A stretch of 42,492 nucleotides of DNA from Thermococcus sp. (GTDB lineage: Archaea > Methanobacteriota_B > Thermococci > Thermococcales > Thermococcaceae): positions 1 to 42,492 of the forward strand of contig NZ_JALUFF010000037.1 in the NCBI RefSeq assembly GCF_027052235.1, given 5' to 3'. A program made the position numbers and the translations under genes. This document shows, in pieces, positions 1 through 42,492 of this stretch. The stretch's first letter is position 1. The number at the start of each line of letters is the position of its first letter. The notes below the pieces were generated by a model that searched no databases, had not been told where the DNA came from, and worked only from the letters and a program-made list of their open reading frames with translations.

Positions 1-1662
1 CGGCGCATCTGCCACATGATAGCCCTTGAGCATCTCCGGAACAGCAGGCAGGTTGTTGTAAGTTGGAGCGCGGACCTTCCAGCGGTAGACCTTGTTCTTC
101 TCGCCGGTCATTACGTAGTGAACCACTTCACCGCGGTGGGCCTCGGTGAAGCCTAAGGCCTCCTGGTACTCGGGCAGGTTGCCTATTGGGGTGAAGATGT
201 CCCCATCGGGCATCTGGTCTATCAGCTGCTCCACTATCCAGAGGCTCTCGAAGAGCTCGTCCATCCTGACGAGGACCCTCGCCAAAACGTCGCCCTCCTT
301 GTAGACGGGAACCTTGAAGTCCACCTCGTGGTAGGCCATGGCGGTCTTAACGGCCTGATCCTTCCTCACGTCAATCTTCCTTCCGCTCGCGCGAGCCGTC
401 GGCCCGAGGACTGAGTAGGCCTTTGCCACCTTGTAGGGCAGTATTCCCACCCCCTCAGCGCGCTTGATGAAGGTGTTGGTGTTCAGGGCTATATCGAGGA
501 ACTTCTTCGTTCCCTCGCGGATCTCCTTAACAACCTTTAGGACTTCCTCCTTTCTGTAGTCGAGGAGGTCTCTCCTGACACCGCCGACGATGTTCATACC
601 GTACTGCTTCCTGTTGCCGGTTAAGCGCTCAACGAGCCACATCACCGGCTCGCGGATGCGCCAGGCGTGCATGAAGCCTGTGTCGTAGCCAACCAGATGC
701 GCCGCTATGCCGACCCAGAGAAGGTGGTTGTGAATCCTCTCAAGCTCAAGGAGCAGGGTTCTGATGTACCTGGCCCTGTCGGGTATTTCTACATCCGCAA
801 GCCTCTCAACGGCCATCGCGTAGCTGACCGAGTGCTGGTAGCCGCAGATACCGCATATCCTCTCGGCAAGGAAGAGCACCTGGTTGTAGGTAAGCCTTCC
901 TTCGCCGGTCTTTTCAATGCCGCGGTGGGAGTAGAAGCCGCGGTAGTCGACATCAACGATCTCCTCACCCTTGACGAAGAGCCTGAAGTGGGCCGGCTCC
1001 TCAATACCCATGTGGGCGGGCCCCATTGGGACCAGCGTTGTCCCCTCTGGGGTTTCCCTGTACTCGGGCTTCGGCTCCGTTATCGGTGAGTGCCTGTAGT
1101 CCATGTCCTTCCTGAGCGGGTAAACCCCGTTGGGCCAGTCTTCCGGCAATATAAGCCTCCTCGGGTCGGGATGGCCAACGGGCTTGAAGCCGAGTAAGTC
1201 CTTGACCTCTCTCTCTATCCAGAGTGCAGCCGGAAGCTTTGCCGCGACGCTCGGAAAGCTCGGGTCGTCGGCTGGAGTGTAGACCTTGAGGAAGACCCAG
1301 TAGTTCTCGTCCATCTTGAAGGGCTCAACCTGGACGTTCAGGAAGGGCATGTAAGCGAAGTGGCCGTTGAGGGGTCTCTCGTCCGTTCCAACTGCCGTTG
1401 ACATGTGGGTCTCCTTGAACTCAGGGTGGTTGTGCCACCAGAGTACCGCCTCCGGGAGAACCCCCCTGTCTATCACGAACATGTACTGCCCGTAGGTCAT
1501 CCTCTTGCATTCCCTTATGTGCTCCTTGAAGGCCTCGTAAAAGTCCTTGAGGCCCTTTCTTTCGGCCAGTACTTTTTCCACGTCGGCCTTTGCACAGCGG
1601 CCGTCCTCACAGGCCTTGCATTCAAACTCGAAGTGAGCCTCCAAATCCTTAGTTCCCACCAT
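1..1662 (-). CDS. hycE: Membrane-bound [NiFe] hydrogenase large subunit, fused NuoC/NuoD (HycE-like), partial
   Basis: Catalytic subunit of the formate hydrogenlyase-type hydrogenase, expected to make H2 on the cytoplasmic face of the membrane arm. The window holds residues 1-554; the C-terminus with the second nickel-binding CxxC lies beyond the left edge. Residues 1 to about 185 resemble NuoC (30-kDa subunit) and the rest NuoD (49-kDa), the fusion typical of HycE. The first nickel ligand motif is seen as RICGICG with C270 and C273, so this is a hydrogenase and not a complex I subunit. An N-terminal Cys group (C15, C18, C23) may bind a metal; that is inference. The start ATG follows GGTGGTGAAAG, and the RBS overlaps the stop of the NuoH-like gene. 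Confidence 0.93.
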   Translation of the reverse strand, partial: MVGTKDLEAHFEFECKACEDGRCAKADVEKVLAERKGLKDFYEAFKEHIRECKRMTYGQYMFVIDRGVLPEAVLWWHNHPEFKETHMSTAVGTDERPLNGHFAYMPFLNVQVEPFKMDENYWVFLKVYTPADDPSFPSVAAKLPAALWIEREVKDLLGFKPVGHPDPRRLILPEDWPNGVYPLRKDMDYRHSPITEPKPEYRETPEGTTLVPMGPAHMGIEEPAHFRLFVKGEEIVDVDYRGFYSHRGIEKTGEGRLTYNQVLFLAERICGICGYQHSVSYAMAVERLADVEIPDRARYIRTLLLELERIHNHLLWVGIAAHLVGYDTGFMHAWRIREPVMWLVERLTGNRKQYGMNIVGGVRRDLLDYRKEEVLKVVKEIREGTKKFLDIALNTNTFIKRAEGVGILPYKVAKAYSVLGPTARASGRKIDVRKDQAVKTAMAYHEVDFKVPVYKEGDVLARVLVRMDELFESLWIVEQLIDQMPDGDIFTPIGNLPEYQEALGFTEAHRGEVVHYVMTGEKNKVYRWKVRAPTYNNLPAVPEMLKGYHVADAP

Positions 1663-1665
1663 CTT

Positions 1666-2586
1666 TCACCACCCCATGAACGCCATCGCGAGTATTATAA
1701 TCCCGGCAAAGAACGCCCTCGTGTTCATCTTGACGACATGGTCTATTCTGAGCCTTGCGTTCGTCGCTTCGAGCGCCGCTATGACCGGGTAGAACGACAC
1801 CGTCAGGATGAACTGTAAAGCTAAAGCGAGCGCTGCCCTCTCCGGCGTGCCTATCGGGCCGAGCCACGGGAGCGTCAGCAGGCTGACGAAGAACCACAGC
1901 AGGGTGAAGCGCTTGATGTGTATGGCGTAGTAGAAGACACCGAGGAGCCTTCCGCTGTACTCGGTGAGAGGGCCGCCGATTACCTCCTGCTCGGCCTCGG
2001 CTATGTCGAAGGGCACGAAACCGCTCTCGACGTAGAGAGCGTAGGCGAGCAGGATGTAGGTCAGTATAACCGAGGGCGTCGCGTGGAGCTTCGCTATTAT
2101 GTCGGCTATGTTAAGCGAGCCCGCGTTGTAGGCGAGGACGCCGTAGAGTATGGCTATTAGTGGCTCGACAGTGAGAACTATCTGCATCTCCCTCGCTGAA
2201 CCGAGGTGACTGAAGGCGTTCTGGACGCTCAGTCCTGCGAACATCAGGGCGACGCTGACCATCAGGATGACGTAGAAGAAGACCACTAAGTTGAAGCCGA
2301 AGTCCACTGGGACCACGTTGCCGTAGGGGAGCAGGAGTGCAGCTGATATTGCCGAGGCGAGGGCTATGTAGGGTGCCCACGTGAAGAGGGTGCTCTTGGT
2401 CGACCTGACGGACGGGAGCGCGAAGAGCTTCTGGAGGTCGTACCATGTCTGCATGAGCGGTGGTCCGCGCCTGTACTGGAGGCGGGCCTTCACACGTCTC
2501 GCTATACCGTCCAGGTAAGGGGGCAGGAGCAGCATTATCAAGATGCCGGCGAGGCTGAAACCGAGTTTAACGATGTCGAGCGCCAT
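1666..2586 (-). CDS. hycD: NuoH/HycD-like membrane subunit of formate hydrogenlyase-type hydrogenase
   Basis: A 306-residue polytopic protein that should anchor the hydrogenase peripheral arm to the membrane, as NuoH (ND1) does in complex I and HycD in E. coli formate hydrogenlyase. Family features are the early segment around ARLQYRRGPP (residues 34-43) and the acidic loop near ESGFVPFDIAEAEQE, characteristic of the quinone-site loop of NuoH relatives. The start at 2586 is preferred over in-frame GTG 2595 or ATG 2592 because GGTGAT lies exactly 4 nt upstream, the spacing used by neighbouring genes. The stop overlaps the RBS of the hydrogenase large subunit, so the two are probably translationally coupled. 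Confidence 0.92.
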   Translation of the reverse strand: MALDIVKLGFSLAGILIMLLLPPYLDGIARRVKARLQYRRGPPLMQTWYDLQKLFALPSVRSTKSTLFTWAPYIALASAISAALLLPYGNVVPVDFGFNLVVFFYVILMVSVALMFAGLSVQNAFSHLGSAREMQIVLTVEPLIAILYGVLAYNAGSLNIADIIAKLHATPSVILTYILLAYALYVESGFVPFDIAEAEQEVIGGPLTEYSGRLLGVFYYAIHIKRFTLLWFFVSLLTLPWLGPIGTPERAALALALQFILTVSFYPVIAALEATNARLRIDHVVKMNTRAFFAGIIILAMAFMGW

Positions 2587-2596
2587 TTTCATCACC

Positions 2597-4591
2597 TCAC
2601 AGCGCCATGAGTATTCCTATGACGGCCCCAACGACGATCAGGGCTATCACCACGAAGGTTCCGAGCCTTATCCCTGGGAGCACGTCGCAGGCTATCCTGA
2701 GGAACCTGATGAGCGGTTTGAGTGCTTCTTCGTCGGCGTTGAGAACCCGGCCCCTCCTGAGGTCGTCGAGGGTCTCAATCTTAGTGTATGGGGTGTCGAC
2801 TATCTTGACGAAGTAGCTGGCGATCCACATGTATCCCCTGACTATGTAGTGGATTATTCCCTCGCCGATCATGTAGAACCAGTCGCTGAAGCGGTAGAAG
2901 GAGCCGATCTTCTCCTCGTACTTGATGTAGTAGCCCTCCGAGCTCACCCTGTACTCGTCCTCGTTCAAAGCTGTTGTTCCGCAGTCCCAGGGCGTTACCT
3001 CCTTGCCGTATTCGGGCCTAAAGCTCAGGTAAAGGCCAACCGCTATGACTGCCACGAGGACTATGAAGAGCACCGGGCTGAAGAGCACCGAGCCAAAGCC
3101 TATCCTGTAAACGCCGTCCTTTATTGGAGCGTTGAAGATGTTGAGGATTCCGGTTACCGTTCCCGGGAAGACGCCTATCAAGAGTGTCAGACCTGCTAAA
3201 ATCCACTGGCCCAGGAGCATCGTTCCGGGCACTTCTCTGACTTCCCTGTATCTCTTCATCTCGCCGCCGAACTGGGTTCCGTAGAACTTGACGAATGAAG
3301 CGAGCGTTGCCGCGCTGATGAAGACCGCCAATAGGGCTCCAAAGGCCAGCAGGAAGTCCTCTGACTGGTAGCCGGCAACGTAGATCAGCCACTTGCTTAT
3401 GAAGCCGTTGAAGGGTGGAACTCCCGCTATTGCCAGCGAGCCGAAGAGAGCCGCCAGGGCAGTCCACCTCATCTGCCTTCCGAGACCGCCGAGCTCCTCA
3501 AGCTCCACTGTTCCAGTCCTGTACTCAACCGCTCCAGCCGAGAGGAAGAGGGAGCCCTTGAATATCGCGTGGTTGAGTGCGTGGAAAAGCCCGGCGAAGG
3601 CTCCGAGCGCGCCTACAGCAGCGAGGGCACCTCCCTTCGGTATGAGGGCCATGCCTATGCCTATGCCGAGCCAGATGTAGCCCATCTGACCGATGCTGTG
3701 GTAAGCCAAAAGCCTCTTCGCGTTGGTCTCCTTGAGGGCGTAGAGCGTTCCAACGGTCAGCGTTGTCGCACCGAGGAGGGCTATGGCTATTCCGAAGATG
3801 TAAGTAGTTCCAACGAGACCCCAGACGAGTGCGATCAGGCCGTAGAGTGTAACCTTCTCCATTGCACCGGCCATAATAGCCGAGACGCTGGTCGGTGCAG
3901 CGCGGTAGGTTTCAGCAACCCAGAACTGGAAGGGCACTATTCCCGCTTTTGCCATGAACGCTATCAGGAGAAGTCCGCCGAAGACAATCTTGGTATGAGC
4001 TGGAGCGCTCGCGAGGGCTGTGGCGATGTTGTCGAAGCTGAGCTTTTCAAAGCTCCCGACGAGTGAGTAGGCCGTACCGAGTGCCAAGAAGAGAGGTATC
4101 GTGTCGAGGAAGTGCATAGTGATGTAGTACTTGATGCTCGCCCCAACGTCCCTGGCTTTCTCGCTGAAGAACACCAGTATGAACGAGCTGAGCGTCATAA
4201 GCTCCCAGCTCATCACGAAGTACTCCATGCTGTTTACCGTAACCACTAGCGCCATGCTCGCGAGGAAGGTGTTGTAGGCTATTGCGTACACCCAGCCCTT
4301 GCCGGTTTTCTCGAAGATGTCCATGTAGCTTATCGCGTAGAGCGAGGCTGCCGTTCCAACGATGCCGATTATCAGGAGAAAGACGTTGGATGTAGCGGTG
4401 ATGTGGAGGGGTATTCTGTAGAGATTCAGCCTCTCGGGACCGTTCGTGTAGACGTTGTAGACCTCCCCGAGAAGCGCGAGGGAACCTATGAGTGCCATGA
4501 AGCTCGAAGCTTTTACAGAGGCCTTGTAGTCCTTAATGAAGCCGAGCAGGCCACCGATGATGAACGCTCCGAGGGCGTATTCCATGAACAT
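2597..4591 (-). CDS. NuoL/HyfB-like proton/sodium-antiporter subunit of hydrogenase membrane arm
   Basis: A 664-residue membrane protein of the NuoL/MrpA/HycC family, expected to move ions across the membrane when formate oxidation is coupled to H2 production. Visible motifs include WVAETYRAAPTSVSAIMAG, YHSIGQMGY and NHAIFKGSLFLSAGAV, which carry the conserved Lys and His residues of the antiporter half-channels. It is longer than the roughly 480-residue core and ends in a hydrophilic stretch (about residues 520-640) followed by a last membrane helix, as in HyfB/HycC. ATG 4591 has GGTGAT 5 nt upstream; an in-frame ATG 6 nt further on is spaced less well. The RBS overlaps the upstream gene's TGA. 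Confidence 0.92.
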   Translation of the reverse strand: MFMEYALGAFIIGGLLGFIKDYKASVKASSFMALIGSLALLGEVYNVYTNGPERLNLYRIPLHITATSNVFLLIIGIVGTAASLYAISYMDIFEKTGKGWVYAIAYNTFLASMALVVTVNSMEYFVMSWELMTLSSFILVFFSEKARDVGASIKYYITMHFLDTIPLFLALGTAYSLVGSFEKLSFDNIATALASAPAHTKIVFGGLLLIAFMAKAGIVPFQFWVAETYRAAPTSVSAIMAGAMEKVTLYGLIALVWGLVGTTYIFGIAIALLGATTLTVGTLYALKETNAKRLLAYHSIGQMGYIWLGIGIGMALIPKGGALAAVGALGAFAGLFHALNHAIFKGSLFLSAGAVEYRTGTVELEELGGLGRQMRWTALAALFGSLAIAGVPPFNGFISKWLIYVAGYQSEDFLLAFGALLAVFISAATLASFVKFYGTQFGGEMKRYREVREVPGTMLLGQWILAGLTLLIGVFPGTVTGILNIFNAPIKDGVYRIGFGSVLFSPVLFIVLVAVIAVGLYLSFRPEYGKEVTPWDCGTTALNEDEYRVSSEGYYIKYEEKIGSFYRFSDWFYMIGEGIIHYIVRGYMWIASYFVKIVDTPYTKIETLDDLRRGRVLNADEEALKPLIRFLRIACDVLPGIRLGTFVVIALIVVGAVIGILMAL

Positions 4592-4597
4592 CTCGCA

Positions 4598-6034
4598 TCA
4601 CCTCATAAACCCGATCTTCATGACAACGTTCAGGGTGACCCAGGGCGCTACTATGCCGATGAGAATCAGCGTTATCATCACCGCGCACATCAGCTTGGTC
4701 GAGTGGCCTTCCGCTGCTGGCTCTGGCTCGCCGAAGAACATCCTATTGAACCACAGGAGTACCACAACTAAGAATATGGCAGCATCAAAGAGAACCGTCC
4801 CCGGGAAGAGCCATGAGGCTACGCCCTGGGCGTGTCTGGTGCTCATTATGGTGAAGGCCTTGCTGAAGAACAGTCCTAGTGGTAGAACTCCAGCGAGGCC
4901 GAGGAAGCTCAGGAACCAGCCAATGCTCGCCCACGGGAGACTCTTCCTTATGCCCTTTATCCTGCTGAAGTCCGTTGTTCCGAGGGAATAGGCGAAGGCC
5001 CCAACGCTCAGATACGCCAGCGCCTTGACGAAGGCGTGGTTTACCACTTGGTAAACTGCAATCTGAAGGCCCTCAACGTGGCCGAGGAGCGCGTAAGCCA
5101 GGATTATGTACGCAACGCCCGCTTGAGCTATGGTAGAGTAGGCAATGAGCTTCTTACCGTCGGTCTGGAGCGGGTAGTAGATCATCATCAGAATTATCAG
5201 CGCCACCGTGAGTAGTCCTAGGAGCCAGAAGTCGTCCTTGCCCGGGTTCATGTACTGTATGACCCTGAAGAGCATGAAACTCCCGAGCGGGACTATTGAG
5301 GCAGAGTGTATATACGCTGAAGCCGGAACCGGGCCGGCCGTTGCATCTGGAAGCCAGGAGTAGAAGAACAGCTGGGAGCTCATAGCCAGCGCCGCGAAGA
5401 TAAGCAGGGCAAACGCTGTGTCCTTGGTTGACTGTGCTACTGAGCCCATCTTTGCCAGCTCCTGAGAGTTCCCCAGAACTGCACTGGCTCCGAGAATCAG
5501 GAATACCGCCAAGTTCAGCACGAGGAAGCCCTTGATGGCTGGCCCTTTGGCGTTTCCGTAGAAGTCAACGAGGTAGAGCAGGGCTATCGCCATCAGTTCG
5601 AGGGCAACCAGGAACTGGATGAGGTTCGTTGAGTATATGAAGACCATTGAGGAACCAGTCAGCAGGCCGAAGAGGGCGTAGAACCTACCCTTGCCGCTCT
5701 CAAGTGGAAACGACCTGTTGGTTGAGCTCATGTAGTCCGCGGTGTAGAGGACTATCAGGAAGCTGACGAGAATGGACGTGAAGCCCATGATGACGGAGGC
5801 GATATCGATGCTCAGGCCGAAGACCTCACCGAGGTTGCCCCCGCTGGTGTAGGCGTAGTGATAGACCTTCCCTGCCCCTCCCTGGAAGAAGTCGTAGGTT
5901 CCGTAGGCGTTTATGAGGAGGGCGATGCCGATTATCGTCGAGGCCACTGCATCGGCGGCTCTGCCCTCAAGTTTGAAGATGAGCAGCAGCAGGAACGGGA
6001 GCAAGGACGATGCAAGGAAGATTTCTCCGTTCAC
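4598..6034 (-). CDS. NuoN/MrpD-like antiporter subunit of hydrogenase membrane arm
   Basis: A 478-residue membrane protein of the proton-conducting antiporter superfamily and the second ion-pumping subunit of the cluster. Motifs: a conserved Glu in VALELMAIALLYLVDF, the loop WLPDATAGPVPASAYIH, the segment YSTIAQAGV and NHAFVKALAYLSVGAF with its conserved Lys. The start is GTG at 6034 with GGTGAT 5 nt upstream; no in-frame ATG is better placed. The 53-bp gap to the ferredoxin subunit is the largest inside this operon and carries a T-rich stretch, a TATA-like sequence and a SurR-consensus site. The membrane arm may therefore have its own promoter. Confidence 0.92.
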   Translation of the reverse strand: MNGEIFLASSLLPFLLLLIFKLEGRAADAVASTIIGIALLINAYGTYDFFQGGAGKVYHYAYTSGGNLGEVFGLSIDIASVIMGFTSILVSFLIVLYTADYMSSTNRSFPLESGKGRFYALFGLLTGSSMVFIYSTNLIQFLVALELMAIALLYLVDFYGNAKGPAIKGFLVLNLAVFLILGASAVLGNSQELAKMGSVAQSTKDTAFALLIFAALAMSSQLFFYSWLPDATAGPVPASAYIHSASIVPLGSFMLFRVIQYMNPGKDDFWLLGLLTVALIILMMIYYPLQTDGKKLIAYSTIAQAGVAYIILAYALLGHVEGLQIAVYQVVNHAFVKALAYLSVGAFAYSLGTTDFSRIKGIRKSLPWASIGWFLSFLGLAGVLPLGLFFSKAFTIMSTRHAQGVASWLFPGTVLFDAAIFLVVVLLWFNRMFFGEPEPAAEGHSTKLMCAVMITLILIGIVAPWVTLNVVMKIGFMR

Positions 6035-6050
6035 CTTTCATCACCCGTTG

Positions 6051-6067
6051 GTTTTTAACCCTTGGTT
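6051..6067 (+). promoter_or_regulatory. SurR-consensus site before the membrane-arm genes
   Basis: The sequence reads GTT-TTT-AAC-CCTTG-GTT, an exact match to the extended SurR consensus GTTn3AACn5GTT known from Pyrococcus furiosus. It lies in the gap between the ferredoxin subunit and the antiporter-like gene, about 17-33 bp before the GTG start. Its centre overlaps a minus-strand TATA-like sequence (GGTTAAAAACC). Binding is inferred from sequence only. Confidence 0.6.
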
Positions 6068-6087
6068 TCCTTCGCAAAAAATAAGAG

Positions 6088-6588
6088 TCAAAGGACGATG
6101 AGGGCCCTCTCGCCCTCACCCTTCTCTGCCGAGCTCTTGAGGTTCGCTACTATCTTGCCCTCCCTGTCCCAGAGGACGTCGTTTATCTCCCCAAACTTCA
6201 GGGCCTCAGTTGGACAGGCTGAGACACATGCAGGAAGAAGGCCTTCCGCCCTTCTGTCGGCACAGAGGTCGCACTTGTCCATGATCTTGTTCTCCTCGTC
6301 CAGCTTGGGAACGCCAAAGGGACAGGCAACGGCACACATGAGACAGCCGATACACTTGAGCGGGTCGAAGGCAACCGCTCCGTCTTCATCCCTGAAGAGC
6401 GCTCCAGTTGGACAGACGTTCAGGCAGGGAGCCTTTTCACAGTGCCTGCAGTTGAAGGGAACCGTAAAGAGGTCGGGGAACTCGAAGACCTTGATGCGCG
6501 CTTCACCGTGCGTCATTTCACAGGCCACTTCACAGGCTTTACACCCTATACAGCGCTTATAGTCAAGGAAAATCTTCTTGTGGGCCAT
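6088..6588 (-). CDS. fdhB: Ferredoxin-type [4Fe-4S] electron-transfer subunit (HycB/FdhB-like)
   Basis: A 166-residue iron-sulfur protein that should carry electrons from the molybdopterin subunit towards the hydrogenase. Four Cys groups are visible: CIGCKACEVAC near the start, CRHCEKAPCLNVCPTGAL, CIGCLMCAVACPFG, and CDLC followed by CVSACPTEAL. That is the four-cluster DMSO-reductase beta-subunit/HycB arrangement. The start at 6588 (MAHKK) has GGTGG about 5 nt upstream; the in-frame GTG at 6597 would sit on the RBS itself. The gene follows fdhA by 10 bp. No signal peptide is seen, so the protein is cytoplasmic. Confidence 0.92.
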   Translation of the reverse strand: MAHKKIFLDYKRCIGCKACEVACEMTHGEARIKVFEFPDLFTVPFNCRHCEKAPCLNVCPTGALFRDEDGAVAFDPLKCIGCLMCAVACPFGVPKLDEENKIMDKCDLCADRRAEGLLPACVSACPTEALKFGEINDVLWDREGKIVANLKSSAEKGEGERALIVL

Positions 6589-6598
6589 CTCAACCACC

Positions 6599-8659
6599 TC
6601 ACTCCTCCACCTTCTCGACCTTGGCAGCTACGGCCTTCAGCTCGGCCATCTTGGTCTTCTCGTGTATCTCGTCCAAGGTCAGGAAGTTGGCCTGCCAGTG
6701 CCACGGCATCGCTATGACCCCTTCCCTGATGTGCTCGGTAACCTCCGCCCTGACGAGGACGCTTCCGCGCCTCGTCGAGACCTTCACGAGGTCGCCAGTC
6801 TTTATTCCAAGTTTCTTGGCGTCCTTTGGGTTTATCATGACGTACTCCTCGGGCCAGCGCTTCTTCAGGCTCGGGCTCTCAAAGGACATGCTCCCGGTGT
6901 GCCAGTGGCCGACGAGCCTGAAGTTGGTGAGCCAGAACGGGTACTCCTCGTCGGGCATCTCCGGTGGCTCGCGCCAGCTGACGGGCTGGAGGTGGGCCTT
7001 TCCGTCGGACGTCTTGAAGGCGGTCTTGAAGAGAACCTTCGTTCCCTCTCCGGGCTCACTGCACGGGAAGAAGCAGCCCTCTGGGTGCTCGGCAAGGTAT
7101 TCGGGCGTTGCCCCCTTGAAGACGGGTATGACCTTGTTGATCTCCCGGAGTATCTCGTCCGGATGGCTGTACTTGAAGTACTCACCGAGGCCCAGCTCTT
7201 TAGCGAGCTCCACAATGATGAGCCAGTCGGGCTTCGCCTCACCCGGTGCCTCAGCGGCTTTGTAGGTTCTCTGGACTCTTCTTTCAGCGCTTATTGCCGT
7301 TCCCGTCTTCTCGAACCATGCAGCGGCTGGAAGAACGATATCGGCGTACATGGCCGTCTCGGTGAGGAATATGTCCTGCACGACGAGGAAGTCGAGCTTC
7401 TTGAGTTGCTCGCGAACCCATCCGCTGTTGGGCATTGACTTGGCTATGTTCCCACCGACGATGTACATCATACGTATCTTGTTGCCTATCTCCCTGACCA
7501 TCGTTGTCAGGTCGAGGCCGACCCAGTCCGGTATCGGGAAGCCCCAGAGTCTCTCTAGTTCAGCCCTCGCTGCCTCGTCAGTGACAAGCTTTCCGGTCGG
7601 GAGCTTGTTCGGGGCTATACCGCTCATCGCAGCACAGAAACCGCACTGCGCTCCGGGGAAGACACCGCTCCAGACACCTTCCCTGCCGATGTTGCCTGTT
7701 ATCGCTATGAGGTTCGCTATGGCAATGGCCGTGTTCAGACCGTTCACATGCTGGTTCATACCCTCGTTGACGAGGAAGGCGGTCCTCTTTGTTGCGATAA
7801 GTCTAGCGGCCTTCCTTATGTCCTCGGCTGGAACACCGCTTATCTTCTCGGCCCACTCCGGCGTGTAGTCCTTAACCGACTCCTTAAGCCCTTCAAAGCC
7901 AACGGTCCTCCCCCTGACGAAGTCCTTGTCATAGAGCTCCTCACTTATAACCACGTTGAGCATGGCGAGCGCTATCGCCAGGTCGGTTCCCGGATAGGGC
8001 TTGAGGTGGAGCGAGGCGTACTTGTGGCCCCTCGTTGAGCGCGGGTCTATAACGATGAGCGGGGCGTTGTTGTCGAGGATGGCCTTCTCGATGTACTGCC
8101 CGAAGAGAACCGGGGCCGTCTCGGCCGGGTTGTGTCCCCAGAACACCACGAGCTCGGCCTTGGCTATGTCCTCGAAGGGGTTTGTGGCTGCTGCGCTTCC
8201 GAACACCACGGTTCTGGCGGGACTGTTTGAGTACTGGCAGTACCTTCCGGGGAAGTCGAGGTGGTTGGTCCCTATGGCCTTGGAGAGCTTGTGGACGAGG
8301 TAGTTCTCCTCAAGGGTTATCTTCTCGCTTCCGAGGAAGGCTATCGCCTCCGGGCCGTAAGTTTCCTTGATCTCCTTAATCTTGCTGGCGATTATCCTGT
8401 AGGCCTCTTCCCAGCTTATCTCCTCGAACTTCCCCTCACCCTTTTCTCCAACGCGCCTGAGGGGCTTCTTAAGCCTCTGGGGACTGTTGATGAACTGGTA
8501 GGAGGCAACCCCCTTGGGACAGAGCTTGCCCCTGTTGGCTATCGTCGGGTGGTCGTAGTCAAACTCTATCCGCCTGATGTAGCCGTTGGCGCTGACCGCG
8601 TAGAAGCGACAGCCCACGGAACACCACGGGCATACAACAGGCACTAACTTCTCTGCCAT
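6599..8659 (-). CDS. fdhA: Formate dehydrogenase-type molybdopterin oxidoreductase, catalytic subunit
   Basis: A 686-residue member of the DMSO reductase/formate dehydrogenase H superfamily, probably oxidising formate with a tungsten- or molybdenum-bis-pterin cofactor. The N-terminal [4Fe-4S] ligands are C10, C13, C17 and C47. The likely metal-ligand residue is C141 in GRYCQYSNSP, at almost the same position as Sec140 of E. coli FdhF, but the following residue is Gln142 instead of the His usual in formate dehydrogenases. The C-terminal region carries the MopB-binding fold (for example KTGDLVKVSTRRGSV). There is no Tat signal. The start at 8659 is 4 nt after GGTGAT; GTG 8668 and ATG 8665 are less well placed. 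A relative with a different substrate is possible because of Gln142. Confidence 0.88.
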   Translation of the reverse strand: MAEKLVPVVCPWCSVGCRFYAVSANGYIRRIEFDYDHPTIANRGKLCPKGVASYQFINSPQRLKKPLRRVGEKGEGKFEEISWEEAYRIIASKIKEIKETYGPEAIAFLGSEKITLEENYLVHKLSKAIGTNHLDFPGRYCQYSNSPARTVVFGSAAATNPFEDIAKAELVVFWGHNPAETAPVLFGQYIEKAILDNNAPLIVIDPRSTRGHKYASLHLKPYPGTDLAIALAMLNVVISEELYDKDFVRGRTVGFEGLKESVKDYTPEWAEKISGVPAEDIRKAARLIATKRTAFLVNEGMNQHVNGLNTAIAIANLIAITGNIGREGVWSGVFPGAQCGFCAAMSGIAPNKLPTGKLVTDEAARAELERLWGFPIPDWVGLDLTTMVREIGNKIRMMYIVGGNIAKSMPNSGWVREQLKKLDFLVVQDIFLTETAMYADIVLPAAAWFEKTGTAISAERRVQRTYKAAEAPGEAKPDWLIIVELAKELGLGEYFKYSHPDEILREINKVIPVFKGATPEYLAEHPEGCFFPCSEPGEGTKVLFKTAFKTSDGKAHLQPVSWREPPEMPDEEYPFWLTNFRLVGHWHTGSMSFESPSLKKRWPEEYVMINPKDAKKLGIKTGDLVKVSTRRGSVLVRAEVTEHIREGVIAMPWHWQANFLTLDEIHEKTKMAELKAVAAKVEKVEE

Positions 8660-8674
8660 GGGCATCACCCTTGT

Positions 8675-8692
8675 AATGACTGACTAGTCATT
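8675..8692. promoter_or_regulatory. Palindromic operator in the fdhA promoter (site 1)
   Basis: AATGACT-GACT-AGTCATT has perfect 7-bp inverted arms around a 4-bp spacer. It lies just where transcription from the TATA box at 8711-8719 should begin, a classic repressor position. The same 14-bp core occurs before the DUF302 gene, and a weaker version before the tetR gene. It is inferred to be the binding site of the adjacent TetR-family protein. Confidence 0.75.
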
Positions 8693-8710
8693 AAAATTGG
8701 TGAACAACAC

Positions 8711-8719
8711 TTTATATAG
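8711..8719 (-). promoter_or_regulatory. TATA box of the fdhA operon
   Basis: On the minus strand this reads CTATATAAA, preceded by an A-rich BRE-like run. It lies about 55 bp before the chosen fdhA start codon. The predicted transcription start falls at about 8690, inside the palindromic operator. Confidence 0.65.
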
Positions 8720-8725
8720 TTTTTT

Positions 8726-8772
8726 TGAACAATGAAGTTCATACAGTTAAACAAACTGAGGAATGTTAAACA
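8726..8772. repeat. Inverted and direct repeats upstream of the fdhA TATA box
   Basis: Two perfect short inverted repeats lie upstream of the BRE/TATA of fdhA: TGAAC-n6-GTTCA (8726-8741) and CAGTT-AAACA-AACTG (8744-8758). The word GTTAAACA occurs at 8746-8753 and again at 8765-8772. The position suits an activator. None of these matches GTTn3AAC, so a SurR site is not claimed here. Confidence 0.4.
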
Positions 8773-8775
8773 GAA

Positions 8776-9369
8776 TTATACGCTGGCGGAAAGCTTAAGG
8801 TGGTTTATTACTGCCAAGATAACCTTCTTTAGGTAGTGCTCCCTGGAGAAGCCCAAGCACTCCCCGGCGTGGAGGTAGTGCATGAGGGAGGCCAGAAACA
8901 TCTGGAACGCTATGAGTGCGTCCTCAAAGCCCACTTTAACGTAAGCCGTTATCCTCCTCGCCCCCTCCCGAAGAAGCTCGGAACAGGACTGGCTGTAAAT
9001 ATCGTCGAGGCTCTTCATCCTTTTCCTCACAGAAAGCATGTGGAAGAACATCTCGGCCCTGTAGTTCTCGGAGTAAAAGTCGAGAAACTCCCTCCCAATC
9101 TGGAGGAGGTAGCTCTCAAGGGTCGGGTAGCTGAGGGTTATGTATGGGTCATTCAGAGAGGGCATTGCCATTATCGGCATAACCTCGAAGGCAAGCTCCT
9201 TGATCAGGTCATCCTTGCTTTTGAAGTAGAGGTAGAACGTCCCCTTGGCGACGCCAGCCTTTGCAACAATCTCATCTACCGTCGTTTTATCAAAGCCCTT
9301 TCTAGCAAAAAGCTCCATGGCAGCTGAAACGAGCTTTTCCCTTGTTTTCCCCGGGGACTTCGTGGACAT
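8776..9369 (-). CDS. TetR-family transcriptional regulator
   Basis: A 197-residue repressor of the TetR/AcrR family. The N-terminal helix-turn-helix is clear: AAMELFARKGFDKTTVDEIV, then AGVAKGTFYLYFKSKDDLI (about residues 16-57). The C-terminal helical domain, expected to bind a ligand, is not recognisable to a subgroup. The start at 9369 has GAGGTG a few nt upstream; the longer in-frame extension to 9480 crosses the promoter and is rejected. The gene lies upstream of fdhA on the same strand, 116 bp away, with a separate promoter. Shared palindromes before fdhA, before DUF302 and, in weaker form, before this gene suggest it represses all three, including itself. The ligand is unknown; formate or a redox signal would be guesses. 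Confidence 0.92.
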   Translation of the reverse strand: MSTKSPGKTREKLVSAAMELFARKGFDKTTVDEIVAKAGVAKGTFYLYFKSKDDLIKELAFEVMPIMAMPSLNDPYITLSYPTLESYLLQIGREFLDFYSENYRAEMFFHMLSVRKRMKSLDDIYSQSCSELLREGARRITAYVKVGFEDALIAFQMFLASLMHYLHAGECLGFSREHYLKKVILAVINHLKLSASV

Positions 9370-9380
9370 TCTGACACCTC

Positions 9381-9394
9381 TGACCGCACAGTCA
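9381..9394. promoter_or_regulatory. Degenerate TetR operator before the tetR gene (site 3)
   Basis: On the plus strand TGACCGCACAGTCA matches 10 of 14 positions of the TGACTGACTAGTCA core seen at the other two sites, with the same 5-4-5 geometry. It lies 11 bp before the tetR start codon, downstream of the likely TATA box (CTTAAATC on the minus strand, about 9427-9434). The weaker match would fit weaker autorepression. Confidence 0.5.
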
Positions 9395-9492
9395 TTGACC
9401 CATTGGACAGTTGTGGGTATAGAAGGATTTAAGCTTTTCTGTGGACGGGAAGGGAACCAAAAAGTTGAAAATAAAGACAAGTAATAGTTCGA

Positions 9493-9876
9493 TCAAAGAA
9501 CCGCCGAGATTATCTTCTCGTCTATCTCCGCGACCTCTGAGAGGAGTTCGCCCAGTTCACCGGGAACCATCTTCGCGAAGAGCCCCATGTTCATGCCGAA
9601 GACGTATATCCCGTCGGGCATCTCTATAACCGAGAACTTGCAAGGCATCATAGCTGAAATCCACCTGTTTTCAGGCTTGCTGATGGCCTTAGTTGCAAAG
9701 TCCCTGTTGCAGACCTCGATGATAGCAAACTGAATTCCAACCTTCTCCCTGAAGTCGTACTCCCCTATAACCGTCCAGCCGACTTCTTCGGTCTTCTTCT
9801 TCAGCCTCTCAAGGGTCTCCTCAAAGCCGTACCTGCTCCTAACCCCCTTCACCATCTGCCTCATTACTTCCTCCAT
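9493..9876 (-). CDS. DUF302 family protein
   Basis: A 127-residue protein resembling the DUF302 family, recognisable from the pattern FEETLERLKKKTEEVGWTVIGE and the later VEVCN/MPCKFSVIEMPDGIYV-like core. The biochemical role of DUF302 is not established. No signal peptide or membrane segment is visible. The start at 9876 is 4 nt after GGTGAT, as at fdhA; the ATG at 9885 lies on the RBS. The gene is divergent from the hyp cluster and shares its intergenic region. A perfect copy of the TetR operator core lies directly upstream, so it is probably co-regulated with the formate hydrogenlyase operon. Confidence 0.82.
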   Translation of the reverse strand: MEEVMRQMVKGVRSRYGFEETLERLKKKTEEVGWTVIGEYDFREKVGIQFAIIEVCNRDFATKAISKPENRWISAMMPCKFSVIEMPDGIYVFGMNMGLFAKMVPGELGELLSEVAEIDEKIISAVL

Positions 9877-9885
9877 GGAAATCAC

Positions 9886-9901
9886 CTGACTGACTAGTCA
9901 G
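9886..9901. promoter_or_regulatory. Palindromic TetR operator before DUF302 (site 2)
   Basis: CTGACT-GACT-AGTCAG has perfect 6-bp inverted arms and the identical 4-bp spacer GACT found at site 1. It lies 10 bp before the DUF302 start and just upstream of the TATA box of the divergent hyp operon, so a bound repressor could affect both directions. Confidence 0.75.
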
Positions 9902-9907
9902 AGCAAG

Positions 9908-9944
9908 AAATATAAATCCTTTTCGTGAACCTTTGGTTGATAAC
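9908..9944 (+). promoter_or_regulatory. Divergent promoter with SurR-consensus site before the hyp cluster
   Basis: A TATA element (AAATATAAAT, 9908-9917) can be read in both directions. At 9928-9944 the minus strand reads GTT-ATC-AAC-CAAAG-GTT, an exact extended SurR consensus. The site lies downstream of the plus-strand TATA and ends 2 bp before the first ATG, overlapping its RBS-like GGTTGAT. That position suits repression of the HypC-like gene, or activation in the opposite direction. Confidence 0.6.
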
Positions 9945-9945
9945 C

Positions 9946-10203
9946 ATGGCCCTGATGCTAGCGGGTAGAGTGGTTGAGGTCAGGGGAGATATGGCGGTAG
10001 TGGATGTTGAAGGCCAGCTTAAGGAGGCTAAGCTCGACTTCATCAGGGACGTCAAGCCGGGCGACTACGTAACGATTTACTACGGCATAGTACTTGAGAA
10101 GGTGAGCGAGGAAGATGCCAGGGAAACGCTGGAGCACTGCTCCTATCACAGGGGAGCAAAGGTCGAGATGAAGTTTTCGCTGGTTGAAAACCTGAGGTTT
10201 TAG
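9946..10203 (+). CDS. HypC-like protein lacking the conserved Cys2
   Basis: An 85-residue protein of the HypC/HupF fold. The core pattern GRVVEVRGDMAVVDVEGQLKEAKLDFI, then VKPGDYVTIYYGIVLEKVSEEDARETLE, matches the beta-barrel and C-terminal helix of HypC. Canonical HypC begins Met-Cys, and that Cys binds the Fe(CN)2CO intermediate and HypD. Here the N-terminus reads MALMLAG at either plausible start (9946 or 9955), so the Cys is missing. A lone Cys77 (EHC) is present near the C-terminus. The gene stands first in the hyp cluster, 44 bp before a canonical hypC. It may be a partner or regulator rather than a carrier; that is inference. Confidence 0.8.
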   Translation: MALMLAGRVVEVRGDMAVVDVEGQLKEAKLDFIRDVKPGDYVTIYYGIVLEKVSEEDARETLEHCSYHRGAKVEMKFSLVENLRF

Positions 10204-10247
10204 AAAGGCTAAATAACAACCGTTGGTATTTCTGGACGGTGAGAGAG

Positions 10248-10508
10248 ATGTGTCTCGCGACGATTGCGAAGGTGCTTGAGGTGAACCCCGAGAAGGGAAC
10301 TGCATGGGTTGACTTCGGGGGCGTTAAAAGGGAGGCCAGAATAGACCTGATGCCCGATGTCAAGGTCGGTGAGTACGTCCTGATACACACGGGCTTCATT
10401 ATAGAGCGCGTGGACGAAAAGACTGCCAGAGAAATCCTGAGCGCGTGGGAAGAGGTTTTCAAGGTCGAGGAGGACGCGATAGGAGGCTACTACTACCCGG
10501 GTGATTGA
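10248..10508 (+). CDS. hypC: Hydrogenase maturation chaperone HypC
   Basis: An 86-residue HypC. It begins MCLATIAKVLEV, with the essential Cys2 that holds the Fe(CN)2CO group together with HypD and delivers it to the hydrogenase large subunit. The barrel and the terminal helix (DEKTAREILSAWEE) are intact. The start at 10248 has GGTGA 5 nt upstream; the GTG at 10239 would hide Cys2 inside the chain and lies on the RBS. Its TGA at 10506-10508 ends 1 bp before hypD, whose RBS lies within the hypC coding region. Clients may include the membrane-bound hydrogenase at the left of the window. Confidence 0.95.
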   Translation: MCLATIAKVLEVNPEKGTAWVDFGGVKREARIDLMPDVKVGEYVLIHTGFIIERVDEKTAREILSAWEEVFKVEEDAIGGYYYPGD

Positions 10509-10509
10509 G

Positions 10510-11634
10510 ATGACCGTTGAAGAAGTCGTTCAGCCCTACAGGGACAGGGGAATAGCCCAGAAGCTCGTTGAGAAAATCAAAGAAGAGGCAAAAACGCTGG
10601 ACGGCGAAATAAGGATAATGCACGTCTGCGGGACTCATGAGGACACCATAACCCGCTCCGGAATACGCTCTCTCCTCCCGGAGAACGTCAAAGTCGTGAG
10701 CGGGCCGGGCTGTCCCGTCTGCATTACCCCCGTTGAGGACATAGTGGCGATGCAGCTCATAATGAGGAAAGCGAGGGAAGAGGGCGAGGAGATAATCCTG
10801 ACCACCTTTGGAGACATGTACAAGATTCCGACTCCGATGGGGAGCTTCGCTGATTTGAAGAGCGAGGGCTTTGACGTCCGCGTTGTCTACTCAATCTTCG
10901 ACACCTACAAAATGGCCAAGGAGAACCCGGACAAAACCGTCGTCCACTTCAGCCCGGGTTTCGAAACGACAACCGCGCCAACTGCGGGAATGATAAACGC
11001 CGTCGTCAACGAGGGCCTTGAGAACTTCAAGATATACTCAGTTCACCGGCTAACGCCCCAGGGAATAGAGGTTCTCATAAAGCAGAAGAGCAGGATAGAT
11101 GCCCTCATAGATGCCGGCCACGTCTCAACGATAATTGGCGTGAAAGGCTGGGAGTTCCTGAGCGAGAAGTATGGAATCCCGCAAGTTGTTGCCGGCTTCG
11201 AGCCCAACGACGTGCTCATGGCCATCCTCCTCCTAATCCGGATGTACAAGGAAGGCGACGCGCGAGTGGTAAACGAGTACAGGAGGGCCGTTAAGTACGA
11301 GGGGAACGTTACAGCGCAGAGGCTCATCAACAAGTACTTCAAGGTTGTTGATGCCAAGTGGCGCGCCTTAGGCATCTTCCCGGGAACGGGCCTTGAGCTG
11401 AGGGACGAGTGGAAGGAACTCGACATCAAGAACATCTACAAGGTTGAGGTGCCAAAGAACCTGCCAGACCTCGAAAAGGGCTGTCTCTGTGGAGCAGTGC
11501 TTAGGGGACTGGCACTCCCGACCGACTGCCCGCACTTTGGCAAGACCTGCACGCCGAGGCATCCGGTTGGGCCGTGCATGGTGTCCTACGAGGGAACCTG
11601 CCAGATATTCTACAAGTACGGGGTTCTGTTTTAG
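10510..11634 (+). CDS. hypD: Hydrogenase maturation protein HypD
   Basis: A 374-residue HypD, the [4Fe-4S] protein on which the Fe(CN)2CO centre of [NiFe] hydrogenases is assembled with HypC and HypE. Key motifs are visible: MHVCGTHE (C40), GPGCPVCITP (C68, C71), the central PGFETTTAPTAG, and the C-terminal cluster-binding cysteines in GCLCGAVLRG, TDCPHFGKTCTPRHPVGPC and GTCQIFY. The start at 10510 is 4 nt after GGTGAT; the GTG at 10501 overlaps that RBS. The length is normal for the family. A promoter and a toxin-antitoxin-like pair follow, so the first hyp operon probably ends here. Confidence 0.97.
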   Translation: MTVEEVVQPYRDRGIAQKLVEKIKEEAKTLDGEIRIMHVCGTHEDTITRSGIRSLLPENVKVVSGPGCPVCITPVEDIVAMQLIMRKAREEGEEIILTTFGDMYKIPTPMGSFADLKSEGFDVRVVYSIFDTYKMAKENPDKTVVHFSPGFETTTAPTAGMINAVVNEGLENFKIYSVHRLTPQGIEVLIKQKSRIDALIDAGHVSTIIGVKGWEFLSEKYGIPQVVAGFEPNDVLMAILLLIRMYKEGDARVVNEYRRAVKYEGNVTAQRLINKYFKVVDAKWRALGIFPGTGLELRDEWKELDIKNIYKVEVPKNLPDLEKGCLCGAVLRGLALPTDCPHFGKTCTPRHPVGPCMVSYEGTCQIFYKYGVLF

Positions 11635-11637
11635 TGA

Positions 11638-11650
11638 GGCATAAATACGA
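11638..11650 (+). promoter_or_regulatory. TATA-like promoter before the VapB/VapC pair
   Basis: GCATAAATACG lies just after the hypD stop and about 30-40 bp before the antitoxin start at 11679. That gives the spacing of an independent promoter with a very short leader containing GGTGGG. Confidence 0.45.
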
Positions 11651-11678
11651 TGAGAGCGCAAGATAGAACGGTGGGAAC

Positions 11679-11864
11679 ATGGAGGAGGTAAGGGCGGTTT
11701 ACCATAAGGGCGTCTTAGTGCCCCTTAAAAGCCTAAACCTCAGGGAAGGGGAGGAGGTGACGGTAATCATCAAGAAAAAGGCCCCGCGCAGGTACTTTGG
11801 CATCTTCAAAAAGGAAGACGTCGAGAAGGTCATAGAGGAGATCGAGAATGAGGGTGTTCTATGA
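11679..11864 (+). CDS. Putative antitoxin, AF2212/PF0164-like (DUF104)
   Basis: A 61-residue protein with an N-terminal pattern (VRAVYHKGVLVPLKSLNLREGEEV) typical of the AF2212-like family of archaeal VapB antitoxins, which use a short beta-rich DNA-binding fold. The C-terminal part is a charged helix (KKEDVEKVIEEIENEG) that probably wraps the toxin. The start follows GGTGGGAAC. The gene overlaps the downstream PIN gene by 17 bp, the usual layout of a toxin-antitoxin pair. Confidence 0.82.
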   Translation: MEEVRAVYHKGVLVPLKSLNLREGEEVTVIIKKKAPRRYFGIFKKEDVEKVIEEIENEGVL

Positions 11865-12285
11865 CAGTAACGTCTTCCTTAAATTTTTGGGCGGAGAGAG
11901 CGAGGCTGGAGCGCTCTTGGATTTGGCCTTTGAAGGAAAAGTTGAAGGAGTCGTCAGCTGGGTGGTTCTCTCCGAGGTCATCTTCGGCTACTTAAGGCTC
12001 ACGACCAACATGAGGCCCTACGACCTGAAAAGAAAATTGCCCAAGATGAACGTTGATTTAACTCCAATCCGCGAGCTTTTAGAACCCTTCCAGATTTTGG
12101 AAGTCAATCCTAATCCAACCGAACTCTTTGACCTCGTGAACAAATCAGGACTCCTTCCTAATGACGCGCTCATAGCGTTAACGTGCCTAAAGGAGGGCAT
12201 TCCTCTAGTTAGCTTCGATTCGGATTTTGAGCGGGTTGCAGGGCTGAGAAGGGGGACGACTCCAGAGGAATTGCCGGTTGAGTAG
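11848..12285 (+). CDS. VapC-type PIN-domain ribonuclease toxin
   Basis: A 145-residue PIN domain, expected to be a Mg-dependent endoribonuclease held inactive by the preceding antitoxin. The acidic residues expected of the family are present: D6 in FYDSNVF, E43 in LSEVIFGY, D106 in PNDALIAL, and D124/D126 in SFDSDF, so the enzyme looks active. The start overlaps the antitoxin gene by 17 bp. The pair sits between hypD and hypF, and the last part of the gap before hypF carries the hypF promoter. Confidence 0.88.
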   Translation: MRVFYDSNVFLKFLGGESEAGALLDLAFEGKVEGVVSWVVLSEVIFGYLRLTTNMRPYDLKRKLPKMNVDLTPIRELLEPFQILEVNPNPTELFDLVNKSGLLPNDALIALTCLKEGIPLVSFDSDFERVAGLRRGTTPEELPVE

Positions 12286-12287
12286 AA

Positions 12288-12347
12288 CACCAAAGGTTCA
12301 AAACTCCCCTATCGTTTTCAACTTTTGGTTTTGGAAACCTATAAAGC
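12288..12347 (+). promoter_or_regulatory. hypF promoter with two SurR-consensus sites and TATA box
   Basis: The proximal site, 12314-12330, reads GTT-TTC-AAC-TTTTG-GTT, an exact GTTn3AACn5GTT. A distal site at about 12288-12304 reads GTT-TTG-AAC-CTTTG-GTG on the minus strand, one mismatch from the extended consensus with the GTTn3AAC core exact. The TATA box (CTATAAAG) is at 12339-12346, about 9 bp after the proximal site. This upstream placement is that of SurR-activated promoters in Pyrococcus, so activation is the likely outcome. Confidence 0.65.
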
Positions 12348-12378
12348 CTCCGATTGCAAAGAAGGGACAGGTGAGAGG

Positions 12379-14697
12379 ATGAAGGCGTATCACCTTCACG
12401 TTCAGGGAATCGTTCAGGCCGTCGGGTTTAGGCCCTTCGTTTACAGAATAGCGCACGAGCACAACCTCAAGGGCTACGTCAAGAACCTCGGCGATGCTGG
12501 CGTGGAGATAGTGGTTGAAGGCCGGGAGGAGGACATCGAGGCCTTTCTCAGGGATCTGCACCAAAAGAAGCCGCCGCTCGCGAGGATTGATAAGGTTGAT
12601 AAGAAGGAAATCCCGCCCCAGGGCTTTCCCGAGTTCTACATCGAGAAGAGCTCGAAGGGTGGAAAGGGCGGCGACTCGATAATCCCGCCCGACATAGCCA
12701 TCTGTGACGACTGCCTGAGGGAGCTCTTCGACCCGACCAACAAGCGGTACATGTACCCCTTCATAGTCTGCACCAACTGCGGTCCGAGGTTCACGATAAT
12801 CGAGGATCTGCCCTACGACCGCGAGAACACGACCATGAGAGAGTTCCCGATGTGCGACTTCTGCCGGAGCGAGTATGAAGACCCCCTCAACAGGCGCTAT
12901 CATGCTGAACCGATAGCCTGTCCAGTCTGCGGGCCGAGCTACCGCTTGTACACGAACGATGGAAGGGAGCTAACCGGCGACCCGCTGAGGAAGGCGGCCG
13001 AGCTGATAGATAAGGGCTACATAGTGGCGATAAAGGGAATCGGAGGGATACATTTAGCGTGCGACGCGACCAACGAAGAGGCCGTTGCCGAGCTGAGGAA
13101 GAGAACCTTCAGGCCGCAGAAGCCCTTCGCGATAATGGCCGACTCCCTTGAGACGGTTAAAAGCTTCGCCTACGTGAGTAAAGAGGAGGAAGAGGAGCTG
13201 ACCTCCTACCGGAGGCCGATAATAACGCTCCGCAAGAGGGAACCCTTCCCCCTGCCCGAGAACCTCGCGCCGGGCCTGCACACCATCGGAGTCATGCTCC
13301 CCTACGCGGGAACCCACTACATACTCTTCCACTGGAGCAAAACCAAGGTCTACGTGATGACCTCGGCCAACTATCCGGGAATGCCGATGGTCAAGGACAA
13401 CGAGAAAGCGTTTGAAGAACTCAGGGAGATGGCAGACTACCTCCTCCTGCACAACAGGAAGATACTCAACAGGGCGGACGACAGCGTTGTTCGCTTCGTT
13501 GACGGGAGGAGGGCGGTAATAAGGAGGAGCAGGGGTTTCGTGCCGTTGCCGGTAGAGATTCCCTTCGATTACCGCGGCTTGGCCGTTGGAGCTGAGCTTA
13601 TGAACGCCTTTGGGGTTGCAAAGAACGGGAAGGTTTACCCGAGCCAGTACATAGGCAACACGGGGAAGCTTGAAGTCCTTGAGTTCATGCGGGAGGCAAT
13701 AGCGCACTTCAAGCGGATACTCCGCGTTAAGGACTTCGATTTAATCATAGCCGACCTCCATCCAGCTTATAACACGACGAAATTAGCGATGGAGCTGGCA
13801 AACGAGCTGGACGTTGAGCTCCTCCAGGTTCAGCACCACTACGCCCACATAGCGAGCGTTTTGGCTGAGAAAAACCTCGAATCTGCCGTTGGGATAGCCC
13901 TCGACGGAGTCGGCTACGGGGCAGATGGAAACGTCTGGGGCGGTGAGGTTCTCTACCTGAGCTACGAGGACGTCGAAAGATTAGCCCACATAGACTACTA
14001 CCCGCTCCCCGGCGGTGATTTGGCGAGCTACTACCCGCTGAGGGCCTTGATGGGGATTCTGAGCGAGGTCTACTCCATCGAGGAGCTTGAAGGAGTCATA
14101 AGCCGCTGCTGTCCCAAAGCGGTTGAGAGCCTCAAGTACGGAAAGGTTGAGTTCAGCGTTATCCTCAACCAGCTCGCCAAGGGGGTAAACACGGCCTACG
14201 CATCCTCGACTGGAAGGGTTCTCGATGCATTAGCCGTCCTGCTCAACGTCGCCTACAGGAGGCACTACGAGGGTGAACCGGCGATGAAGCTGGAGAGCTT
14301 TGCGATGAAGGGAAAGAACGACCTAAAGTTTGAAATCCCGGTAGAAGGGGAGCTGATAAAAGTTGAGGAGCTGTTCCTTCAGGCCCTTGATGCCGTTGAG
14401 AAGGCACCTCCAGCGGACATAGCGTATTCAGCTCACCTGGCTCTCGCGAGGGCCTTCGCGGACGCTGCCGTAGAAAAAGCGAAGGAGTTCGGCGTTAAAG
14501 ACGTCGCGATAAGTGGAGGCGTCGCCTACAACGAGCTCATCGTGAAGACGATTAGAAAAGTCGTTGAAGCCTCCGGACTGAGGTTCCACGCGACGACGGA
14601 GATTCCGCGCGGGGACAACGGAATAAACGTCGGCCAGGCCTTCCTTGGTGGCCTCTACCTTGAGGGCTACCTGAGCAGGGAGGATTTGATGCTGTAA
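12379..14697 (+). CDS. hypF: Carbamoyltransferase HypF (hydrogenase maturation)
   Basis: A 772-residue HypF, which turns carbamoyl phosphate and ATP into a carbamoyl group for HypE, the source of the cyanide ligands of [NiFe] hydrogenases. Domains in order: acylphosphatase-like (1-90, GIVQAVGFRPFVYR), a double zinc finger with four CxxC pairs (C109/C112, C131/C134, C159/C162, C181/C184), a YrdC-like domain (about 195-375), and a Kae1-like carbamoyltransferase domain with the metal-binding VQHHYAHIAS (H486, H487, H490) and DGVGYGADGNVWGGE. The start at 12379 has GGTGA 4 nt upstream; the longer frame to 12325 runs through the promoter. Normal family length. Confidence 0.97.
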   Translation: MKAYHLHVQGIVQAVGFRPFVYRIAHEHNLKGYVKNLGDAGVEIVVEGREEDIEAFLRDLHQKKPPLARIDKVDKKEIPPQGFPEFYIEKSSKGGKGGDSIIPPDIAICDDCLRELFDPTNKRYMYPFIVCTNCGPRFTIIEDLPYDRENTTMREFPMCDFCRSEYEDPLNRRYHAEPIACPVCGPSYRLYTNDGRELTGDPLRKAAELIDKGYIVAIKGIGGIHLACDATNEEAVAELRKRTFRPQKPFAIMADSLETVKSFAYVSKEEEEELTSYRRPIITLRKREPFPLPENLAPGLHTIGVMLPYAGTHYILFHWSKTKVYVMTSANYPGMPMVKDNEKAFEELREMADYLLLHNRKILNRADDSVVRFVDGRRAVIRRSRGFVPLPVEIPFDYRGLAVGAELMNAFGVAKNGKVYPSQYIGNTGKLEVLEFMREAIAHFKRILRVKDFDLIIADLHPAYNTTKLAMELANELDVELLQVQHHYAHIASVLAEKNLESAVGIALDGVGYGADGNVWGGEVLYLSYEDVERLAHIDYYPLPGGDLASYYPLRALMGILSEVYSIEELEGVISRCCPKAVESLKYGKVEFSVILNQLAKGVNTAYASSTGRVLDALAVLLNVAYRRHYEGEPAMKLESFAMKGKNDLKFEIPVEGELIKVEELFLQALDAVEKAPPADIAYSAHLALARAFADAAVEKAKEFGVKDVAISGGVAYNELIVKTIRKVVEASGLRFHATTEIPRGDNGINVGQAFLGGLYLEGYLSREDLML

Positions 14698-14738
14698 GGT
14701 TTAAGTTTGGAATGGAGCAAAACTCTACGGTGAAAGAG

Positions 14739-14981
14739 ATGGGGAAGGTAATCACGATTAGAGTGCCCGATTGGGTGGGTGATGATTTCGTTAAGAGGAT
14801 TGAAAAGCTAATTGAGGAGGAGATAGAGAGGGCTTTCTCATCTGGTAGGGTCGATAGGGAGACGTACCTCAAGTTCGTTGAAACATACGGCTCCACTGAG
14901 AGCGTTTTCCTTGAAAACGAAGAGAAACTGCTAGAAGAAATGAGAAAAAGGGAAAAGGCGAGGGCAGATGGTAGTCATTGA
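14739..14981 (+). CDS. Putative antitoxin of a VapC-like pair
   Basis: An 80-residue protein with a short beta-strand start (GKVITIRVPDW) followed by charged helices. This is the usual plan of ribbon-helix-helix-type archaeal antitoxins, but no family is certain. The start at 14739 is 5 nt after GGTGA; the earlier ATG at 14712 lacks an RBS. It overlaps the following PIN gene by 14 bp, which is the main support for an antitoxin role. Confidence 0.65.
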   Translation: MGKVITIRVPDWVGDDFVKRIEKLIEEEIERAFSSGRVDRETYLKFVETYGSTESVFLENEEKLLEEMRKREKARADGSH

Positions 14982-15294
14982 CACAAACATAGTCATGACC
15001 CGAGTAAAGGAGAGGGAGATAATTAGGGAGAACATTACAGAAGTCACAGCCGTTGAGTACCCGCCTGTGGTTGAGTGCAGAAAGTTTCAGGGAGACGTGC
15101 TTCTGATAACTCGAAAAAGCATTGGGATAGCGATTGAACTCCAGAAACGGTTGAGAAAAATCGGGAAGCCCAAACCATTTGCAGACGTTATGATAGCGGC
15201 CATATGCATAGCAAACGGTGAGAAACTCATCACGAGAGATTCTGACTTCAAGGATATTGCTGAAATTTCAGAACTGGAAGTGGAGGTTATCTGA
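14968..15294 (+). CDS. Compact PIN-domain protein (VapC-like)
   Basis: A 108-residue PIN-domain protein, shorter than most VapC toxins (about 130-145 residues). It still has the acidic set: D5 in VIDTNIV, E30 in VEYP, D73 in FADVMIAA and D91/D93 in TRDSDF. It is therefore probably a complete compact ribonuclease and not a fragment. It overlaps the putative antitoxin gene at its start and shares the ATGA stop/start overlap with the nucleotidyltransferase gene at its end, so both small modules may be co-transcribed with hypF upstream and hypE downstream. Confidence 0.78.
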   Translation: MVVIDTNIVMTRVKEREIIRENITEVTAVEYPPVVECRKFQGDVLLITRKSIGIAIELQKRLRKIGKPKPFADVMIAAICIANGEKLITRDSDFKDIAEISELEVEVI

Positions 15295-15617
15295 TGCCCG
15301 TCATCCCCAGGTACGAACTCCTAGAAATCCTGCGGGAGGTCAAGGGAAAGCTGAAGGAGATACTCGGCGACGACTTAGTTGAGGTCATCCTCTTCGGCTC
15401 TTACGCGAGGGGCGAGGCCAGAGAAGGGAGCGACGTTGACGTGCTCGTCATTACGCGCAGGAAACCCACTCCAGAGGAGGACTGGGAGCTGGGAGAACTG
15501 ATGACAGATATCGTTCTCAGGTATGGAGTCGTGGTTTCGCTCGTAGTGTATCCCAAGCGAGAAGAGCCAAAAGACCCGTTCTTCCTCACCGCGATGGAGG
15601 AGGGCATAAAAGTATGA
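15294..15617 (+). CDS. MNT-type nucleotidyltransferase (antitoxin of HEPN/MNT pair)
   Basis: A 107-residue minimal nucleotidyltransferase. The signature FGSYARGEAREGSDVDVLV (residues 34-52) holds the GS motif and the two metal-binding Asp residues (D47, D49). In known pairs the MNT protein AMPylates its HEPN partner and so silences it. The start has GGAGGTTATCTG directly upstream and overlaps the preceding stop; the stop overlaps the HEPN start (ATGA). The pair is thus tightly coupled in one transcript. Confidence 0.88.
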   Translation: MPVIPRYELLEILREVKGKLKEILGDDLVEVILFGSYARGEAREGSDVDVLVITRRKPTPEEDWELGELMTDIVLRYGVVVSLVVYPKREEPKDPFFLTAMEEGIKV

Positions 15618-16009
15618 GCGATGAATACAGAAAGATAATCCAGAAAGCCGAGAGAAGTCTGAAAGCGGCAGAGGAGCTTCTGAGAAAAGGCATGCCGGAG
15701 TTCGCTGCATCAAGGGCGTATTACACCATGTTCTACTGCGTTGAGGCTTTCCTGAGAACGAAAGGAATAGAAGTGTCAAAGCACTCCTCTGCGATTGCCC
15801 TCTTTGGGAGGGAGTTCGTTAAGGGTGGGGAAGTCCCCAGAAAATACCTAACCTACGTGAACCTCGCGTTTAAGACAAGGCAGGTTGCGGATTACTCCTT
15901 TGAAATTCAGGTGACGGAAGAGGAGGCTCAGACAGAGATAAAACATGCCCGTGAGTTTTTGGAATTCACAATCAATTACCTTCGCGAAAAGGACCTTTTG
16001 GAGGGTTGA
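15614..16009 (+). CDS. HEPN-domain protein (partner of MNT nucleotidyltransferase)
   Basis: A 131-residue all-helical HEPN-domain protein. The segment SRAYYTMFYCVEAFLRTKGI and the later TRQVADYSFEIQVTEEEA are typical of the HEPN family that pairs with MNT proteins. The RX4-6H motif of ribonuclease-active HEPN toxins, and the RX4HXY motif AMPylated in HepT, are not seen. This member may be inactive, use other residues, or act in something other than growth arrest. The gene runs into hypE: its TGA overlaps the region just before the hypE ATG. Confidence 0.82.
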   Translation: MSDEYRKIIQKAERSLKAAEELLRKGMPEFAASRAYYTMFYCVEAFLRTKGIEVSKHSSAIALFGREFVKGGEVPRKYLTYVNLAFKTRQVADYSFEIQVTEEEAQTEIKHAREFLEFTINYLREKDLLEG

Positions 16010-16011
16010 AG

Positions 16012-17028
16012 ATGGGGGAAAAGATAAAGCTCGAACACGGAGCCGGTGGAGAAATAATGGAGGAGCTTTTGAGGGACGTGATACTCAAAACGCTGACCCT
16101 CAAGAGCGCCGGTGGAATTGGACTGGACGCTTTAGACGACGGGGCAACGATACCCTTCGGCGATAAGCACATAGTCTTTACAATAGACGGCCACACGGTA
16201 AGGCCCCTCTTCTTCCCGGGCGGGGACATCGGCAGGCTGGCAGTCAGCGGGACGGTGAACGATTTGGCCGTCATGGGGGCGGAGCCTTTAGCCCTGGCAA
16301 ACTCGATGATAATAGGGGAAGGCCTCGACATGGAAGTCCTTGAGAGGGTTCTCCGCTCGATGGACGAGACCTCTAAGGAAGTGCCCGTCCCGATAGTCAC
16401 GGGCGACACGAAGGTCGTTGAAGACAGCATAGAGATGTTCGTAATCACCGCTGGAATAGGCATTGCTGAGAGGCCGGTAAGCGATGCCGGGGCCAAAGTC
16501 GGTGACGCTGTTTTGGTCAGCGGGACGATAGGAGACCACGGTATAGCGCTGATGAGCCACCGCGAGGGAATAGCCTTTGAGACCGAGCTGAAGAGCGACG
16601 TCGCTCCAATATGGGACGTCGTTAAAGCGGTGGGGGATGCCATAGGCTGGGAGAACATCCACGCGATGAAAGACCCAACTAGGGCCGGTTTGAGCAACGC
16701 GCTCAACGAGATCGCTCGTAAGAGCAATATGGGAATCCTCGTGAGGGAATCAGACATTCCGATAAGGCCCGAAGTTAGGGCCGCGAGCGAGATGCTGGGA
16801 ATAAGTCCCTACGACGTTGCCAACGAGGGCAAGGTTGTGATGGTCGTCGCGAGGGAGTACGCGGAAGATGCCCTTGAAGCGATGAGGAAAACCGAGAAGG
16901 GAGGGAACGCCGCGATAATCGGTGAGGTAATCCCAGAGTACCGCGGGAAGGTCATCCTTGAGACGGGAATCGGTGGAAAAAGGTTTATGGAGCCTCCTGA
17001 AGGCGACCCCGTTCCGAGGATATGCTGA
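16012..17028 (+). CDS. hypE: Hydrogenase maturation protein HypE
   Basis: A 338-residue HypE of the AIR synthase/ThiL-like fold. It takes a carbamoyl group from HypF onto its C-terminal Cys and dehydrates it with ATP to a thiocyanate. The chain begins IKLEHGAGGEIMEELL, contains the ATP-binding region (GLDALDDGATIPFG) and ends PRIC, so the essential C-terminal Cys338 is present. The start is ATG 16012 after GAGGGTTGAA; the TTG at 16006 is part of that leader. It is separated from hypF by the VapC-like and MNT/HEPN pairs and has no obvious promoter of its own, so it probably depends on read-through from the hypF promoter. Confidence 0.96.
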   Translation: MGEKIKLEHGAGGEIMEELLRDVILKTLTLKSAGGIGLDALDDGATIPFGDKHIVFTIDGHTVRPLFFPGGDIGRLAVSGTVNDLAVMGAEPLALANSMIIGEGLDMEVLERVLRSMDETSKEVPVPIVTGDTKVVEDSIEMFVITAGIGIAERPVSDAGAKVGDAVLVSGTIGDHGIALMSHREGIAFETELKSDVAPIWDVVKAVGDAIGWENIHAMKDPTRAGLSNALNEIARKSNMGILVRESDIPIRPEVRAASEMLGISPYDVANEGKVVMVVAREYAEDALEAMRKTEKGGNAAIIGEVIPEYRGKVILETGIGGKRFMEPPEGDPVPRIC

Positions 17029-17076
17029 CTTTTCCTTATTCTTTTGGCGAATTGGGAAGAGATAAAGAAAAGCCAT
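17029..17076. terminator. T-rich bidirectional termination region between hypE and acs
   Basis: After the hypE stop the plus strand reads CTTTTCCTTATTCTTTT, and the minus strand after the acs stop carries GGCTTTTCTTTATCTCTTCC. Both are T-rich runs of the kind that end archaeal transcripts, placed between two convergent genes. Confidence 0.5.
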
Positions 17077-19017
17077 TCAGCGCATCTCGAAGCCTTCCAA
17101 AGCTTTTTTCACCTCCTCAACGCTCGCCTCGTCCTCAAGCGTTGAGAGGTCGCCAAGGCTCTTTCCGCTTGCGAGGGCTTTCAAAACCCTGCGCATTATC
17201 TTCCCGCTCCTCGTCTTCGGCAGTTTGTTGACGAAGAAGACCTCGGCTGGAGCCGCTATCGGCCCGAGGGTTTCCCTGACGTAGTCTATCAGCTCCTTCT
17301 TCAGCCTCTCGGTCGGGGCGTAATCGGCCTTGAGGATTACGAAGGCAACCGGCACTTCACCCTTTATCTCGTCGGGCCTGCCTATTACTGCCGCTTCCGC
17401 TACCGCAGGGTGAAGGACTAAAGCGTGCTCTATCTCTGCCGTTCCAATCCTGTGGCCGGAGACGTTGAGAACCTCGTCCGCCCTCCCGAATATCCAGAAG
17501 TAGCCCTCCTCGTCCTTCATAGCGTAGTCAGCCGGGTAGTAAATCCAGACCCCTTCATCAGGTTTGCTGAAGCGTTGCCAGTAGGTTCGTATGTAGCGCT
17601 CGTCGTTGCCCCAGATTCCAAGGAGCATTCCGGGCCAGGGCTTCTTGATTACCAGAAAACCTCTCTCGTTCGGCTTTGCAGGCTTGCCCTCCGAGTCAAA
17701 GACGTCTGCATCAACCCCCAGCCCGGGGAATGTTGCGGAGCCGGGCTTGAGAGGAGGTAGCTGTATCCCGGCCGAGGGGTAAATCATGTAGCCGCCGGTT
17801 TCGGTCTGCCACCATGTGTCGATGATGGGACAGCGCTTTCCTCCGACGACTTCGTAGTACCACTTCCAAGCGCCGGGGTTGATCGGCTCGCCGACGGAAC
17901 CGAGGAGACGGAGACTTGAGAGGTCGTGCTTCTTCACCCACTCATCTCCATAGCGCATGAGCATTCTTATCGCCGTCGGCGCGGTGTAGAATATCGTAAC
18001 GCCGTGCTTCTCGATTATCTCCCAGGGCCTGTCTGGCCTTGGATAGTTGAGCGCTCCCTCGTACATCATCACAGTCAGGCCGAGGGTTAGAGGCCCGTAG
18101 ACGAGGTAGCTGTGTCCGGTTATCCAGCCGACATCGGCGGTGTTCCAGAAGAGGTCGTCCTCCCTTATCCCCCAGGCCCACTGCATGGTTTTGGCAACGT
18201 AAACAAGGTATCCGCCAGTGGAGTGGACTATACCCTTCGGCGTTCCCGTTGTGCCGCTCGTGTAGAGGATGAACAGCGGGTGGTTGCTCTCGACCGGGAC
18301 GGGCTCGACGTATTTCTCAGCGCCCTCAAGGAGGTTGTGCCAGTAATAGTCCCTTCCCTCGACCATGTTAATCTCATCGGAACCCCTCTTGAGAACCACG
18401 ACGCTCTCGACGCTCGGAGTCTCGACGAGGGCTTTGTCAACGATTTCCTTGAGGTTCAGAGCTCTGCCACGCCTGTAGAGGTAGTCGGCGGTGATTACCA
18501 CCTTGGCCTTTGCGTCGTTTATCCTCGTGGCTAAAGCCTCCGCGGAGAAGCCGGAGAAGACGACGCTGTGAATTGCCCCGATCCTCGCGCTGGCGAGCAT
18601 GGCTATGACGACCTCGGGAACGAGGGGCATGTAGATTACTATTCTATCGCCCTTTCCGACGCCGAGGTTCTTCAGGACTGAGGCGAAGCGGTTGACCTCG
18701 CGGTAGAGCTCGTAGTAGGTTAGAGTTCTCGTTTCGCCCTTCTCACCCTCCCAGATTATCGCGGCCCTGTTCCTTTTTCCCGCTTTTATGTGCCTGTCGA
18801 GGGCGTTGTAGCTCGCGTTTAGCTCGCCTCCAACGAACCAGCGGAAGAACGGTGCGTTGGAATCATCGAGCACCCTATCCCAGGTCTTGAACCAGTCTAT
18901 CACCTTCGCCTGCTCGGCCCAGAACTCCTCAAGGTTCTCGATGGACTTCCTGTGCTCTTCCCGAAAGGCCTGCAGTGGAATATAGCGTTCCTTCAAAAAC
19001 CCTTCGCCTACCTGCAT
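17077..19017 (-). CDS. acs: Acetyl-CoA synthetase, AMP-forming
   Basis: A 646-residue enzyme of the ANL superfamily that makes acetyl-CoA from acetate, ATP and CoA through acetyl-AMP. The length, the N-terminal ACAS segment ([11 protein letters not shown]), the P-loop-like [11 protein letters not shown] (252-262), the substrate-pocket motif [10 protein letters not shown] and the C-terminal TRSGKIMRR with the catalytic Lys (K606) all fit Acs. A related short-chain acid such as propionate is possible. The start at 19017 has GGTGG upstream; an in-frame GTG at 19026 lies in the RBS. Thermococcales are better known for ADP-forming acetate activation, so an AMP-forming enzyme suggests a route for acetate uptake. 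It converges on hypE. Confidence 0.9.
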
Positions 19018-19451
19018 GGCAACCACCCGATTTTTCGAAAAATGATGGGGAATTTCCTTAAAATTTTTTCGTTGATTGTCAAGGTGACAACCGGCTGATG
19101 ACGAAAATAAGTTAGGTCAGCTTAATTAGCCAAAAGACGAAATATAAATAGCCGTTTGCCGAAATCAGGGGTAGAGTTACATTTAATCGCGGGGAAAAGT
19201 TAAGGGAAAGAAAAAGTCCCGAAAGAGTTTGCCAGAGTTTTGTTAAAAAAGTTGAGGAGTGTGTCAGAACGTCAAGTTTTTTCAAATGTACTCATCCAGT
19301 GATTGTCTCCAAGAGCTCCCCAAATCTGAGCCTTGCCAATGCCTTCACTTCAGACTGTCGAGTATGAAGCGTAAGCAGTTACCTCCGATTTCAAACCTTC
19401 GGTTCAGGAAAGCCCTATAAGATTCCCAGTCCAAAGGTCAGCGGTGATTTG
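19018..19451. other. 434-bp intergenic region with acs promoter, orphan TATA box and ORF remnant
   Basis: No full gene is seen here. The acs side has a minus-strand TATA-like AATTTTAAGG near 19055-19066. A strong TATA-like AAATATAAATA at 19140-19150 has no ORF suitably placed on either side. On the minus strand 19292-19383 is an open stretch ending in TGA that translates like a protein C-terminus (RQSEVKALARLRFGELLE) but lacks a proper start. It may be the remnant of a decayed gene. The last 65 bp hold the promoter of the following pair. Confidence 0.4.
19388..19422 (+). promoter_or_regulatory. Promoter of the small-protein/cysteine-desulfurase pair with a near-consensus SurR site
   Basis: ATT-TCA-AAC-CTTCG-GTT (19388-19404) differs from GTTn3AACn5GTT at one fixed base. 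A TATA-like CTATAAGA follows at 19415-19422. The spacing is nearly the same as at hypF, where the site lies about 9 bp before the TATA. With one core base missing, the match is suggestive only. Confidence 0.4.
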
Positions 19452-19745
19452 ATGATAATCTCAAAGCCCTGTGTCACGATGAAGGGCATCGTCATAGGCG
19501 CGTACTCCTGGGAGAGGCCTATAAAGATAGACCTGACGAAAACGGCCCAGTGTCTTAAGGGGAGGGGCTACATTGTCAAAAAGCTCATCCCGGGCATGAT
19601 GCTCATCGTTGAGATGGAGGGCTATGAGGTGAGCGTTTACCCGAGCGGAAAGATAATCGTTAAGCTTTTGGAGGACGCAAAGCTGGGCGAGGAAATTGCA
19701 AGGGCCGTTTACGACTGCGCCGGGGTTCTGGAGGTGGTATCATGA
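19452..19745 (+). CDS. Conserved-looking small protein of unknown function, coupled to cysteine desulfurase
   Basis: A 97-residue protein that I do not recognise. It has an alternating strand/helix pattern with the stretch VSVYPSGKIIVKLL, which recalls half of a TBP-like fold, and three Cys residues (C7, C24, C89). No signal peptide or membrane helix is visible. The start is ATG 19452 after GGTGATTTG. Its stop overlaps the cysteine desulfurase start (ATGA), so the two are almost certainly co-translated. A role in sulfur transfer or in helping the desulfurase is inferred from context alone. Confidence 0.75.
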   Translation: MIISKPCVTMKGIVIGAYSWERPIKIDLTKTAQCLKGRGYIVKKLIPGMMLIVEMEGYEVSVYPSGKIIVKLLEDAKLGEEIARAVYDCAGVLEVVS

Positions 19746-20941
19746 GGATTCCGGAGGACGTTAGGAAGGACATCCCGCTGACCAGCGAGGTCATCTACTT
19801 CGACAACACGGCCACTTCGCTAACTCCGAAGCCCGTAATTAAAGCGATGGACGAGTACTACCTGAAGTACCGCGCCAACGTCCACCGCGGGGTTCACAGG
19901 CTCTCCCAGATGGCGACGCACAAATACGAGGAGAGCAGGAAGGTCGTTGCAGATTTCATCAACGCGAGGTTCGAGGAGGTAGTCTTCACCAAGAACACGA
20001 GCGAGAGCCTAAATCTCGTCGCTCTCGGGCTGGAGGGCATCTTCAAGCCCGGGGACAAGATAGTCACCACTCCTTACGAGCACCACTCGGATTTGCTCCC
20101 CTGGCAGAGACTGGCGAAGAGGAAGGGCCTGAGGCTGGAGTTCATTGAAGGGGATAACGAGGGCAACCTCGATTTAAGCGATGCCGAGAGGAAGATAAGG
20201 GGCGCGAAATTGGCGGCAGTTCAGCACGTCTCCAACGCCCTCGGCGTTATCCATGAGGTGGAGGAGCTTGGAAAGCTCGCGAAGGAGGAAGGGGCGATAT
20301 TCGTTGTTGACGCGGCTCAAAGCGCCGGCCACATGGAGGTTGACGTGAGGAAACTGAACGCGGACTTTTTAGCGTTTTCAGGCCACAAGGGGCCGATGGG
20401 ACCGACGGGGATAGGCGTTCTCTACATCAACGAGGAGTTCTTCGAGGTTTTTGAACCACCCTTAATCGGTGGGGGAACGATCGAGGACGTTGACCTTAAC
20501 GACTACAGGCTTGCCGAGCCCCCGGAGCGCTTCGAGGCGGGAACGCCGAACATCGGCGGGGCAATAGGTTTGGCGGCGGGCATCAGATACATCGAGAGGA
20601 TAGGCCTTGAGAGGATTGAGAGGCAGGAGAGAAAGCTCGTGAGGAGAACCGTTGAGGGGCTTGACGAACTGGAAATCCCCTGGTACGGGCCGAGGGATCT
20701 TAAGAAACACGCCGGTGTGGTCAGCTTCAACGTTCCGCCCCTTCATCCGCACGACGTTGCGGCGATACTCGACGAGCACAACATAATGGTTCGCTCTGGC
20801 CACCACTGCGCCCTGCCAGTGATGAAAAAGCTCGGGATAAACGGCACCGTGAGGGCCTCCTTCCACGTCTACAACAGCGTTGGGGAGGTTGACGTGTTTC
20901 TGGATGTTCTTGAGAAGCTTGTAAAAAGCTTGAGGGGCTAG
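19742..20941 (+). CDS. csd: Cysteine desulfurase, SufS/Csd type
   Basis: A 399-residue class V aminotransferase-fold, PLP-dependent enzyme that removes sulfur from cysteine as a protein persulfide. The PLP lysine is K216 in SGHKGPMGPTG. The active-site Cys is C356 in VRSGHHCALPVM, the group II (SufS-like) arrangement, followed by VRASFHVYNS. It could supply sulfur for Fe-S clusters, tRNA thiolation or molybdopterin. No scaffold gene is adjacent. The start overlaps the preceding small gene by 4 bp. The end overlaps the stop of the convergent minus-strand gene by 4 bp. Confidence 0.92.
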   Translation: MRIPEDVRKDIPLTSEVIYFDNTATSLTPKPVIKAMDEYYLKYRANVHRGVHRLSQMATHKYEESRKVVADFINARFEEVVFTKNTSESLNLVALGLEGIFKPGDKIVTTPYEHHSDLLPWQRLAKRKGLRLEFIEGDNEGNLDLSDAERKIRGAKLAAVQHVSNALGVIHEVEELGKLAKEEGAIFVVDAAQSAGHMEVDVRKLNADFLAFSGHKGPMGPTGIGVLYINEEFFEVFEPPLIGGGTIEDVDLNDYRLAEPPERFEAGTPNIGGAIGLAAGIRYIERIGLERIERQERKLVRRTVEGLDELEIPWYGPRDLKKHAGVVSFNVPPLHPHDVAAILDEHNIMVRSGHHCALPVMKKLGINGTVRASFHVYNSVGEVDVFLDVLEKLVKSLRG

Positions 20942-21546
20942 GCCCCCGGCCCCCCACCGCCTCCAACTATGAGAACGGTAAACCTGACGTCGAGGGCCTT
21001 TGTTATAACATCCCCTGGAGAGTATGGCCACGTCACGTAGAAGGTCTTTCTACGGACGGCTCTCTCGCCGGAGATGTAGTAAACGCTGACCTCCGCCGAG
21101 GGGAGAAGCAGGAGGGGCCTTATTATCACGACGTAGTTCATCCTGACCGGGAGGCCCAGCGTGGCGTTCGTTCCGAGGTCATATATCCTGTACACCATCA
21201 TCGGGCCGTACGACGGCAGGCCGACGGATTCAAGGGTCTCAGGTTTCACCCCGTACTTCTGGAGCAGGTGGGATGAAAGGACGCAGGAGGAGCTAAGGCA
21301 GAGCTCTCCCTCCGCAGGAGAGTGGACGTAGAAGTATATCGAGGTAATCTTGTAGGCAGAGAGACTCGTCAGGAAAAAGGCCACCAGCAGGTAGGTGACG
21401 AGCTTCTTCAGCTGGAAGTTGCGTTTTCTGAGGTACTTGTGAGAGCTCCCGTACCAGAGCAGGAAAGCTGAGGGGATTGAGAAGTAGTATACGACGAGCA
21501 GAGCACCGAAAATGACCGGAGTCGTCGCGTGCTCAAGGTAGACCAT
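20938..21546 (-). CDS. Unknown membrane protein
   Basis: A 202-residue protein I do not recognise. Two membrane helices are visible near the N-terminus (about residues 10-33 and 49-66). The rest appears extracytoplasmic, with a Cys pair (C83, C88) that could form a disulfide and a Gly/Pro-rich tail (GGGGGPGA). The start ATG 21546 has GGTGGGAGGGA directly upstream. It is the last of four minus-strand genes (HerA-like, NAD kinase-like, channel) and converges on the cysteine desulfurase gene with overlapping stops. Confidence 0.7.
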   Translation of the reverse strand: MVYLEHATTPVIFGALLVVYYFSIPSAFLLWYGSSHKYLRKRNFQLKKLVTYLLVAFFLTSLSAYKITSIYFYVHSPAEGELCLSSSCVLSSHLLQKYGVKPETLESVGLPSYGPMMVYRIYDLGTNATLGLPVRMNYVVIIRPLLLLPSAEVSVYYISGERAVRRKTFYVTWPYSPGDVITKALDVRFTVLIVGGGGGPGA

Positions 21547-21594
21547 TCCCTCCCACCGAAAGGGGTAGTTCAGGGAATATTAAAAAGTTCCGGC

Positions 21595-22491
21595 TCAGGG
21601 GAGAACCCTGCCGTGGAAGACGTCTATTGTCTCCGGAGTGCGAACTATGAGGGCCCCCTGCCCCTTCGTCACGAGCTTTCTCATAGAACCCGGCGGAACA
21701 CCGTTGCTCTCATATATCATGGCCTGAACGTCGGGCTCGTGGTACAGGAGAAGCGTTGGACCAGCGAGGTTCAGGAGAGCATCTAGGGCGTACTCACTCG
21801 CGATCACCGTGACCCTCTTCCTGAGCGGTCTCGTGAGAAGGGGAATCCCGGCACTGCCGGCTGAGGTGTAGCCGAGAACTGCCCCGTCGAGGAGTCCGAC
21901 CATGGCCTTCCTTCTCTTTTCAAAGACCGCCGAGAGGGCCAGAAAAGCTATTCCGACGAGGGTTATGCTGTGGGTCTCGCCGAGGTTCACGAGGACACTT
22001 CCCTCAAGCTTTGGAACGTCTCCGGAGTAAAAGGCCTCGTCGAGGGCCGTGTAGCTCTCAAGGATCACCTCAGAGTACTTCTGGTTGGCCTTTACAGCGT
22101 CGGGCACGCTCTTCACCTTGCCCAAGAGGACGTCCGCATAGAGCCTATCGGTCAGGGCCCTGTCGAGGCCGTAGAGGGTCTCCACTATCGTCACAGCGGA
22201 GTATGGGTCGATGAGCCCCTTAAGGGCAAACTTTATCGGGTCTATCCCCGTCGGTTGGCCGTCTTTAATCTCGATTACCGTGTCAAAGTTCCCCTCGAAC
22301 TGACCGGTCGTGTCAAAAACTATCCTGTCGTAGCCTATCCTCTCGTATTCCCCGGCGATGTACTCAAGGAAGCGCCTCGGGTAGTCGTCCATCCCGAAGA
22401 CCTTCAGGGTCCTGCCCTGAAAGACCGGGTCATAGAAGACGTCCCCACCCTCGTGTTCCATTATCCTGACGGCAATCGGGCTCGGTCTCAT
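21595..22491 (-). CDS. HerA-like ATPase-fold protein with degenerate P-loop
   Basis: A 298-residue protein whose layout resembles the HerA/VirB4 ATPase core: a beta strand and the position where a P-loop should be (VFGMDDYPRRF, residues 31-41), a helix, then RIVFDTTGQF (56-65) like the DPHGEY strand of HerA, and a later strand LLDG (200-203) at a Walker B-like position. The P-loop lacks the Gly-Lys-Ser/Thr signature and the second acid of Walker B is missing, so ATP hydrolysis is unlikely. The start at 22491 has GGTGA 5 nt upstream. HerA kinship is my reading of the pattern and could be wrong. A TATA-like GTTTATAG lies upstream. Confidence 0.55.
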   Translation of the reverse strand: MRPSPIAVRIMEHEGGDVFYDPVFQGRTLKVFGMDDYPRRFLEYIAGEYERIGYDRIVFDTTGQFEGNFDTVIEIKDGQPTGIDPIKFALKGLIDPYSAVTIVETLYGLDRALTDRLYADVLLGKVKSVPDAVKANQKYSEVILESYTALDEAFYSGDVPKLEGSVLVNLGETHSITLVGIAFLALSAVFEKRRKAMVGLLDGAVLGYTSAGSAGIPLLTRPLRKRVTVIASEYALDALLNLAGPTLLLYHEPDVQAMIYESNGVPPGSMRKLVTKGQGALIVRTPETIDVFHGRVLP

Positions 22492-22535
22492 GGCTTTCAC
22501 CGGAGAGAAATAGACGGGAAACTATAAACGGCTTT

Positions 22536-23675
22536 CTAAATCACCTTGACAATCCTCTCCCGCCAGGGGCCCACTCTTACCCTGATGTAGCCCCTCAGCT
22601 TCTCGTCCACCTCCCTGTCGCCGGTGTAAACCCTGACGAAGCCGTCTTTAACCTTCGAGGGCGTGGCGATCACTATTATGTTCTCCTTTGGAACCCTCCT
22701 CAAAACCTCCGCCGAGAACTGCTGGTTCCCCCTGCCGAAGAGGAAGTTGAGGCCACCTATGACCGTAACGACAATCCTCGGGTTCCTCTCAACGAACCTA
22801 AGGAGGTCTTTTTCGGTTGCATCCTTCACCAGGAGTCTGGCCTTCCCGTCTTTTATCTCGACCACGTCAACACCGAGCAGAGTCCCGTCGATATCCAGCC
22901 TATCCTTCAGTCTCTTGACCGTTGAGCCAGCTCCCAGAAAGTATATCCCGTCCTCAAGCTCATCAGCTAGGGCCTCTATTATGGCTTCAACGTCCTCTGC
23001 CTCGTCCGTTTTCGAGGGCTCCTTCGCCCCCTGAAGGAGGAGCTCGGCGTAGGGAGTTAACGCCTTCCCGTAGTGCCTCGGCCTAACCTCATCCCGCCTG
23101 AAGGCATCCTCATCGAGGTCCATGACGTCCCTCTCAACCAGCTCCGCGTTCCCCCTAAGGAACTCAACGACCAGCCTCGCGGCGTCCTCCGGAGACGATG
23201 CGAAAACCCCGGAAAACATCTTGACCCCTGTGGGAACCCCCAGAATGGGGACCTTCCTTCCAACGGCGCTGAAGACGTCCCTAGCGGTTCCATCTCCTCC
23301 TGCAAAGACTATCAGGTCAGCTCTCTCGGCCATCTCTCTGGCAAGCATCTTTGTGTCCTCACCGCTCGTGTCAGGAATCCTGACGCCGAGGATTTCGAGA
23401 TAACCGATGTCCCTGTGTCTGATAACCTCGAAGGGAAAGTTAAAGTCCTTCAAGACGTCCTCCCCCAGTGGCCCGGGCCCGGTTAGGAACTCGATGTCCT
23501 TCGACTCCTCGTAGTGGGCCAGCTCGTGGAGAAAGAGGCGCGCAAGGTCCTGGGCGATGGGACGGGCACCCCGCCTTATTGCCTCCTCAACGACCCCGTC
23601 TGTACCCTTAAGGGCCACCCTGCCCCCCATCCCGGCTATTGGGTTGACTATGAGGCCCAGCCTGAGTTTTCCCAT
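22536..23675 (-). CDS. ATP-NAD kinase family (AcoX-like) protein
   Basis: A 379-residue protein of the ATP-NAD kinase/AcoX family. The N-terminal GLIVNPIAGMGGRVALKGTDG and the kinase signature GGDGTARD (126-133) are clear. It is longer than typical archaeal NAD kinases (about 250-280 residues) and resembles the AcoX group, whose substrate is not settled. A role in NAD(P) or acetoin-related metabolism cannot be chosen from the sequence. The start at 23675 follows GGGGATAG; the ATG at 23687 has no RBS. It lies between the HerA-like gene and the channel fusion gene on the same strand. Confidence 0.85.
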   Translation of the reverse strand: MGKLRLGLIVNPIAGMGGRVALKGTDGVVEEAIRRGARPIAQDLARLFLHELAHYEESKDIEFLTGPGPLGEDVLKDFNFPFEVIRHRDIGYLEILGVRIPDTSGEDTKMLAREMAERADLIVFAGGDGTARDVFSAVGRKVPILGVPTGVKMFSGVFASSPEDAARLVVEFLRGNAELVERDVMDLDEDAFRRDEVRPRHYGKALTPYAELLLQGAKEPSKTDEAEDVEAIIEALADELEDGIYFLGAGSTVKRLKDRLDIDGTLLGVDVVEIKDGKARLLVKDATEKDLLRFVERNPRIVVTVIGGLNFLFGRGNQQFSAEVLRRVPKENIIVIATPSKVKDGFVRVYTGDREVDEKLRGYIRVRVGPWRERIVKVI

Positions 23676-23720
23676 TTCTATCCCCATCTTACTGAAAGGG
23701 GACAGAGCTTAAACTTTGCG

Positions 23721-25157
23721 CTACCTCATGTACTTCCTCGCGAAGACGGTAAGAAAGACCGCCCACATGAACATTCCGAAGAGGGCCTCAAGGGACGCTA
23801 TAGCCCTTCCAACACCTATCGGGTGGTAGTCACCGTAGCCGAGGGTTGTAGCCGTTACGATGCTGAAGTACTCGTAGTCGAGGAAGCCGAGCTTGGAGGA
23901 GAGTCCCTCGACGCTCCCGGTCATGTAGAAGAGGATGGGAAAAAAGACGTTGACGGCAACTAGCCATATCAGTATCGGCCTCTTCCAGTCGGTTCCGTAG
24001 CGGCAGGTCAGGTCGGCGAAGAGCCACTCGAAGAGGGCCTCGCCCCTGTCCAGAATTTTTCTCAGTCCTTTTCTCCTTGAAAGGAGCTTTATTTTCCTCC
24101 GGGCGAGCATCTCAAGGTAGTAGTATTCGTCGGCTTTCTCAAAGTCCCCACTCTTCTCCCAGCTTGTTCTGGCGAGGCGGTAGAAGATCTCCTCTGCGTG
24201 CGGGTTGCTGAACTGGCACTCCTCGATTATCATGAAGCCCTGAACCGTCAGCTCTACCGGAAGACTTGGCAAGACGGTCAGACCCCACGTTGCATCGGCC
24301 TTAATCCGGGACTTCCTGAGGATGAAGTTGCTGTGGATGAGAACGTGAACGAACTCTGGGGCAATCAGGTGACTCCAGCTTATTTCAACGTGGCCGAAGA
24401 CCTCAAGGTTTTCGAGGACGAGGTTGCCGTGAAAGCCCGCCACCGTCAGGCGAACCTGTCTTTTGAATCGTGGAGTGGTGTCGAAAGAAACGTTCCCGAT
24501 TACGAGGGATTTGGCCTTTACCATTCTCCTTCCAGCCTCGGAGACCTTGACATCGTGTTCCTCAAGGATTCTCCTCAGTAGGGGATAGCGGGTGTTAATA
24601 CCTATCCTGCGGACGTCCCTAAGGCCGGAAATCTCCACCGTGCCCCTTGCGCTCTTCTCGCCATAGGCCTCTTCCTCCTCCTTTCCGGTGTACTGGGTTG
24701 AGTTCACCATCAGGTATTTGACACTTGAGTCCCTAACTGAAACGTGACTTGCAAAATCCACCCTGAGAATGTTTAGCCCGTAAATCGTTGAGTCCTTCAC
24801 GAATATGAAGTCGAGCTTAACCTGGAAGAGGATTACCCTTTCGACCGTCGTGTTGAGGAGTATCAGGCCCTTAAACTCGGAGTCCTCAATGACGAGGCTT
24901 TTGATTGTGGAGTTCTTGAAGACGAGAACCTTTTCACTCCTGTAGTCCTTTATGGAGACATCGTAGAGGTAGACGCCCTCGAAGTAGCTCTGCCCCGCTC
25001 TAAGCCTCCTCTGGAAGGTGCTCGCCTTTACATCTTTTATTCTCTCGCCGAGAAGGGCCTCCCCCTCCTCGTAGGGAACGTGGAGAGGGCAGTATTTTGA
25101 CCCCTCAAGGGGTTTCAGCCTGCACTTTCTGCCATTCTCATAGGTGTACTCGCACAT
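23721..25157 (-). CDS. Potassium-channel-like protein with zinc-like motif and pentapeptide-like repeats
   Basis: A 478-residue fusion. Residues 1-27 form a Cys/His motif (CEYTYENGRKCRL, then YCPLH) like small C3H zinc folds. About residues 40-330 are strand-rich repeats of the pentapeptide/right-handed beta-helix kind, seen as recurring patterns such as SIKSLVIEDSEFKGLIL. A charged helix linker follows. The last 90 residues hold two membrane helices around the filter TLGYGD (438-443), the signature of two-helix potassium channels. The beta-helix probably sits in the cytoplasm as a sensing or assembly domain. The TATA-like sequence lies about 25 bp before the ATG and no RBS is seen, so the mRNA may be leaderless. 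Confidence 0.8.
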   Translation of the reverse strand: MCEYTYENGRKCRLKPLEGSKYCPLHVPYEEGEALLGERIKDVKASTFQRRLRAGQSYFEGVYLYDVSIKDYRSEKVLVFKNSTIKSLVIEDSEFKGLILLNTTVERVILFQVKLDFIFVKDSTIYGLNILRVDFASHVSVRDSSVKYLMVNSTQYTGKEEEEAYGEKSARGTVEISGLRDVRRIGINTRYPLLRRILEEHDVKVSEAGRRMVKAKSLVIGNVSFDTTPRFKRQVRLTVAGFHGNLVLENLEVFGHVEISWSHLIAPEFVHVLIHSNFILRKSRIKADATWGLTVLPSLPVELTVQGFMIIEECQFSNPHAEEIFYRLARTSWEKSGDFEKADEYYYLEMLARRKIKLLSRRKGLRKILDRGEALFEWLFADLTCRYGTDWKRPILIWLVAVNVFFPILFYMTGSVEGLSSKLGFLDYEYFSIVTATTLGYGDYHPIGVGRAIASLEALFGMFMWAVFLTVFARKYMR

Positions 25158-25199
25158 CGCGCGGAGTTGGGAAAAATAGTATAAAGGTTTTCCGGAGCC

Positions 25200-26528
25200 T
25201 CAGAACTTCAGAACCCTCGCGAGTACTATGAGGGGATCCCAAACCGGAGCGAAGGGCGGGGCGTAGGCAAGATCTGTGAAGAAGGCATCCCTAGTTGTGA
25301 ACCCGGCCGTTAGCATAGCAGCGGCGGTGTCAATCCTCGCCAGCACGTCCGCACCTACCGCCTGAACGCCGAGGAGCCTGTTGGTCTCGTTGTCAACGAC
25401 ACCCTTAAGCCATATGGGCCTCGCTCCCGGGTAGTAGTGGGGGCGGGTGGTTGCCTTTATGAAGGCCGTCCTGACGTCGTAGCCCTCCTTTATTGCCTCA
25501 GCCTCTGTCAGGCCGGTCTTTCCTATCTCAACGTCGAAGAACTTCGTAATGCTCGTCCCGAGGACTCCGGGGAAGTGAATTTCCTTCCCGGCTATGTTGC
25601 TCCCGGCCACGTAGCCCATCTTGTTGCCCGCGGGAGCGAGGGGAATCCACACGCGCCTCCCGGTTATTATGTGCCTCGTCTCAGCGACGTCGCCTGCTGC
25701 ATAAACGTTCTCAACGCTCGTCTGCATCCTCTCGTTCGTCCATATCGCCCCTGTCTCGCCTAGCCTGACGCCCAGCTCCTTGGCAAGCTCGACGTTCGGC
25801 CTTATGCCAGTGGCGAGGATGACTATATCCGCCTTGTACTCACCGGCATCGGTGATGACCTTTTCGACTCTTTCCTTACCTTCGATGCGCAGGATTATCT
25901 CCTGCGTCCTGAGGTTTATCCTCTTCCTCATCTCCTCCTCAAGGATGTCGGTGATCTCCTTGTCAAAGGCCTTCTTCATGACCCTCTCGTTTCTCTCGAT
26001 GAGGGTGACGTTCTTCCCCTGGGCGGAGAAGGCCTCAGCCATCTCAACACCGATGTAGCCGCCGCCTATTATCACGACGTCCTCAACGGTGTTCTCCTCC
26101 ATGTACCGCCTTATAGCGACGGCATCCGGGGGCAAATCAGCCGTGAAAACCCCGGGAAGGTCAACCCCCTCAACGGCCGGAATCCTCGGGGAAGCTCCGT
26201 TGGCAAAGACGAGGTAGTCCCACTCGTAGGTTCTCTCTCCACCCTCCTCGCGAACCCTGACGCTTCCCTGCTCGACATCGACAACTTCAGCCTTGAGGTG
26301 AAGGTCTATACCGCGCTTCTTTATAAAGACCTCCGGAGGGTAGTGCATGAGCTTTTCCGTTGGCGAGATGCCCTCGACCACGTACGGAATCCCACAGGGG
26401 GCATGACTTACCCATTCAGTTGCTTCAAAGACCTTGACGTCCCACTCTGGCCTGAGCCTCTTAACCCTTGAGGCAGCGCTCATTCCAGCGGCACCGCCGC
26501 CTATGACAACGACCGTCTTCTTCTCCAT
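25200..26528 (-). CDS. nsr: CoA-disulfide reductase / NAD(P)H sulfur oxidoreductase
   Basis: A 442-residue FAD-dependent pyridine nucleotide-disulfide reductase. The N-terminal [15 protein letters not shown] binds FAD, a second dinucleotide fold [17 protein letters not shown] binds NAD(P)H, and the single active-site Cys is C45 in SHAPCGIPY, as in CoA-disulfide reductases. The length and this Cys fit the Thermococcales enzyme that reduces sulfur or polysulfide with NADPH and CoA. The start has GGTGGTGCA upstream. The promoter carries an exact SurR-consensus site, which fits the known control of this enzyme in Pyrococcus. NADH oxidase activity is possible too. Confidence 0.9.
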
Positions 26529-26547
26529 GACTGCACCACCAGAAGGG

Positions 26548-26573
26548 GTTCTAAACCTTTGGTTAAAAAGGTT
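26548..26573 (-). promoter_or_regulatory. nsr promoter with SurR-consensus site
   Basis: GTT-CTA-AAC-CTTTG-GTT on the plus strand (26548-26564) is an exact extended SurR consensus. The minus-strand TATA-like CTTTTTAAC (about 26563-26571) lies immediately upstream in the direction of transcription, so the site falls between the TATA and the start point. That is a repressing position, which matches relief of repression by sulfur in Pyrococcus. Confidence 0.65.
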
Positions 26574-26588
26574 GATGGGCAGAAACGG

Positions 26589-27764
26589 TTAATCGGAGCT
26601 TTCCTTCTTCGAGAGGAAGTACTTCCTCCCCTTCACCTCGACCATCCTGTAAACGTCCCCCTCCCTGATTGCCATCGGGGGCTTCTCGACCTCGTAGGTC
26701 TGGTAGCTCTCCATGTCCATCATCTGGACTTCATCTCTTCCGATGCTCGTCACCATAGCTTCACTCTCCTCGTGCTCCACAGTATCAACTCCCTCCCTCT
26801 TCGCGGTCTTCCAGTCCCTGTGCTCTTCCCTACCCGTCGAGAGGTTCCTCAGGGAGATTCCCCTTCCACCCACATCGGTTACCTCGTAAACGTTACCCTC
26901 TCTGTCGGCAACTATGTCCCCTTTCCTGAACTTTGGAATCCTCACGCTGACGCTTGTCCGGTAGACTTCCCTGCTCGTCTGCCTGTCCATGCCAACGAGC
27001 TCGTAAGCCTCGCTTATCGTACCCCCGAAGCGCTCCTTTATCGCCTGTGCAAGCTTCCTCGCGCTCGATGTTGAACCCATGTAGAAGTCAAGCCCCTCCT
27101 CCTTCTCGATGGTATCCTGTATGAAGCCCATCCTGTCCCTGCGCATTATTTCATCGACCTTCTCTTCAACTAATTTTCCTATGGCCTTCCTCTCCTCATC
27201 ACTCAGGGGTCTTCCCTCGGCGCGGACTTGCAAGATAGCCTCGAAGTAACCACCAAGGAACTTCTGACAGCGGGGGCAGACCGTCTGCCTAACGTAGACG
27301 GTGACGTACTTCCTCTCGTCGTGAAGCTCGCGCTGGAGCTCGTGGGTTCTCGCCTTAACGCGAACCTCGTAGGTAACTACCGCAGGGAAGTACTCTATGT
27401 GCCAGCTTACGGGAGTGAAGGCAACAAGCGCCTTTCCGAGGGGGAGGCTCTCCACTCCCTCAAGTTCCTCCATTGAAACGACCTCGAACTCCTTAACCTT
27501 CTCGCTCAGTGAGTCCTCAAGGACTTCAAGGAGAGCGTTCTCGGCGACCTCGAATATAAGCTCCTCAAGGTCGTAGCTCTTTGGATCGACCCATGTCCCT
27601 CTCTTCTTGTAGCTCCCGCAGTTCTGACAGACCTCCGTGTTGATTTCATCCGGAATGAGGAGCACGGGGTTTTCCTTCCGGTAGCAAACCTGACAGAGCC
27701 CCTCGATGAGCGGACCGCCTTCCTCCTCGCTTATCCCGCAACGGTAGCAAAAGCGACCTCCCAT
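26589..27764 (-). CDS. nmd3: Archaeal NMD3-like protein
   Basis: A 391-residue homologue of NMD3, the eukaryotic export adaptor of the large ribosomal subunit; in archaea it probably acts in ribosome biogenesis or quality control. The N-terminal zinc-binding region has CxxC pairs C6/C9, C24/C27 and C46/C49, with a further TVCPRCQKF pair near residue 163. The C-terminal half has small beta domains (FRKGDIVADREGNVYEV), as in NMD3. The start follows GGTGAGACC. It is shorter than the eukaryotic protein, which has an added nuclear transport tail. DUF424 lies upstream on the same strand. Confidence 0.93.
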   Translation of the reverse strand: MGGRFCYRCGISEEEGGPLIEGLCQVCYRKENPVLLIPDEINTEVCQNCGSYKKRGTWVDPKSYDLEELIFEVAENALLEVLEDSLSEKVKEFEVVSMEELEGVESLPLGKALVAFTPVSWHIEYFPAVVTYEVRVKARTHELQRELHDERKYVTVYVRQTVCPRCQKFLGGYFEAILQVRAEGRPLSDEERKAIGKLVEEKVDEIMRRDRMGFIQDTIEKEEGLDFYMGSTSSARKLAQAIKERFGGTISEAYELVGMDRQTSREVYRTSVSVRIPKFRKGDIVADREGNVYEVTDVGGRGISLRNLSTGREEHRDWKTAKREGVDTVEHEESEAMVTSIGRDEVQMMDMESYQTYEVEKPPMAIREGDVYRMVEVKGRKYFLSKKESSD

Positions 27765-27803
27765 GGTCTCACCAGATTTGGGGAAGGCGGAGCCTTTAAA
27801 AAG

Positions 27804-28103
27804 TTAGAGGAACAGCTTGGCCATCTGTGCGTGGGGAACACCCTGGATGCGAAGAACCCTCCCAGGATCGATGTAGCCCAGCTCTATGGCCCTGGTTACA
27901 CACCGCTCCCCAGTCAGGTTTGCTATTGTTGCCTCTTCCAGCAGTTCTTTGAGCCTGTCCTCCTCAACGAGCTCGCCCCTGTAGAACCTCTCTTTGACCT
28001 CCAGCTTAAGCTCCCCCTCTCTGAAGGTCTTACCGAGAAGCTCCTCATCGCATGCCGCTAAAAGAACTTCACCCTGAACGCGATAAACCTTCACGTATAT
28101 CAT
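27804..28103 (-). CDS. DUF424 family protein
   Basis: A 99-residue archaeal protein of the DUF424 family, seen from YVKVYRVQGEVLLAACDEELLGKTF and IANLTGERCVTRAIELG. The function is not known. It lies just upstream of nmd3 on the same strand, and the pair may belong to the translation/ribosome machinery. The start has GGTGG close upstream. No membrane or secretion signal is visible. Confidence 0.88.
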   Translation of the reverse strand: MIYVKVYRVQGEVLLAACDEELLGKTFREGELKLEVKERFYRGELVEEDRLKELLEEATIANLTGERCVTRAIELGYIDPGRVLRIQGVPHAQMAKLFL

Positions 28104-28151
28104 TTGACCACCGGGAGAAAAGGGAAAGCAGAGGTTAAAAAATTTGGGAGT

Positions 28152-31100
28152 TCAGGAAACTCCCGCTCCCTCCAGGAGGTCAATGGCCTCCTTGAGGTAG
28201 GCGTAGGCCTTTCTGAGGTGTATGAAGACCCTCGGATCGCCGAGGTTGAGGACTACCGCACCTCCTGAGGCGGTGGTGGCTTCCCGGTACTCTGCAATCG
28301 CCATCTTGTAGAGCTCCTCCGCCTTCTGGAGGGTCTCGTTGTCTATTCCGGCAGTGAGGGCCTTCTGGTACAGCTTGCTGAAGGTCTCGTTGTACCTGAC
28401 GAAGTTGTGGTAGTACATGTAGTTGAGCATCATGAGGGTCATCGTCGTTGTCCTGAGGACTGAGACCGGGTAGGTGTACTTAACCTCAATCGTACCGACG
28501 CTGTGGAGCTGGACGGTCACCTCAAGGACCTTGGTGGTTCCGTCGTCCTCGACGACCTTGTAGTCAAGGACGTCCGCGCCAGTTGCGGTAACGGTGTAGT
28601 TATGTATTCTCGACGGTATCGAGACGTAGAGGGTAGCCACCGTTCCGTGGTCGCCTTCGAAGGTGATGTTGACGACACCACCCTCGTTGGTCTCGTTTCT
28701 CGTGATGTTGAGTATCTTGACCTCACCGTTGAGGGCGTTGACGACCTCTGCACCAGTCTCCTTAGCCTCCTCAATGGTCTGCTCCGTGACAGGTCTCACG
28801 GCAAAGACACCGGCGTTGTTGGAGTCGTTGTAGTCGAGCGGGCTGGTGACCTTTATCATGTACTCGTGCAGTTCGGTATCGGTAATCGGCAGTGGGATGC
28901 TGTCCACGAGGGTTGAGTTGGCTGGCAGGACTATGTTGTAGGTAAGGAACGGTATCTCAGCTCCGTCCCTGTAGAACTCCACGGTTATCGGTGCATCGAC
29001 CTCTCCGAGGTTCTTGATTGCGTAGGTTATGTTGAGGTCGCCTCCGAGCTCAACGTCGCCGGTGTAGGTAAAGGTTGTGACAGCGATGTCGGTCTTTGCC
29101 TGGGCAGGCAGTATCGTCACCGGAACCGTCATGAGTGGCCATCTCTTGATTGTGCCGAGCACGAGGAAGCCCTTGAACGGGATGGTAGTGTTGGTTATGT
29201 TGTAGTAGGTCTCTATAACGTAGTCACCGTCACCGGTGTATGTGACGTTGTAAACGCCAATCCTGTCGGTGGGCACTACCTCGGTTATGTACATGCTGAA
29301 GGTCGCTTCTCCCGGGGCTTCGTTGTCCCATGAGTATGCCTCAAGGATGTACTGGCCGGGCATTGGGTTGTCCACGTGGATGTGCTCGTTGGTTCCCCAT
29401 GTGGTTGCAGAGGCAACCAGCTCAAGAGTTCCACTGTTGTTGTAGTAGAGGAAGAAGTCAACGTCCAGTATGTTGGGTGGGAATACTGACTCCGTGGTTA
29501 TGTCTATGCTCATCGTGTCGTTGGGCACCGTGAAGTTGAAGTAGGTGCTGTTTCCTGTCGGCGGAGCAACGATGTTGAGGTACGGTGTCGTCTCGGAAAT
29601 GTAGCCGAAGGGCTTGTCCGTCCTTATCGGGCCGAGGAAGTCTGGGACATGAACGGCTATCTCACCAGTGCCGGTGGAAGTGTTAGCGAAGACCTTCCAC
29701 TCCATCGGCTTCGTGTAGGCGACACCAACATGGCCGGCGAACTTCATTGGATAACCGAAGAGCGGGTACAGGAAGATGTTGTGTAGCACTATGGAGTGCA
29801 GTCCCTTGCTCGCGGGTGCCTTCACTATCTCCTCGAAGTAGCTTCCTGTCTCGGTGCACGGCTCGAAGAAGCCTCCCCCTGCATAACCCTCGCATCCCTG
29901 TGCGATTTCCTCAAGGGTGTAGGGTCCAAAGACGCTGGCGTTGCTGACACTCCAGCTGTCAACGAGCGGGCCGAGGAGGTGAACGTTTATGTCACCCGGC
30001 TGATCCCACATCAGGTCTGTGACTATGACCCCGTTCTCGTGCTCACTGTTGAAGTAGAAGAACCTCCAGTCACCGGTCTCGTATCTCCATCCCCAGTCGT
30101 AGACGCCGTAGACGTAGGAGTTGTCGTAGAGGCCGTTGCTTGTCCTGTTCTCTCCACCAAAGGCGAAGTCCGCGCTCGGAGAGGCGACGACAACGCTCAC
30201 AGGTATTGTCGACTCGTGGTTGCCGTACTTAACGTAGATTGCCCCCTCGTAGATTCCGTAGGGTGTGTCTTTCGGAAGGGTTATCGTGGCGGTGAATGTG
30301 AGCTTTCCGGTGAAGTTGGTCGTGAAGCTCTGCTTTCCGTTGACCGTGACCCACTTCCAGGGCTCGCGCTTGAAGAACTCAACCTTTATGGTCGCCGGAT
30401 AGTTCTCGTCCGGGTAGACCCTGAGGAGGACGAGCCTGCCGTTGGCCCTCTTGAGCGGATCGTGGACGGTGAACGAGACTATGTTGCCCTCCTTGCCGTC
30501 ATCGTTAACGCGGGTCATCTCTCCTGTGGTCGGGTCATAGAAGTAGACTCTGACGAACGGGTTGGCAAAGTAGGTCGAGTACATCGTTACCTTCATCAGT
30601 TCTGCATCAGACGGTATGTACGGGGTCAGGTCGATCCAGACGCTACTCTCATTGCTGACGTTGACGTTGAAGTCCTGTTCGCCTATCTTTTCAAAGACCA
30701 TTGGCTCAACGGTGACCTTCTTTATGAAGCCGTAGTTGGTCAGCGTGAAGGTCTTGCTGGCACTTTCTCCCGGATACATCACGTTCGGGAATGCCGGATA
30801 GTCGGTCTTGCCCGGCTGCCAGCTCGTGGGCTGTATGAGGATTCCGTTCTTGCCGAGTGCCAGCTCAACTGCTCTTGTCGCGTTGAGGTAGCCAGCACCC
30901 TGTCTGAAGACGTCGGTGTTTATGTTCTCTGCGGAACTCTTGAGGATGTCCCTAACTAGATCACTGGTTGGCCAAGTACCGTGAGCCTTGTAGTAGGCCT
31001 CGTAGACGAGAGCCGTTATCCCAGCCGCGACCGGGGTTGCCATCGAGGTTCCGCTGAAGAGCCACTGGGCGTACATTCCGTTGAGGTGGTAATTGACGTA

Positions 31101-33929
31101 GTCAGCCTCGGCACCGTAGGCACCCGTGGCAAGGACATCGTCCTTGGCCTGTCCGAGACCGTTAGGCCCACCGTCTGACCAGCCGATGACGTCGCCAAAT
31201 GCAACCTCACCGCTGTCCCATCCAAGCGGGACGCGATAGCCACTGTCAGTTGCTGCTCCAACGGTTATAACACCCGGAGAGGCACCCTCGTCAGTCACGG
31301 TTCCGTATCCCGGTCCACCGTTTCCAGCCGCGTAGAGAATGGCCACGTGCGGGGCGAAGTAGTGGGTCAAGTAGTAGAGGAACCTGTCGTCATAGTTGAA
31401 GCCCTTAGTTATCGTGTAGGAGTTTCCGTAGCTGTTACTGACCACCTGGGCCTCATCGCCCGTATCCGGGATGCCATCGTAACCGGAGGTCGCGAAGAAC
31501 ATCGCGCTCATCCAGTCAACGCTGGAAGTCCATGTCGTGAGCAGTGGGACTGCCATTATCTTCGCACCAGGAGCAGTTCCGTAGATTGGGTACTCCTCTC
31601 CAGGCTGGGCTGGGACGTACATTATACCAGAGAATTTGATTCCATCGTAGTATACTCTGTCCCCTCTAGCAGCTGCAGAGGACGCACATCCGGTTCCGTG
31701 CGGTATGCCGAAGTAATCAATCATGAATGCTACCAGACTTCCCGCCTCAGGAACCTTGAATGGTATGCCCATGTCTGCGAGGTGCCACCTCTGGTAGTAG
31801 ATGTCCGAATAGGGTATCGGCTTCTGGCCGTCGGCTATGTAGTAGACGAGACCACCCGAGATGTCAGGCAACCCGTCGCCGTTCAAGTCCCAGGCAACGA
31901 CTGGGTTGTCCTTACCATGACCGACGTCGTCGTTGAAGTCAACGAACATTCCAAAGTCGGTCGTGAGTGAGACGTAAACCTCGTCGTACTTACCGGGCTC
32001 GTTTGGATCGGCCGTTAGAACGTTCGGAGCGAGATAGAAGTTGTTCATGAAGGCCAGGAACAGGTCTGGATGGAACCCAAGGTGAACCTCACCGCTCTTG
32101 AGCGGGACGTTGAGGTTGTTGTCCATCGGGAGCCTGACGCCGAAGATTGGGAGGTAGTACGTGCTGTTTCCAATGGGTATGGCTATGACAGGTATCGCCA
32201 TGTATCCATCGCCGATGACTTCAGTTCCGTTCATTGGGGAGGGAACATCCGCGAGGTCTATGAGTGACGGGATCAGGAATGGGAGGTTGAAGCCATAGCC
32301 AGTGTAGTCGTAAACCATCCCTATACCTCTGTTAAACCTCCTGACCGAGACGTTGAATGTTCCAAGGTCGAGGACTGTGGGTATTCCTATGTCGGGCATT
32401 GAGTCCGTGGCGTTTATGTGGAGGTACTGGACGGTGAAGTTCGCAAGGGCGGTCTGGTTCTCCTCAAGCTCGCTCAGGGTCTGGTAGAGGTAGTCGGCAC
32501 TGAAGAGAACAAGATTGCCACCCTTCTTGAGGTAGCTGGCTATAACTTCGGTGTCATTTCCAATGAACGACTCATTGTCCTCACCGGTGAACATTATGAC
32601 GAGGTCGTAGTTGCTGAAGGTGTCATTTGGAAGGCCCTCACCGGCGGGGATGGTTATCCTGTCGTATGGAATGCCGAGAGCGTCGAGGGCCTCGTAGTAG
32701 TACTTCTCAAAGTCAAGGTAGTTGCCACCGTTGTTCTGGCCACCGTCGTCGTCAACGACGAGAACCCTGCTTATTCCTCCGCTCTTCGAGGCGACCCAGT
32801 TGAGTATGTCAGCGAGAACCTTTACCCTGTCTGACTTGTTCGGTATGCTGGCCAGGCTCATCCCAGAGAAGACGACGCTGTAGTTGTAGGTTGAGTTGTA
32901 GTAACCAACTATGTAAGGAGCACTGAGGATTGTATAGAACCCTGTGAGATAGGAAGTGTTGGCGTACTCGTTCATGAAGCCGTAGTTAAAGAGGGCATCC
33001 GGAAACGCCGTGCCGAAGGCCAAGTACTGGAAGAGGCTTCCTGGGTCGTACATTATGGGCCATCCGTAGTAGGGTGAGTCCTTGTTGGTGTCCACAGCAT
33101 AAGCATCCATTAAGGCTGGATTGCCGAAGTCAACGCCAGTATCGAGGATTGCAATCTTAACACCGCTACCGTTGATGTCGTACTTCTTCCAAGCGTTCAT
33201 GGCACCGTTGTGCTTGACGACGTACATGTCGTCTGGCTCAAGCCTCGGAGTTTTGGAGGCCTCGGACTTGAGAACCGGAACCTTGGTGTTGAGGAGGCTC
33301 TTCCTGTCAATTAGCTCCCACGGGAGCTTGTCCTTCTTACCGTAAAGGGAGCTTATGAACTTCCTGTGGGCGCTTATCTGATTGAGCTTTACCTGAAGCT
33401 CTGGATACTGTTTTGCAAGCTTCTCAAAGCTTTGCATAAGCTCCATTGCGCTTATAGTCTCCACTGACCCAGAGCCCACTAACTCTGGCTTAACCACGTC
33501 AATCGTCTTAACATCAGGAATGCTAGCGAGCTTTATGAGAAGTGCATCGCTCCTCTCGCCAACGGGTACCATTATGTTGTAGACGTAAAAGCCATCGATG
33601 TTCGCGTATCCAAAGACCTTGACGCCCCTTGGAACCTGCACTTCCCCGGTGGCAACGAAATACGCTGGAACGTACTGCTCTCCCTTGATCGTCTTGATTA
33701 GGTCAGGCTGTTCGCCCTTTACTGCCTTAAGGAGCACGGGATTTATTTTTTCCTGAGGTGCCACTGCACTCTGGGAAGTTCCACCCTTCAGTATCTTAGG
33801 TGACGGAGCATAAGCGGCTGTCGTACTCTGGGGCACTGAACCGCTCGTGGCCAGAGCCGGCACCGTAAGTGGCACCAGCGAGGCCACCATCAACAGGGCG
33901 ATTAACACGCCCAACGCTTTCCTGTTCAT
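28152..33929 (-). CDS. Secreted giant subtilisin-like serine protease
   Basis: A 1925-residue S8 protease, pyrolysin-like but longer. A signal peptide (1-28) and a propeptide with an inhibitor-like region (about 80-150) come first. Catalytic residues are D263 in ILDTGVDFG, H744 in PHGTG and S962 in GTSMATP; the oxyanion Asn is N870. The Asp-to-His gap is about 480 residues, where 30-60 is usual, and holds a Rossmann-like segment (385-485). Later parts contain beta domains, a PPC-like domain (about 1446-1543) and a CARDB-like domain (about 1610-1700), and a short helical end. No C-terminal membrane anchor is seen. The RBS is AGGTGG 6 nt before the start. Confidence 0.93.
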   Translation of the reverse strand: MNRKALGVLIALLMVASLVPLTVPALATSGSVPQSTTAAYAPSPKILKGGTSQSAVAPQEKINPVLLKAVKGEQPDLIKTIKGEQYVPAYFVATGEVQVPRGVKVFGYANIDGFYVYNIMVPVGERSDALLIKLASIPDVKTIDVVKPELVGSGSVETISAMELMQSFEKLAKQYPELQVKLNQISAHRKFISSLYGKKDKLPWELIDRKSLLNTKVPVLKSEASKTPRLEPDDMYVVKHNGAMNAWKKYDINGSGVKIAILDTGVDFGNPALMDAYAVDTNKDSPYYGWPIMYDPGSLFQYLAFGTAFPDALFNYGFMNEYANTSYLTGFYTILSAPYIVGYYNSTYNYSVVFSGMSLASIPNKSDRVKVLADILNWVASKSGGISRVLVVDDDGGQNNGGNYLDFEKYYYEALDALGIPYDRITIPAGEGLPNDTFSNYDLVIMFTGEDNESFIGNDTEVIASYLKKGGNLVLFSADYLYQTLSELEENQTALANFTVQYLHINATDSMPDIGIPTVLDLGTFNVSVRRFNRGIGMVYDYTGYGFNLPFLIPSLIDLADVPSPMNGTEVIGDGYMAIPVIAIPIGNSTYYLPIFGVRLPMDNNLNVPLKSGEVHLGFHPDLFLAFMNNFYLAPNVLTADPNEPGKYDEVYVSLTTDFGMFVDFNDDVGHGKDNPVVAWDLNGDGLPDISGGLVYYIADGQKPIPYSDIYYQRWHLADMGIPFKVPEAGSLVAFMIDYFGIPHGTGCASSAAARGDRVYYDGIKFSGIMYVPAQPGEEYPIYGTAPGAKIMAVPLLTTWTSSVDWMSAMFFATSGYDGIPDTGDEAQVVSNSYGNSYTITKGFNYDDRFLYYLTHYFAPHVAILYAAGNGGPGYGTVTDEGASPGVITVGAATDSGYRVPLGWDSGEVAFGDVIGWSDGGPNGLGQAKDDVLATGAYGAEADYVNYHLNGMYAQWLFSGTSMATPVAAGITALVYEAYYKAHGTWPTSDLVRDILKSSAENINTDVFRQGAGYLNATRAVELALGKNGILIQPTSWQPGKTDYPAFPNVMYPGESASKTFTLTNYGFIKKVTVEPMVFEKIGEQDFNVNVSNESSVWIDLTPYIPSDAELMKVTMYSTYFANPFVRVYFYDPTTGEMTRVNDDGKEGNIVSFTVHDPLKRANGRLVLLRVYPDENYPATIKVEFFKREPWKWVTVNGKQSFTTNFTGKLTFTATITLPKDTPYGIYEGAIYVKYGNHESTIPVSVVVASPSADFAFGGENRTSNGLYDNSYVYGVYDWGWRYETGDWRFFYFNSEHENGVIVTDLMWDQPGDINVHLLGPLVDSWSVSNASVFGPYTLEEIAQGCEGYAGGGFFEPCTETGSYFEEIVKAPASKGLHSIVLHNIFLYPLFGYPMKFAGHVGVAYTKPMEWKVFANTSTGTGEIAVHVPDFLGPIRTDKPFGYISETTPYLNIVAPPTGNSTYFNFTVPNDTMSIDITTESVFPPNILDVDFFLYYNNSGTLELVASATTWGTNEHIHVDNPMPGQYILEAYSWDNEAPGEATFSMYITEVVPTDRIGVYNVTYTGDGDYVIETYYNITNTTIPFKGFLVLGTIKRWPLMTVPVTILPAQAKTDIAVTTFTYTGDVELGGDLNITYAIKNLGEVDAPITVEFYRDGAEIPFLTYNIVLPANSTLVDSIPLPITDTELHEYMIKVTSPLDYNDSNNAGVFAVRPVTEQTIEEAKETGAEVVNALNGEVKILNITRNETNEGGVVNITFEGDHGTVATLYVSIPSRIHNYTVTATGADVLDYKVVEDDGTTKVLEVTVQLHSVGTIEVKYTYPVSVLRTTTMTLMMLNYMYYHNFVRYNETFSKLYQKALTAGIDNETLQKAEELYKMAIAEYREATTASGGAVVLNLGDPRVFIHLRKAYAYLKEAIDLLEGAGVS

Positions 33930-33941
33930 TTTAAACCACCT

Positions 33942-33998
33942 CTGCCTATGGTAGGACTACTAACCACTAGAAACCTAGGCAGTCTCCGATATAAATAT
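33942..33998 (-). promoter_or_regulatory. Protease promoter: TATA box and flanking inverted repeat
   Basis: The minus-strand TATA-like ATATTTATAT lies at about 33989-33998, placing transcription start near 33968. CTGCCTA (33942-33948) and TAGGCAG (33976-33982) form a perfect 7-bp inverted repeat around that start, with further CCTA/TAGG words between them. It is more likely a DNA operator than an RNA hairpin, since one arm lies upstream of the start point. Confidence 0.45.
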
Positions 33999-34073
33999 TT
34001 CGACTTGAGTATACAAGAAAATGTTCTAGAAGACGCTTGTGGACTTCAAGGAACTTCCTGTAACGGGAGCCAA

Positions 34074-34085
34074 AGACTTTTTAAC
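34074..34085 (+). promoter_or_regulatory. TATA-like promoter of the membrane-glycan operon
   Basis: GACTTTTTAACT lies about 45-55 bp before the chosen ATG at 34129 and follows an A-rich BRE-like CCAAA. It should drive the four co-directional genes that follow. It lies 145 bp from the divergent protease start. Confidence 0.45.
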
Positions 34086-34128
34086 TCATTGTGGAAAAAC
34101 AGGCCGTCGTGAGAAACAGGTGATGAGC

Positions 34129-34800
34129 ATGAAAACTGTCAAAGTCGTAGCTCTCATAGTTGTCATAGCCCTCATAGGACTTGGCATTAACAAGGTGGTT
34201 CAGCACTACCAGGGCGGGGAGATATATGAGGCAGCAAACAAAGCTTACGGCCTTCTCGTTAAGGGCTTCAACGTCACAGTCCATATAGAGACCGTTGACG
34301 GCAAAAACATCACCGGAACGCTCCTCAGCGTCAGGGGTTCAACGATAACGGTCGTAATCAAAGGAACTCCAATGACAGTTGGGGGACCGGAGGCGACTAA
34401 GGAAGAGGTAAAGGCAAGGCTGATAAGGATTGAGCACCACGGCAAGGTCTACCTCTACGAGGTTCCACCGATGGAGGGGATTGGAGAAAAGGTGTTCTCC
34501 TCCTTGATTCCCAAGGGCAAGGTTTACTCTGTCAGGTTTTCGGGGAAGATATACGTTGAGGGCAACGTCTCCCCCATAACCATCGGAAAGCTGAAATACA
34601 GGGCCGACTACCTGACCTACGGTTCGCTCACAATAAACCAGTTCTCGTCGAGGGGGGCAATTCTAACCGCCAACATGGTGCCGGTCCAGTACCTCCTGAA
34701 TGACCTCAAGGATTATCGCGTTTTTGCCTACGGGATTCTCTACGTCAACTCGGAGGAGAGGAACATGCCCCTCAAGATTATAGAGGTGAGGGCGGGATGA
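34129..34800 (+). CDS. Membrane-anchored protein of unknown function
   Basis: A 223-residue protein with one N-terminal membrane helix (about residues 4-20) and a mostly beta-rich outer or inner domain. A segment such as VHIETVDGKNITGTLLSVRGSTITVVIKG resembles an Sm/OB-like small barrel, but no family is certain. The start at 34129 has GGTGAT 4 nt upstream; the longer frame to 34039 and the ATG at 34123 are less well placed. It is the first gene of the membrane operon, and its stop overlaps the next start (ATGA), so it may help or regulate the polymerase-like proteins. Confidence 0.7.
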   Translation: MKTVKVVALIVVIALIGLGINKVVQHYQGGEIYEAANKAYGLLVKGFNVTVHIETVDGKNITGTLLSVRGSTITVVIKGTPMTVGGPEATKEEVKARLIRIEHHGKVYLYEVPPMEGIGEKVFSSLIPKGKVYSVRFSGKIYVEGNVSPITIGKLKYRADYLTYGSLTINQFSSRGAILTANMVPVQYLLNDLKDYRVFAYGILYVNSEERNMPLKIIEVRAG

Positions 34801-35783
34801 GTGACCTGCCCCACCTAATACCCCTCTTCTTCATGCTCTACGTTGCCCTCGGACTGGCCGAGCCCAAGACGATAGCGGTGAGCGTTGCCTTTGCCATCTT
34901 CATAGCCTGGGGAATCGAGAGGGGAAAGAATGTCGAATGGAAGGACTACGGGCTTGATGTTGAGGATAAGTACATCGTCTGGGCCTTCTGGCTCTCCCTC
35001 GCGATAGTCGGTCTTCAGATTGGCATGCTCCACAAGGTTCCCCTCCTGAACCCCGCCGTGCGGACGAACCTGAACCCAAGGCTCACCGCCCTCACTTACT
35101 TCCTCGGCGTCCCGTCGTCGGTCTACCTCTTTATGAAGGGCAGGCGCTACTCCCTGCTCTACCCGGTTGTAGTGGCCCTCTATGCCTACAGAACACCAGT
35201 CGTTGTTTCAGCTCTCGCCCTTGGCATAGCATACTACCGGGAGAGAAACCTCCCCGGGAAGAAAAGCCTGCTCGCCCTGTCCGGGATAGCGGGAGGGGGC
35301 CTGCTCCTCTTCCTCCTCGTGACGTTCCTGAGGGGTAACGGGCTTTCCAGTCTCTGGACCAGAATCCAGAGCACCGTCTCGGTTCTCGACGTCATAGTGT
35401 GGCGGGGAGGGTGGAGCGGTTACTACAAGGGTGCACTCCAGTGGGCGGGGATGAAGTCATACCTCGGACACGGCTACGCCCCCAGGGGACTTGTTGCAAA
35501 GTTCCTTTACGTCCACACAGGGGCAACTATAACACCAACTCTCTTGGGCGGGATGTACCTGGACTTTGGGGTCTTCGCTCTCATCGAGGGCTTTCTCCTG
35601 GGCCTTTACTACGGCATGCTGACCAAGGCTGAGCACCCAATAACGAAGGCCCTCTACTATTCCACCTTAGCTTACGGTATCGTGGGCGTTGAGACTGGAC
35701 TCCTCGACCTACCGGTCTATGCCCTCTTCCTTCTGGCAGTTTACATACTCTATCGCGGGTGGAGGGTCGTCCGTGAGGGCTGA
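34797..35783 (+). CDS. Polytopic membrane protein, oligosaccharide-polymerase (Wzy)-like
   Basis: A 328-residue protein with about nine or ten membrane helices and a large loop near residues 200-245 (GHGYAPRGLVAKFLY, then TITPTLLGGMYLDFG). This is the layout of O-antigen/oligosaccharide repeat-unit polymerases, in which a Gly-rich, Arg-containing loop holds the active site. The call rests on topology and the loop, not on a firm motif. It shares ATGA overlap with the previous gene. The following gene has a similar layout and may be a paralogue. Likely role: building cell-surface glycan. Confidence 0.6.
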   Translation: MSDLPHLIPLFFMLYVALGLAEPKTIAVSVAFAIFIAWGIERGKNVEWKDYGLDVEDKYIVWAFWLSLAIVGLQIGMLHKVPLLNPAVRTNLNPRLTALTYFLGVPSSVYLFMKGRRYSLLYPVVVALYAYRTPVVVSALALGIAYYRERNLPGKKSLLALSGIAGGGLLLFLLVTFLRGNGLSSLWTRIQSTVSVLDVIVWRGGWSGYYKGALQWAGMKSYLGHGYAPRGLVAKFLYVHTGATITPTLLGGMYLDFGVFALIEGFLLGLYYGMLTKAEHPITKALYYSTLAYGIVGVETGLLDLPVYALFLLAVYILYRGWRVVREG

Positions 35784-36861
35784 GAACCTTTTCTGGTCCA
35801 TAGCCCTCCTCTACCTCCTCCTTGCGTTTCTCTCGAAGTTTATCTTCCCGGAACTTGGAAGGCCCGGGCTGTTGCCCCTAGCTTACGCCCTTGCCTTTCT
35901 CGCCTCGATGGCCCTGGGATTTTTTATATCGGAAAGGATTCCCGAGAAGGTGAGGGGGACAACCTACCTTTCCCTCTTTTCAGCCGTTCTTCTCGCGACC
36001 AGTCCGGTTATCTTCCTGATATCGCTTCCCATGTTTTTCCTCCTTGCCTTTTTCGTGCTCTGCGAATCCTATACCCTGCTAAAAAAGTCCCTTTACGCCC
36101 TCGGAATCACCCTCCTCATCCTGCTTCCCCTCTCAGGGGTTTTTCTGGCCGGTGTTCCCATTATGGAACCGGCAAGCAGGTTTTCAAGATTTAGGTTTCT
36201 GTATCTTGCCTCGGGCTACGTCGTGGTCGTTCTGCTCTCGGCTAAGCCAGACTGGAGGGTTCTCCTCTGGGGGATTACCATAGGGATCATCTCGACCTTC
36301 AGGACGGTTGTTTTGGGAGTTGCGCTGGCCTACACCTTCGGTCTGCTCCTTGAAAGAAAACGGCCGAGGCCCGGCCCGCTCATTGCGATAACCCTCGGGC
36401 TTGCTCTGGCCCTAGTCGTCAGGTATCACGCCACCCTTTCCAGTTACTCCACGTGGCATCTGGGCATAGCTGAGAGCATCCTCTACAGGCCGGGGGTTAC
36501 CTATACTGTCTACGAGAGGCTTTTCAACCTCGGCTTTCCATGGGGAAAGGGATGGATACTCATCTCCAGCAATCCAAAGCTTTACGTTGGCCATCTCTTT
36601 GGAAGGGACGTTGGCTACACCTACACCCTCTTCGGCCAGCCCGCTTACGACCTCGGCCTCCTCGGGCCCGTCGAGGGTCTAATCCTTGGAATGGCCCTAA
36701 GAGACTCCATAAGGATGAAAGAGACAACTGTAATGGGCCTAACCCTCCTCAGCCTGGCGGTTCCGATAGGGTTGGACGCCTTCTTTTTCTCGGCATTGAT
36801 GGCCATTGCCTCAATCCCAACGGAGGTGGTATCTTGCAGGACAAGAAGGCTCTGTCAATAG
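35773..36861 (+). CDS. Second polytopic Wzy-like membrane protein
   Basis: A 362-residue protein with about ten membrane helices. The loop RLFNLGFPWGKGWIL, then YVGHLFGRDVGYTYTLFGQPAYDLGLLGPVEG, corresponds in position to the loop of the preceding protein, including the pattern D-hG near the end. The start is GTG 35773, which follows GGAGG and overlaps the previous gene by 11 bp. The longer frame to 35689 lies inside that gene and is rejected. The gene overlaps the start of the glycosyltransferase by 28 bp. The polymerase function is inferred. Confidence 0.55.
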   Translation: MRAENLFWSIALLYLLLAFLSKFIFPELGRPGLLPLAYALAFLASMALGFFISERIPEKVRGTTYLSLFSAVLLATSPVIFLISLPMFFLLAFFVLCESYTLLKKSLYALGITLLILLPLSGVFLAGVPIMEPASRFSRFRFLYLASGYVVVVLLSAKPDWRVLLWGITIGIISTFRTVVLGVALAYTFGLLLERKRPRPGPLIAITLGLALALVVRYHATLSSYSTWHLGIAESILYRPGVTYTVYERLFNLGFPWGKGWILISSNPKLYVGHLFGRDVGYTYTLFGQPAYDLGLLGPVEGLILGMALRDSIRMKETTVMGLTLLSLAVPIGLDAFFFSALMAIASIPTEVVSCRTRRLCQ

Positions 36862-38240
36862 TGGTCTTTGGGGTGGCTCTCGCGCTCTCGCTCGTGACAT
36901 TTCCCCCCTGGGACACCCTGACCTACGATGGGGCCCTCTACATCGACATAGCCAGGAACCTCGCGAAGAGCCCGGCGAACTTCACATACCAGGGTGTTTA
37001 CATGATGTATCGTCCCCCATTCTATCCATACACACTCTCCCTCTTCTTCCACTTCCTCCACGATCCGCTCAATCAGCTTAAGGTTGCTAGGCTCGTCTCG
37101 GCAATCTTCTTCTCGCTCACGGCCGTCCTGACCTTCCTGCTCGCTCTGGAGTTGCTTAAGGACGGGAAAAAGGCCCTAATGGCCTCGGCGTTTTTCATCC
37201 TCAATCCCCTTGCCTTCACCATGGGGACGAGGGAGCTCGTCCACAGCGAGTTCACCTTCTTCTATACTTTGGCCGTTTACCTCCTCTACACGGGAAAACG
37301 AAAAAGGGAAGGGATTAGAATTTATTTAGCCTTCCTCTCGGCGGGCCTCGCGATACTTACCAGATACACAGGCCTCTCCATAGTGGGGGTCTTTCTCCTC
37401 TACCTCTGGCTGACCGAATACTGGGAATGGACAAAGAGGCGCGAATACTGGCTGGGCTTTGGAGTTCTGGCCCTCACCCTTGCCCCCTGGCTCTACCTCG
37501 GCCACCTTCACTACGGGGGCTTTTTAAGGCCCTTCGAAGTTGCCTCCCGCGTCGTTACCCTCGACAGGCCCATTGACGTCTCGACCTACTTCAAGTGGCT
37601 CGAAAAAGACCTTGGAAGGAGTTTCCTCGTCCTTGTTTTCTTCGGCCTCATAAGGTTGAGACAGGACGAGGAGGGCTGGCTGATTCTCAGCTGGTTCTCC
37701 GTCGGTTTGCTCGGCATACTCACAGTAACCCACAAGGAAACGCGGTTCATAACTTTCCTCTCCCCGGTCATGGCAATTCTCGCCTTCAAGGGTGTCGAGT
37801 TGATGATTGAAGCGACCGAAAAAGCCCTCCCAACGAGGATAAACCCAAAGGAATGGAAAAAGCCCGCAGTTCTCGCGCTGTCACTTCTCCTCCTCATCCC
37901 AGTTGGCCTCAACGCGGTTCACCTGAAGGAGCGCTGGAACGCTGTGGGACAGTACGATTCAAGGGTGCTTAGGTATTCGAGTGAACACTACACCGGAAGT
38001 GAGCTTCTGGTGTCCCCCTACCTTTACACGATGGCAGGCTTCTATTATCCCGGAGCCCACGTTGAGATGATACTTAAGAAGAAAAGTGTCGAGGAGAAGA
38101 TAGCTAAAGCCGAATACGATGTGATAATCCACAAGGACCCCAACACATACCTCAACATCCTCACGAGCGGTAACTACGTCCTCGTGAAGGAGTTCTACGG
38201 CGGGAAGTTCAAGGTGTTCGTGGCAAAGAGACTCCTCTGA
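36834..38240 (+). CDS. GT39/GT83-type membrane glycosyltransferase (PMT/ArnT-like)
   Basis: A 468-residue protein with about eleven membrane helices of the PMT/ArnT superfamily, which moves sugars from polyprenyl-phosphate carriers. Family hallmarks are an acidic residue in the first outer loop (TYDGALYIDIARNLA), the RPPFYPYTLSLFF segment, and the helix beginning TRELVHSEFTFFYTLAVYLLY. The start is TTG 36834, directly after a strong RBS (GGAGGTGGT); the longer frame to 36540 lies inside the previous gene. It ends the four-gene membrane operon. It probably adds sugar to a surface glycan or S-layer glycoprotein; the acceptor is unknown. Confidence 0.8.
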   Translation: MQDKKALSIVVFGVALALSLVTFPPWDTLTYDGALYIDIARNLAKSPANFTYQGVYMMYRPPFYPYTLSLFFHFLHDPLNQLKVARLVSAIFFSLTAVLTFLLALELLKDGKKALMASAFFILNPLAFTMGTRELVHSEFTFFYTLAVYLLYTGKRKREGIRIYLAFLSAGLAILTRYTGLSIVGVFLLYLWLTEYWEWTKRREYWLGFGVLALTLAPWLYLGHLHYGGFLRPFEVASRVVTLDRPIDVSTYFKWLEKDLGRSFLVLVFFGLIRLRQDEEGWLILSWFSVGLLGILTVTHKETRFITFLSPVMAILAFKGVELMIEATEKALPTRINPKEWKKPAVLALSLLLLIPVGLNAVHLKERWNAVGQYDSRVLRYSSEHYTGSELLVSPYLYTMAGFYYPGAHVEMILKKKSVEEKIAKAEYDVIIHKDPNTYLNILTSGNYVLVKEFYGGKFKVFVAKRLL

Positions 38241-38381
38241 TAGCCTGAATCCCCCCAGTTTCTAAATGGACATGTTTTTCCCAATTTTCATTTCTATGCA
38301 TCAAAGAACAGCACTGTATAGTTAATTTTAAAAACGACCGCTCGATATATCACCCGCAGTAATTAAACGGAGGTAATCGCC
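38241..38381 (+). promoter_or_regulatory. ppsA upstream region with TATA box and imperfect Tgr site
   Basis: A TATA-like TTTTAAAAAC lies at about 38328-38337. At 38348-38364 TATCAC-CCGCA-GTAATT matches 10 of 12 fixed bases of the Thermococcales glycolytic motif TATCACn5GTGATA bound by Tgr. Here it lies downstream of that TATA, whereas gluconeogenic promoters usually carry it upstream. The RBS is GGAGGTAATC, 3 nt before the ppsA ATG. Confidence 0.4.
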
Positions 38382-40835
38382 ATGAGCGAATACAGGTTTA
38401 TAAAGTGGTTCGAGGAGCTCAGCAAGAAGGACGTTCCCCTCGTGGGTGGAAAGGGTGCAAACCTCGGCGAGCTCACCAACGCCGGAATACCAGTTCCGCC
38501 CGGGTTCTGTGTTACCGCCGAGGCCTACAAGTACTTCGTCGAGAACGTCAAGCTTAACAAAGGTGACATCGAAAGGATAATGGGAGAAAAAGCCAAGAGC
38601 GGCGTTCTCACAGAGGTTCTTGAGGAGGCCTCTGATGAGCCAAGACCACTTCAGGACTGGATTATGGACATAGTCAGCAGAACTAACGTTGACGACAGCA
38701 GAGAGCTCCTTGACAACACCGCCGTTATTAGGGAGCTAATAGAGAGCATCCCAATGCCCGAAGAGATAAAGACCGAGGTTCTGGATGCATACCACAAACT
38801 CAGCCAGAGGTTCGGGAAGGAAGCCGTTTACGTCGCCGTTCGCTCCTCAGCTACCGCTGAAGACCTTCCAGAGGCGAGTTTCGCCGGCCAGCAGGAGACA
38901 TACTTGGATGTCTACGGTGATGACGACGTTATAGACAAGGTCAAGAAGTGCTGGGCTTCACTCTGGACCGCTCGCGCTACCTTCTACCGGGCCAAGCAAG
39001 GCTTCGACCACAGGAAGGTCTACCTCTCAGCTGTCGTCCAGAAGATGGTTAACAGCGAGACCAGCGGTGTTATGTTTACAGCGAACCCTGTCACCAACGA
39101 CAGGAACGAGATAATGATTAACGCCGCTTGGGGACTTGGCGAGGCCGTCGTCAGCGGTGCCGTTACTCCAGATGAATATATCGTCGAGAAGGGCACCTGG
39201 AAGATAAAAGAAAAGTATATCGCCAAGAAGGAAGTCATGTACATCCGCAACCCGGAGACAGGTAAGGGTACTGTTCTCGTCAAAGTTGCCGACTACCTCG
39301 GTCCGGAATACGTTGAGAAGCAGGTTCTCACCGACGAGCAGATAATTGAAGTCGCTAAGATTGGAGCCAAGATTGAAGAGCACTATCAGTATCCGCAGGA
39401 CATCGAGTGGGCCTACGACAAGGACGACGGAAAGCTCTACATCGTCCAGAGCAGGCCAATAACAACCCTTAAGGAGGTGCCAAGCGAGAGCGAGGAGGTC
39501 GAGGAGACCGAGGAGATGGAGGTCATACTCAAGGGTCTTGGAGCCTCACCCGGTATCGGTGCCGGTAAGGTCGTCATCATCTTTGACGCCAGCGAGATTG
39601 ACAAAGTCAAAGAGGGTGACGTTCTCGTAACCACAATGACTAACCCCGACATGGTTCCAGCAATGAAGAGAGCCAGTGCTATCGTTACCGATGAGGGTGG
39701 AAGAACGTGCCATGCCGCAATAGTTGGTAGAGAACTCGGAATCCCAACCGTTGTCGGAACCAAAGAGGCAACCAAGAAGCTCAAGGACGGCATGCTTGTT
39801 ACTGTTGATGGAACCAGAGGTGTCGTCTACAAGGGCATAGTCAAGAGCCTCGTCAAGAAGGAGAAGGAAGAGAAGACCGAGGGCAAGGTCGTCGTCGCAG
39901 GCGCTCCGCTTATCACTGCCACCGAGGTCAAGGTCAACGTCTCAATGCCCGAGGTGGCTGAGAGGGCTGCAGCAACCGGTGCAGACGGCGTTGGACTTCT
40001 CAGGGCTGAGCACATGATACTCGGCATAGGCGCCCACCCGGTCAAGTTCATCAAGGAAGGTAAAGAGGAGGAGCTCGTCGAGAAGCTCGTTGAGGGCATC
40101 AGGAAGGTCGTCGAAGCCTTCTATCCGAGGCGCGTCTGGTACAGGACCCTCGATGCTCCGACCAACGAGTTCCGCGAGCTTCCGGGCGGAGAGGACGAGC
40201 CGGTCGAGAGGAACCCGATGCTTGGCTGGAGAGGCATCAGGCGCGGTCTCGACCAGCCGGAGCTTCTCAAGGCCGAGTTCAAGGCTATCAAGCGGCTCGT
40301 CGATGAGGGTTACGACAACATCGGCGTCATGCTCCCGCTTGTCAGCCACCCAGAGCAGATAAGGAAAGCTAAAGAGATAGCTCGCTCAGTCGGCCTCGAA
40401 CCCCACAAAGACGTCGAGTGGGGTGTCATGATTGAGACTCCAGCTTCAGCTCTCATAATCGAAGACCTCATAAAAGAAGGCCTTGACTTCGTCAGCTTCG
40501 GCACCAACGACCTCACCCAGTACACCCTTGCCATCGATAGAGACAACGAGCGCGTCTTCAAGCTTTACGACGAGAAGCACCCGGCAGTACTCAAGCTCAT
40601 CAAACACGTCATCAAGGTCTGCAAGAAGTACGGCGTCGAGACCAGCATCTGCGGCCAGGCCGGCAGCGACCCGAAGATGGTCAGGCTCCTCGTCAGGATG
40701 GGCATCGACAGCGTCTCAGCCAATCCAGACGCCGTCGAGCTCATCAGGAAGACCGTTTACCGCGAGGAGCAGAAAATCAAGCTCGAAGCCGCTCGCAAGA
40801 GGCTTTTTGAGGAAGAGGACGAGCTCGACTTCTGA
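38382..40835 (+). CDS. ppsA: Phosphoenolpyruvate synthase
   Basis: An 817-residue PpsA that interconverts pyruvate and PEP with ATP, AMP and phosphate, in gluconeogenesis and, in Thermococcales, also in glycolysis. N-terminal ATP-binding domain (GGKGANLGEL near the start; VRSSATAEDLPEASFAGQQ). Central phosphohistidine domain with GGRTCHAAIVGRE, the swivelling His being H444. C-terminal PEP/pyruvate TIM barrel ending in the catalytic Cys region ETSICGQAGSDP (C757). Length is normal. The start is fixed by the strong RBS GGAGGTAATCGCC. A T-rich stretch follows the gene. Confidence 0.97.
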   Translation: MSEYRFIKWFEELSKKDVPLVGGKGANLGELTNAGIPVPPGFCVTAEAYKYFVENVKLNKGDIERIMGEKAKSGVLTEVLEEASDEPRPLQDWIMDIVSRTNVDDSRELLDNTAVIRELIESIPMPEEIKTEVLDAYHKLSQRFGKEAVYVAVRSSATAEDLPEASFAGQQETYLDVYGDDDVIDKVKKCWASLWTARATFYRAKQGFDHRKVYLSAVVQKMVNSETSGVMFTANPVTNDRNEIMINAAWGLGEAVVSGAVTPDEYIVEKGTWKIKEKYIAKKEVMYIRNPETGKGTVLVKVADYLGPEYVEKQVLTDEQIIEVAKIGAKIEEHYQYPQDIEWAYDKDDGKLYIVQSRPITTLKEVPSESEEVEETEEMEVILKGLGASPGIGAGKVVIIFDASEIDKVKEGDVLVTTMTNPDMVPAMKRASAIVTDEGGRTCHAAIVGRELGIPTVVGTKEATKKLKDGMLVTVDGTRGVVYKGIVKSLVKKEKEEKTEGKVVVAGAPLITATEVKVNVSMPEVAERAAATGADGVGLLRAEHMILGIGAHPVKFIKEGKEEELVEKLVEGIRKVVEAFYPRRVWYRTLDAPTNEFRELPGGEDEPVERNPMLGWRGIRRGLDQPELLKAEFKAIKRLVDEGYDNIGVMLPLVSHPEQIRKAKEIARSVGLEPHKDVEWGVMIETPASALIIEDLIKEGLDFVSFGTNDLTQYTLAIDRDNERVFKLYDEKHPAVLKLIKHVIKVCKKYGVETSICGQAGSDPKMVRLLVRMGIDSVSANPDAVELIRKTVYREEQKIKLEAARKRLFEEEDELDF

Positions 40836-40866
40836 TTTCCTACCTTTTCTCTTGTCTTTCTTTCCA
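40836..40866 (+). terminator. T-rich termination region after ppsA
   Basis: The 30 bp after the ppsA stop contain several T/C runs (TTTTCTCTTGTCTTTCTTT), as is usual for archaeal termination. No stem-loop is seen. Confidence 0.5.
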
Positions 40867-40960
40867 GCGCGGGGCGATTTCAACTCGAACCTTCAAACAA
40901 CCACTTTTGACCTTGGTATCGGCGTTTTTGCCTTGGTGACTGGCTCTTTTATCCACGATA

Positions 40961-40984
40961 AGCTTTTTATTCCCACGTTTCGAT
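40961..40984 (+). promoter_or_regulatory. Promoter of the first MATE gene
   Basis: AGCTTTTTATT (40961-40971), 4 other bases, then CGTTTCGA. The same two words with the same 4-bp gap recur before the second MATE gene at 42400-42422. The T-rich word is a plausible TATA element, about 30 bp before the ATG at 40995. Confidence 0.55.
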
Positions 40985-40994
40985 AGCCATCTCA

Positions 40995-42401
40995 ATGAGA
41001 CGTAAAGTGGAGCAGATGCGTGAGCAGATTCTCAGCGGGCCGATAGTTAAGACTCTCATCCTGTTAGCTTATCCGCTAATAATCAACAGGCTCGTTCAGG
41101 TTCTCTACAACCTCACCGATACATTCTGGCTGGGCAAACTCGGAAGGATCGAACTTTCAGCCCCAGGAACCGCTTGGCCCCTCGTGTGGTTCTTCATGAG
41201 CATAGGTATGGGGTTTGCCACAGCAGGCTTCGCCTTCGTGAGCCAGTACGTAGGTGCCAGAGAATACGAAAAGGCCAACCGTTCCGCCGGAGCGCTCTAT
41301 TCCCTCATGCTCATCTTCGCCACAGCGGTTGGAGTAACGGGCGTGCTTCTCGCTCCAGAACTGCTCCGTCTGATGAACGTCAGCGATACAATATACCCCT
41401 ACGCGCTCAGCTACACGATGGTAATCTTCGCCGGAATACCATTCTCCTTCACACTCTTCGCCTTCAACTTTCTCCTGAGGGCCGTTGGGGACACCAAAAC
41501 GCCGGTGAAGATAAACATCGCCACGGTAATCCTCAACATAGTTCTCGATCCACTCCTCATCTTCGGCATCGGGCCTTTCCCTAGGCTGGGGGTTACTGGC
41601 GCTGCAGTGGCCACAATGTTCTCGAACAGCGTTGGCTCGGTCGTGGGCGGTTACCTCCTCTTCACCGGGAAAGTGGGGATACACTTAACTCCAGAGACGC
41701 TTAAGCCGGACGTTAGGTTCTACTCTAAAATCTTCCGCGTCGGCCTTCCGGCGAGCATAGGGAACTCCACTACCGCTTTGGGCTTCGTTATACTCACGAG
41801 GGTCATCTTCACCGTTGGCGGGCTTTACGGACAGACACATGGAATCCCGAACTTTGAGGACGTTGCCTTCGCCACCTACAGCATAACCAACAGGCTTACC
41901 AACTTCATGTTCGCCTTCTCAGACGGGATAAGCATGGCCATGGGGACAATGGTGGGGCAAGCTATAGGGGCGAAGCTCTACGATAGGGCAAAAGAGATAG
42001 CCGAGAAGACGATGGCCATAAACTTTACGATACTCGGCGTTGGAACGCTCCTCTTCATATTCTTCCGGGTGCCCATCTTCCGGTTCTTCATAAACGACCC
42101 GGCCGTTATAGCCGAGAGTGCCAAAGTTGTAAAGTACTTTTCGGCCTCACTTCCTTTCTTCGGAGTCTTCTCGGCCGTGAACAACACCTTCCAGAGCGCC
42201 GGGCAGACGAAGAAGAGCATGGTGCTCGGGATGGTAAGGCTCTGGGGGATAAGGCTTCCACTCAGCTACGGGCTGGGCCTTCTAACGAGAGACACTGCCG
42301 GAATGTGGCTCGGTATGGGCCTGAGCAACTTTTTAGGGGCTGTTATTGCCCTCGCATGGTTCCTCAGGGGGAGCTGGATGAAGGCAATAATCGAGGAGTA
42401 G
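40995..42401 (+). CDS. MATE family efflux transporter
   Basis: A 468-residue protein with about twelve membrane helices in two homologous halves, typical of multidrug and toxin extrusion transporters driven by sodium or protons. The N-terminal half begins LSGPIVKTLILLAYPLIINRLVQVLYNLTDTFWLG, a clear MATE start, and the second half repeats it (RVGLPASIGNSTTALGF). The substrate is unknown. The start at 40995 is supported by the partial paralogue downstream, which begins in the same register (MERAKLRAMREEILNG against MRRKVEQMREQILSG). A downstream ATG at 41016 remains possible. Confidence 0.92.
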   Translation: MRRKVEQMREQILSGPIVKTLILLAYPLIINRLVQVLYNLTDTFWLGKLGRIELSAPGTAWPLVWFFMSIGMGFATAGFAFVSQYVGAREYEKANRSAGALYSLMLIFATAVGVTGVLLAPELLRLMNVSDTIYPYALSYTMVIFAGIPFSFTLFAFNFLLRAVGDTKTPVKINIATVILNIVLDPLLIFGIGPFPRLGVTGAAVATMFSNSVGSVVGGYLLFTGKVGIHLTPETLKPDVRFYSKIFRVGLPASIGNSTTALGFVILTRVIFTVGGLYGQTHGIPNFEDVAFATYSITNRLTNFMFAFSDGISMAMGTMVGQAIGAKLYDRAKEIAEKTMAINFTILGVGTLLFIFFRVPIFRFFINDPAVIAESAKVVKYFSASLPFFGVFSAVNNTFQSAGQTKKSMVLGMVRLWGIRLPLSYGLGLLTRDTAGMWLGMGLSNFLGAVIALAWFLRGSWMKAIIEE

Positions 42402-42422
42402 CTTTTTATTGGTGCGTTTCGA
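42400..42422 (+). promoter_or_regulatory. Duplicated promoter of the second MATE gene
   Basis: AGCTTTTTATT, 4 bases, then CGTTTCGA, the same arrangement as before the first MATE gene; only the 4-bp spacer differs. The element overlaps the stop codon of the first MATE gene. Confidence 0.55.
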
Positions 42423-42444
42423 CTACTGTCTCACCGTGGTGGCG

Positions 42445-42492
42445 ATGGAGAGGGCAAAGCTCAGGGCGATGAGGGAGGAGATACTGAACGGG
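42445..42492 (+). CDS. Second MATE-family transporter, 5' fragment cut by the window edge
   Basis: Only the first 16 codons are in the window: MERAKLRAMREEILNG. They align without gaps to the start of the preceding MATE protein (same Met-Arg-Glu-x-Ile-Leu-x-Gly core), with GGTGGCG as RBS just before the ATG. The gene is therefore almost certainly a tandem paralogue; its full length cannot be judged. Confidence 0.7.
   Translation, partial: MERAKLRAMREEILNG

Follow-up and report, generated by a model that had tools for sequence, protein, structure and literature searches.

A TetR-family protein and a shared palindromic operator as the probable local switch of a formate hydrogenlyase module in Thermococcus

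The data discussed below make it quite probable that the TetR-family protein encoded beside a formate hydrogenlyase (FHL) operon of Thermococcus sp. acts as a local repressor of its own gene and of a dedicated FHL module. The arrangement of its operators is conserved across the family and, very probably, represents a real but ordinary repressor circuit, one that had been suspected before and had not been described; in type, it amounts to a classical local TetR circuit with an unusual set of targets. The DNA analyzed here, referred to as the window, is a stretch of 42,492 nucleotides from contig NZ_JALUFF010000037.1 of the assembly GCF_027052235.1, which represents a genome of 1.89 Mb. The family comparison covered 94 genomes of Thermococcaceae, with the motif counted at no more than one mismatch, and a wider profile search for TetR covered 115 genomes of the phylum. 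A scan of the window for bacterial sigma-70 promoters was set aside because the host is an archaeon. The relevant features of the window are these:

1..6034, minus strand: hydrogenase part of the FHL operon, with two antiporter-like subunits, a NuoH-like subunit and the [NiFe] large subunit; cut off by the end of the window
6088..6597, minus strand: fdhB-like 4Fe-4S protein (domain matches)
6599..8659, minus strand: fdhA, catalytic subunit of the FHL formate dehydrogenase (TIGR01591, 2.3e-195, slightly under the curated cut-off)
8677..8690, minus strand: operator O1 in the fdhA promoter, exact 14-mer, reading TGACTAGTCAGTCA towards fdhA; conserved in 40 fdhA promoters
8710..8719, minus strand: predicted TATA box of the fdhA (FHL) operon (sequence; aligned TATA boxes and spacing)
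8776..9369, minus strand: gene of the TetR-family regulator (Pfam TetR_N, 3.9e-20; AlphaFold2; PDB matches)
9381..9394, minus strand: operator O2 before tetR, TGACTGTGCGGTCA, 11 nt from the tetR ATG
9493..9876, minus strand: gene of the DUF302 protein, ATG start (PF03625, 2.3e-06)
9887..9900, no strand assigned: operator O3, common to the divergent DUF302 and hypC1 promoters, exact 14-mer
9908..9917, no strand assigned: TATA-like element, usable by DUF302 (minus) and possibly by hypC1 (plus) (sequence and alignment)
9928..9944, minus strand: SurR motif in its extended form, GTTATCAACCAAAGGTT, upstream of the TATA box of DUF302 (motif scan of the window)
9946..10203, plus strand: hypC1, HypC-like, without the N-terminal Cys (PF01455, 1.3e-16)

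The window also contains, at 28152-33929 on the minus strand, a very long open reading frame of 1925 aa.

The first-pass annotation had reported an identical 14-mer at 8677-8690 and 9887-9900 and a 10/14 match at 9381-9394, and all three are indeed present. The 14-mer, TGACTGACTAGTCA, has no further exact copy in the whole 1.89-Mb genome, where some 0.014 copies would be expected by chance against the two observed. At fdhA, direct reading extends the palindrome to TAATGACT-GACT-AGTCATTA at 8674-8693, so that the arms, TAATGACT and AGTCATTA, are 8 bp long and not 7 bp as first given. Comparison of orthologous sites yields the symmetric core TGACYN4RGTCA, which also fits the site before tetR. 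A genome-wide scan finds this core at six positions, three of which fall within these 1.2 kb. The other three positions are on contigs C62, C25 and C36, and the match on C62 was rejected as an operator, being internal to a purF-like open reading frame (the name is read from the sequence).

The candidate reader of these sites is clearly a TetR_N protein. Its TetR_N domain scores 71.8 bits, compared to a curated cut-off of 24, and is the sole TetR_N match in the whole assembly, which is 95.5% complete, in accordance with the earlier proposal that one TetR protein goes with the three related palindromes. The AlphaFold2 model (pLDDT 92.6) predicts an all-helical fold with a C-terminal ligand domain, as is typical of the TetR family, and its top PDB matches are TetR regulators, at TM values of about 0.6-0.7; at the sequence level, the palindromes at neighboring promoters and at its own promoter are likewise a family trait. 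Conservation of the recognition helix was dropped as an argument, since AGVAKGTFY is generic to TetR_N.

The layout of the promoters points to repression. In the fdhA promoter, the TATA box at 8710-8719 is followed, about 28 nt from its start, by the operator, then by the ribosome-binding site and the ATG at 8659; the 28-nt distance recurs in 22 of the 39 fdhA promoters scored. The transcription start expected from this TATA box falls at the edge of the operator, which bears out the earlier placement of the site at the predicted start. The DUF302 promoter is arranged as the SurR motif (9928-9944), the TATA-like element (9908-9917), the operator (9887-9900) and the ATG (9876), with the operator positioned where archaeal transcription should start, and the tetR operator sits in the leader, 11 nt ahead of the ATG. 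Because the operators at fdhA and DUF302 lie downstream of the TATA box and over the predicted start, the usual position for repression, a dimer bound there would block RNA polymerase. Most members of the TetR family are repressors.

The site at 9887 had been assigned to the DUF302 promoter alone, and this assignment is incomplete. The distance from O3 to the ATG of the divergent hypC1 (9946) is 45 nt, here as well as in most loci, and in the DUF302-less loci L064, L068 and L085-L087 the operator is kept in the hypC1-tetR interval, at 45-51 nt from the start of hypC1, L084 having a version with three mismatches. Since the operator persists where DUF302 is missing, O3 appears to serve hypC1 too, so that hypC1 is likely to be a fourth target of the operator; the TATA-like element at 9908-9917 may then be used in both directions. 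The regulon as originally drawn, with FHL, DUF302 and autoregulation, is supported by the three related palindromes and by the co-occurrence of motif, TetR and FdhA, and is incomplete inasmuch as it lacked hypC1. HypC1 proteins of at least 60% identity and the TetR clade of at least 68% identity occupy exactly the same 26 genomes; DUF302 is found in 20 of these, always along with this TetR clade and hypC1, and, at the threshold used, in none of the remaining 74 genomes.

HypC1 itself belongs to the HypC/HupF/HybG family (PF01455, 61 bits compared to a cut-off of 28.5; TIGR00074, 53.3 compared to 48) and yet lacks the hallmark of the HypC chaperones, a Cys right after the initiator Met: it begins with MALMLAGRV, none of the 26 orthologues has a Cys in that position, and the only Cys is at residue 65 in all 26, whereas the neighboring HypC2 begins with MCLA. 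The DUF302 protein has two Cys residues, in EVCN-like and MPC motifs, in every aligned orthologue, its nearest solved structure being 1q9u.

DUF302 may be under a second control. The extended SurR motif, GTTn3AACn5GTT, occurs five times in the window (6051-6067, 9928-9944, 10183-10199, 12314-12330 and 26548-26564) compared to 0.15 occurrences expected, and the copy at DUF302 is placed, as in SurR targets, just upstream of the BRE/TATA region. Among the loci with DUF302, the short motif GTTn3AAC is present in 18 of 20 and the extended form in 6; in DUF302-less loci whose operator persists, the SurR motif is lost. None of the 40 fdhA promoters contains the extended motif. Within the FHL operon, 20 of 35 loci conserve an extended SurR motif in the gap that separates fdhB from the hydrogenase genes. 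In most loci, hypC2 and hypF are preceded by SurR motifs of their own, so that SurR seems to drive the general maturation genes, HypC1 being apparently tied to FHL; the same observation weakens the idea, considered at one point, that the whole hypC1-C2-D-F stretch is a target of TetR.

At hypC1, the operator is located upstream of the TATA-like element, which leaves the sign of regulation at this gene uncertain. Archaeal activators such as SurR also act from this position, and TetR could accordingly be viewed as an activator, or a dual regulator, at no fewer than one of the promoters. The proteome of T. onnurineus, in which Fdh1 and MhyI go up on sulfur whereas HypF and HypE go down (PMC4463584), is compatible with such a role. 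Considering, however, the downstream position of the operators at fdhA and DUF302, activation seems unlikely, and we favor repression.

The family comparison links the palindrome to this particular protein. A TetR orthologue is present in 39 of the 94 genomes and the motif in 40; the two occur together in 39, both are missing from 54, and the motif stands alone in a single genome, G061, which is 73% complete and split into 230 contigs (Fisher p ~1e-25, without phylogenetic correction). The TetR orthologues fall into three groups by identity and the genes mostly move as a cassette, hence the co-occurrence is not phylogenetically independent. The profile search of the 115 genomes of the phylum again retrieved TetR in 39, which belong to three genera of Thermococcaceae; in a search of a collection of genome contigs with the TetR-alignment profile, only four loci were from Thermococci and the remainder were generic bacterial TetR helix-turn-helix matches. 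Group-4-like FdhA co-occurs with TetR and the motif across the family: all FdhA of at least 59% identity are in TetR-bearing genomes, G061 excepted, and no FdhA copy of 48% identity or less in the 94 genomes has the motif nearby.

Conservation of the palindrome upstream of fdhA in other Thermococcus genomes, proposed earlier as a check, is borne out in the FdhA clade that goes with TetR: in 40 of its promoters, the operator lies 16-22 nt before the fdhA start. Over these 40 promoters, the operator retains on average 1.81 bits per position as compared to 0.42 in the 16 nt upstream, and it remains much better conserved than its flanks even in genomes whose TetR is only 36-44% identical. The site is also retained in G004, where tetR is some 13 kb away from fdhA (L102). 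The one exception to the rule is a second Group-4-like fdhA of G089, at 60% identity (L107, G089:C2:151968-160025), which has no operator; the truncated fdhA promoter of G061 is uninformative. At the other end of the circuit, TGAC-N6-GTCA precedes the start of 30 tetR orthologues, and the exceptions, with no recognizable self-site, include three promoters of the 42-46% identity group and two of the 37% group.

A rather improbable alternative is that the palindromes are sites of some other regulator controlling FHL, with the neighboring TetR acting elsewhere. Its support comes from the CO dehydrogenase (CODH) operons. A TGACTN4AGTCA-like site, with no more than one mismatch, occupies a constant place upstream of cooF-cooS in 8 of the 10 genomes that have this CODH type and TetR, as well as in 2 of 7 in which no TetR was detected (Fisher p ~0.06); the palindromes are at L103:4001-4014, at L105:618-631 and in L216-L235. 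The two genomes that have the site but no detected TetR are G031 (99% complete) and G063 (85% complete), so that a sequence of this kind may also be recognized by some other regulator, and the CODH palindrome may reflect either a wider reach of the TetR regulon or a second regulator that prefers a comparable site. For the FHL sites, this alternative is countered by the joint presence of motif and TetR in 39 genomes, against a single unexplained case, by the motif before tetR's own start in 30 loci, and by the lack of the motif near FdhA in genomes without this TetR. Upstream of the CODH palindrome, a AACCTTTGGTTTCACACTTTTGG-like block is conserved (L216-L228), even where the palindrome is missing; it is a possible activator site.

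That the repeats go back to common descent without selection, or to chance, within a recently duplicated segment is scarcely credible: synteny of the complete cassette in 26 related genomes would fit this, but between groups with about 60% FdhA identity the spacer is randomized (0.42 bits) while the site keeps about 1.8 bits, and where DUF302 is absent the SurR motif is lost and the operator kept in the same stretch, a conservation profile that strongly disfavors this explanation.

Returning to repression by TetR, we infer from the sequence data that the protein binds the operators, that it represses rather than activates, and that a signal releases it. A TetR homodimer would bind TGACYN4RGTCA as a local repressor; at fdhA and DUF302, the bound dimer would interfere with the recruitment or escape of RNA polymerase, the site in the 5' leader of tetR would provide autoregulation, and a single operator would serve both genes at the divergent DUF302-hypC1 promoter. 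A ligand or a modification would free the dimer from its operators, whereupon the FHL operon and its helpers, the Cys-less HypC1 and the DUF302 protein, would be made together. Cys130 is invariant in 38 TetR orthologues, which allows a thiol-based signal.

As to the nature of the signal, formate is probably not a simple inducer, judging from published expression data. The FHL genes of the window, including a [NiFe] large subunit in which the motif RICGICGYQH can be read, agree in gene content and tetR position with the Group 4 fhl operons, described as fdhAB with hydrogenase and antiporter-like genes, no formate transporter in the operon and a tetR upstream in the same direction (PMC10025317), and may belong to this group, the operon running off the window end. 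By gene order, the operons of T. onnurineus, T. litoralis and T. paralvinellae are likely to be orthologous to it. The Group 4 fhl operon of T. paralvinellae dropped on formate (PMC10025317), Hyg4-I of T. onnurineus (fdh1-mfh1, TON_0261-0289) was lower on formate or CO than on yeast extract-peptone-sulfur (PMC5316973), and fdh-mhy of T. litoralis rose more than 10-fold on peptides and went down with sulfur (PMC2432063). Given also that this FHL type lacks a gene for a formate transporter (PMC10025317), the earlier suggestion that the circuit gates formate respiration appears doubtful.

Among known systems, the closest type is that of the autoregulated local repressors TetR, QacR and AcrR, which likewise combine a TetR_N helix-turn-helix and an all-helical ligand domain with a palindrome over neighboring and own promoters; here, in contrast, the promoters are archaeal TATA promoters and the targets are an energy-conserving FHL, a HypC-like protein and a DUF302 protein. 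The palindrome is unrelated to the motif of the SurR regulon, which recurs ahead of hypC2, hypF and the TATA box of DUF302, as well as in the gap between fdhB and the hydrogenase genes. The CODH of T. onnurineus, a parallel hydrogen-producing cluster, is reportedly regulated by CorQR. It is also regulated by EnfR, whose footprint on a 36-bp repeat resembles neither TGACYN4RGTCA nor the CODH palindrome (PMC10570040). FadR of Sulfolobus acidocaldarius (PMC6449355; PDB 6el2, 6en8) is an archaeal TetR protein too and is among the better matches in sequence and fold; it differs in regulating fatty-acid metabolism, and the similarity beyond the helix-turn-helix is weak.

The view that TetR control of this operon is undescribed stands in part. 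The neighborhood is not new: a review of 2023 pointed out that, in Thermococci, Group 4 fhl operons have a TetR/AcrR gene some 350 nt upstream (PMC10025317), in all likelihood the same gene and operon as here. That review mentions neither an operator nor DUF302, HypC1, the co-occurrence or the SurR motif before DUF302, and no operator, binding study or mutant for tetR-fhl was found in the open-access literature, to which the survey was confined, subscription papers being outside its scope.

In a broader reading, which we put forward tentatively and consider somewhat less than an even bet, the TetR circuit would define an accessory module of FHL, consisting of a Cys-less HypC paralogue and a two-Cys DUF302 protein that are found only with FHL and TetR, would be made on demand and would be integrated with SurR at DUF302, and the same regulator would have been recruited to the CODH operon in some carboxydotrophic relatives. 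If so, hydrogen production from formate and from CO would share one switch in these organisms. The control of this archaeal FHL type, the mechanism of its tetR included, has been stated to be unknown (PMC10025317); the site, the targets and one sole candidate regulator can now be named precisely enough to be tested directly, and the operator circuit points to two uncharacterized FHL-linked proteins, HypC1 and the DUF302 protein. As the FHL of Thermococcus is studied as a hydrogen-producing enzyme, its switch would be of practical use as well.
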